From Apostichopus japonicus (lineage: Eukaryota; Echinodermata; Holothuroidea; Aspidochirotida; Stichopodidae), in contig NC_092576.1 in NCBI RefSeq assembly GCF_037975245.1, positions 38,395,111 through 38,459,110 on the forward strand: 64,000 nucleotides of DNA, written 5' to 3'. Each line of letters opens with the position of its first letter. The stretch's first letter is position 1. Positions 1-64,000 of this stretch are shown here, one piece after another. The notes beneath the pieces are model-generated. The model saw only the letters and a program-made list of their open reading frames with translations, did not search any database and was not told the DNA's origin. A program made the translations under genes and the position numbers.

Positions 1-1542
1 CATAACAAGAAGAAAAGCTTTCAGCAGTGCAGGCTACTTTTCAGTCAGACTACAGTTCACAATGACAGCAGCTAGATTGTATGAAACTTGTAGCTACGGC
101 ATGGTGCTCATACAGCAGATCTTTCTAATAGGGTTTAATTTTTAAGAATTTGTTGCATTTAACCACATCATAATATATTTGTAATGTCACAAAGGAGGAC
201 ATTTTAAAAATAAACAAAACATCACCCCTGTATCGATATTCTTTGAAAAGTGTAATGAACAGTTTTGCTTTGGCAGAGCAGAAAGCTTTATCATACCAAA
301 TCTGATCAGGCAGGTGTGGTGGGAGAACCATCCCACTTGTTGGGTTAGAAGGGCATCCCGCAGAATAGCTAGAACAGCACACTATATATACAGTAGGCTG
401 CTGTTGGTGAGTAACTGATCTCTCTATATTTTCATGAAAGTCAATGGTTATATCATGCAGCAGAGGTCCGATTGCATACAAATTTGCAACGTCACCAGTT
501 TGCTCTTTCTATTGGTTAAATTTTCGGGCAAATCTTTAAACCCCCTCCCCCCCTCTCCTCAAATCAAAGTGGGTTCTATACGTGCACATGCCCACCATGC
601 AGCACAGTGGTGAACGTGGTTTTCATTACTGAAAATCCTTATTAGTTTTTGTAATAAATCATTTGTAATCATTGCCCAGCTCAAATGAAGGATAATAGCT
701 TTACTTAATACATACATGATATGTAATTAATAACCATTAAATCAAGGAAAACGCCCCTCCTCCTCCCACTCTCCCCTCCCCATTCACACACTATGCACTG
801 CTATCTGACTTCAAATATGGTTCAATCAAGAACGAAAAAACTTTTGAGTTTCAAGATTGGAAAACTGTCTGTCAGTTCAATCGACATGAAAACTACCTTT
901 CGTTGTATGGTCCAGTCTTTGCATGTGTTGCATATTGTCTCTTTGTTACTTAATTCCCATAACAAAGACCTTCCGTAGCCTGCATTTCAGGAATATATTT
1001 TACAATTTACACCATCAGTATTTCACTGTTAAATATTCCAACCTCTAACACCACTTAGTTATTTATTGCCACACAAGCTTGTGATCAAGTCTCCCTTCAT
1101 TTCATGTAAGAATTATCTGAGAGTTATTAGTTTCCATTGCTTCCCCTCAGTGAACCCTATGATCCCATTATGTATCATCACAAGGACATTGTGTCATTAT
1201 TGTCATCACTTCTGAAATCTATACCAAATTGTACTGACCTGTTTATCTTAAATCTTATTTAAATTTTAGCCTAGCCATTGACAAAACAGCTTAATTTATT
1301 GTGAGGTAAAGTGTCTCGCCATCCCCATACATAGACCACTTTGAAAAGATTAATTTCAGGGTTAATAACTGTATTGGTCAAACTCTCACACAGCTTGCAT
1401 TGGGCTGATCATTATGACACGTTCGTTGAACTTTGAGATGAGGAGGACTTGTAGCAATATAGTCCTAGCCATTGCAGTAGGTGGGGTCTTAGTTTGTAAA
1501 AGGGTCCTCGTTTTGCAGATGATAGGGTCTTAGCTTTGCAGG
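1..1542. other. Gene-free stretch, no recognisable element
   Basis: No open frame of convincing composition and no RNA gene is visible. The stretch is AT-rich with short C-rich runs near 541-556 and 754-781. From about 1465 to 1542 a loose tandem motif of the form GGGTCTTAG..TTTGCAG recurs and leads into the foldback-like element. Confidence 0.5.
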
Positions 1543-2022
1543 GGTTACATCTGTATGTTCTGACGTCTCTATGTTGCAACATCTCTATGTTCCGACAATT
1601 TTTTTTGACCAAAATTCTTGTCCAACATGTTTTCGGACCAAGTTTTTTCGGACCAAAATGTTCTTGGACCAAAATATTTTTATGACCCAACATTTTTTTT
1701 CACTCTAAAATTTTTCATGGCCAAATTTTTTTTCGGACAAGCACTATTTGGGTCATAACAAACTTTGGGCCCTTTTTTTTTGTGAAAACAAAATTGGTGG
1801 GTCCTAACAAGTCACGTCAGAAAAAATGTTGGTCCCAAAAAACATGAGTACCCCAAAAAAATTGAGTCCCAAAAAATTAAGTCCCCCAAAAAAATTGGGT
1901 CCGAAAAATTGGGTACGAAAAAATGTTGGTAAAAAAAATTAGTCCAAAAAAATTATCGGAACGTATTCCTCTGAACATAAAGACTTCGGAACATAGAGAC
2001 GTCGGAACATAGGGATGTCACC
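1543..2022. mobile_element. Foldback-like element with tandem-repeat inverted arms
   Basis: The left end carries several copies of a short motif (CTCTATGTTCCGAC-like), followed by a run of CGGACCAAAA-like motifs. The right end carries the same motifs as reverse complements (GGAACATAGAGACGTC and GTCCGAAAAATT types). The outermost roughly 50 bases of each end (1543-1596 and 1969-2022) pair at about 80 percent. TTTGCAGG lies just left of the element and again three bases beyond its right end, a possible target duplication. The flanking DNA is itself a loose repeat with that motif, so the duplication is uncertain. Long inverted arms built from short tandem subrepeats are the hallmark of Drosophila FB/foldback elements. 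No transposase is present, so it would be non-autonomous. The inverted structure is seen; the family assignment is inferred. Confidence 0.6.
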
Positions 2023-2113
2023 TTTTTTGCAGGTCTTAGGTCTTTGTAGACACCCCAATTTTCAATGTTAACCATTACAGTGTCCCTCTTTTTGCTTTTT
2101 GCTTTTTTGCAAG

Positions 2114-2278
2114 CACATGCTGGCCACTATAGCCACTATGGCCACTATAGTGTCCCAGTAAATAGTCTTTCCAGACAAAAAGTAAGATCTGCATAACACA
2201 CATGCTGGCCACTATAGCTACTATGGCCACTATAGTGTCCCAGTAAATAGTCTTACCAGACAAAAAGGTAAGATCTGC
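2114..2278. repeat. Tandem dimer, 85-bp period
   Basis: Two copies of an about 80-bp unit begin with CACATGCTGGCCACTATAG at 2114 and 2199 and end with a GTAAGATCTGC motif. Within each copy CCACTATAGC/GGCCACTATAG recurs as a 9-bp subrepeat that is partly self-complementary. The copies differ by only a few bases, so the duplication is recent. Confidence 0.85.
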
Positions 2279-2954
2279 TTTTGATAGGAGTATATCACTT
2301 AATACTGACTTGGCTTAAATTCCTAACTTTTAAGTACCTGTACATGACTTAATATCAAACAATATGCTCCATATCTGGATTATTTCTTTACTGAAATGTG
2401 AAGACGCAATGACAATTGGGGTTCAAACCAATAGCCTTCTCTCCCAATGATAATTTTTATTTCTATTTTGATAAAAACTGTTCTGAACTGCTAATTCATT
2501 CATCATAAAACTTGATTGCTGTTTCAGGAGCATTAATTTAGGTAATAACTATATCTACTATACCAAACTTGTTGTGTAAATACATTGCTTTTTTTTCTTT
2601 TGATCCTCCATCTATGTACAGGACACAATGAACTGAACAGCAATAAGACCTTCCAACTGAATACATTGAGCTGGTCATCTGTTGCTTGGAGCTCAATAAT
2701 GGAAGCAGCTCCCTGGTGGAAGCCATTCCCAAAAAGATGGAAATTTATTTTGCTCCATGGAAGCTGTTTGACTGGTTTAAAGAAGCATGAGGCATTGTAG
2801 GCATGTGTAGCTGAAAATCATCCATATGACTTAGCCACCATATATGGGCAAAAATAACTACTTGGAACAGTTACAAAGTCATTTATTTGAGCTGGATGAG
2901 AGTGGCTATGGACGGCCATTACCACAAAAACAAGAACAAAAAGTAAATTACATT
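2279..2954. other. Gene-free stretch
   Basis: Short open frames on both strands overlap each other and show no recognisable protein. Nothing else was recognised. Confidence 0.4.
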
Positions 2955-3190
2955 ACATTACACATTACAGAAATTTTCTCCATAGAAAAGAAAATTTCTT
3001 CATAAAAACAATTACGTGGATATCAAAAATAAATTTACTCCATCAAATATAAATTTACTAAATCACATCAAAACTTACTGTACTCTTCAAAAAGAAATTT
3101 TCTTCATCAAAGATAAATTTACTCTATGGAAACTAAGTTCACCTCACACATATTAGATCTACCCCGTCCAATATAAACTCATAGCTCATC
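2955..3190. repeat. Degenerate short tandem repeat (AAATTTACTCCAT type)
   Basis: The motif AAATTTACTCCAT, or variants such as AAATTTTCTTCAT, recurs about every 22-28 bases through this interval with AT-rich spacers. It is an old, eroded minisatellite. Confidence 0.5.
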
Positions 3191-4004
3191 CCGTCCTAAC
3201 CAAAAAAAATCCCCCAATTAATTTATTGGGAATCAGGACAATGTATCTGTTGGAAAAGATATTTGACCCATTATTGTACAAACTGATACAGATGATATTG
3301 GAAGAGACTCTTCATGTTGGAAGAGTGGAGATGCAGATGGTGGCATATCGATAACCTATTGCAGGTCTCTCAGGACTGAATAAATTAATGAATTAAAGGT
3401 GAAGGGATTGGGGAAAACTGCTTATTATTTCTCAATCTATAGCATTACTAATAAACTGAGGTATTAGTAAACTATGGAAGATGGTGCAAATGAAGTTGTT
3501 TTGTGCCAAAATTTAAAATTGATATTTTTTATATAGACATATGTCTCTCATTGTGGTACAAATATTTCAATTGGACCATAACCTTTATCCCCTGTCATTT
3601 TTGCATATATATGTCATTCATATTAATGAGTGATTAATGTCCGATGATAACATATTGAAAGATCGTCACATGACATAGTTATATTTTTGCCTAATGTATA
3701 TGGTCCTTTTCCTACAGCATGTATTATGTGGTGCAAAGGAACTTTTGAACAAATTATATGTCAGTAGGATTATGCATATTATTAAACTAGTGGGCAGAGC
3801 TTAGTCAACATCATACAGTTGAATGAATGCAAAGCTGAAAGTTTGATTGCTATAACTGTGTTAGTAAGACTAGTAAATATTGGGTATTGAGGTGAGCAGG
3901 GAGGGGCGTTGGGGACAGGCAGGGGATTAAATTGAGTGCAGGTTTTCACTATATATTTTGCTGTAGATGACAACACCATTGGTGTAGTCTTGCCCATTCT
4001 TTGT
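3191..4004. other. Gene-free stretch
   Basis: AT-rich anonymous DNA. The open frame on the minus strand at 3782-3997 has no recognisable domain. Confidence 0.4.
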
Positions 4005-4008
4005 TGTT

Positions 4009-4232
4009 GTTCATATCAGTTTATATTTTGAGATGTAGTACTTTATTTTATTAAATGTTTTAATGTTCAATATCAGTTTATATTTGAGATGTGCTTTTTT
4101 TATTAAATGTTTTAATGTTCATATCAGTTTATATTTTGAGATGTAGTGCTTTTTTCCATTAAATGTTTTGATGTTCATATCAGTTTAGATTTAGATATTT
4201 TGAAATGGTAGTCCTTTTTTTATTCAATGTTA
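4009..4232. repeat. Tandem repeat, about 55 bp x 4
   Basis: Copies beginning GTTCATATCAGTTTA start at 4009, 4065, 4118 and 4173. Each continues with ATTTTGAGATGTAGT and ends in a T-run followed by ATTAAATGTTTTAAT. Periods are 53-56 bases. The final copy is the most diverged. Confidence 0.85.
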
Positions 4233-4484
4233 ATTAAAACAAGACCAATGTCCTGTGTTCGTGTGTAACACTGTACTTCTTTCATTCTATTTAACCTTTG
4301 TAAACTATTTGGAAGAGATAAACCAACGTAAAGCAACCTGAAATATTTGTTGTGTATGATCTTTTTCTTGGTTTTTCTTTTGCTTTGCTCAAGAAGAATT
4401 TGAAGGCACAAACATGGTTTATGTGTCGTAAACCTTTATACAACTCCTTTTATATTAACATCTTTGCTAAGCAATTCGCTTCGA

Positions 4485-4580
4485 ATATATTATCGTGAGT
4501 ATACGAGAGCATTGTGTGGACCGTCCACAAATCTTATACACGTGATCTTGAATTATTAAATAAGCCTAACCAAAACTATT
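4485..4580 (+). repeat. Isolated diverged monomer fragment of the 331-bp satellite
   Basis: This matches the satellite segment GAATATATAATCGTAAGTG...GTGGACCGTCCAC...CTTATACAC...AAACCAAAA at roughly three bases in four. The dyad core GTGGACCGTCCAC (near 4518) is intact although surrounding bases have drifted. It lies about 2.7 kb outside the array and in the same orientation. Confidence 0.65.
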
Positions 4581-5855
4581 TGAAGGTGTCAGAAATTTAT
4601 CATGCGAGGGAGGAAGTCAAAATGGCGCTGCTATCGACACGAAAAAAAAATTCCATGTAAAATGTCTTTTATAAAGGTTCTGTATATTTCACATTGTTCT
4701 CTGCTTCCTGCTCTACGTTGTTAGAGAGTGACAACATAACTTATTCCTATATTTAAAAAGGTAGCAAACATAACACGTGACAATGTCGAAGAGGATAATT
4801 ATTCAACCACCATGACAGCAGTATCGCTAACAACCAACACAAACGACATTGCACAGCCGCATATAAGTATATATAGTACTGCAAATGTTCAATCTTGAAA
4901 TTTATGATGTACAATTTTTTTTATTTTTTGACAGTCTTTGATCAATAATAAGCTTGCAAAATGACAGAAATGGAATGCATGCAATGTTTTCCTAAATGTT
5001 GATGATAAATACAGTGATCATTGTTTGTATATTTTTTCGTTACACCTTTTTTAGTATTTATTGCTTCAAAATGTGCCTGAAAGTTTGCAACCAACCAAAT
5101 ATGCATGTGCATTAACGTGTTCGTGGCAGGTCTGCTGCATTGGCCCCTTAAAGCACGCTATCGTTAGGGAAGTTTCGTAAAGATTTCAAAAAAGTACTAA
5201 TTCCTGGAGGTCTGGACTCTCCAAATTGTTTTCAGACATTCTAAGTAAAGCATACCTTTAACCTTCTTTTTTTTCTTGCCCCATCTAAACATAAAGGCCT
5301 ATATAAATAAACAAACAATTAACAATACTTCGAATTTCGAGTAGATATAAAAGATGTCTTGAAATTCAAATGATGTTGTCAACATGAAAATCGATGTTTA
5401 CTTGGTGTTTTTTCTAAAAGCTTATGTTTGTACCTTCATATAGTTATATAACAGGCACACTCAATCTTCATTGTTCGCATCGAAAATAAAGAATGAAGTA
5501 ACACTTTCTGGGGAGGGGATTGATACCTTTTCAGTATATTTACTGCTTAAATTTGGGCAAAACCTTTTCCAACCACCTACAACCCCCCCCCCCCCCCCGC
5601 TTCAGATGTTCTCTCTTACGATTCCCATTGTCCATTTCCTTTTTCATAGATTAGTCAGAGATAGATTTAAACAGTCCGTTTTTTGCACTGCCGATTTCTT
5701 TGATGAAGCCGTCAAGTGATATTCGAAGAAAGTATACTAATGGCCCAGGCTATATCATGCACGTATAGCGATGAATCGCACGTTAAAAGTCGAAAAATAC
5801 CCATCGCAATATAATGTAGGATACAGAAAAGTATACTGCTTACTATAAATACCAT
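4581..5855. other. Gene-free stretch
   Basis: No gene recognised. A Kozak-like CAAAATGGCGCTGCTATCG at about 4619 opens a frame of only a dozen codons. A C-run lies at 5582-5598. Confidence 0.4.
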
Positions 5856-5857
5856 TT

Positions 5858-6085
5858 CCAGATAACCAAACCCGTAATTGAAAATATTACACATTTATCA
5901 ACTACTATAATTCACAACAAGAAGAATCTGGGAGGGACGCCCACCCATAAAATCTCGATATTCTACAGGAAGACTTAAACCGGTCAAATATGGGACTGTT
6001 AATATCCTTTATTAACCGAACTGGTAGATCTGTTTAATTCATGTATCATTGAGCATAAATAGATTCAAATTAAAAATAGATAACC
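5858..6085 (+). repeat. Diverged satellite monomer upstream of the array
   Basis: The interval contains, in satellite order, relatives of AAACC..CCGTATAATTGAAAATATT, ATCAACTAC.ATTAATTCACAA, AAATCTCGA.A.ATTC, CCGGTCAAATATGGG.CTGT and GTAGATCTGTTTAA.TCATGT.TCATTGAGCAT. It is an eroded outlying copy, head-to-tail with the main array. Confidence 0.65.
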
Positions 6086-6135
6086 CTCCCCCCCCCCCCC
6101 AAATCTTGGTCAAACTGACGATACTTGGAAAATTT

Positions 6136-6193
6136 GAGTGCGACAGTCTGAATTTCCGACTGTCGCACTCTCATTTTTCCGACTGTCGCACTC
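6136..6193. repeat. Perfect 13-bp stem hairpin with a repeated arm
   Basis: GAGTGCGACAGTC (6136-6148) is followed after 9 bases by its exact complement GACTGTCGCACTC (6158-6170). That arm is then repeated 23 bases further on (6181-6193). The GC-rich stem stands out from its AT-rich surroundings. Confidence 0.85.
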
Positions 6194-6479
6194 TAATTTT
6201 CACATATTCTTGTAATTTGTGAGTGAACTAAAATTTTCGGTCAAGATTGACCTTCAATCAGTCAATTTTACCACGTTTTCCTTGTCACATTGAGAAATTC
6301 TATCACGCGATCTTTATACTCCACCATACAAAACTTCGTATGATTTTGAATACTCCCACTTCGCTAGCTTCAAGTAAGTTCAAGATATACATTGTCTCTA
6401 TATATACAAAAAACGCTGATGCTAATCTACGGAAGCTTAAAAGTGCCATCAACATAACAAAAACTTTGGCCCATAATTT

Positions 6480-6805
6480 GACATTTTTCAGTAACAAGAT
6501 AAAATGTTATCAAAAATCAGAAAATGTTGGATTGCTCAGTTGCTTTAACTGATCAATTGAACAATTTTCTGAAAAATGTTTAATTGATAACTTATCATTA
6601 TCTCGTCAGTTTGACATTTTTCTGCAAAATTTCCGATCGTTCACTTCATTCCATCTGAGCAATTGAAACATTTTCTGCAAAATGTTCAATGTGTTTAATT
6701 GCCAACTTATCGTAACTCGTCAACTCAACATTTTTCTGCAAAATGTTTAATTGTTCACTTCATTCCGAATGATCAGTTGGAATGAAGTGAACAATTAAAA
6801 CATTT
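6480..6805. repeat. Degenerate repeat ending in a 26-bp hairpin
   Basis: The motif AACATTTTTCTGCAAAATGTTTAATTG, followed by CACTTCATTCC, recurs loosely from 6480. The last copy (6741-6766) is followed, after a 12-base loop, by its reverse complement (6779-6805) with a single extra A. This gives a near-perfect 26-bp stem. Confidence 0.8.
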
Positions 6806-7225
6806 CATGTGAGTAATAAATTTCCCCCACCCACCCCCCCCCCCCCCAAAGAAAAAATATTAAGCGTGCCAATAAAAGCTCTGTATTTTTGGTAACTCAC
6901 TTTGTCGTCGAATATAATTTGTTGAAAATAAAAAGTTTTCCCCTTTGTTACATTAACATACCTTTTGTAGTCAGTAGTCTATAAAGCCTTCAAGCAGATA
7001 ACTTTACTTAGTTGCTTACCTGCTTTGCTTAACCAGAGTGTTTATGTAAGTTTGTGAAGTGAGGGCCAGTGGTATTCAATATGTGAATGTTGGCGAGTAG
7101 AGCAGGGGGGGGGGGGGGGTAAGAGAACAAACAACAGCCGGAATTTTATGGCTCCAAAACCTATCCAGTTGGAATTTCAGCCACTCCCCCCCCCCCCCCT
7201 AATGATCAGGCCTTAGCTGCGTCCC

Positions 7226-8128
7226 TGATTTCATGGAATCATCACTCCGTCAAACAAGGGTCTGTTTATATCGTTTATTTTCCGAAGTTGTAGATCTGTC
7301 TATATCATGTGTCATTGAGCGTAGAAAAACTCAAATTCAATATAGATATATAAATGTTTCACTTAATCATCACTCCGTTAAACAAGGGTCAGCGTCTGTT
7401 TATATCCTTTATTTTCCGAAGTTGTAGATCTGTGTATTGAATGCATTGAAAGTAATCACATCGTATTAACGTCTTTTTTGTTGTTGTAACACAGTAATTT
7501 CAATTGGAATATATAATCGTAAGTGTATGAGCGGATTCTGTGGACCGTCCACATAATCTTATACACATTTCATTGTATTATTTATTGATTATAAACCAAA
7601 ATTAGGGTTGAAAATTGATGAACTCTATTAATTCAAAAAAACTGTGTTCTAAGGAAGGACCCCGCACCAAATATCGGCAGATTCAGGAAGGAATCAACCC
7701 GTCAAATATAGTTCTGTTTTATATCCTTTAATTACTGATTACTAATTCGTAGATCTGTTTAAATCATGTATCATTGAGCATATAAAGATTAATTTTAAAA
7801 ACAGATAACTTTATCAAATATATATTTTTTGGCATGTCATACGGTTTACCTTTAGGTTAATATATTCTTAACAAAACTTTATTTAGGAACATTGGGGAGA
7901 AAAAATGAAAGCAAGCATCAACAATCCTCGTTACATGGGTTAGGATTATTATAGGAAACCCGAAAGAATAACCCTTATCCTTAACCCTTAATATTAGTAT
8001 GATAATACTGTTGACCGTTCACATAATAATTGTCTTAAAAGCAGCTTGTTAAGAAAGATCACAACCTAAATATTTTCTTTTGGTCTATAGAATGTATTTG
8101 GATAGTAGTATTAACGTTTTTTTTTTTA
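7226..8128 (+). repeat. Partial first higher-order unit
   Basis: The array begins with the segment ATCATCACTCCGTCAAACAAGGGTC. A second copy of that segment follows at about 7368, then a monomer landmark at 7496 and the roughly 640-bp spacer that precedes each anchor monomer. The unit is truncated on its left side and more diverged than internal units. Confidence 0.75.
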
Positions 8129-10613
8129 GTAACACACGTAATCTCAATTGGAATATATAATCGTAAGTATATGAGCGTATTATGTGGACCGTCCACATAA
8201 TCTGAGACACATGATATTGTATAACATATTGATTCTTAAGCAAAGCTCCTCTTGAATATATTCAGAAATGATCAGCTAATCTAATTAACACTGACAGCCT
8301 TCTGAACAAGGGCCAAACCCTCAAATCTCGAAATATTTCAGTGAATCATCACTCCGTCAAACAAGGGTCTGTTTATATCCTTTATTTTCTGAAGTTGTAG
8401 GTCTGTCTATATCATGTGTCATTGAGCATAGAAAAATTGGAATTAAAAATAGATAGCCATATCATATTAAATGAAAGTCGGCTTACCTACATTGTAATGA
8501 AACTTGATCTCAACTTTAATTGGGAACATTGGAAATGAACCACTCATGTAAACTGACCTCAATGACCACCGGTGCACGGGTTATGATTGGCATTGGTGCC
8601 CCCCCCCCCCGCACCCTTACCCCCGACTTAAAAAGAACAGTGAAAATAAAACTTACTATTACCCTTATCCTGTAAGATAATACTCATAACCATTCAAATA
8701 TTAATTGTTTAAAACGAAGCTGTTAAGACAATAGTGTGTATTAGGATAGTAGTGTAACGTGAATGGTTTTTATACTCATCCGTAGTAAGCTGTGCATTGA
8801 ACTACATAGCCAGCCATGTCATGAATATTTAAAGTCAAGTGGTATGTAATTTAGGAGGGTTAAATGCTTATTGATGTGTTTTATAGTCTAATTAAGAGAG
8901 TTATGGGTTAAGTAAATCGGTATTACCAGTGAGTTTAATGTCTACGACATATCTGCATATGTTGAGGGGGATAATGTTGTTGTTGTTCATGAAATAGTTA
9001 AAGAGATTTTACGCCACATGTTGTATTGTTTATTGCTTAGTATATGTACCAGAGTGTCACCATTTGCAGAGGTTTTGAAAATTAATCTACATTGTAAACT
9101 TGCATTCACATATACTAAATTCTTGTACGCATAGATTTTTTATTTTCTTGTAATTGTAATATGGCCCGGTCTCTTTTTACTACGATTAATTGATACACAA
9201 GCTAACCACGACATTTCCATAAAGGAACTTTTGACAGTATTCTCTGCTATGCTAATGGGCCCCCGGAATGCAACAGTAGTATTGACGTTTTTGTTTAATA
9301 ACCCACGTCATCTCAATTGAAATATATAATCGTAATTGTATAATCGGTTTATGTGGATCGTCCACATTATATTATACGTATGATGTTGTATTGTTTATTG
9401 ATTCTAAACCAAAACCGTATAATTGAAAATATTAAAAATTAATCAAGTACATTAATTCACAATAACGGTCTTCTGAATAAGGGCTACACACCCTCAAATC
9501 TCGACAGATTCAGTAAGGAATCAACCCGTCAAATATGGGTCTGTTTTATATCCTGTATTTACAGAACTCGTAGATCTGTTTAAATCATGTGTATTGAATG
9601 TATTTAATATATTCATAATAGAAGTATAAACGTCTCTTTTTCTGTAACACACGTAATCTCAATTGGAATATATAATCGTAAGTGTACGAGCGGATTATGT
9701 GGACCGTCCACATAATCTTATACACATTTCATTATTTTTTATTGACTATAAACAAAAATTAGGGTTTTAAATTTATCAACTATATTAATTCAAAATAACT
9801 GTGTTCTAAGGAAGGACCCCGCTCCAAATATCGACAGATTCAGTAAGGAATCAACCCGTCAAATATGGGTCTGTTTTATATCCTGTATTTACCGAACTCG
9901 TAGATCTGTTTAAATCATGTGTATTGAATGTATTTAATATATTCATATAGAAGTATTAACATTTTTTTTCCTGTAACACACGTAATCTCAATTGGAATAT
10001 ATAATCGTTAGTGTACGAGCGGATTATGTGGACCGTCCACACAATCTTATACACATTTCATTGTATTGTTTATTGATTATAAACCAAAATTAGGGTTGAA
10101 AATTCATGAACTCTATTAATTCAAAATAACTATGTTCTTAGGAAAGACCCCGCACCAAATATCGACAGATTCAGGAAGGAATCAACCCGTCAAATATGGG
10201 TCTGTTTTATTTCCTTTAATTACTGAACTCATAGATCTGTTGAAATCACGTACCATTGAGCATATAAAGATTTATATTAAAAACAGATAACTTTATCAAA
10301 TAAACATATATTTTTGCATGTCATAAGGTTTACCTTTAGGCTAATATAGTCTTAACAAAACTTTATTTGGGAACATTGGGAAGAAAAAAGTGTAAGCAAG
10401 CATCAACAATCCTCGTTACATGGGTTAGGATTATTATATGAAACCCGAAAGAATAACCCTAATCCTTAACCCTTAATATTAGTATGATAATACTGTTGAC
10501 CGTTCACATAATAATTGTCTTAAAAGCAGCTTGTTAAGAAAGATCACAACCTAAATATTTTCTTTTGGTCTATAGAATGTATTTGGATAGTAGTATTAAC
10601 GTTTTTTTTTTTA
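8129..10613 (+). repeat. Higher-order unit 1 (2485 bp)
   Basis: The anchor monomer at 8129 carries the diagnostic AAGTATATGAGCGTATTATG variant. It is followed by the 1515-bp diverged block, monomer landmarks at 9644 and 9973, and the 640-bp spacer. It has the TTTGCAGAGG variant near 9064. Confidence 0.85.
9682..9725. promoter_or_regulatory. Representative 25-bp dyad of the satellite monomer
   Basis: The arms GATTATGTGGAC (9693-9704) and its exact complement (9706-9717) surround a single C. Outer arms GTGTA (9682-9686) and TACAC (9721-9725) extend the symmetry. The same dyad, or a one-base variant (CACACAATC right arm), sits in each monomer. The older internal monomers carry GTGGATCGTCCAC. 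A symmetrical site of this length could bind a dimeric protein or extrude a cruciform. Which of these applies, if either, is not shown by sequence. Confidence 0.6.
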
Positions 10614-13600
10614 GTAACACACGTAATCTCAATTGGAATATATAATCGTAAGTATATGAGCGTATTATGTGGACCGTCCACATAATCTGAGACACATGAT
10701 ATTGTATAACATATTGATTCTTAAGCAAAGCTCCTCTTGAATATATTCAGAAATGATCAGCTAATCTAATTAACACTGACAGCCTTCTGAACAAGGGCCA
10801 AACCCTCAAATCTCGAAATATTTCAGTTAATCATCACTCCGTCAAACAAGGGTCTGTTTTAATCCTTTATTTTCCGAAGTTGTAGGTCTGTCTATATCAT
10901 GAGTCATTGAGCATAGAAAAATTGAAATTAAAAATAGATAGCCATATCATATTAAATGAAAGTCGGCTTACCTACATTGTAATGAAACTTGATCTCAACT
11001 TTAATTGGGAACATTGGAAATGAACCACTCCTGTAAACTGACCTCAATGACCACCGGTGCACGGGTTATGGATGGCATTGGTGCCCCCCCCCCCCCCGCA
11101 CCCTTACCCCCCCCCCCCGACTTAAAAAGAAACGTGAAAATAAAACTTACTATTACCCTTATCCTGTAAGATAATACTCATAACCATTCAAATATTAATT
11201 GTTTAAAACGAAGCTGTTAAGACAATAGTGTGTATTAGGATAGTAGTGTAACGTGAATGGTTTTTATACTCATCCGTAGTAATCTGTGCATTGAACTACA
11301 TAGCCAGCCATGTCATGAATATTTATAGTCAAGTGGTATGTAATTTAGGAGGGTTAAATGCTAATTGATGTGTTTTATAGTCTAATTAAGAGAGTTATGG
11401 GTTAAGTAAATCGGTATTACCAGTGAGTTTAATGTCTACGACATATCTGCATATGTTGAGGGGGATAATGTTGTTGTTGTTAATTAAATAGTTAAAAGAG
11501 ATTTTACGTCACATGTTGTATTGTTTTATTGCTTAGTATATGTACCAGAGTGTCACCACCTACAACAATTTTGAAAACTAATCTATATTGTAAACTTGCA
11601 TTCACATATACTAAATTCTTGTACGCAGAGATTTTTTATTTTCTTGTAATTGTAATATGGCCTGGTCTCTATTTACTACGATTAATTGATACACAAGCTA
11701 ACCACGACATTTCCATAAAGGAACTTTTGACAGTATTCTCTGCTGTGCTAATGGGACCCCGGAATGCAACAGTAGTATTGACGTTTTTGTTTAATAACCC
11801 ACGTCATCTCAATTGAAATATATAATCGTAATTGTATAATCGGTTTATGTGGATCGTCCACATTATATTATACGTATGATGTTGTATTGTTTATTGATTC
11901 TAAAACAAAACCGTATAATTGAAAATATTAAAAATTAATCAAGTACATTAATACACAATAACGGTCTTCTGAATAAGGGCTACACACCCTCAAATCTCGA
12001 CAGATTCAGTAAGGAATCAACCCGTCAAATATGGGTCTGTTTTATATCCTGTATTTACAGAACTCGTAGATCTGTTTAAATCATGTGTATTGAATGTATT
12101 TAATATATTCATAATAGGAGTATAAACGTCTTTTTTTCTGTAACACACGTAATCTCAATTGGAATATATAATCGTAAGTGTACGAGCGGATTATGTGGAC
12201 CGTCCACATAATCTTATACACATTTCATTATTTTTTATTGACTATAAACAAAAATTAGGGTTTTAAATTAATCAACTATATTAATTCAAATTAACTGTGT
12301 TCTAAGGAAGGACCCCGCGCCAAATATCGACAGATTCAGTAAGGAATCAACCCGTCAAATATGGGTCTGTTTTATATCCTGTATTTACCGAACTCGTAGA
12401 TCTGTTTAAATCATGTGTATTGAATGTATTTAATATATTCATATAGAAGTATTAACATGTTTTTTCCCCTGTAACACACGTAATCTCAATTGGAATATAT
12501 AATCGTTAGTGTACGAGCGGATTATGTGGACCGTCCACACAATCTTATACACATTTCATTGTATTGTTTATTGATTATAAACCAAAATTAGGGTTGAAAA
12601 TTTATCAACTCTATTAATTCAAAATAACTATGTTCTTAGGAAAGACCCCGCGCCAAATATAGACAGATTCAGGAAGGAATCAACCCGTCAAATATGGGTC
12701 TGTTTTATATCCTGTATTTACCGAACTCGTAGATCTGTTTAAATCATGTGTATTGAATGTATTTAATATATTCATATAGAAGTATTAACATTTGTTTTTT
12801 CTGTAACACACGTAATCTCAATTGGAATATATAATCGTAAGTGTACGAGCGGATTATGTGGACCGTCCACACAATCTTATACACATTTCATTGTATTGTT
12901 TATTGATTATAAACCAAAATTAGGGTTGAAAATTGATGAACTCTATTAATTCAAAATAACTATGTTCTTAGGAAAGACCCCGCGCCAAATATCGACAGAT
13001 TCAGGAAGGAATCAACCCGTCAAATATGGGTCTGTTTTATATCCTGTATTTACCGAACTCGTAGATCTGTTTAAATCATGTGTATTGAATGTATTTAATA
13101 TATTCATATAGAAGTATTAACATTTTTTTTTTCTGTAACACACGTAATCTCAATTGGAATATATAATCGTAAGTGTACGAGCGGATTATGTGGACCGTCC
13201 ACACAATCTTATACACATTTCATTGTATTGTTTATTGATTATAAACCAAAATTAGGGTTGAAAATTGATGAACTCTATTAATTCAAAATAACTATGTTCT
13301 TAGGAAAGACCCCGCACCAAATATCGACAGATTCAGGAAGGAATCAACCCGTCAAATATGGGTCTGTTTTATTTCCTTTAATTACTGAACTCATAGATCT
13401 GTTGAAATCACGTATCATTGAGCATATAAAGATTTATATTAAAAACAGATAACTTTATCAAATAAACATATATTTTTGCATGTCATACGGTTTACCTTTA
13501 GGCTAATATAGTCTTAACAAAACTTTATTTGGGAACATTGGAAAGAAAAAAGTGTAAGCAAGCATCAACAATCCTCGTTACATGGGTTAGGATTATTATA

Positions 13601-13776
13601 TGAAACCCGAAAGAATAACCCTAATCCTTAACCCTTAATATTAGTATGATAATACTGTTGACCGTTCACATAATAATTGTCTTAAAAGCAGCTTGTTAAG
13701 AAAGATCACAACCTAAATATTTTCTTTTGGTCTATAGAATGTATTTGGATAGTAGTATTAACGTTTTTTTTTTTTA
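10614..13776 (+). repeat. Higher-order unit 2 (3163 bp)
   Basis: The anchor is at 10614 and monomer landmarks are at 12140, 12471, 12803 and 13135. It carries long C-runs near 11085-11119 and the CACCTACAACAATTTTG variant near 11557, both shared with unit 5. Confidence 0.85.
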
Positions 13777-14768
13777 GTAACACACGTAATCTCAATTGGA
13801 ATATATAATCGTAAGTATATGAGCGTATTATGTGGACCGTCCACATAATCTGAGACACATGATATTGTATAACATATTGATTCTTAAGCAAAGCTCCTCT
13901 TGAATATATTCAGAAATGATCAGCTAATCTAATTAACACTGACAGCCTTCTGAACAAGGGCCAAACCCTCAAATCTCGAAATATTTCAGTTAATCATCAC
14001 TCCGTCAAACAAGGGTCTGTTTATATCCTTTATTTTCCGAAGTTGTAGGTCTGTCTATATCATGTGTCATTGAGCATAGAAAAATTGAAATTAAAAATAG
14101 ATAGCCATATCATATTAAATGAAAGTCGGCTTACCTACATTGTAATGAAACTTGATCTCAACTTTAATTGGGAACATTGGAAATGAACCACTCCTGTAAA
14201 CTGACCTCAATGACCACCGGTGCACGGGTTATGATTGGCATTGGTGCCCCCCCCCCCGTACCCTTACCCCCGACTTAAAAAGAACAGTGAAAATAAAACT
14301 TACTATTACCCTTATCCTGTAAGATAATACTCATAACCATTCAAATATTAATTGTTTAAAACGAAGCTGTTAAGACAATAGTGTGTATTAGGATAGTAGT
14401 GTAACGTGAATGGTTTTCATACTCATCCGTAGTAAGCTGTGCATTGAACTACATAGCCAGCCATGTCATGAATATTTATAGTCAAGTGGTATGTAATTTA
14501 GGAGGGTTAAATGCTTATTGATGTGTTTTATAATCTAATTAAGAGAGTTATGGGTTAAGTAAATCGGTATTACCAGTGAGTTTAATGTCTACGACATATC
14601 TGCATATGTTGAGGGGGATAATGTTGTTGTTGTTCATGAAATAGTTAAAGAGATTTTACGCCACATGTTGTATTGTTTTATTGCTTAGTATATGTACCAG
14701 AGTGTCACCACCTACAAAAATTTTGAAAACTAATCTATATTGTAAACTTGCATTCACATATACTAAAT

Positions 14769-14934
14769 ATAAAATATGTAGTATCTGTTCCCTTCGGGAA
14801 TGGTGATACACACCTGACGATGATCACACAGTCACAGTCCCGATGCAAGGGGACTGGGGCTGAGAGCGGATCAGTCGTTTGGTAGTTTGGTTTTCGTGCC
14901 CAGGTTCTTTCCTGGGTGACTTTTTCTTAAAAAG
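14769..14934 (+). pseudogene. 5'-deleted U2-like unit (first of tandem pair)
   Basis: This unit is nearly identical to the second unit from the GTAGTATCTGTTC motif onwards, including the C/G hairpin at CCCAGG..CCTGGG. It lacks about 28 bases that correspond to the conserved 5' stem-loop of U2. After a short ATAAAAT leader it enters directly at the branch-site recognition region. Missing its 5' domain, it cannot be a normal U2 RNA. Confidence 0.7.
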
Positions 14935-14949
14935 TATACTAAATATAAA

Positions 14950-15140
14950 ATCGCTTCTCGGCCTTTTGGCTAAGATCATGTGTAGTATCTGTTCCCTTCG
15001 GGAATGGTGATACACACCTGACGATGATCACACAGTCACAGTCCCGATGCAAGGGGACTGGGGCTGAGAGCGGATCAGTCGTTTGGTAGTTTGGTTTTCG
15101 TGCCCAGGTTCTTTCCTGGGTGACTTTTTCTTAAAAAGTA
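14950..15140 (+). ncRNA. U2 snRNA-like sequence with U2 5' domain and unfamiliar 3' body
   Basis: The first 45 bases match the canonical animal U2 snRNA 5' domain with one mismatch, including CTTCTCGGCCTTTTGGCT (stem-loop I) and the branch-site pairing motif GTAGTA. U2 pairs with the intron branch point in the spliceosome. After GTATCTGTTC the sequence departs from textbook U2. It has a TTCG-capped hairpin (CCCTTCGGG) closed by GTATC/GATAC, then an unfamiliar GC-richer body, a GGTTTTCG stretch that could stand for an Sm-like site, and a terminal hairpin CCCAGG-TTCTTT-CCTGGG followed by a T-run. It sits inside a satellite between target-site copies, so it is probably a retroposed or SINE-like copy rather than the working gene. 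It could instead be a divergent U2 variant. No upstream snRNA promoter is evident. Confidence 0.5.
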
Positions 15141-17309
15141 TATACTAAATTCTTGTATGCAGAGATTTTTTATTTTCTTGTAATTGTAATATGGCCTGGT
15201 CTCTATTTACTACGATTAATTGATACACAAGCTAACCACGACATTTCCATAAAGGAACTTTTGACAGTATTCTCTGCTGTGCTAATGGGACCCCGGAATG
15301 CAACAGTAGTATTGACGTTTTTGTTTAATAACCCACGTCATCTCAATTGAAATATATAATCGTAATTGTATAATCGGTTTATGTGGATCGTCCACATTAT
15401 ATTATACGTATGATGTTGTATTGTTTATTGATTCTAAAACAAAACCGTATAATTGAAAATATTAAAAATTAATCAAGTACATTAATACACAATAACGGTC
15501 TTCTGAATAAGGGCTACACACCCTCAAATCTCGACAGATTCAGTAAGGAATCAACCCGTCAAATATGGGTCTGTTTTATATCCTGTATTTACAGAACTCG
15601 TAGATCTGTTTAAATCATGTGTATTGAATGTATTTAATATATTCATAATAGGAGTATAAACGTCTTTTTTTCTGTAACACACGTAATCTCAATTGGAATA
15701 TATAATCGTAAGTGTACGAGCGGATTATGTGGACCGTCCACATAATCTTATACACATTTCATTATTTTTTATTGACTATAAACAAAAATTAGGGTTTTAA
15801 ATTAATCAACTATATTAATTCAAATTAACTGTGTTCTAAGGAAGGACCCCGCGCCAAATATCGACAGATTCAGTAAGGAATCAACCCGTCAAATATGGGT
15901 CTGTTTTATATCCTGTATTTACCGAACTCGTAGATCTGTTTAAATCATGTGTATTGAATGTATTTAATATATTCATATAGAAGTATTAACATGTTTTTTC
16001 CCCTGTAACACACGTAATCTCAATTGGAATATATAATCGTTAGTGTACGAGCGGATTATGTGGACCGTCCACACAATCTTATACACATTTCATTGTATTG
16101 TTTATTGATTATAAACCAAAATTAGGGTTGAAAATTGATGAACTCTATTAATTCAAAATAACTATGTTCTTAGGAAAGACCCCGCGCCAAATATAGACAG
16201 ATTCAGGAAGGAATCAACCCGTCAAATATGGGTCTGTTTTATATCCTGTATTTACCGAACTCGTAGATCTGTTTAAATCATGTGTATTGAATGTATTTAA
16301 TATATTCATATAGAAGTATTAACATTTTTTTTTTCTGTAACACACGTAATCTCAATTGGAATATATAATCGTAAGTGTACGAGCGGATTATGTGGACCGT
16401 CCACACAATCTTATACACATTTCATTGTATTGTTTATTGATTATAAACCAAAATTAGGGTTGAAAATTGATGAACTCTATTAATTCAAAATAACTATGTT
16501 CTTAGGAAAGACCCCGCGCCAAATATCGATAGATTCAGGAAGGAATCAACCCGTCAAATATGGGTCTGTTTTATATCCTGTATTTACCGAACTCGTAGAT
16601 CTGTTTAAATCATGTGTATTGAATGTATTTAATATATTCATATAGAAGTATTAACATTTTTTTTTCTGTAACACACGTAATCTCAATTGGAATATATAAT
16701 CGTAAGTGTACGAGCGGATTATGTGGACCGTCCACACAATCTTATACACATTTCATTGTATTGTTTATTGATTATAAACCAAAATTAGGGTTGAAAATTC
16801 ATGAACTCTATTAATTCAAAATAACTATGTTCTTAGGAAAGACCCCGCACCAAATATCGACAGATTCAGGAAGGAATCAACCCGTCAAATATGGGTCTGT
16901 TTTATTTCCTTTAATTACTGAACTCATAGATCTGTTGAAATCACGTATCATTGAGCATATAAAGATTTATATTAAAAACAGATAACTTTATCAAATAAAC
17001 ATATATTTTTGCATGTCATACGGTTTACCTTTAGGCTAATGTAGTCTTAACAAAACTTTATTTGGGAACATTGGAAAGAAAAAAGTGTAAGCAAGCATCA
17101 ACAATCCTCGTTACATGGGTTAGGATTATTATATGAAACCCGAAAGAATAACCCTAATCCTTAACCCTTAATATTAGTATGATAATACTGTTGACCGTTC
17201 ACATAATAATTGTCTTAAAAGCAGCTTGTTAAGAAAGATCACAACCTAAATATTTTCTTTTGGTCTATAGAATGTATTTGGATAGTAGTATTAACGTTTT
17301 TTTTTTTTA

Positions 17310-19797
17310 GTAACACACGTAATCTCAATTGGAATATATAATCGTAAGTATATGAGCGTATTATGTGGACCGTCCACATAATCTGAGACACATGATATTG
17401 TATAACATATTGATTCTTAAGCAAAGCTCCTCTTGAATATATTCAGAAATGATCAGCTAATCTAATTAACACTGACAGCCTTCTGAACAAGGGCCAAACC
17501 CTCAAATCTCGAAATATTTCAGTTAATCATCACTCCGTCAAACAAGGGTCTGTTTATATCCTTTATTTTCTGAAGTTGTAGGTCTATCTATATCATGTGT
17601 CATTGAGCATAGAAAAATTGAAATTAAAAATAGATAGCCATATCATATTAAATGAAAGTCGGCTTACCTACATTGTAATGAAACTTGATCTCAACTTTAA
17701 TTGGGAACATTGGAAATGAACCACTCCTGTAAACTGACCTCAATGACCACCGGTGCACGGGTTATGATTGGCATTGGTGCCCCACCCCCCCGCACCCTTA
17801 CCCCCGACTTAAAAAGAACAGTGAAAATAAAACTTACTATTACCCTTATCCTGTAAGATAATACTCATAACCATTCAAATATTAATTGTTTAAAACGAAG
17901 CTGTTAAGACAATAGTGTGTATTAGGATAGTAGTGTAACGTGAATGGTTTTCATACTCATCCGTAGTAAGCTGTGCATTGAACTACATAGCCAGCCATGT
18001 CATGAATATTTATAGTCAAGTGGTATGTAATTTAGGAGGGTTAAATGCTTATTGATGTGTTTTATAGTCTAATTAAGAGAGTTATGGGTTAAGTAAATCG
18101 GTATTACCAGTGAGTTTAATGTCTACGACATATCTGCATATGTTGAGGGGGATAATGTTGTTGTTGTTCATGAAATAGTTAAAGAGATTTTACGTCACAT
18201 GTTGTATTGTTTTATTGCTTAGTATATGTACCAGAGTGTCACCATTTGCAGAGGTTTTGAAAATTAATCTACATTGTAAACTTGCATTCACATATACTAA
18301 ATTCTTGTACGCATAGATTTTTTATTTTCTTGTAATTGTAATATGGCCCGGTCTCTTTTTACTACGATTAATTGATACACAAGCTAACCACGACATTTCC
18401 ATAAAGGAACTTTTGACAGTATTCTCTGCTATGCTAATGGGCCCCCGGAATGCAACAGTAGTATTGACGTTTTTGTTTAATAACCCACGTCATCTCAATT
18501 GAAATATATAATCGTAATTGTATAATCGGTTTATGTGGATCGTCCACATTATATTATACGTATGATGTTGTATTGTTTATTGATTCTAAACCAAAACCGT
18601 ATAATTGAAAATATTAAAAATTAATCAAGTACATTAATACACAATAACGGTCTTCTGAATAAGGGCTACACACCCTCAAATCTCGACAGATTCAGTAAGG
18701 AATCAACCCGTCAAATATGGGTCTGTTTTATATCATGTATTTACAGAACTCGAAGATCTGTTTAAATCATGTGTATTGAATGTATTTAATATATTCATAA
18801 TAGGAGTATAAACGTCTTTTTTTCTGTAACACACGTAATCTCAATTGGAATATATAATCGTAAGTGTACGAGCGGATTATGTGGACCGTCCACATAATCT
18901 TATACACATTTCATTATTTTTTATTGACTATAAACAAAAATTAGGGTTTTAAATTAATCAACTATATTAATTCAAAATAACTGTGTTCTAAGGAAGGACC
19001 CCGCGCCAAATATCGACAGATTCAGTAAAGAATCAACCCGTCAAATATGGGTCTGTTTCATACCCTGTATTTACCGAACTCGTAGATCCGTTTGAATCAT
19101 GTGTATTGAATGTATTTAATATATTCATATAGCAGTATTAACATTTTTTTTTTCCTGTAACACACGTAATCTCAATTGGAATATATAATCGTTAGTGTAC
19201 GAGCGGATTATGTGGACCGTCCACACAATCTTATACACATTTCATTGTATTGTTTATTGATTATAAACCAAAATTAGGGTTGAAAATTGATGAACTCTAT
19301 TAATTCAAAATAACTATGTTCTTAGGAAAGACCCCGCACCAAATATCGACAGATTCAGGAAGGAATCAACCCGTCAAATATGGGTCTGTTTTATTTCCTT
19401 TAATTACTGAACTCATAGATCTGTTGAAATCACGTACCATTGAGCATATAAAGATTTATATTAAAAACAGATAACTTTATCAAATAAACATATATTTTTG
19501 CATGTCATAAGGTTTACCTTTAGGCTAATATAGTCTTAACAAAACTTTATTTGGGAACATTGGGAAGAAAAAAGTGTAAGCAAGCATCAACAATCCTCGT
19601 TACATGGGTTAGGATTATTATATGAAACCCGAAAGAATAACCCTAATCCTTAACCCTTAATATTAGTATGATAATACTGTTGACCGTTCACATAATAATT
19701 GTCTTAAAAGCAGCTTGTTAAGAAAGATCACAACCTAAATATTTTCTTTTGGTCTATAAAATGTATTTGGATAGTAGTATTAACGTTTTTTTTTTTA
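17310..19797 (+). repeat. Higher-order unit 4 (2488 bp)
   Basis: The anchor is at 17310 and monomer landmarks are at 18826 and 19157. Length and variant bases (TTTGCAGAGG near 18245) match unit 1 closely, so the two probably share a recent common copy. Confidence 0.85.
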
Positions 19798-22624
19798 GTA
19801 ACACACGTAATCTCAATTGGAATATATAATCGTAAGTATATGAGCGTATTATGTGGACCGTCCACATAATCTGAGACACATGATATTGTATAACATATTG
19901 ATTCTTAAGCAAAGCTCCTCTTGAATATATTCAGAAATGATCAGCTAATCTAATTAACACTGACAGCCTTCTGAACAAGGGCCAAACCCTCAAATCTCGA
20001 AATATTTCAGTTAATCATCACTCCGTCAAACAAGGGTCTGTTTATATCCTTTATTTTCCGAAGTTGTAGGTCTGTCTATATCATGTGTCATTGAGCATAG
20101 AAAAATTGGAATTAAAAATAGATAGCCATATCATATTAAATGAAAGTCGGCTTACCTACATTGTAATGAAACTTGATCTCAACTTTAATTGGGAACATTG
20201 GAAATGAACCACTCCTGTAAACTGACCTCAATGACCACCGGTGCACGGGTTATGGATGGCATTGGTGCCCCCCCCCCCGCACCCTTACCCCCCCCCCCCG
20301 ACTTAAAAAGAAACGTGAAAATAAAACTTACTATTACCCTTATCCTGTAAGATAATACTCATAACCATTCAAATATTAATTGTTTAAAACGAAGCTGTTA
20401 AGACAATAGTGTGTATTAGGATAGTAGTGTAACGTGAATGGTTTTTATACTCATCCGTAGTAATCTGTGCATTGAACTACATAGCCAGCCATGTCATGAA
20501 TATTTATAGTCAAGTGGTATGTAATTTAGGAGGGTTAAATGCTAATTGATGTGTTTTATAGTCTAATTAAGAGAGTTATGGGTTAAGTAAATCGGTATTA
20601 CCAGTGAGTTTAATGTCTACGACATATCTGCATATGTTGAGGGGGATAATGTTGTTGTTGTTAATTAAATAGCTAAAAGAGATTTTACGTCACATGTTGT
20701 ATTGTTTTATTGCTTAGTATATGTACCAGAGTGTCACCACCTACAACAATTTTGAAAACTAATCTATATTGTAAACTTGCATTCACATATACTAAATTCT
20801 TGTACGCAGAGATTTTTTATTTTCTTGTAATTGTAATATGGCCTGGTCTCTATTTACTACGATTAATTGATACACAAGCTAACCACGACATTTCCATAAA
20901 GGAACTTTTGACAGTATTCTCTGCTGTGCTAATGGGACCCCGGAATGCAACAGTAGTATTGACGTTTTTGTTTAATAACCCACGTCATCTCAATTGAAAT
21001 ATATAATCGTAATTGTATAATCGGTTTATGTGGATCGTCCACATTATATTATACGTATGATGTTGTATTGTTTATTGATTCTAAAACAAAACCGTATAAT
21101 TGAAAATATTAAAAATTAATCAAGTACATTAATACACAATAACGGTCTTCTGAATAAGGGCTACACACCCTCAAATCTCGACAGATTCAGTAAGGAATCA
21201 ACCCGTCAAATATGGGTCTGTTTTATATCCTGTATTTACCGAACTCGTAGATCTGTTTAAATCATGTGTATTGAATGTATTTAATATATTCATAATAGGA
21301 GTATAAACGTCTTTTTTTCTGTAACACACGTAATCTCAATTGGAATATATAATCGTAAGTGTACGAGCGGATTATGTGGACCGTCCACATAATCTTATAC
21401 ACATTTCATTGTATTTTTTATTGACTATAATCAAAAATTAGGGTTTTAAATTAATCAACTATATTAATTCAAAATAACTGTGTTCTAAGGAAGGACCCCG
21501 CGCCAAATATCGACAGATTCAGTAAGGAATCAACCCGTCAAATATGGGTCTGTTTTATATCCTGTATTTACCGAACTCGTAGATCTGTTTAAATCATGTG
21601 TATTGAATGTATTTAATATATTCATATAGAAGTATTAACATGTTTTTTCCCTGTAACACACGTAATCTCAATTGGAATATATAATCGTTAGTGTACGAGT
21701 GGATTATGTGGACCGTCCACACAATCTTATACACATTTCATTGTATTGTTTATTGATTATAAACCAAAATTAGGGTTGAAAATTGATGAACTCTATTAAT
21801 TCAAAATAACTATGTTCTTAGGAAAGACCCCGCGCCAAATATAGACAGATTCAGGAAGGAATCAACCCGTCAAATATGGGTCTGTTTTATATCCTGTATT
21901 TACCGAACTCGTAGATCTGTTTAAATCATGTGTATTGAATGTATTTAATATATTCATATAGAAGTATTAACATTTTTTTTTTCTGTAACACACGTAATCT
22001 CAATTGGAATATATAATCGTAAGTGTACGAGCGGATTATGTGGACCGTCCACACAATCTTATACACATTTCATTGTATTGTTTATTGATTATAAACCAAA
22101 ATTAGGGTTGAAAATTTATCAACTCTATTAATTCAAAATAACTATGTTCTTAGGAAAGACCCCGCACCAAATATCGACAGATTCAGGAAGGAATCAACCC
22201 GTCAAATATGGGTCTGTTTTATTTCCTTTAATTACTGAACTCATAGATCTGTTGAAATCACGTATCATTGAGCATATAAAGATTTATATTAAAAACAGAT
22301 AACTTTATCAAATAAACATATATTTTTGCATGTCATACGGTTTACCTTTAGGCTAATATAGTCTAAACAAAACTTTATTTGGGAACATTGGAAAGAAAAA
22401 AGTGTAAGCAAGCATCAACAATCCTCGTTACATGGGTTAGGATTATTATAGGAAACCCGAAAGAATAACCCTAATCCTTAACCCTTAATATTAGTATGAT
22501 AATACTGTTGACCGTTCACATAATAATTGTCTTAAAAGCAGCTTGTTAAGAAAGATCACAACCTAAATATTTTCTTTTGGTCTATAGAATGTATTTGGAT
22601 AGTAGTATTAACGTTTTTTTTTTT
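19798..22624 (+). repeat. Higher-order unit 5 (2827 bp)
   Basis: The anchor is at 19798 and monomer landmarks are at 21321, 21653 and 21985. It shares the long C-runs, the AATCTGTGC variant and TTAATTAAATAG with unit 2. Confidence 0.85.
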
Positions 22625-25600
22625 GTAACACACGTAATCTCAATTGGAATATATAATCGTAAGTATATGAGCGTATTATGTGGACCGTCCACATAATCTG
22701 AGACACATGATATTGTATAACATATTGATTCTTAAGCAAAGCTCCTCTTGAATATATTCAGAAATGATCAGCTAATCTAATTAACACTGACAGCCTTCTG
22801 AACAAGGGCCAAACCCTCAAATCTCGAAATATTTCAGTTAATCATCACTCCGTCAAACAAGGGTCTGTTTATATCCTTTATTTTCCGAAGTTGTAGGTCT
22901 GTCTATATCATGTGTCATTGAGCATAGAAAAATTGAAATTAAAAATAGATAGCCATATCATATTAAATGAAAGTCGGCTTACCTACATTGTAATGAAACT
23001 TGATCTCAACTTTAATTTGGAACATTGGAAATGAACCACTCCTGTAAACTGACCTCAATGACCACCATTGCACGGGTTATGATTGGCATTGGTGCCCCCC
23101 CCCCCGTACCCTTACCCCCGACTTAAAAAGAACAGTGAAAATAAAACTTACTATTACCCTTATCCTGTAAGATAATACTCATAACCATTCAAATATTAAT
23201 TGTTTAAAACGAAGCTGTTAAGACAATAGTGTGTATTAGGATAGTAGTGTAACGTGAATGGTTTTCATACTCATCCGTAGTAAGCTGTGCATTGAACTAC
23301 ATAGCCAGCCATGTCATGAATATTTATAGTCAAGTGGTATGTAATTTAGGAGGGTTAAATGCTAATTGATGTGTTTTATAATCTAATTAAGAGAGTTATG
23401 GGTTAAGTAAATCGGTATTACCAGTGAGTTTAATGTCTACGACATATCTGCATATGTTGAGGGGGATAATGTTGTTGTTGTTCATGAAATAGTTAAAGAG
23501 ATTTTACGTCACATGTTGTATTGTTTTATTGCTTAGTATATGTACCAGAGTGTCACCATTTGCAGAGGTTTTGAAAATTAATCTACATTGTAAACTTGCA
23601 TTCACATATACTAAATTCTTGTACGCATAGATTTTTTATTTTCTTGTAATTGTAATATGGCCCGGTCTCTTTTTACTACGATTAATTGATACACAAGCTA
23701 ACCACGACATTTCCATAAAGGAACTTTTGACAGTATTCTCTGCTATGCTAATGGGCCCCCGGAATGCAACAGTAGTATTGACGTTTTTGTTTAATAACCC
23801 ACGTCATCTCAATTGAAATATATAATCGTAATTGTATAATCGGTTTATGTGGATCGTCCACATTATATTATACGTATGATGTTGTATTGTTTATTGATTC
23901 TAAACCAAAACCGTATAATTGAAAATATTAAAAATTAATCAAGTACATTAATTCACAATAACGGTCTTCTGAATAAGGGCTACACACCCTCAAATCTCGA
24001 CAGATTCAGTAAGGAATCAACCCGTCAAATATGGGTCTGTTTTATATCCTGTATTTACAGAACTCGAAGATCTGTTCAAATCATGTGTATTGAATGTATT
24101 TAATATATTCATAATAGGAGTATAAACGTCTTTTTTTCTGTAACACACGTAATCTCAATTGGAATATATAATCGTAAGTGTATGAGCGGATTATGTGGAC
24201 CGTCCACATAATCTTATACACATTTCATTATTTTTTATTGACTATAAACAAAAATTAGGGTTTTAAATTAATCAACTATATTAATTCAAAATAACTGTGT
24301 TCTAAGGAAGGACGCCGCGCCAAATATCGACAGATTCAGTAAGGAATCAACCCGTCAAATATGGGTCTGTTTTATATCCTGTATTTACCGAACTCGTAGA
24401 TCTGTTTGAATCATGTGTATTGAATGTATTTAATATATTCATATAGAAGTATTAACATTTTTTTCCCTGTAACACACGTAATCTCAATTGGAATATATAA
24501 TCGTTAGTGTACGAGCGGATTATGTGGACCGTCCACACAATCTTATACACATTTCATTGTATTGTTTATTGATTATAAACCAAAATTAGGGTTGAAAATT
24601 GATGAACTCTATTAATTCAAAATAACTATGTTCTTAGGAAAGACCCCGCGCCAAATATCGATAGATTCAGTAAGGAATCAACCCGTCAAATATGGGTCTG
24701 TTTTATATCCTGTACTTACCGAACTCGTAGATCTGTTTGAATCATGTGTATTGAATGTATTTAATATATTCATATAGAAGTATTAACATTTTTTTTTCTG
24801 TAACACACGTAATCTCAATTGGAATATATAATCGTAAGTGTACGAGCGGATTATGTGGACCGTCCACACAATCTTATACACATTTCATTGTATTGTTTAT
24901 TGATTATAAACCAAAATTAGGGTTGAAAATTTATCAACTCTATTAATTCAAAATAACTATGTTCTTAGGAAAGACCCCGCGCCAAATATCGACAGATTCA
25001 GGAAGGAATCAACCCGTCAAATATGGGTCTGTTTTATATCCTGTATTTACCGAACTCGTAGATCTGTTTGAATCATGTGTATTGAATGTATTTAATATAT
25101 TCATATAGAAGTATTAACATTTTTTTTTTCTGTAACACACGTAATCTCAATTGGAATATATAATCGTAAGTGTACGAGCGGATTATGTGGACCGTCCACA
25201 CAATCTTATACACATTTCATTGTATTGTTTATTGATTATAAACCAAAATTAGGGTTGAAAATTGATGAACTCTATTAATTCAAAATAACTATGTTCTTAG
25301 GAAAGACCCCGCGCCAAATATCGATAGATTCAGTAAGGAATCAACCCGTCAAATATGGGTCTGTTTTATATCCTGTACTTACCGAACTCGTAGATCTGTT
25401 TGAATCATGTGTATTGAATGTATTTAATATATTCATATAGAAGTATTAACATTTTTTTTTCTGTAACACACGTAATCTCAATTGGAATATATAATCGTAA
25501 GTGTACGAGCGGATTATGTGGACCGTCCACATAATCTTATACACATTTCATTGTATTCTTCATTGGTTATAAACCAAAATTAGGGTTGAAAATTTATCAA

Positions 25601-26102
25601 CTCTATTAATTCAAAATAACTATGTTCTTAGGAAAGACCCCGCACCAAATATCGACAGATTCAGGAAGGAATCAACCCGTCAAATATGGGTCTGTTTTAT
25701 TTCCTTTAATTACTGAACTCATAGATCTGTTGAAATCACGTATCATTGAGCATATAAAGATTTATATTAAAAACAGATAACTTTATCAAATAAACATATA
25801 TTTTTGCATGTCATACGGTTTACCTTTAGGCTAATATAGTCTAAACAAAACTTTATTTGGGAACATTGGAAAGAAAAAAGTGTAAGCAAGCATCAACAAT
25901 CCTCGTTACATGGGTTAGGATTATTATAGGAAACCCGAAAGAATAACCCTAATCCTTAACCCTTAATATTAGTATGATAATACTGTTGACCGTTCACATA
26001 ATAATTGTCTTAAAAGCAGCTTGTTAAGAAAGATCACAACCTAAATATTTTCTTTTGGTCTATAGAATGTATTTGGATAGTAGTATTAACGTTTTTTTTT
26101 TT
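22625..26102 (+). repeat. Higher-order unit 6 (3478 bp)
   Basis: The anchor is at 22625 and monomer landmarks are at 24140, 24469, 24800, 25132 and 25463. The fifth monomer carries the rare CTTCATTGGTTAT variant. Spacing is matched almost base for base by the first part of unit 7. Confidence 0.85.
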
Positions 26103-29100
26103 GTAACACACGTAATCTCAATTGGAATATATAATCGTAAGTATATGAGCGTATTATGTGGACCGTCCACATAATCTGAGACACATGATATTGTATAACA
26201 TATTGATTCTTAAGCAAAGCTCCTCTTGAATATATTCAGAAATGATCAGCTAATCTAATTAACACTGACAGCCTTCTGAACAAGGGCCAAACCCTCAAAT
26301 CTCGAAATATTTCAGTTAATCATCACTCCGTCAAACAAGGGTCTGTTTATATCCTTTATTTTCCGAAGTTGTAGGTCTGTCTATATCATGTGTCATTGAG
26401 CATAGAAAAGTTGAAATTAAAAATAGATAGCCATATCATATTAAATGAAAGTCGGCTTACCTACATTGTAATGAAACTTGATCTCAACTTTAATTTGGAA
26501 CATTGGAAATGAACCACTCCTGTAAACTGACCTCAATGACCACCGGTGCACGGGTTATGATTGGCATTGGTGCCCCCCCCCCCGTACCCTTACCCCCGAC
26601 TTAAAAAGAACAGTGAAAATAAAACTTACTATTACCCTTATCCTGTAAGATAATACTCATAACCATTCAAATATTAATTGTTTAAAACGAAGCTGTTAAG
26701 ACAATAGTGTGTATTAGGATAGTAGTGTAACGTGAATGGTTTTCATACTCATCCGTAGTAAGCTGTGCATTGAACTACATAGCCAGCCATGTCATGAATA
26801 TTTATAGTCAAGTGGTATGTAATTTAGGAGGGTTAAATGCTAATTGATGTGTTTTATAATCTAATTAAGAGAGTTATGGGTTAAGTAAATCGGTATTACC
26901 AGTGAGTTTAATGTCTACGACATATCTGCATATGTTGAGGGGGATAATGTTGTTGTTGTTCATGAAATAGTTAAAGAGATTTTACGTCACATGTTGTATT
27001 GTTTTATTGCTTAGTATATGTACCAGAGTGTCACCATTTGCAGAGGTTTTGAAAATTAATCTACATTGTAAACTTGCATTCACATATACTAAATTCTTGT
27101 ACGCATAGATTTTTTATTTTCTTGTAATTGTAATATGGCCCGGTCTCTTTTTACTACGATTAATTGATACACAAGCTAACCACGACATTTCCATAAAGGA
27201 ACTTTTGACAGTATTCTCTGCTATGCTAATGGGCCCCCGGAATGCAACAGTAGTATTGACGTTTTTGTTTAATAACCCACGTCATCTCAATTGAAATATA
27301 TAATCGTAATTGTATAATCGGTTTATGTGGATCGTCCACATTATATTATACGTATGATGTTGTATTGTTTATTGATTCTAAACCAAAACCGTATAATTGA
27401 AAATATTAAAAATTAATCAAGTACATTAATTCACAATAACGGTCTTCTGAATAAGGGCTACACACCCTCAAATCTCGACAGATTCAGTAAGGAATCAACC
27501 CGTCAAATATGGGTCTGTTTTATATCCTGTATTTACAGAACTCGAAGATCTGTTCAAATCATGTGTATTGAATGTATTTAATATATTCATAATAGGAGTA
27601 TAAACGTCTTTTTTTCTGTAACACACGTAATCTCAATTGGAATATATAATCGTAAGTGTATGAGCGGATTATGTGGACCGTCCACATAATCTTATACACA
27701 TTTCATTATTTTTTATTGACTATAAACAAAAATTAGGGTTTTAAATTAATCAACTATATTAATTCAAAATAACTGTGTTCTAAGGAAGGACGCCGCGCCA
27801 AATATCGACAGATTCAGTAAGGAATCAACCCGTCAAATATGGGTCTGTTTTATATCCTGTATTTACCGAACTCGTAGATCTGTTTGAATCATGTGTATTG
27901 AATGTATTTAATATATTCATATAGAAGTATTAACATTTTTTTCCCTGTAACACACGTAATCTCAATTGGAATATATAATCGTTAGTGTACGAGCGGATTA
28001 TGTGGACCGTCCACACAATCTTATACACATTTCATTGTATTGTTTATTGATTATAAACCAAAATTAGGGTTGAAAATTGATGAACTCTATTAATTCAAAA
28101 TAACTATGTTCTTAGGAAAGACCCCGCGCCAAATATCGATAGATTCAGTAAGGAATCAACCCGTCAAATATGGGTCTGTTTTATATCCTGTACTTACCGA
28201 ACTCGTAGATCTGTTTGAATCATGTGTATTGAATGTATTTAATATATTCATATAGAAGTATTAACATTTTTTTTTCTGTAACACACGTAATCTCAATTGG
28301 AATATATAATCGTAAGTGTACGAGCGGATTATGTGGACCGTCCACACAATCTTATACACATTTCATTGTATTGTTTATTGATTATAAACCAAAATTAGGG
28401 TTGAAAATTTATCAACTCTATTAATTCAAAATAACTATGTTCTTAGGAAAGACCCCGCGCCAAATATCGACAGATTCAGGAAGGAATCAACCCGTCAAAT
28501 ATGGGTCTGTTTTATATCCTGTATTTACCGAACTCGTAGATCTGTTTAAATCATGTGTATTGAATGTATTTAATATATTCATATAGAAGTATTAACATTT
28601 TTTTTTTCTGTAACACACGTAATCTCAATTGGAATATATAATCGTAAGTGTACGAGCGGATTATGTGGACCGTCCACACAATCTTATACACATTTCATTG
28701 TATTGTTTATTGATTATAAACCAAAATTAGGGTTGAAAATTGATGAACTCTATTAATTCAAAATAACTATGTTCTTAGGAAAGACCCCGCGCCAAATATC
28801 GATAGATTCAGTAAGGAATCAACCCGTCAAATATGGGTCTGTTTTATATCCTGTACTTACCGAACTCGTAGATCTGTTTGAATCATGTGTATTGAATGTA
28901 TTTAATATATTCATATAGAAGTATTAACATTTTTTTTTCTGTAACACACGTAATCTCAATTGGAATATATAATCGTAAGTGTACGAGCGGATTATGTGGA
29001 CCGTCCACATAATCTTATACACATTTCATTGTATTCTTCATTGGTTATAAACCAAAATTAGGGTTGAAAATTTATCAACTCTATTAATTCAAAATAACCG

Positions 29101-30595
29101 TTCTTAGGAAAGACCCCGCACCAAATATCGACAGATTCAGTAAAGAATCAAACCGTCAAATATGGGTCTGTTTTATATCCTGTATTTACCGAACTCTTAG
29201 ATCTGTTTAAATCATGTGTATTGAATGTATGGAATATATTCATACAGTAGTATTAACATCTTTTTTTTCTGTAACACACGTAATCTCAATTGGAATATAT
29301 AATCGTAAGTGTATGAGCGGATTATGTGGACCGTCCACACAATCTTATACACATTTCATTGTATTGTTTATTGATTATAAACCAAAATTAGGGTTGAAAA
29401 TTGATGAACTCTATTAATTCAAAATAACTATGTTCTTAGGAAAGACCCCGCGCCAAATATCGATAGATTCAGTAAGGAATCAACCCGTCAAATATGGGTC
29501 TGTTTTATATCCTGTACTTACCGAACTCGTAGATCTGTTTGAATCATGTGTATTGAATGTATTTAATATATTCATATAGAAGTATTAACATTTTTTTTTC
29601 TGTAACACACGTAATCTCAATTGGAATATATAATCGTAAGTGTACGAGCGGATTATGTGGACCGTCCACACAATCTTATACACATTTCATTGTATTGTTT
29701 ATTGATTATAAACCAAAATTAGGGTTGAAAATTTATCAACTCTATTAATTCAAAATAACTATGTTCTTAGGAAAGACCCCGCGCCAAATATCGATAGATT
29801 CAGGAAGGAATCAACCCGTCAAATATGGGTCTGTTTTATATCCTGTATTTACCGAACTCGTAGATCTGTTGAAATCATATGTATTGAATGTATTTAATAT
29901 ATTCATATAGAAGTAGTAACATTTTTTTTTCTGTAACACACGTAATCTCAATTGGAATATATAATCGTAAGTGTACGAGCGGATTATGTGGACCGTCCAC
30001 ATAATCTTATACACATTTCATTGTATTCTTCATTGGTTATAAACCAAAATTAGGGTTGAAAATTTATCAACTCTATTAGTTCAAAATAACCGTTCTTAGG
30101 AAAGACCCCGCACCAAATATCGACAGATTCAGTAAAGAATCAACCCGTCAAATATGGGTCTGTTTTATATCCTGTATTTACCGAACTCTTAGATCTGTTT
30201 AAATCATGTGTATTGAATGTATTGAATATATTCATACAGTAGTATTAACATCTTTTTTTTCTGTAACACACGTAATCTCAATTGGAATATATAATCGAAA
30301 GTGTATGAGCGGATTATGTGGACCGTCCACATAATCTTATACACATTTCATTGTATTGTTTATTGATTATAAACCAAAATTAGGGTTACAAATTTATCAA
30401 CTACATTATTTCAAAATAACTGTGTTCAAAGGAAGGACCCCGCACCAAATATTGACAGATTCAGTAAGGAATCAACCCGCCAAATATGGGTCTGTTTTAT
30501 ATCCTGTATTTACCGAACTCGTAGATCTGTTTAAAGCATTTGTATTGAATGTATTGAATATATTCATATAGAAGTATTAACGTCTTTTTTTCCCT
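26103..30595 (+). repeat. Higher-order unit 7 (expanded, about 4.5 kb)
   Basis: The anchor is at 26103 and monomer landmarks are at 27618, 27947, 28278, 28610, 28941, 29271, 29602, 29933 and 30263. A final landmark at 30596 runs into the array end. The first about 3.1 kb duplicates unit 6 with very few differences. The last monomers form a trimer of about 992 bp: the CATACAGTAG variant recurs at 29271 and 30263, and CTTCATTGGTTAT recurs at 28941 and 29933. Confidence 0.85.
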
Positions 30596-31039
30596 GTAAC
30601 ACACGTAATCTCAATTGGAATATATAATCGTAAGTGTATGAGCGGATTATGTGGACCGTCCACATAATCTTATACACATGATGTGGTATAACATATTGAC
30701 TCTAGAGCAAAGCTCCTCTTGAATTTATTCAGAAATGATCAGCTAATCTAATTCACACTGACCATAACCATGCTAACCACATATTTCGATAAAACGAAGA
30801 TACTTCATTTTAACTTTGGTAATTGTTTTTTGTGTCATACATATACACTATTATGGCAATAAGTGAGTACATTATAAAGGGTCAAAAGGCTTATACCAAT
30901 ATCATTAACATTTCCCTTACATTGGGTAGATTGCATGGGTATTGTCAGTAGTTTATGTCTGTATTTGGTGTGTGGCGATTAGATATGCAATTCCACGGAT
31001 TCGCCACTTGTTTAGACTTTTGGTCTGGATTTTCTTTTA

Positions 31040-31190
31040 GTATTAAAATGTACGCATATTGTGCACCTTGTATATACAATCGTTTTTACATTGCCTGCTA
31101 TGTATAATGTATATAAAGTTAGTATACAGGGGGATTATGGGGACTGTCCACATAATAATGTCCACACTATCATGTATACCGACTTTTCTC
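31040..31190 (+). repeat. Eroded satellite monomer beyond the right array edge
   Basis: The interval holds a weakened copy of the dyad region: GGGATTATGGGGACTGTCCAC followed by ATAATAATGTCC. It is preceded by an AATGTATATAAAGTTAGTATAC segment resembling AATATATAATCGTAAGTGTAC. Orientation agrees with the array. Confidence 0.5.
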
Positions 31191-31336
31191 TCAATAAATA
31201 AAATTGCAATTCTGAAGGTATAGATAGCTCCACTCACCATAACAGCAGAAACCACTTAATTTTTACGGGCCTAGCATGTGTACATCTAGTAGTCCCCGTA
31301 ACCCTGTCATATGCCAACGTCCACATAAACCAGGTA

Positions 31337-31337
31337 A

Positions 31338-31426
<89 letters not shown>
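31337..31426. repeat. (TA)n microsatellite, about 90 bp
   Basis: A nearly uninterrupted TA dinucleotide run. It creates artificial Tyr-Ile open frames on both strands. Confidence 0.98.
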
Positions 31427-31432
<6 letters not shown>

Positions 31433-31520
31433 TGGTATTTTTGTTTACTTCAACGCATGATAGCTGGGACTTAGGTTTACCTCGGGGATAGGTTTACCTG
31501 ACACCAGGTAAACCTAAGTC
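31427..31520 (-). repeat. Dispersed repeat beside (TA)n, with 15-bp inverted arms
   Basis: GACTTAGGTTTACCT (31468-31482) and its perfect complement (31506-31520) enclose a third TAGGTTTACCTG half-copy. Read on the minus strand, the segment from the arms to the TA tract (GGTAAACCTAAG, GAAGTAAAC, AAATACCAAT, then TA) matches 47611-47662 in order. This is therefore a dispersed element that carries or attracts a TA microsatellite at one end. Confidence 0.65.
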
Positions 31521-32385
31521 TAGGGTCTTCTTGTTCAATCAATTTCACTTCCTTTGAGGAATGATTATTTCAAGTTAAGAGAAAACCTCATAAACTTATC
31601 AATTCCGAAGTTACAAAAAAAAATCGTTCATTTAAAGGGTAAAATTTCCCCTCAAAAGTGGAGATAATTCCGAAGGGTATATAACAGAATTACGAACATG
31701 GTATATATGTTGATCCCAACTTTACACCTCGATTTTGACCAAATGCGGCTATATATAGTTCCGAAACTTACAGGTTCCTCTAATTACACTGAAATTTTCG
31801 TGGTTGTATGTTTTCTTCCATTAATTTGGGATATTTAAGAAAATAAGAGTTTCTATTTTAACTGGCAAATTTACACGTAACGAAACAACGCCCCCATATA
31901 TAAGCAGTTCTTTCTGTGTTCGGTGGCAGGGCAGTCGATCGGATCGTATCGTTGCTATCCCAATAGCCTACATTCAGCGTTACTTTATGTGGACCTAGCC
32001 ATGTAGTCTACGAAGGAAAGTGCCGCAGGTTACCGTAAACGTTGCACATTTGAAGTTGGCTTTTGGAACTTTGGTGGAGTATATGCATTGTAAGTAAATT
32101 CCTTAAAAGTGTTCCGGATATATTAATAACATTTAGAGTAAATACCTTCATGCTGAACACAAATAAAGTAAGACCATGGTTAGAGTTAGAGTAGACTAGC
32201 CTAGGCCTAACGTTAGCCCTAAATTGGACCTATCAGTATTACTGGCTATGGTAAATCACAGCTGCCTGCTACTGCCTTTGCTGATACTCGGAATATAAAA
32301 TGTGATAAATAAATTAAAGTATATACTTGTAACAGACTGGTCAACCTACACATTTTGCAGCCTGGTGATCTTCCAGATCTTTTAA
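31521..32385. other. Gene-free stretch with weak promoter/first-exon signals
   Basis: CCCATATATAAGCAG near 31892 resembles a TATA box. A GTAAGT splice-donor match follows at about 32090 (GCATTGTAAGTAAA). With no downstream coding sequence recognised, a transcription start here is only a possibility. Confidence 0.2.
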
Positions 32386-32850
32386 AGTAAAGGCTTAATA
32401 ATTGACGCACCTCCAAATATTACTAGGCCTACTAGTAGTATACTAATATTACTATACTAGCCTACTACTACTGTAGCTAGTACTAGCAACTATACAGCAG
32501 GCAACCATAACTTTTTGCAGCCAAGCAGAGTTAAATATTTCATGAGTTTGAATCCATTTCAGGTGTATGCTGATCAAATTGTGTTTGTGCATGTTTTGGG
32601 GCATTTGGAAATCTTACTCCCTAAAAATAACCAAAATTATCTCAATATTATACCACTAATCTCTGGGACCTGACCTTTCTGAAGTTAGAGGCTCAGATAG
32701 ATAGAAAATTTATTGTCCATTTCAGAAAATACAAAATAACCTCAGAGCATAGCAAACAACATCCAAAGATAATGGATGTTTACTTAGGCCTTCACTACAG
32801 TAAGCTTATCGACAGATGTGTCAATTTAGGGGTATGAAAGAACTTGCATT
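32386..32850 (+). mobile_element. MITE-like repeat, copy A (right end lost)
   Basis: The interval begins AGTAAAGGCTTAATAATTGACGCACC and is collinear with 46088-46500 (CAGCAGGC.ACC, CATGAGTTTGAATC, TTGGAAATCTTAC, CTCTGGGAC.TGACCT, TTAGAGGCTCAGA, GGGGTATGAAAGAACTTG). Homology stops near 32850, before the right terminal repeat seen in copy B. It contains an extra 49 bp at 32697-32745 that copy B lacks. Confidence 0.7.
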
Positions 32851-34020
32851 CGTGCGATGCAATTTTGAACCATTTCACAAAATATAAATCTTTGGGTATG
32901 TCTCAATCTCTCTGCCATAAAATAAGGCAGTCAGAAAGTCACAATTTCCACAAAAACAGATACACAAGCAAACGGAACACTACAGTAAAAGAAAGGGCCT
33001 GATAGATTCCATAAACGAGTTACAAAAGTAAAAAATGTGAAAACGTTTCCCGTCTCAGTACAATATTCATCCCCACAATATTCTCTATATGTGTAAGTGT
33101 GCATCACTTAGCCCTGTGTGTACAGTAGTAGTGGTGTGTCATTGGTTCTTATTCAGAGAACTACAGTAAGTCACATAGGGCCTCAGTGTAGAAGTGTACA
33201 ACAATTTTTTGTAACATGAGTTTTTTTTTCCCTGCACCTATGGGATGAATCATGGCTGAAGGTAAACAATTGAGTATTAACTTTAGAATAACAACGCAAT
33301 CATGGCTAAGTAATTTAGGCATTTTGATATTAACGTTATGATGTGGGTAGTGTTAATAGTGCTGAAGTAATAGCTTGATCAAAAGTATTCCTCAAAGTCC
33401 CACAATGCCTTCACAGGGTGACCTACTGTACAGTCACTTGAGCACTTAGGAGTTTTTGCGAAAAGAGCAAATTCCTTGTCCAAAATTGCTAGGTTTGATC
33501 CAGTTTTACGGAGTCCCATAACAAAAAAACACAGTCTGTGATATATCAATGGAAAAGTGTAAAGATTCAATGTAACATATTTGAAAGGATTAGAGTATGT
33601 TGAAAAACCACCAGCTATGCATTTTAAGGAAATAAACAGTACCTCATTGAACTTTGCATTGTGTTCACACTAATGAGTTATGAAATTGTTATCAGTGTCT
33701 TCATCATTAAAAGCTATTAATTAGGTTGATCAATGGTCTCACATATTAGTGCAACCACAGAGGTTAAATTTCAATCAGGTTATAATGTCAAGGGAATCCA
33801 GACCTACTTCATAAAAAAAAAAAAAAAAATCATGGCTCCTATAAAAATCATTCATGATAAAAACCAGCATACATACAGTATGTATAACTAAAGTAGTTTC
33901 ATATTGGGTATCATGTCCAAATAAAAGCTCTTGATTGTATTCAGTTTTCATACTTTTAAAAATGACCATCTGTGTGCAGTAATTTGGTGTAAGTAAGTAA
34001 CATGAAAATGCACAAGACTA
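32851..34020. other. Gene-free stretch
   Basis: No gene recognised. It includes an A-run near 33812-33828 and anonymous short frames. Confidence 0.4.
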
Positions 34021-34021
34021 A

Positions 34022-34674
34022 GTCTTTTAATACTTCAGTTACCCAATTAATGCTAACTAGATGCTCAATAATGCTTCCCACAATGGGGATGTTGGGTCTA
34101 GCAAACCTTAAGTCTAGTGGACCCTCAATGTAATGGGCATCCTCCCCCCCCCCCCCATGTTGGTACTGCATGTGGTATACTTTTGTTAATGAAACTAAGA
34201 GTTTCATCCTAGTCATTACATTGAGGGATGCTCTTTATTAAACTCCCTTACTTCACTGCAGCGTATTGGTAATCAACTATTCTAGTTGTAATGTTGCTAG
34301 TACTGTATTTGAGAATCCTTTTGTTAGTGAAACGAAGAGTTTAATGCTATCCATTACATTTAGGAGTAATCTCTAAGTGTCTACCTTCACAACATCATAT
34401 AATAAATTAATAACAATCCATTATCTCTTTATATTTATGGCAGAGCTGTAGTCGAGTCCAATTAGCCAGAGCCCGATCCAAGTCCGAGTCCATCTGGTCT
34501 GAGCCAAATACAAGACCCCTCAAGTCCGAGCTGACTCCAGATACCAAAGATCACCTTTGGTAAAAATTCTTGAACTGTTATGATAATTATGCACCCAGGA
34601 GGAAATTTACCTCATACTATATTTTTTTCGGACCAGATAAGTGGCAGCAAGCTCTTCCTGGTTCATAAATGTTA
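34022..34674 (+). repeat. About 650-bp tandem duplicon, copy 1
   Basis: This is collinear with 34703-35349, from CTTTTAATACTTCAGTTACCC through GCACCCAGGAGGAAATTTACC to GGTTCATAAATGTT. It contains perfect 14-bp inverted arms CCCTCAATGTAATG (34122-34135) and CATTACATTGAGGG (34214-34227), plus a GAGTCC-type short repeat near 34450-34545. A poly-C tract (34142-34157) is present only in this copy. Confidence 0.85.
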
Positions 34675-34702
34675 TAAAACTACTGGGAGGGGAGTCACCA
34701 AG

Positions 34703-35349
34703 GTCCTTCAATACTTTCAGTTACCCAATAAATGCTAACTAGACGCTCAATAATGCTTCCCACAATGGGGGTGTTGGGTCTAGCAAACCTTAAGTCTAGT
34801 GGACCCTCAATATAATGGGCATCCCTCTTGTTGGTACTGCATGTGGTATCCTTTTGTTAGTGAAACTAAGAGTTTTATGCTAGTCATTACATTGAGGGAT
34901 GCTCTTTATTAAACTCCCTTTCTTCACTGCATCGTATTGGTGATCCATTATTTCAGCTGTAATGTTGCTAGTACTGTATTTGAGAATCCTTTTGTTAGTG
35001 AAACGAAGAGTTTAATGCTATCCATTACATTTAGGAGTTAACTTTCTAAGTGTCTACCTTCTCAACATCATATAACGAATTATTAACAATCCATTATCTT
35101 TTTATATTTATGGCAGAGCTGTAGTCGAGTCCAATTAGCCAGAGTCTGAGCCAAGTCCGAGCCCACTTGGTATGAGCCAAATCCAAGACCCTTCAAGTCC
35201 GAGCCGACTCCAGATATTCAAATATGATCACCTTTGGTAAAAATTCTTGAACTGTTATGATAATTATGCACCCAGGAGGAAATTTACCTCATGCTATAAT
35301 TTTTTCGGACCAGATAAGTGGCAGCAAGCTTTTCCTGGTTCATAAATGT
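34703..35349 (+). repeat. About 650-bp tandem duplicon, copy 2
   Basis: Second copy of the preceding unit at about nine bases in ten. The left inverted arm has one change (CCCTCAATATAATG), and the C-run between the arms is short. A period of roughly 680 bases with a 28-base spacer indicates a simple tandem duplication. Confidence 0.85.
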
Positions 35350-38266
35350 TCAGACCGGGCGCTCAACTTTCAAACCATGCAGGAAGAGGCAAAATCATAT
35401 TCAAACCACGACCACCGCCAGGTTAGAACGTGCTTGTGAGAACCCTGCTCTACTAAAAGTGATATTCTAGTTACATTTAGGATTGCTCATTAAGATTTTC
35501 AAATCATCATCATTGTCATGGTTGCTACTTTTTCTGATGTCATCATCATTTGTGAATTATTGTTATTGTTGCCATTTTACATTTGCCAGTATCAATTTTG
35601 CTTATTGTTCTCTCAAAATTGCAGAGTAGAAGGAAGAAATATTAGCTAATAGTTATTATACCATATGTTCTTGGTCTCTAAATTGTTTACGCTGAGGTCA
35701 GTATGAACAGAAGTGTTTATAATAGTTTTCCTTTCTGTTAAAGTATTTTCTGAATCATTTCATTAATTTTATATTTATACTGGAATTTTCAGTAGGTGTT
35801 TGCTTCATTGAGGGTCAAAGGCTACTCAAGGTCAGTAGAGTAACATAGAGCATCTAACTCAACAAGGAAAAGTTGGTAGTCATATGTAGTGCATATAGGT
35901 TTCTGACATTGAGTACTATTCTATAAATTTGTACAGTATAGCAGAAACCCATGTGAGATAACTAGATATCTGAAACTGAAAGCCATGTTAACATGATAGT
36001 TCAATATTGGAATGATGAATGGAAGTTTGTATGCAGTTTGTATCATGTGCTGAGTGCTCTTAGCCAAGTCAAAGGTTATTTGAGGCCAATATAGGTAAAA
36101 TCTGAAAACCTTCATGATCCCATACTATCTAGTATCTGACTAGTAGCTGCTTTAATAGCTGAATCTTAGGGCAATTAATATATTTATCAGAACAAGTAGT
36201 GTACCTCAAAAGACTTCTTAAGCTCTTTTGAGCCCCATTCAATATTTCAGTGTATTAACTTCATCATTCTTTTAACAAATTTACTCCAAATTGCTAGTTT
36301 CATGTTCTGGCAATGAACCTTTGCCATATCATGTTGCATGAGTGCTGTAACTGGTTTACAAGCTTGCAAAAGTCTTAAAAGGAGGATAGGGTGTTGGGAT
36401 AAATAGTTCAATATAATATTAACAAAATTGTACCATACTTGGCATTTCTTTTTTCCCATATGTTGCCACTGCTTGAATAAGACTAGTTGATAGGACTTTT
36501 TGTGAGCTCCACCTTTGACAACAAGGTACAGTAGACTTCAACTGCATCTTGTTGGCAACATCCTAGAAAAGTTTCAATAAACACAGATGTTTCTATAAAT
36601 GAGGAATCTGATGAACATTCCAATACTGCGAGTCTTTATTGGACATTTCAGCAAGAGGCAATAACCAATTCTGCTATCGTTACATACTGTAGGTCCTTCA
36701 TAAAATGCCACTTAAAGAACTGTATTACTTCCTTGGGAAGGTGAATTTTATTGTCAAATACAACATCTGTCAAATATTTAGTTTCCCAATCTGTCCAACT
36801 CCCCCCCCCCCCACCCCTCCATTTATCCCGAGTAGTTTACAGAAACTGGGACAGAACATTTTTTGTGGGAAACAAGGTTAAATAATGTTGTTTGAGGTAT
36901 TGAGCATTTATCTATATGTCCCTTTCGAATCTAGATAGGAGGAAGTAGCAAACAATGCAAGGAAAACATGAAGTTCAAGTGGATGCTTTAATTGCTTTTA
37001 CCCAAAACATTGCTATATTCATTGATAAATATAATCCACTTCAAATTCAGTACCGTTATACAACATGCAAAAGAGTTATGATATTGATGTACTTTCTGAA
37101 TTTAGACCATTGCAGGTGAACAAGTTTAACATTGGTTTTTAATTTGACTGTATGTAGAAAACACCGGTTACATAATGAAACTCAGATACAATGTCGTGTA
37201 ATTACATATTACTGCTAGGAGCTGTTTAACAAACAGTGAAAGAAAAATTTATTACTTGACTATCAAGAGATTCGCAGAACTCCACTCCTTCAACAATATT
37301 TACAGTGGTGCAGACTTCAAAGCAGTGCAAGGGCAACAACTGCCAATCTCTTTAAGAAATTTCCAAGTGCTTTCATTTCTAGCATTTGCATATGTTCAAA
37401 AGAAAAATGAAATATTAAAAGATGTGGTCTTTTCAACATGTTACCACATCTCCCCCCCCCCCCCTCTCTCCCCCATCAAAAAAGTATTGCATTTACAGCA
37501 GTAACCCTTTTTGTACATGTGCAATATATGGGGCAGAGCCTTATTCATGACTTGACCAAGCCCTTTATCCATTTGAATAGCACAAGTTATGTCAGTGGTA
37601 TTCACATCAATGCCTCATAGAAAATGTGCCTCATGGTAAATTTTCTAGCTGATAGCATGAATGTGAATGAGCTGAAGTTGTAGAAGTTGCTTTGTTTATA
37701 TATTTCTGAAAGTAACAAGAAATTTCATATTGATTTTTAATGAAAATATTTGCATTTATCAGTAATAAACTGAAAGAAGACATAATGATTTCTGCTATAG
37801 TGTCTTATCTCTGCCTCTTATGTTAAAATTGTGTTCATTGGTTGGTCCTTGTACTTCGAACATATTGCTCCCTAACTCAGCAAACCCATATTCGATCTGA
37901 AGATGCTAATTCAGACAGCTTACTGTTCTAGCAAGTTCTCGACCAATTATATTGATGAATTTGCATCTGGATGAATTTGCACTGGATGAATTTGAATCAG
38001 GCAACTATGTAAGGAGCCATTTCTTTAAACCTTGCAAGACTGGTCTATAGAGTTTCAGCTAATTTAATACAAGCCGATCGATGAAGAATTCAAATACTGT
38101 GTAATCCTATCCTACTTCAAAGGTGTACGTGGTCGAAAGGTTTCCTAGTAAAATTACTGGTCCTTTCAGATCTGCAACTTCATCTTGAGAACTTCTTTTT
38201 GGTCACATAGTAGCTTGAAACAATTGAAAGTTGGAGACAGTACTTTGAAGATATGTGCTTCGGCAC
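35350..38266. other. Gene-free stretch
   Basis: No coding exon or RNA recognised. C-runs occur at 36801-36812 and 37451-37463. A short repeat of GGATGAATTTGCA type lies at about 37958-37998. Confidence 0.4.
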
Positions 38267-38274
38267 CATGTACC

Positions 38275-38818
38275 CAGTGGCGTAGCCACGGGGGGGAGGA
38301 GGGGGTGGGGGCGACAGCCCCATGAAAGCTTGTCGCCCGCCCACTGGGATTTTGGGTGTCGAAAAAATTACATGTGCGAAAAATTCATTGGTCTGCATGG
38401 TATCGAATCTCCATGATGACCACTCATGAACGACCCTTCGACCGCGGACCGGCAGTAGGCTATAGTTGCTGAAAAACCTGACGTGACATAGCGCATAGGC
38501 CGGGATATGTCATGATATTTCAAAGCATCTTACCAGATTGTCTTTTTTCTTCTATTTCTCTAAACTATTTGATGACCATATCAAGACATGGGGATCTCAA
38601 AATAAAGAATGTTGTGAAACTTTAGAGCAGCTTACAAGGCCTGGGAAGTGTTATTTCCAACGATCTAGGAGGTCTAGCTGAAAATTTCCCGTACGCTGAG
38701 CGCCAACCCATGGTGGCACTCCACTCAGGTAGTAACAAGACGCCCTCCCAGGAATTGGTCAAGCCCCCCCCCCCAAGCGCCCACACTCTCCACTGGAACA
38801 ATCCTGGCTACGTCACTG
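38275..38818. mobile_element. hAT-like MITE, 544 bp, perfect 8-bp target duplication
   Basis: The left terminus CAGTGGCGTAGCCA pairs with the right terminus TGGCTACGTCACTG, matching at 13 of 14 positions. The element is flanked on both sides by CATGTACC (38267-38274 and 38819-38826). Terminal inverted repeats beginning CAGTG with 8-bp duplications are characteristic of the hAT superfamily. No transposase is encoded, and short frames crossing it have no domain, so it is non-autonomous. It contains internal C- and G-runs. Confidence 0.85.
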
Positions 38819-39018
38819 CATGTACCACAGGTTTATCTGATATCAAAGTGAAAGCGGCTTTCCACAAGAATAAAGAAAGCATATCTACATTTTTGTGTAA
38901 CACCTACACAACTCAATCCCCACGCAAAGAAGACTACCTACGTATAGTTTTCATTGAGGATTCCAATAATTCCTGCAATTTCCTACCAATAACATATGGA
39001 AAGTCACTCCTGTTATCG

Positions 39019-39137
39019 TGGCGGAGCTAGGGGTATTGGTAAGAGGGGGTGAGAATGGTCTGTATGGGCGCTTTCGACTTTATCTAAGCGGAGCGCCACA
39101 ACAGGTTGGCGCAGAGCGTACAGAAATCTTAATGACA
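39019..39137 (+). mobile_element. Partial CAGTGGCGGAGC-type element
   Basis: TGGCGGAGCTAGGGGTATTGG and the following ATCTAAGCGGAGCGCCAC..CAGGTTGGCGCAGAGCGTACAGAAATCTT match the left part of the elements at 40769 and 60834. The right end is missing. TGTTATCG lies immediately on both sides (39011-39018 and 39138-39145). This suggests either an insertion with an 8-bp duplication or a deletion at microhomology. Confidence 0.6.
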
Positions 39138-39737
39138 TGTTATCGTTCAACATGCTCAAATAAAAAGAATGAATGAGGAGGAATTCATATCACTTTTCAA
39201 TCATTTTTTGAAACAAATTGAGCGAATTGATCGCTAGTAATCTTGAAATTGGTTTTATCACGGTCATTGTCATGTTTCTCATATGTACCTTTCTCATATA
39301 AAAGAATTCTGTACGTAATGTTATCAGAAATACTTTTAAAATGACACCAAAGAGATTAAAAATTCTTTTCGAATTTGTTAATAATATTGTCTTTTAAGAG
39401 ACACCGTAGACACGTTGCTTGGTTGGGTTTACTGCAATAGTGGCAAATGGAGACCAATATCCGCACTTAGTGGACCTAATGTTATAGTCGTGCATTGACC
39501 TTGAACAGAGGGGCCTACCGTGAAAACGTACGGAAAATTCATCCTTTTATATCTCAGCGAGACAATTCCACTGGATACATTAATACGACTCAAAAGTCCT
39601 TAGATGTGGTCATCATAACAATCGCAATAACAGATATGTACGAAAAGCAGATTAAAGATATGATGGAAACTCAAATGTGGACCAAAAAACGATGTCCCTA
39701 CGGATGCCGTTTAGTGACATTTACATAATTTGTGTGT

Positions 39738-40675
39738 AGTAGGTTCCGTAGCTCTTTTGTGGAAAAACTTTGTAATATGCTTAAAGTTGGTAATTCATCC
39801 ATGCTTTAGATTAATGAGAGACATAGATCATCACGTTTATGAGGAGGGAGGCTATTTTTAAAAAATCTAGGTAATAGGTACTGTAACTCTTTTCTTGGAG
39901 TAAGCTTGGAATATGCGGATAAGGAAGAAAGTTTCGAGTTCCTCCCACGCATTAGATAAATGAGGGACCTAGTTCATCACGCTTTGCAAGGATATCTAAT
40001 ATAATAGGTGTAAGAGAAGCGGTGATTGTAATGAACGAAAGGGGAGAATGGGGGGGGGGTAAATGATGTTACCAGGGTGACCTAATAATTTGTCCTAAAT
40101 GAGATTTAAAAAATTCATTAATGTAAGTAAATTTCATTACTGCCTGCTCTCGCTGATTTCTTTTAACCCTATAGAGCGGAGTGTGTGAGGTGAAGAAGGG
40201 TAGGGCAGGATGGGGGAGGGATGATAAATGACGATGTAACCAGGGGGCTGATAATTCGTTCAATAAGAGATTTGAAAATATATATATATATGTAAGTTTA
40301 TATCATTACTGCCTGCTCTCACTGATTTCTTTCAACCCTAAGTTACGCTTATCGGAAGACTATACGCCGATAATACAATTCTTTAACAAGGAGATGCTTC
40401 TAATTTATTAAACTGTGTAACTTTCACTAATCTATTTGGAAAAAAAATATGCTTTTAAGTTGAAAGACTCAGTTAAGATCAATTAAGTAGAACAAAGATC
40501 GTTGCGTGCTGCGTGTAACGATGAAGTTTCCTACATTGGGATGGAAGAGTATCAGGGAGTGTAAGATTGAGTGGGAAGTTAACTGACGGTGTAACTGAGA
40601 AATTAAAAAAAAAAAATCTTAGTGATAAAATCATTATTGCTTGCTCTTTGCTGATTTAACATTAGAATAAGTGTC
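39738..40675. repeat. Eroded local tandem repeats
   Basis: Two related blocks (39738-39845 and 39875-39990) share GTAGCTCTTTT, GGAATATGC, ATTAATGAGGGAC and TTCATCACG motifs. Three further blocks (40056-40170, 40226-40345, 40575-40670) share ACCAGGG, TAATTCGTTC, AAGAGATTT and TCATTACTGCCTGCTCTCGCTGATTT. Divergence is considerable. Confidence 0.6.
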
Positions 40676-40768
40676 TCTAATCATTAGATATTCCTTTAAC
40701 ATACGAGGTTCGGTTGGGGAAGGGGGGGGGGGATACTAGACGGATTGACGGGGAAGAAGATTAGGAGC

Positions 40769-41098
40769 CAGTGGCGGAGCTAGGGATATTGGTCAGAGGG
40801 GCGAGAAAGGTCTGTACGGGCGCTTTCGACTTTATCTAAGCGGAGCGCCACCACAGGTTGGCGCAGAGCGTACAGAAATCTTTTGAGTAAAGATACTCCC
40901 TATATCGCCGGAAATGACCCTTTAGCTATAGGTGTCATCGCCAACAAAATGTGACAAATGTCAATAGGTAGATGAGAGCGCAATAAAAAAGTAAATAATC
41001 GCGAATAAGTAAAAAGTGGTGAATAGCTTAAAAGGGCGCCAGCTTCCCATTTGAGTCCGCCCCCCCCCCCGCCTGACTGTATGGACGCTCCGCCACTG
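40769..41098 (+). mobile_element. 330-bp MITE with 12-bp terminal repeats
   Basis: CAGTGGCGGAGC (40769-40780) and its exact complement GCTCCGCCACTG (41087-41098) bound the element. The interior contains the same TCTAAGCGGAGCGCCACCA..GGTTGGCGC..AGCGTACAG block as the copies at 39019 and 60834, and a terminal C-run. The flanks (TTAGGAGC left, CCTGTTAT right) are not duplicates of each other. Confidence 0.8.
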
Positions 41099-41269
41099 CC
41101 TGTTATGACATTAGAAACAAATACTGATATGAGATGAGTGTGGTATATACCTACTGACGACTGATAACAGTATTATAGTGCATGTTCTAGCCTTTTGACA
41201 TCGTATGAATCTAGCAGACATCGTACAGGTACCGTCTGGTACCATTATCCGTTTTGAGTGCTATTTAGG

Positions 41270-42198
41270 GGTTCTAGGACAAAATCCCCCGGACAAAATC
41301 CCCCAGACAATATCCCCCTGACCCATACAAAGCCTGCCTGCAACAACCAGGGATGGCCCAGGTGTGACAGTCAAGGCATGGGATATTGCACTGGTTAGGG
41401 TACCGTTCAGGGGATTGGTCAGGGGACTGGTCAGGGTACTAGTGAGGGTACTGGCGAGTGTAACTGTGCGGGCTCCTGTTAGGGTACCTGTGAGGGTACC
41501 GGTCAAGGTACTGGTCATGTGACTGGTCAGGGTACCTGTCATCATACTGGTCACTCTACCAGTCAGGGTTCCACTCAGTGTACTGGTTAGGGTACTGGTC
41601 AGGATACCAGTTCGGATACTGGTCAGGGGACTGATCGGGAGATCATTGAGGGTAATTGCGAGGCTACCTGTTAGTGTGGCCATGGGATATAGCTCCATGG
41701 TGTGACATTTAAGGGACCGGTCAAGGTACTGGTCAAAGTACTGTTTATTGTACCAGTACTAGTAAGGGTACGTGTCAGAGTATGTGTCAGGGTGCCTTTC
41801 AGGATACCAGTTGGGATACCGGTCGAGGTACCGGCCGGGGCACGGGCCGGGGTACAGTCCAGGGTACTGGTCGGGAGCGGTACCGGTGGGGGTAACTGTC
41901 AGGCTCACTATTAAGGTACCGGTCGGGGTATGGTCGGAGTACTGGTCCGGGAACCACTGAGAGTACCACTGAGAGTACCAATGGAAATACTGGTGAGGGT
42001 ACCGGATGACGGTACGGGATGACGATACCGGGGACCGGGATGACGCATTTTTGTAATGAATTAATGGGATTTTTTATAGCTTGGTGAGATTTTGGCTTGG
42101 GTGGATTTTGTCCTAGAAGGATTTTGTCCAGGGGGATTTTGGCTCTGGGGGATTTTGTCCTAGGGGGACTTTGTCCGGGGGGATTTTGTCCTGTCACC
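41270..42198. mobile_element. Foldback-like element, 929 bp, perfect 9-bp target duplication
   Basis: Three copies of GGACAAAATCCCCC at the left end (41277-41320) face about seven complementary copies (GGGGGATTTTGTCC) at the right end (about 42080-42195). CTATTTAGG flanks the element on both sides (41261-41269 and 42199-42207). The middle is a 12-bp minisatellite. Inverted arms of short tandem subrepeats with 9-bp duplications are known for FB elements and the wider Mutator group. Open frames inside (Thr-Leu and Pro-rich) only mirror the subrepeats. The architecture and duplication are seen; the superfamily is inferred. Confidence 0.8.
41395..42035 (+). repeat. 12-bp minisatellite (GGTACTGGTCAG type)
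   Basis: The motif GGTACTGGTCAG and near variants repeats about fifty times with substitutions. Because the period is a multiple of three it keeps frames open, which explains the Thr-Gly-Thr-Leu style frame on the minus strand. Confidence 0.9.
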
Positions 42199-42207
42199 CT
42201 ATTTAGG

Positions 42208-45200
42208 TATTAGTATTGGACCAAAAACAGTATTAATGTCGGCACGAAACAAACGTTAAAGAAAGCTCAAATGTTGTTTGTCCATCTCTAACATCCCTGG
42301 TGGAACCATGGAAATATTTGAAAATTGTCAGCACTGTGGCAAGTCCCCAGACATTTTGATATGTTACCATTATAGTTAACAAATTGGGTAAAGCCTGTTC
42401 AGGGAATGATGATAAGCAGCCCCTCCACTTTTATGTTTTTGACAAAATACTATACACTCAAAGCCAGATTTTAAAGCAAAAAAATTATGGCTCAGGAACT
42501 AATGGTATACTGGCAGTTTTGAACTAAAATCGACAGTGAATATTACATGAATTGCATCAGAACATAATTTCAGTAATGTATAAATGCATGCGCAGTTGCA
42601 ACTGTTCACTGTATGTTTATTTTGTTTTCACTCCTCAGAGGAATACTGCTACAAACAGTCAAACAACAAACAATTTTCAATTGATCAGGAATACATCAGA
42701 AAGTGTCCCTTTCTGTACACTACTGTACAGTATACTGTGTTGCTGACTCAAAACATAAGCAGAGGTAGAGGCAGTGAATGCGATTGCTTAAAATTCATCA
42801 AAAATTGTTGACGATTTGTTTTTTTTTAAACTTCTACCCAGAAATCTGGCTTATTACCAAACACATACAGTAGTGGAGATTAGCATGATATTAAAAGACG
42901 AGACACAATAAAAATTGTACAATCATATTCAAGCAGTTGATTGTATTTTCAATCCCAGTTTATATTTTCCACAAGATTTATTTCACATAAACCAGGATAC
43001 TTGCACTATTTCATGACCTCAATTTACTGACCTCTCTCATACATGAGAAACATTTTGGGAACTAACTTATACCTCAAGTATTTATCTAGACTTACCAGTA
43101 TAGGCTGTATCTAATACCGTAACCAATGCAAATTACCACAATATAATGGAGTTTCCATGCTAGGAGGGACAAAATTATACACAATACCCCTGGATTGCAC
43201 AATTTCATACCTATAGTTACAAATGTTGTGGTTTTACAGTATGTTTCATTGGGCTGCACTAGGTTTCCATGACATTGGTGCTAGTTGCATGTGCCTTTGC
43301 TGTATTCACTCCCCTCAAGTTTGAGGGGAAATAATTTAATTTTGTTTAAAGAATAAATTGGTTCTTGGTGTAATAAAAGACCACAAGCTTTCAGTAATTA
43401 AGTCAGGCCTAACATTGTAAACTTTTCCCATAGCATAACCCCTGAACCCCACTTGTAGAATTGTGAAACTGTGGTTCAGAAACAATGCAGTGTACCCCTG
43501 GAGATTTTGAGGGATAAAAGTTTGAAAGATTTTTATAATAGTAATCTGCTTAACAAATACACAAAAATCTGCAAAACAAAAACCCTTTGTACACAATTGG
43601 CGATAAAACAAATAAATGAATTAAAAATACCATTAGTCCTGCACAAGTATCTGTGTTGTGGTTGTTGAAAATTACTGTACTATGGCTTGCTGATCTTGCT
43701 TGGAATACAAAATTAAAACATCTTAAAACATGAGAAATGCATTTAAGAACAGTTAAAGCAAAGTAAGGCAGCAAAATATCCAGCAACCTCAACACTTAAT
43801 CATCAGGACCACTTCAGTTGTATAACAAGTTCCATGTTCTTGACAAGCAGCTGCAAATGTTCCCTAATACTTACAAATACATGTAGTGCCACAATGTCAC
43901 CAAACTAAAATATTTCAAGAAGTACATTGCAAAAGAATGAGTCCATTTATACAGTTAAATATGTAGAAGACTTCCCATGAAGACTGGTCTGCATTCTCTT
44001 TGTTCTGTCTGCTTGAAGCTTATAATATTAATTTCCTCTATCTTTTATATGGTGTAACAGTGTAACATATCCTGGAACTAGTTAGTTTTCTGTTACTGCT
44101 CTGCATTTATGTGAAGCAAATACTACATTACTGTGCCAATCCAACAACTATTCCCAGCAACTTCCTAACTCCATTGAAAGATGTGCTGTGTCCCAGAGGA
44201 TAAACATGAGATGTGTGAATCTACCTCGCGATTTACAGGACATACTTTTGCTTTGCTTGGCATCGGCTTCTATGCAAGCTTTTAATTGATAAGCCCAACA
44301 AGGAGCTACTGTATACCACTATGTACAGCATGATGAAAAGCTTGGTTGATGATTGCATTCACCCCACTGTAAAACTGTGTAATAATCTTGCCTGGCATTT
44401 CTAATTAGAGCATATCCTTTGCTGTATTAGCCTGTAGATCTATCCATCTGTTGGTACAAAAAGAAAAGCTTTCTCTTAAAGATATGCTGATTTGGTCCCA
44501 ATTATAGCACGCGCAATATAGCTTGGAATGTTTTGCGATTACTGATTAGACCTCACATGACCTCACACTCTACAAATGAAGAAAACAATGAGCTGCTTTA
44601 CAAAACTAAATCTCATGTAATTCAGCCAATATTTTAATCATCTCACAACCTTTCATATATACTATTTCCACTGTAAATTTCAATTCGTCTATCCATCCCA
44701 TTTTGGGCACATTAATTTTCATCTTGCCTTGTATACAACATTACACATTTTATTTATGCAGCCATGCATTCAATTGGACCTGAAACAGCTCCCTACCATA
44801 GCAAGTGCTTTTAAAAGTTGCAAGTCATTCAAGCTTTACCAATTGTAAAGATTTCAAAATTTAAATATACATGTACATTTTATGTGGACCTAGCCTGACA
44901 ATTTGGTGTTGTCTTGCATTGACCTTTAAGATTAAAAACCAGAGAGTGGATATAGCTCTAGTGTAGTTAAATACTATGGACATAGAGGAAAAGATACCAC
45001 CACATTAACCAGATCATACAAAAGTTTCCATCCCTTCTGATTGTTTCTTTCTTCATTCCATAACTTTGGAATAAATTACCTCAGATGTTACTCGTATTTG
45101 AGATAATAGAGTCCTATGGTGTCAAGTTTATGCGATGTCAAACCTACAGAATATTAACTTACTTTTTGGACAATTCAGAAAATATCTTCCATTTTGCTGT

Positions 45201-46079
45201 CAATGATGCAGTAGGTCACCACATCAGTCTGTCCCAGATGGCATCTGTGCTCTAGCTATGATTGCTACCGTTCCAACATTGACTTTTTCACTGCATGGCA
45301 GCTACATCGTACAGTGTTATTCCCTTGGATAGTGGGCTGTTGTCATTCATCTTGAGATTGAGAATGTTGATCATCAAATTTGTCTGAGAAAACATTAACA
45401 GTGCCAATCAAATAAATATCAAATGGTCAGAGTGTAGATGTGCATTATTTCAATTTTTATTGTACACTTCTCTCCAATATATTTTGGGCCAATACAGAGC
45501 TCAGATCTTTAACACTGAATATTGCACATTTAGTCAACTTGGTATTACTTATGGATCTAAATAGACTTAACAAAATGACTTACAGTATATGCAAGGGAGG
45601 GGATAGAAGGCTTTATCAAATTTTTGTGTTATATAGATTTTTGGCAGATGTTAACTTTTAATTAGGTGCACTCAGCTTTTGTAATAGTTACATTATGGAA
45701 ATGTACTGACTCAATAACCTTTTGGATGCATGGCATTGTTATATTGTACAAATTTTGGCTAGTTATAAATAAGACACTTGAAACACAATGCATCACTTGA
45801 AGGACTTAGATTAAAGGTATTCTGCATTGGCCCAAATTTGATGCTGGATTTTCTAGTATTATATCCTTTAACTGTTTTTATTGATACCCTCACTGGGATA
45901 TTCAGACATCTTACAGTACAGTGGTGTTTAGAATGTCTGAGAATATTTTGGAGAGTAAAGACTTCCAAGAACTGTTTGAAAAGTTCTAGCAATTATAGCA
46001 TCTCTTATTCAATACAGGCTACTTGTAAGTTACATTTGCATGGTGACTTCAGTCTCTAATAATCTAGGCATAGCTACTG
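42208..46079. other. Gene-free stretch
   Basis: About 3.9 kb of AT-rich DNA with no recognisable coding exon, RNA, transposon end or tandem repeat. Confidence 0.4.
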
Positions 46080-46087
46080 TACAGTAT

Positions 46088-46683
46088 AGTAAAGGCTTCA
46101 TAATTGACGCACCCCCGTAATTGACGCACCTTAAATTATTACTAGCAACGATACAGCAGGCCACCTAAACTTTTTTGCAGTCAAACAGAATTAAAGAATT
46201 TCATGAGTTTGAATCTATTTGAGGTATTTGCTGACCAAATTGTGGTATTTTTTAAGCTTTTAACACCCTCCCCCCAGTTTTGCACGTTTTTTGGCCATTT
46301 GGAAATCTTACACTCTTAAAATACCCAACATTACCTCAATATGATAACACTACTCTCTGGGACATGACCTGTCAGAGCTTAGAGGCTCAGAGCATAGCAA
46401 ACAGCATCTAAAGTCAATGGATGTATACTAAGGCCTACACTACAGTTAGCTTATCGACGAATGTGTCAATTTTAGGGGTATGAAAGAACTTGACACGGCA
46501 GACATTTTGTGGTCAACTTCTGCTCAATTGTACGGTGCATAAGCACAGAACCTTAAATATTTTGAGATCAGAACATTTCTGAGGAACTACACATATGAAA
46601 AACACATAGTAGTAATTTGGATTTTTCCTTGAAAGATATCATTGATCAAATCCTTAAGTGCGTCAATTATAAGCCCACCATGC
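46088..46683 (+). mobile_element. MITE-like repeat, copy B (596 bp)
   Basis: The left end AGTAAAGGCTTCATAATTGACGCAC faces the right end GTGCGTCAATTATAAGCCCACCATGC. ATAATTGACGCAC/GTGCGTCAATTAT is the perfect inner part of the terminal repeat. TACAGTAT flanks both sides (46080-46087 and 46684-46691) as a possible 8-bp duplication, though that motif is common nearby. Copy A at 32386 starts at the same AGTAAAGGCTT, which supports the left boundary. Confidence 0.7.
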
Positions 46684-46691
46684 TACAGTAT

Positions 46692-47132
46692 CTGGTCATG
46701 ATTAGGGCAATGTACAGTAACATAATTGTCCAGCAAAATCTAAGGCCATATATGATACATACATGCACAGTAGGCTAAGAAGTTAAGCTGACCTACTTGA
46801 AATCTAATTTCTCTGGCAGTTGGTATTAATTTGTAGCTCAAACTATAGACCAGATTACCCTTGACCCAATGCTAAGGTAGTGTTAGGACTTGGACTATGG
46901 CCCTAGGCTACAGCCGAACGTAGGCTAGGCCTTACACGTTTTAGGCTAGAAGCTAGTCTAGACTATAGTATTGAAATATGGGTATGAACAAATAACGTGA
47001 AGCTGTATGCAACAACGTTATAATATCAAGCAACAACGTTATAATATCAACGTTATTAATATCACCAAACTTTATTGACTAATCTCATGGACCTTACCTG
47101 AAGTTGTTGGTGAGACGTTTTCGTGTTAACGG
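46692..47132. other. Gene-free stretch with a small tandem repeat
   Basis: CAACAACGTTATAATATCAA occurs twice in tandem at 47010-47051. Otherwise anonymous. Confidence 0.5.
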
Positions 47133-47262
47133 TACTTTTTTAAGAAAAAGTCAACAAGGAAAGAACCTGGGCACGAAAACCAAACTACCCGGCGAACGAC
47201 TGACCCGATCTCAAGCCCAGTCCCCTTGCATCGAAAGGGAACATATACTACACACCATCTTA
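47133..47262 (-). pseudogene. Degraded U2-like copy on the minus strand
   Basis: Read on the minus strand this gives TAAGAT..TGTGTAGTATATGTTCCC, CGATGCAAGGGGACTGGG, GGTCAGTCGTT, GTAGTTTGGTTTTCGTGCCC and AGGTTCTTTCCT, in the order of the U2-like unit at 14950. It lacks the first 20 or so bases, has lost an internal block of about 45 bases after CCCTT, and has a damaged terminal hairpin. It shows that the U2-like body is a dispersed family and not unique to the satellite insertion. Confidence 0.75.
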
Positions 47263-47459
47263 TATTAGCCTAAACTGTTATTGGGTTGCATGCAATGCAG
47301 CCTACGGGTATGGTTTAGCGTTAGCCCTGGCGTATACAGTGTACACAGTGTAGAGCGTATACACTGAATACAGACTACTGCCGCTGTCAAGAAAACTACG
47401 GATGCCTGTACGTCAGGTCAACTTATATACCAACTGGGGGATATACTTTGAGAGCAAGA

Positions 47460-49814
<2,355 letters not shown>

Positions 49815-49887
49815 TTTTCTAGATGAGGATCACTGAACCCTCGAGATTGTAGTCGGCTTCAACGACCTATTGGGCTACTCTTCCACC
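49815..49887 (-). mobile_element. Possible tRNA-derived SINE head
   Basis: On the minus strand TAGCCCAATAGG (49866-49877) fits the RNA polymerase III A box consensus. GGTTCAGTGATCC (49827-49839), 26 bases further on, resembles a B box and sits in a GAGG..CCTC stem-loop like a T-arm. The acceptor and D stems do not close, so this is not a functional tRNA. An old SINE promoter is the best reading, but chance similarity is possible. Confidence 0.3.
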
Positions 49888-52800
49888 TAACGTATGGAAT
49901 GTTTCATTTGCTGTCGCAACTCTAAAAAGGTTCACGTCCATATTTAAACCTGTCGGGGAAAATTAGAACTTGTCAATTTGCTCTCTATCTGTGAAATTCT
50001 GTTCACGCCACTATTCATCATATAGTTCTCAGATATTTCTTCACCAAAATCTCTGTCACTACAATACTGGTTGAAGGATATTTGATCTCAGCAGCAAGGA
50101 CTTGGTATTTGAGTTAAAACTTATCGGTCATATTTTGTACATGTAGCATTTTTTAATCATTCACGGTCTTGTGATCATTACTCTGAGACACCACCTTTGC
50201 TGAAATGTTGATGTATTTACATTTTCTCTACTATAGCAAAGAATTCGTTTTTTTAACCATTGTCAGCATCTGGCAGGAAATGTGACGTCCTGAATGTACG
50301 ATTGCCAAGCGAAACATCACAAACAGATTTCAAAAAGTATGCAGATTTAACTCCGTTTTGCCCATATTATGTGATGTATTTAATTTAATTGGTTAACGAT
50401 TTAATTCCGTGTCAAATTAGAACTTTAACTCCAATACTAATCTACGTAGTACTTTCTTGGTCAAGTTGACCAATCATTTGGCCAGTGGATATAACTCTAA
50501 ATTGCTAGTGTAAGAAGTGACCCAAAACATATTCCTTTTAACGTATATATGACAAACCTGTACCTCAAAGTTTGAAAATGGATTGTAAGGTAAAAATATT
50601 ACTCCATGTATAGGTTTTCTTTCACAACATAACAAACCCATTTGTGATTCAAAATTGGTATATCAGCTAAAAAATAGAAATATCTGACAACAAACATGTC
50701 CATTTGAAATCCAACTGTATTGCCCAGTAATGGAAGCATGATGATATTTTACAACAGTAACTTATACAAATGCAGAATTTCTTGAAAAACATTTCCTCGT
50801 GATGTGCGTTGATGTTTCTAGTTATCTTAAGATAGATAGGGAAAACTTACCGTTGGTGTACTGGAATTAACGAACTATAACTAACATCTTGAATCCTTTG
50901 CAAGGTGAATAACATAAATCATTATCCACATGATTACAAAATGGCGGAGTACGAGGTAAAACTGTACATAATGAGCTAATGCCGTTGACGCTTGCAACGA
51001 CTAGTAATAGCAAATGACAAAGTTCATATTTACCTTGCTTGATAGTTATTTGTTCAAGTCAACATTTTGGGATATCGTAAACTCCCTCTGATAGCCAAAG
51101 TTCATGTTGACATTTGATAACTGAACTCGGGTATGTATCAAGAAAGTATTTTGCCCGATATGATATGATGGTTCAAAATGATGTCGTATTGCTCTTACGC
51201 AACGTTGCATAGAATTAATTAAAGGAAATGTCAGGTTCGATTACGTTAAGTCAGTGCTGCTCTAGCCTAGCCAAATTACATATATATATTTTTTTGGCTG
51301 CTTTTCGTGACCTCTTTTTCTCAGGAAATTCTTGGTAATACAATTGACATCGTCATTGGGGGCTAACTGTTTTCCAATATTGTGTTGAAGTATCATACTG
51401 CGAGCATAGTTATCGCGTCTCATTTGTATCAACTAGCTTCTCATTTTAGCATTTAGTATTAGTGAACAACCTAAACTATCTGGAACAAATGCGTAACCAC
51501 TTATACTTCTGACAATGTGTGTTTTTCTTATGATGGGGAGGGGGTGCAGGCTCAGCCTTCCAATGACAGAAATATATATCACAAAAAAAAATATATAACT
51601 AGTATGTGTGGCACATTCTTATAAATATATAGATACGCTGGAGGAGGTAATATTTTATCTACGACCCCAGTACCAGATCGTTTGCTGCCCCTTGATCTGA
51701 AAATGACGTACGTCTCCGGTGAGAGAAACTTACAAGGAAATTGGTGGTATATGTATGCTCATTAACAGGAACATCAACATTTACGTGAATGTAATAGATG
51801 ATTAAGTTTCAATCCAACATAGATGTTGCCAATGCAGTAACAATTATATACGTTTAAAGCATAATAAATACCATTAATCCCATATTTCCTTAACAATAAA
51901 GCTACGATATATGTTAACAAAAATGACACAGCCCATTTAGCAGAGTAATCAGTCATATACCAAATAATAAGAGGGCGATGAGAATATTATTTGTTTCAAG
52001 TAACGCATCACGTAATTCTTATTCAATTCACATAGCTTATTCAAACAACTAAAATAGCATGTTGTTTGCTAAAGATGAAGGTAGATGAACTCTGGTGGTG
52101 AAGGAAGCAGGGATCATACTAATCTATCGTCTTGCAGACATTTCCGGCACTAATTCAAACATGAAAAAAATTGCAATGAAAAATATATATAATACATGGT
52201 ACTGTCACTCAGTTATTGGCCACAGTTGCAGATGCAGTGAAATGAAGCAATAAAAACCGATCAGTGTTTCAGTATTTTATATTTTATTACCTTACCTCAT
52301 TTTTGTGAAATCTGAAACAGTGTCGCGTTTCATACATAAGTATTGTATTCCTTTTATTGATGCAAAACATCATTCCATTTTCGTAATATTTGAGCGTGCT
52401 TCATGGGAAATAGCTGTCATCAATATAAAATTAGTTTTGCTCTCGCTTTGAAATAATTAATTGGCAGAGATTGGTCATTTTTGTTATATACAATTAGTAG
52501 TAAATAACTGGGTGTGTGGGTGAAACAGTTGGAAAGAAAGGCATTGAATAATTAAAACTGACCCTAATTTGTGTTTATTCATTTGTTGTCATTCAGAATA
52601 GGAAGAAGTTGATGGTGATAAAATTGTTACGTATTTTGCCCAATCTTGAATCGATGAATACCTTATTTACAACATTAAACGCGTTAATATTTGACATATG
52701 ATTCAACTTGTCTTAAGACTCTGATCAATGCGTTTGTTTGTATTATCATAAAATACTTGACAAAAGTTACAACTTAGAAAGTTACAGAAGATCTGCAATA

Positions 52801-54649
52801 TATAGTATAATAATATTATAATATGATAGTATAATAATATAGTATCTTAACGGGTCAGTTCACCTATTTTCTCTTCAATTTCCGATGAGATGAAGTAGAC
52901 TTTAATACAATGAAATAAACAATAGCATCATATAACATTTCTTATATAGGTCACATACAAGAAAATGATTCTTTTAGTGAAAAGAAACGGAAATCTTTGT
53001 CAATATTTTGGAAAGGGATCATAAAGAAAGATGAAAACAAGAACAATATACAGCGATGACAAACTGTTAGTAAAATATGCTACTGCAGTGTACAATGGAA
53101 AGCAAGTGACAGTACCGAACCAGTGGTGGTGTTTGAAAAGAGGTCACGTAAAATTCGTATGACATCAATGGCCTACTGATGAACACAAGTTAAATAAATT
53201 CGTCTTCCGGGAATTTCAAGATGTTTCCCTCTTGTCCACCACCTACAAACAAAAACGCCACGCGATATAATTTGTTAAACTGTCATTCAGAAAAGGTATC
53301 ATGTTCGTGCGCTTCGATGATTGATGTTCCATTGATGTTTGAACAATACCAACATTCCTGGTAATGATATACATTGACTAGCCTTCACATTCACAAGGAC
53401 AGAAGATTTGTATCGTCGCACAATCTACCTCTATCAATACCTCTCCAACGGCTTTAACGGTAAGAAAGAGGGAACAAAAACATTAGTTGTCATAATTATC
53501 AGGATTTCAAAACCACCAATTATATAATGATAAATATTAAATTGTAACACAATATATCAACAGAACGCGATGATAAATGACTGATTGTAAATTTAGTATA
53601 ACTTATACTACATTAACGACATTCATAAAACATGTTACAGCTCTTAGTTAGTTCATTGTTACCCACGAACAGCCGCGGCATAGTTTTTTTTTTATCTCAA
53701 TACATTACATGTATAGAGATATTGTAACAGTAAGTGGGACTCTCTCTTCTCTTAAAAAAATTTCATCGTCTTCATACAAAGTTCTTCTTCTCTGGCATTT
53801 CAAGCATATATCAGATTGGCCAACAAAAGTTACTATTTTTTATTCGAGAATTTTATCTCATTCTATGACTTTTTTACCGATTTATGTCCAAATCGGGCCA
53901 AATCGGGCTGAAACACAGTTGTGGCAAGCCTTTTTTTGCACACGCTCCGAAACTTTGTTATTTCGCAATCATTAAACACTTGGCAAAAGCGGTGAAATGA
54001 ATTGTGGGAGCTAAGCCCATCACTATATTTTAGTACACTGCAGCTTGGATATCGTCTGAAAATCCTTTTTAATACATATTCATAAAGCAGCAATGAATTG
54101 CTCCAAGCAAAACTATGAAGACAAGAAGTTGAATATTCATTAAATATCTGCGACGATGTCGGACTCACAATGTGGATGAAATTCGGAAATATCTTTGACT
54201 CGGCTTGAAAAATAAAAACGAAACGTAAGTAAAAACCTTTCTTCTTTCGAATTGCACATTTTACGTTTTCAAGAAGGTACCACCTTCATCGTTCGGTCGA
54301 TGGTATAAAACAAGTTAAACAATGATTTGAGGCTAAATTCGGAGTTGTTCCAGCATTCTGGGTTGAATTTAAGTGACATTTTTTAAGGTTGCTCTTGTTC
54401 ACCGGAATCAACGTATCCTATCGTGGTTAATTGCATATGTACATATATATGCACATTACCATAGTATGTAGCCTAGGGTTATAGTTTTAAATTATATATA
54501 GTGCAGTGTATTCATATTACGGGACCGTGTGTTTATGAATTATGATGTTAGCTTTCAAGACATTGTTTACGAATACAATGTCGTTGCCTTGAATTTTGGA
54601 GGACTTAAGCAGTTCAAAGTAGGGTAGTGCTAGTACAACTACACAATAC
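49888..54649. other. Gene-free stretch
   Basis: About 4.8 kb without a supported gene. A Kozak-like ACAAAATGGCGGAGTACGAG followed by GTAAAA at about 50939 could be a tiny first exon but has no partner. An AT-only palindromic patch lies at 52797-52850. Overlapping opposite frames at 53709-54168 were examined and not recognised. Confidence 0.35.
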
Positions 54650-55144
54650 TATAAGGAAGTACTTGTAAAGGTCCAGGGGAGGGCTACTACTATTAGGATG
54701 ATTAGTTCATTAAAAAGTGTTCCTTATTATAGGCGGTTACAGCTGTTGAATCTCACCACACTGGAGCTTAGGAGGTTACGTGGGGACTTGATCCAGGTTT
54801 TCAAGATTGTGTATGGTTTCGACAATTTATCCTTTACCGACTGTTTCATGTTTGCTAACAGTAGTTGTACCAGAGGTCATTCTCTTAAACTCCAAAAGTC
54901 ACATAGTAGGATTAATATTCGGCATTACTTTTTTCTAATAGGGTTGTGAGGGAGTGGAATGGTTTGCCTGAGAAAGGTGTACTTGCAAGTAGTGTCAATG
55001 GTTTTAAGAATGCTTTGGACAAGCACTTTAAACATAGTAATCGGGTCTGAGTGTTTGTGTCTTCAGTTTTTTCTCTCTCTATAGGGTCCTTGATGGGGAC
55101 TTAAGTGTCCCTCCTGATCCCTTTTTCTACTAAACTAAACTAAT
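54650..55144 (+). pseudogene. 5'-truncated, frameshifted non-LTR retrotransposon (LINE) 3' end
   Basis: The frame reads VQGRATTIRMISSL, then YYRRLQLLNLTTLELRRL and RGDLIQVFKIVYGFDNLS. This is the conserved region after the reverse transcriptase domain of CR1/Jockey-type LINEs, where LELRRLRGDLIQVFKI is strongly conserved. The frame breaks in a T-run near 54930. In the next frame the expected continuation follows (VVREWNGLPEKGVLASSV, then NGFKNALDKHFKHSNRV) to a TGA at 55048-55050. Only about the last 130 residues remain, so the copy is 5'-truncated, as is usual for LINEs. The 3' untranslated part ends in a CTAAACTAAACTAA short tandem tail (about 55131-55144), another LINE trait. Inactive. Recognised from family knowledge; the exact clade is not certain. 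Confidence 0.85.
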
Positions 55145-57591
55145 ACTATGCTGGTATCATTAGTTTACTACTGACTTCTGCCTCTGGTGGTTGTCAGCAC
55201 TGGCAATACCTTCATGCCCAGTACATATAATAGTACTTGAAAATTAAATAAGCTTATATTAAAAAAGTACCGCCTTGATCAGCTCTGGTTAGTACTAAGT
55301 AGTTTTACCCTTGTGTGATTTTATCCGGTGTACCTAGATACATAGGCCCACCTGCTAATTCTGGATAAAGTCACTGCAGGCTACATTACAGGTTGATCGA
55401 GTCAGTGACAAGTGAACATTGGTTTTCTATTTTGACCAAAGGATAAGGCAACTGATAAGTGTGCACTGAATTTTCGTACAGTGTTTGCAACGCATTTTGG
55501 TAGTATTCTTTTATGTGTTAATTCATATTGCAGTTTATTATTTTTTTTTGGGGGGGGGGGTTGGTTGTGCATAAGCCTATTTCACTTTGTTTCGAAGTTC
55601 TTCACCCTGTAATGCTATATGTTTCTGTCATTTTTAGAGAGAAAAGGCATTTCCAAGTTCCACTACAATGTGTTATGTAATATGGGCTTGTTGTATTTAA
55701 AAGCAATGTGAAATTATTCGTCATGTGGCTGTATATATGTCTCCTATTATCCAACGTTCTGTTTTCTTTCATTTTCAGGTCTCTTTCTGCATCTGCGGGT
55801 TGGATTCTCCTATGCAGGCACTTGGGATATAGTAACTGTTTGGACTTCTTAATTTAATCCAGTACTTTTCACGCCATTCCATTCATTATACATTGATTAA
55901 ATAAACTTTGATAAACCTTGAAAAAAAAACTTTCCTGTTATATTCTTTTGTTCTAAATCGCACATTGATATTCACCAGTGTGAAGAAATATTAACAAGAA
56001 GTTCCAACATAAGATGTACATTTCATGTATCCAAAAATACCTTTCAATTCATCACGAAGATAAGCTGATTGATGTCTAGGAACCTGATACATCATAAATT
56101 ATATGACCAAAAAGTCCAACAGAGACTGACCCAAGATGAAGGATACCACATAAAAACAAGTTATTAAATATTCTATGACATTACTCTACTTTGCAACGCC
56201 GTTTTCTCGACAAACAGGCAATGAGCGCTAAAGGCAACATTCGCAGGATGAAGTGTGACCTGCAGAGACTATTCGTGGCAAAGTAGCGTAAATGCAAGTT
56301 CTTTATTTGTTGTACCATGAATCCATGATTGATATTGATAATTGTAGAGACAGAGCAAAGATATGAAATTAGGAATCAAAATTAGAACTTCCAGTATTGA
56401 GATACTGCGTCATTGATGCTCTTGTTATAAGTGCGTTCATTGTTCAAGTTGATGATCAAGAGCGTTCATTAATTGTTCAACTTGATTGTTCAACTTGATG
56501 ATCAATCTCAATTTTTGACTTTAGTGACCGCGGGTATTGGTCGATGCTATGTTTCGTTATATCAAAAGAAGTTATTTGTGACCTTAATAAGAGGACGCCG
56601 AAAACAAGTATATAATATCTTACACCAAAGGCTCTGAAAAAACTAATTGCAATATCAATTATAAATTCGCACTGTTTCAGGTGTAGCGTTCTGTCGGGGT
56701 ATCACAGAATAACAACAACGGCACAATTGTGTCATTTTCCACAGATAATACCATGCATTGGATATTGAACAGGACTCTAATAGAACCGAAATCCACAGTA
56801 ACTGCCGCAATACTAATCATGCGGTGGGTTCTCAAATGAGGAAAAGAAGTAATATAATTACAAGAAAAACTGAAGAAGTTCCAAGATCCAGCAGCCAATG
56901 ACTAAACTGGAAATGTAACTTGTAGTGGCGCCCTTCCCGCCCGTCGGGAAAGCAGAAAACTACGATTAAAGAAAGAATAAAATAATCATTTCAATAACAA
57001 GTCATGAGCAGTATATAGACTAAGCCAGAGAAACAAAATGTGAGATTTGTTTAATGCAGACGTACCAAGAACGAATACATCCAAGAATAGCGAAACACGG
57101 GTAAGGTACCGAATCAAAAAAGACACTATTTAATGTAATATATTTCTGATTATTCTGTTCAGAACGAAAGAGAATATCAATGAGCTATTACTGTACCATA
57201 CCGTTAATATTCTTTGATTCTAATTTTGACAAAGAAGGTCTCAAAAAGAGAGAACTCGGCAGCAAGCAGCAATCAAACCTGCTTCAGAAAGCAATGTATA
57301 AGACAAGCAATTGAGTTATACAGAGGACGCAGAATAGCTCCAATCGAATCAGCATTGGCTTTTTATGTACAGTAAGGCAATGTTTGTTATATATATATGT
57401 TTGCCTGTATCGCTTCCACATATCAATGTGATTGCGTTTGAGTTATGGTAAGATAGTTTACGCATTAAATTCGTAATGCCAGAAGACCCTTATTTTTAAA
57501 ACAATCACAACAATTTACAAATATTGCTGATTTTAGATAACAATTTTAGATTACACGTCTGTTACTCTCATTAACTTATTCATGGTCTTAC
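55145..57591. other. Mostly gene-free; possible 3' terminal exon on the plus strand
   Basis: A pyrimidine-rich acceptor (TTTCATTTTCAG, ending near 55778) is followed about 120 bases later by AATAAA at 55900-55905. A run of nine A's lies at 55921-55929. That arrangement fits a last exon or a retroposed 3' end, but the sequence between has no recognisable coding content. A G-run lies at 55550-55560. The rest, including the minus-strand frame at 56677-56898, is not recognised. Confidence 0.25.
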
Positions 57592-57853
57592 ATCAACTGC
57601 TTGAATCTTGGGCAATACTGTATGTCCTCTAACGTTGCATTCACTTCGTTTTGACTTATTTTCCTCTCTTTTTCTGTTGGTATATCCAGTATCTCTAGTG
57701 ATGTGAGGATTGGTAGAGAGAGACCAGAGCAGAAGATAACATTCCCTTCTCCATCGAGCTTTTTAAAAGCGTTTGCCAAATTCACGCAATATATAGGAAT
57801 ATAGAGAAAGGATAAGCTACGGAGTGAATTTGTTACATTCCTTAATACGCTAC
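57592..57853 (-). CDS. Possible leucine-rich-repeat exon (NLR/LRR-like), partial
   Basis: On the minus strand a 262-base open segment is bounded by a pyrimidine-rich acceptor (TTCTTACATTAAG) and a GTAAGA donor. Its translation contains [48 protein letters not shown] and [16 protein letters not shown]. The L..L..L.I spacing and the CP.FK.L motif after an amphipathic stretch resemble the repeats of NLR-type LRR proteins, which are expanded in several marine deuterostomes. Exon phases (one base carried in, two carried out) are internally consistent, but no neighbouring exon was found. It may be a lone pseudoexon or a chance frame. LRR character is inferred by eye only. Confidence 0.3.
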
Positions 57854-58321
<468 letters not shown>

Positions 58322-58696
58322 ATTGGGACATATGTTTACACCCTTCTAAGTGGGGTATCGGTTGCCTTTTGGACATGTGACCAAACACTATGGTAAGGGT
58401 GTCATGTTGTACCTTGTATACCACTTGTCAAATACCAGGGGGTATATGATGGCAAAACTATTTAGGGGTTATTCTATAGCCCATAGGGGAACGGTATATC
58501 CATTTCGGTTAACATATACCCAGAGCGCTTTTCATATCCCATTTTTGTGGTGTTTGTTTACCACCATACATTTAGTGTTAGTATATATGGCACCAATGCT
58601 ATCAAGGTATATATCTGGTGTGAAAGTAACAAATTATGCAATCGATAAGGGAGGACGCTTCAAATATGTTTTGCATTGGTTCACGGCATGCCAAGG

Positions 58697-59518
58697 GGGG
58701 GGGGGGGGGGGGTGTGCGAGGCGGTGGAAGGTGAGGCAGGGGGAAAGGTTAGTAGGAGGTGGTGGAAGGTGTGTGCGAGGGGATGGAAGGTGAGTGGGTA
58801 GGGGGAAGGTGCGTGGGAGGGGATGGAAGAAGGGTGCAAGGCGGTGGAAGGTGAGGCAGGGGGTGGAAGGTGGGTGCGATGCAGTGAGAGGTGCGTGCGA
58901 GGCAGTGGAAGGTGAGTGTGAAGGGGGGAGGTGTGTGCGAGGGGATGGAAGGTGAGTGTGAGGCGGTGGAAGGTGAGGCAAGGGGAGAAGGAGAGTGGGA
59001 GGGGTGAAGGTGAGTGCTAGGGGGGAAGGAGAGTGGGAGGGGTGAAGGTGAGTGCTAGGGGGCGTGAGGCAGGGGGGAAGGTGAGTGGGGGGTGGAAGGT
59101 GAGTGAGGCGGTGGAAGGTGAGGCAAGGGGGGAAGGAGAGTGGGAGGGGTGAAGGTGAGTGCTAGGGGGGGAAGGTGAGGCAGGGGGGAAGGTGAGTGGG
59201 AGTGGAAGGTGTGTGCGAGGTGGTGAGGGGTGTGTGCGAGGCGTTGGAAGGTGAGTGCGAGGGGGAGGTGAGTAAGAGGGGAGGGAAGGTGCATGCGAGG
59301 CGGCGGAAGGTGAGGCAGGGGGGAGGGTGAGTGAGATGGGGTGAAGGTGAGTGCGAGGGGGGAAGGTGAGGCAGGGGGGAGGTGGGTGGGAGGGGATGGA
59401 AGGGGGGTGCGATGCAGTGGAAGGTGCGTGCGAGGTGGTAGAATGTGATTGGGGGAGGTGGGTGCAAGGTGAGTGGGAGGAGGTAGAAGGTGTGTGTGAG
59501 GCGGTGGAAGGTGCTGGA
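58697..59518 (+). repeat. G-rich minisatellite expanded inside one satellite monomer
   Basis: Irregular repeats of GGTGGAAGGTGAGTG, GAGGCAGGGGGGAAGGTGAG and GGAGAGTGGGAGGGGTGAAG fill about 820 bp between GCATGCCA and GCTGGACACA. In other monomers those two landmarks are only a few dozen bases apart, around a short G-rich stretch. The minus-strand Pro/Ser/His/Leu frames here are translations of this repeat, not genes. Many closely spaced G-runs make it a strong G-quadruplex candidate. Confidence 0.9.
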
Positions 59519-60833
59519 CACACAGGGGAGTGGTGTAACACTATAAATAGGCACAGTTATCGGTGAAATATCCAGGAATACTAACTATGACATTAGTGTA
59601 CCCGTCACCAATTACGAAAGGAAGGGTAATACACCCCCTCCCCTTACTTCCATGAAAAACAAAGGGAAATGATTCACAGCCCCCACACCCACCCCCTCCC
59701 CAACAAAAATGGGGTGTATGTTAACCTCTATATATATATAGTGTTATCAGCTATCTCACTTCTATTTGTAAGGTATAAATCTGGTGTAAAGAAACACAAT
59801 TATGCAACCGATATAGGTGGCAGCTCCCAATGTGCTTCTATATAGCAGTGGTGGTTGGAGTGGGGGGGGGTTGGGAGTAAGGGTGGTGACTGGACACAAA
59901 GGGGAAAGTGTAGTGAAGTGTTGAAACAGTACAGTATAGGCAAAGCTATTGTAGTGAAATTTCCTGGAATACTAACTTTGTTGCAATGTACAGGTAACCC
60001 ATTGACAATAGGTAGGGTAGGACACCATGTCCCATTAACTGCATGCAAAACAAAGGAAAAATATTCACAGTCCTTACAAATGGGGTGTATGTTAACCTCT
60101 ACTTATATATATGTATATATAGTGTAATCAGATACGGCATTAATCAGGCGCGTATCCAGGATTTTCCAACCCGGGGGGCGCGAATTACTATCTAAGCGGA
60201 GCGCCACCATCGGTTGGCGCGCAGCGTACAAGAAAATTTCTTTTTTTGAAACCCCCCCCCAGATCACCGGAAACGGCACTTCTCGGGCTTGAAATGACCA
60301 ACCAGATGTACACTTTTTGCCTGAGAACCAAGTATTTCCTAATAGTTTATTCCATCCATAACCTTTTTGAAGATTGTCAACCCGGCACACATCATGTTCG
60401 ACCTGATCGCATCTCCTGTGGGTCTTTGCTTTTGTAGGTGATTCTACGTCGCGGCCCACAATACCCGTCAGCCCCACTTTTCAAGGTTTTAAGCCCCATA
60501 TTTGTTCAGAATTTGAAAATTCACATTTCTCGTGAATAAACTCACTTCAAAACATGCCCATAATGTTCAATGTTAAATTTCATATATGGACAACCAATAT
60601 AGAAAAACTTCCTTGAACCCCTAACAGACCGGTCAAAATTTCACGAGTAGAGGGAAGTGTGATGCAGAATGTTGGTCAGAAATTTTCTAAAATTCAGACA
60701 CGGTTAATTTATTGGTGTACAAATATTAAAACCTCTTATAACGGCTATTATAAAACTTGGTGGAAGGAAATGAAAAAATAGTAGATATTTCCGAAAGCGA
60801 ACACTACACACATAGGCGTAGGAGGCGCGGTGG

Positions 60834-61201
60834 CAGTGGCGGAGCTAGGGGTATTGGTCAGGAGTGGCGAGAATGGTCTGTAGGGGCGCTTTCGACACTA
60901 TCTAAGCGGAGCGCCACCACTGGTTGGCGCGTAGCGTACAGAAAATTTTTGAGTAAAGATACTCCCTAGATCGCGGAAATGACCCTTTCCGGGCCTGGCT
61001 AATTTGCAGATAAACGAAGAATAAGGTGTCATCGCCAAATTACACCAACAAAATGTGAGAAATGTCAATAAGTAGATGAGAGCGCAATAAAAAAGTCAAT
61101 AATCTAGAATAAGTAAAAAGTGGTAAAGAGCTGAAAAAGGCGCCAGCAGTCCATTTGAGTCCGTCAGGGGGGGGGGATCCGCCCCTGACGCTCCGCCAAT
61201 G
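60834..61201 (+). mobile_element. Nested 368-bp MITE of the CAGTGGCGGAGC family
   Basis: CAGTGGCGGAGC (60834-60845) faces GCTCCGCCAATG (61190-61201). The 8-base flanks CGCGGTGG and CGCGGCCG agree at 6 positions, compatible with an aged 8-bp duplication of hAT type. The interior is closely similar to 40769-41098, including CAATAAAAAAGT.AATAAT and AAAAGTGGT blocks. It lies within the larger 60145-62340 element. Confidence 0.8.
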
Positions 61202-62134
61202 CGCGGCCGGGGTGCAGCCCCTAATTCGCCATTACTAATGTAAAAGAGAGTTTTGACATAATTGGACCTCCGTGCTTTTCATACATCTACATGAGACCTG
61301 TCGTTGTTTACATTAGCATCCCGCGGTATACTGCGCAATTTGAACGGACCGTACGGTACATGATGGCATGCGATGTAATAACCGATGCTTGCTTATATGA
61401 TATTGACATGAATACGTTGAACGCGCGCGAAGCGCGCGAAAATATTTGGTTATTTTTTCAGGCAAGTCGGACAGTTTTGAGGCTTTTCATCCTGGAACGC
61501 CATTTTCATGCTCACTGATATGATGTGATATCTGCTGTTTGCGTTACAAACTCGAACAGGCGCGTAGCGAGGAATTTGCCAAGGGAGGGGCGAAGCCTGT
61601 AGGCAAATTATCTAAGCGTAGTGCCACCATAGGTTGGCGCGAAGCGTACAAGAAAATTTTGGCCGAAAATGCCTCCCAGATCGCTGGAAATGGCACTACC
61701 CAGGACCATTTGTTAGCGCGAAGCGTACAAGCAAATTTTGGCCGAAAATGTCTCCCAGATATCTGGAAATGACACTTCCCAGGCCTTGTAAGTTGCCTCT
61801 AAGCACTTTCTATTTTGAAATTACTTAGCGATATCATTTAAAAAAATGCTGAATGGGGGGGGGGGCGGGCGGTCGTCCCCATCCCAAAATGCGTCATGTT
61901 CCCCGACGACACGGTTGAGTTCGAGACCAGCCACAGTTGGTTTCATAGCACAATTCTACACACGCGTTATGATAGACCATATATAGTATATATATAGATC
62001 ATTAGTGAGATGGGAAAATGGAAACGTCAAAAAAATGGAGTTGTCGGTGTAAGGGGTAGGGTGAGTCACACTTTTACGAAATCATTGATCCGTCACTGGC
62101 TACCCTTCAGCGCTGTAATGATGTCACTGTTCCT

Positions 62135-62292
62135 CTTTCTCTTCCCGGTGTCTTCGCGTTTTTCTTTTACTCCCTCCTTTTCTCCTTTTTCTCTCTTTCT
62201 TCTTTTTCTTTTTCCTTCCTTCCTCTCCTCCTCCTCTTTTTTCCCCTCTTTTTTCCTTTTTTCTTCCCTTTTTTTTCTCTCCTCTTTTTCTT
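62135..62292 (+). repeat. Polypyrimidine tract
   Basis: About 150 bases of nearly pure C/T (TTCTTTTTCTTTTTCC, CCTCCTCCTC types) lie inside the TIR element near its right end. It yields Lys/Arg/Glu-rich artefact frames on the minus strand. Confidence 0.85.
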
Positions 62293-64000
62293 ACCCCGGG
62301 GGCGCGCGCCCCCAACGCCCCCCCCCTGGATACGCACCTGTTAATGTTTTAAAGGTATATATCTGGTGTAAAGGAAAGGAATGCAATAGATAAGGGAGGC
62401 AGCTCCCAATAGTATGTTGCATTGCTTCACTGCATGCACGCACGGGTTGGAGGAGGGGGTGGTTAGGGTGGGGCTGGACACAAGGGAGAAATGTATCAAA
62501 GTTGTGTAACATTATATATAGGCAAAGTTATTGTAGTGAAATATCCTACAATACTAACTTTGATGTAATGTACAGGTTACAAATAAACAAAAGGAAGGCC
62601 AGCACACCCCTCCCATTAACAGCATGAATAATTAAAGAGCAATAATTCACAGCCCCCGAAACTGGGGTGTATGTTAACATCTACATACATTTAGCATTTG
62701 CAGATATAGCATTAATGTTGTAGGCTGGTCTTTATCTGGTGTGAAGGAAACAAAATTATGCAATTATCTAGGGATGAAGCCCCAATGTGTTTTTGCTTTG
62801 GTTCACTGCATGCTAGTGGGAGAGGATGGGTAAGGGTGGGCCCTGGACACAAAGGATAACATGTTTTGGAGTGGTGTAAAATCATATGTAGGCAAAGTTA
62901 TGTGTTAAATTATCCTGGAATACCAACTTTGTGCAGGTAACCCATAGACGAAAGGAAAGGCAGGACACCCACTTCCCCTCAGTTGCATAAAAGACAAATG
63001 GAAATGATTCACAGCCCCCCCCCCACCAAAAAAAAGGGTGTATATTAATCTCCACATATGTTTAGTGTTATCAGATTTAGCACTTACGTTTTGAAGGTCT
63101 ATATCTGGCGTGAAAGAAACAAAATTATGCAATCAATAAAGGAGGCAGCTCCCAATGTCATTTTGGATTGCTTCAGTGCATGCCGGGGATGTAGGGGGCG
63201 GGGTGGACACAAACTGGAAAATGATTTTGAGTCGTGAAACATTATATATAGGCAAACTTGTTAGTTAATGCTTTAGGAATACTTACTTTTATGACAATGT
63301 ACAGGTCATAGAAAAAAAGTAGGGCCAAAACCCCCTCCGCCTAGTTGCATTAAAACAACAGGAAAGGCTTCACTGTCCAAAAAGTGGGGTGTATGTTAAC
63401 CAGTATATTTATTGTCATCAGATATTGCATCAAAGTGTTCAGGGTCTATTTCAGTTGTGAATTACAGTAACAAAACTATGCAATTAATACGGGAGGTAGC
63501 TCTCAATTTGAGTTTGCATTGGGTCTGCATAGCACGAGATGGAGAATGGGTAAGGGTACAGATTGAAGAAACAGGGGATGGTGTTTTGGAGTTGGGTAAC
63601 ATAAGTAAATGAAATATCGAACACTGTTAATGAGTGGGCAGGCTTTGTACCTCCCCCTTTTTGCAAGACAGATACATTGATTCACTGCATACCAGGGGTG
63701 AAGGATGTGTAAGGGCAGCAATTAAGAGAAAGAGGAAGATGTTTTGGAGTAGGTTCATTTAGTTTACAAATGGTATAAGTGAAATATCCAGGACTGCTAC
63801 TACCTTGACCTGAATGGACAGGTCAGCCACTGAAAAGGGAGGATGATACATAACACCTCATTAGGTACATAGCCAAGGTAAATTGGACAGTTTTAACACC
63901 CCTCTCCTATAGTATAGGGTTCAATCATGGAAAACAAACAATGAAGCTGAAATTATTTGTTCCAAATGAGTGTTTGAAACTTTGAAGAAACACATTCCTC

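Follow-up and report, generated by a model that had tools for sequence, protein, structure and literature searches.

The tandem array of roughly 331-bp monomers in the window (the whole 64,000-nt stretch of DNA that was analysed, to which all positions refer) is, on balance, best read as lying within a giant mobile element that carries at least three tandem arrays in all, whose right end is fixed against (TA)n, in which no long terminal inverted repeat was found, and whose dyads would bind a mobility-related protein. At 17 sites the copies break off at the same right terminus, beyond which their flanks are unrelated; they diverge little from one another and have left-hand DNA in common. A free-standing satellite is not supported as such by the comparisons between loci, because the DNA on both sides of the array recurs together with it elsewhere.

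Features of the putative element within the window (".", no strand assigned; C2 and C17 are contigs)
Feature	Position	Strand	Evidence or remark
Left, mostly non-repetitive stretch, running on leftward out of the window	1..7225	+	Sequence matches at C2, C17
Isolated exact dyad core	4516..4528	+	
Diverged monomer fragments without dyad	5864..6085	+	75-82% matches to unit
331-bp higher-order array	7226..30664	+	Units from 8010, 10495, 13657, 17190, 19679, 22507, 25985
Insertion in one of seven units	14768..15145 (right edge approximate)	+	Two tandem sequence copies between TATACTAAA repeats
Non-repetitive right end	30665..31337	+	15 full-length genome matches; edges of 20 loci read, 17 termini
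Dyad in right end	31139..31151	+	Additional half-site then at 31160
Half-site GTCCACATAA	31319..31328	+	Ends 9 bases before last shared base
(TA)n microsatellite at right junction	31338..31425	.	

A common right terminus at 17 sites

A genome-wide pattern search for the right terminus (window position ~31337) gave 17 copies with 0-1 mismatch in 22 bases, seven on contig C16, three on C17, two each on C9 and C15, and one each on C2, C8 and C12. At up to 3 mismatches, seven further matches lay elsewhere, at the level of the reversed control (26). All 17 termini stop at the identical point. A TA-rich tract, 8-236 bp long when measured by a simple rule, follows each of them, and the flanks farther out are unrelated, their single mutual match being a dispersed repeat. 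The last clearly shared base is uncertain by a few bases because the subsequent TATATG is also common to the copies. Among the 17 loci, 15 have right ends no more than 2.2% apart, and the spread was therefore recent.

The TA-rich tract at 17/17 right junctions read points to insertion at TA microsatellites, although, as seen from the right side, the tract could be the element's own; the claim of TA targeting depends on (TA)n being the target and falls if (TA)n is part of the element. Under the mechanism that we favour, new copies would enter pre-existing TA repeats via an enzyme that is either provided in trans or encoded farther left in the element; the TGTGGAC half-sites and inverted pairs would bind that enzyme, or else a protein with which the element is replicated or maintained; and arrays would lengthen or shorten as whole monomers and units are exchanged unequally. 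TGTGGAC occurs three times in the 672-bp right end (0/20,000 shuffles) versus three times in 32.6 kb of outside DNA, and the dyad of the right end is conserved in an 82%-identical relative (locus L075).

Such junctions could also result from segmental duplication without a dedicated enzyme, where a (TA)n tract that has broken invades another one and copies the adjoining block (by break-induced replication or reintegration of circular DNA), each copy sharing the (TA)n edge of its donor. This would fit the TA-rich tracts at all 17 right junctions read, the inverted termini and transposase domain that were not found, and the copies that lie close together, as a direct pair on C9 and an inverted pair on C15; a copy on C7 ends within a monomer, at (AT)n, and recombination at TA repeats would account for such an end too. 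One identical end point at 17 sites on seven contigs, 15 of them within 2.2%, and the clustering of half-sites in the right end speak against it, leaving segmental duplication a possible but doubtful source of the copies.

No inverted second copy of the 22-base terminus was found genome-wide at up to 3 mismatches, a search that a shorter or more diverged repeat would escape. Lack of inverted termini at that threshold is compatible with a non-autonomous Helitron or Helentron (HINE-like) with grossly enlarged central arrays, as are the satellite-like internal arrays and the presence, at other places in the genome, of Helitron open frames that look complete (2,064-2,489 codons). Against this, the last 146 bases of the right end hold no significant terminal hairpin (z-score -0.06), and the element ends in GTAA, whereas Helitrons end in CTRR. 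The monomers described in PMC7492417 are also shorter and fewer (140-180 bp, ~5 per array, maximum 29.3), and we consider a Helitron origin unlikely.

Extent of the putative element and organisation of its arrays

The left-hand DNA is shared between copies: window positions 1-4167 are 98% identical to C2 and 5588-7230 are 90% identical there; 2-4845 match C17 in pieces at 91-98% identity, and 4846-7230 at 97%. Leftward past window position 1 the element continues via a 245-bp array and then a third array. The sequence AGATTGTGTGGAC is common to the third array and the 331-bp array's half-site, and TGTGGAC is present in the third array as well; the motif was absent across 17.5 kb of the 245-bp array. 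The third array also has an open frame of 470 codons (L055:3816-5228), which was rejected as a gene, being a run of 210-bp repeats with six Pfam matches, all below curated cut-offs. Eight copies span at least 39-54 kb. In the C9 pair, arrays and right ends alike are 202,162 bp apart, with identical right ends and different right flanks; of three paired probes, that at 56 kb from the terminus was identical, and those at 76 and 106 kb were unrelated. This duplicated pair suggests an element length of 56-76 kb. Neither a left end, a target-site duplication nor an empty site of the element was seen among the copies compared.

The sequence-only reading had described monomers at 331-bp spacing, grouped in higher-order units, each with a dyad. 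Array, spacing and dyad are borne out: positions 7226-30765 hold 38 exact dyads GTGGACCGTCCAC, standard monomers lie 329-333 bp apart, and the seven units differ by whole monomers of ~331 bp. The spacing is nevertheless not uniform, because every unit also holds diverged monomer types and a spacer, which measures ~1.16 kb except in one unit, where it is 1.55 kb. In order, the units contain 3, 5, 5, 3, 4, 6 and 11 exact dyads (the last unit being cut at 30765). The longest stop-free stretch in the one spacer examined was 72 codons. In the unit that carries the insertion, the second tandem copy begins with a U2-snRNA-like head (Rfam RF00004 at 14950-15033, 53.3 bits); the other six units have an empty site at that place.

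In the window we counted 54 boxes of the four spellings sought: 39 GTGGACCGTCCAC (one of which, at 4516, lies outside the array), 7 GTGGATCGTCCAC, 7 GTTGACCGTTCAC and a single GGGGACTGTCCAC, at 31139. Allowing up to two mismatches, both strands gave 101 dyad matches versus a shuffle mean of 0.32. A lone dyad on C7 at 21.99 Mb was counted as chance, as it falls within an apparent SRCR exon (judged by eye).

Conservation of the dyad

We took as the fairest test of conservation the location of monomers by one arm and the scoring of 13-bp windows on the opposite arm and the core. For monomers located by the left arm (n=220), the 13-bp core was 2.4% diverged versus a right-arm window mean of 16.3%, and 0/137 windows were as low; for those located by the right arm (n=171), 6/141 left-arm windows were as low as the core or lower. 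The dyad core is thus kept better than any right-arm stretch of the monomer, and a box in the left arm is kept equally well or better, so that the earlier claim of the dyad as the best-kept part holds for one arm and not for the other. Nor did the dyad emerge as a lone peak, as the sequence-only reading had anticipated, after removal of duplicates above 97, 93 and 90% identity (n=58, 19, 10): 16, 27 and 38 of 141 left-arm windows were then as low as the core or lower. Other rankings are less even-handed. In one that was anchored on the left arm, 26 of 307 windows outranked the 25-bp dyad window, those at the top lying immediately left of the dyad, but this ranking was biased to the arm that served as its anchor and contained misplaced rows; another put the dyad low because row 8010 was captured by an adjacent box; and a dyad-anchored comparison that included the 4516 copy is partly circular.

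That isolated copy had been cited as a drifted monomer (4485-4580) in which the dyad survives. All 13/13 core bases are indeed kept and bins farther out (0.30-0.70) are close to the random control (0.35-0.53), but the three surrounding 20-bp bins are kept at 85% as well.

A dyad that is selectively kept, and perhaps bound, is supported because the core is among the best-kept parts and the half-site is enriched in the non-repetitive right end. Alternatively, the dyad may be unbound and persist via array homogenisation or DNA structure, which would suit the equal or better conservation of the left-arm box and the predominance of recent duplicates (220 windows reduce to 24 at 93% identity). The core, however, persists in old monomer types and, outside the array, in the right end of the 82%-identical relative, and half-sites cluster in the non-repetitive end; we think this account quite improbable.

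Of the bound-site pattern first proposed, selective retention is supported, and the CENP-B and centromeric setting is not. Primate alpha satellite keeps the CENP-B box in a higher-order satellite, and the likeness lies in a short box so kept; the sequence here is different and fully dyad-symmetric, copies are dispersed with fixed ends, and boxes occur outside the array too. A genuine satellite whose CENP-B-like box is bound, and which happened to be duplicated along with its surroundings, would explain the higher-order units and conserved dyad, but is very unlikely in view of the fixed ends, the presence of several clusters on a single contig (C16, with seven right ends), and the boxes at 4516 and 31139. 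Centromere-type placement is as a rule one region per chromosome; dispersed clusters are seen here, one or other of which may still be centromeric. The centromeric reading, and with it the analogy to a free satellite, is not supported because the copies are dispersed and have a fixed end, the array appearing instead as the interior of an element whose right terminus occurs at 17 sites.

Mobility genes, related systems and implications

The known spans yielded no protein gene of the element. Domains of three candidate families were sought there: the MULE transposase PF10551 (38 genome matches), Helitron PF14214 (50) and the KDZ transposase PF18758 (41) each gave 0 matches in known element spans, which end short of the left part. 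A MULE enzyme could be supplied in trans or by the left part, and a non-autonomous element would have no Helitron domain.

Among described systems, the Cg_HINE non-autonomous Helentrons of the Pacific oyster (PMC7492417) likewise carry satellite-like arrays in dispersed elements with fixed flanks, sometimes two per element. They differ in having 140-180-bp monomers, ~5 per array, a palindrome at the terminus and, in the left flank, a microsatellite. In the present element the 331-bp higher-order units extend across 23 kb, arrays number at least three, copies measure at least 39 kb, (TA)n lies at the right junction, and no terminal hairpin is significant. TA microsatellites are the target of MuTAnT, Micron and TAFT elements, and TA repeats flank their insertions (PMC4486113), as at the right junction read here; MuTAnTs, however, are plant Mutator-like elements, and the known span here showed neither a MULE domain nor a second, inverted terminus. 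Tribolium madens satellites have macro-dyad symmetries and short inverted repeats discussed as structural signals (PMC13081366), and the short inverted repeats are a likeness; they fill megabase-sized, probably centromeric regions, in contrast to an array within a dispersed element. Literature searches by topic, rather than by sequence, yielded no description that we recognised as this repeat.

The sequence-only reading had held that a match to the interior of a known transposon would count against it; the array does appear to be the interior of a mobile element, one assigned to no known family. Counting against the mobile-element reading are the left end, target-site duplication, empty site and protein gene that did not turn up, the 245-bp array without TGTGGAC, the left-arm box kept as well or better, and the C7 end inside a monomer. 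More tentatively, the copies may represent an undescribed class of giant (40-75 kb) elements without long inverted ends, with satellite arrays as their body, targeting of TA microsatellites, and tens of TGTGGAC dyads per copy that dock a mobility or replication protein; the satellite would then be machinery and not cargo.

The mobile-element reading would show, in a concrete and recent case, how higher-order satellite DNA gets to new chromosomes, as whole arrays inside a mobile element with a fixed end, and would give a testable, non-centromeric reason why a satellite should conserve a dyad. Should the element be autonomous, an animal element of this size that uses TA repeats would be unusual.

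Composition and surroundings of the 331-bp array

The window lies at C16:38395111-38459110; the genome searched comprised 671.6 Mb in 35 contigs. The higher-order array of 331-bp monomers that the sequence-only reading placed at 7226-30765 of the window is genuine; it contains seven higher-order units of 2485-3533 bp, the last running 4.78 kb up to the chosen cut at 30765. The parts of each unit are the box GTTGACCGTTCAC, an exact dyad 173-175 bp further on, a spacer of ~1.16 kb and a monomer with GTGGATCGTCCAC, along with a variable number of standard monomers; spacers of different units were 97.3-99.7% identical (gaps excluded). One of the seven units owes its greater length to an insertion whose head resembles U2 snRNA (Rfam RF00004, 53.3 bits). 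The insertion consists of two tandem copies flanked by repeats of TATACTAAA and resembles an snRNA-headed SINE; truncated relatives occupy the same site or one near it at two other loci.

Genome-wide there were 607 exact dyads, 386 of them forward and 221 reverse; the backward control gave 4 in each orientation. Among the first 100 dyad matches listed, together with monomer and spacer searches, array clusters were found on contigs C2, C7, C8, C9, C15, C16 and C17, and the clusters that were read held the same unit parts. A free-standing satellite, as first proposed, was not borne out; the array flanks recur together with the array elsewhere (Table), and at C7 4.08 Mb the left-flank piece was partly inverted. 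The C17 match ends at window position 2, adjoining a stretch of ~8.8 kb bounded by a direct repeat (374 bp identical; at least this length), which by eye reads as an LTR retrotransposon that entered the element very recently. At C2 18.076 Mb (locus L039, from ~760) a run of N is followed by a tandem repeat replacing the array, tRNA-like by eye, in which ARAGORN found no tRNA and Rfam gave no match. A lone exact dyad at C7 21.986 Mb (locus L043, 1519-1531), within what appears by eye to be an SRCR-domain exon, is taken as chance.

Table. Coordinates of matches and features in and around the element (L-numbers, loci read outside the window)
Feature	Position	Locus or remark	Identity
Flank match	window 4846-7230	C17 1.96 Mb	97%
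Flank match	window 5588-7230	C2 27.4 Mb	90%
Flank match	window 6649-7230	C2 18.06 Mb	90%
Flank match	window 1-4167	C2	98%
Flank match	window 2-4845	C17, in pieces	91-98%
U2-snRNA-like insertion	window 14768-15145	1 of 7 units	
Truncated relatives of insertion	L033 2570-2711; L042 2607-2789		
Stretch with direct repeat	L052 1 to L049 1828 (C17:1949001-1957828)	~8.8 kb	
245-bp array	C16:38376111-38395110 (L051, L054)	left of window	
Third array, in frame over 470 codons	L055 3816-5228 and L082	C2	
TATATAAAG and AATAAA	window 31110-31220	around right-end dyad	
GC-rich minisatellites	window 41277-42192 and 58714-59513	12/24/48-bp and 21/38/61-bp periods; right of element	

Right terminus and left extent of the proposed element

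The right end (query, window 30680-31335) gave 43 matches among 40 scored of 129 candidates, 15 of them full length; 20 of the 43 were read and their edges inspected. A genome-wide search with the 22-base terminus returned 24 matches, 17 with 0-1 mismatch, every one a right end, and 7 with 3 mismatches; the reversed control gave 26. At all 17 right ends the shared bases gave way to a TA-rich tract, measured by a simple rule at 8-236 bp, with unrelated DNA beyond it; one pair of flanks beyond the termini has a common 271-bp stretch (82% identity), probably a dispersed repeat. Right ends of 15 loci diverged by 0-2.2%, and that at C16 28.50 by 5.3-6.1%; the 30% tabulated for C12 is an artefact, because homology there is confined to the last 310 bp. 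Partial matches of 70-86% lie in local groups (C12 2.41-2.50, 4.49 and 13.55-13.65 Mb; C3 8.50-8.63 Mb) and look like older relatives. Three of those on C12 are spaced 43-46 kb, near the element size.

Left of the window lies a second array, of 245-bp monomers, interrupted by an AT-rich insertion; C2 (locus L053) carries the same array. The 245-bp array is also higher-order, and its palindromic AT-rich insertion was found near window 1543-2022 too. Further left, C2 carries a third array, built of ~1-kb units with a subrepeat of 210 bp; C8 and C9 (23.96 Mb) have it too (2 of 27 candidates scored). On C2 the 210-bp subrepeat stays in frame across 470 codons, with splice-like pyrimidine-AG borders by eye, a possible coding stretch. 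Among 40 scored of 824 candidates, 10 loci carried the 841-bp stretch joining the second and third arrays at 98-100% identity, and C17 17.99 Mb gave a further, partial match; at 8 of these 11 loci a right terminus lay 39-54 kb away. At C2 18.03, one of the remaining three, the array ends at a run of N; C16 14.46 and C9 23.97 carry the stretch with no right terminus in the genome-wide 22-base list. The other nine termini had no 841-bp match to their left, a result of little weight with 40 of 824 candidates scored.

Throughout the array, two copies on C9 stayed 202,162 bp apart; they had identical right ends and different right flanks. Paired probes 56 kb left of the terminus were 100% identical over 300 bp, and those at 76 and 106 kb (2 of 3 pairs) were unrelated; this would bracket, rather than show, a left edge between the 56-kb and 76-kb probes, or the pair may represent a duplication whose edge coincides by chance. 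Two C15 copies lie in opposite orientation (5.14-5.18 Mb, +; 5.31-5.35 Mb, -). Their right ends face each other across 131.5 kb and have the same sequence, with different flanks.

Affinities of the proposed element

No inverted copy of the 22-base terminus was found genome-wide at up to 3 mismatches, and the right end had no significant terminal hairpin. None of the matches to MULE (0/38), Helitron (0/50) or KDZ (0/41) fell inside the known element spans, which reach left to the third array. Most of the 50 Helitron_like_N matches were concentrated on C17 at ~15.7-24.3 Mb, a contig that may contain a TE-rich or non-recombining region. The MuTAnT, Micron and TAFT elements of plants are described as targeting TA repeats (PMC4486113), and oyster Helentron-type elements as containing satellite-like arrays (PMC7492417). 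On the tests made, the sea cucumber element appears to unite both features at larger size and to fit neither family. The main open alternative is that the array block spread without an enzyme, via fragile TA repeats; the C7 copy, which finishes within a monomer at (AT)n, fits such a spread.

Conservation of the dyad and distribution of its half-sites

Divergence was measured against the standard monomer, and the counts include a small number of misplaced rows that lack a complete monomer. Locating monomers by the left arm alone gave 220 windows, drawn from the 64-kb window and from the loci read. In these the dyad's 13-bp core was 2.4% diverged; right-arm windows of 13 bp averaged 16.3% and none was as low; after removal of duplicates of >97, 93 and 90% identity, 0, 1 and 6 of 137 were (n=75, 24, 14). 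With right-arm anchoring the core diverged by 3.1% and left-arm windows by 11.8% on average; of 141 such windows, 6, 16, 27 and 38 were no more diverged than the core (n=171, 58, 19, 10; all monomers, then the same removals). The single peak first proposed thus belongs to a longer conserved block, which extends leftward and has the dyad at its end. Old monomer types kept 13/13 (4516, 8184), 12/13 (9353) and 11/13 (8010, 31139) core bases, counts that are partly circular, being anchored on the dyad.

Counting both strands, the 672-bp right end contains three copies of the half-site TGTGGAC. The 32.6 kb to the right of the element also has three, never two within one 672-bp window, and none of 20,000 first-order Markov shuffles of the right-end sequence reached three. 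One right-end copy, as GTCCACATAA, finishes 9 bases short of the last shared base; the right-end dyad and its adjacent half-site are retained in an 82%-identical relative. About 20 bp upstream of this dyad is TATATAAAG, with AATAAA downstream, partly kept in that relative; by eye, these could mark a promoter or transcript end. TGTGGAC was absent from the 245-bp array (17.5 kb searched), which counts against a bound site. The third array contains AGATTGTGTGGAC, the same 13 bases as a half-site in many standard monomers, which supports a bound site without deciding it, because by a rough estimate the chance of such a common 13-mer is about 1 in 100, and more in AT-rich DNA. A putative protein recognising both the element end and the many internal sites would be consistent with an element-specific recombinase or replication factor.
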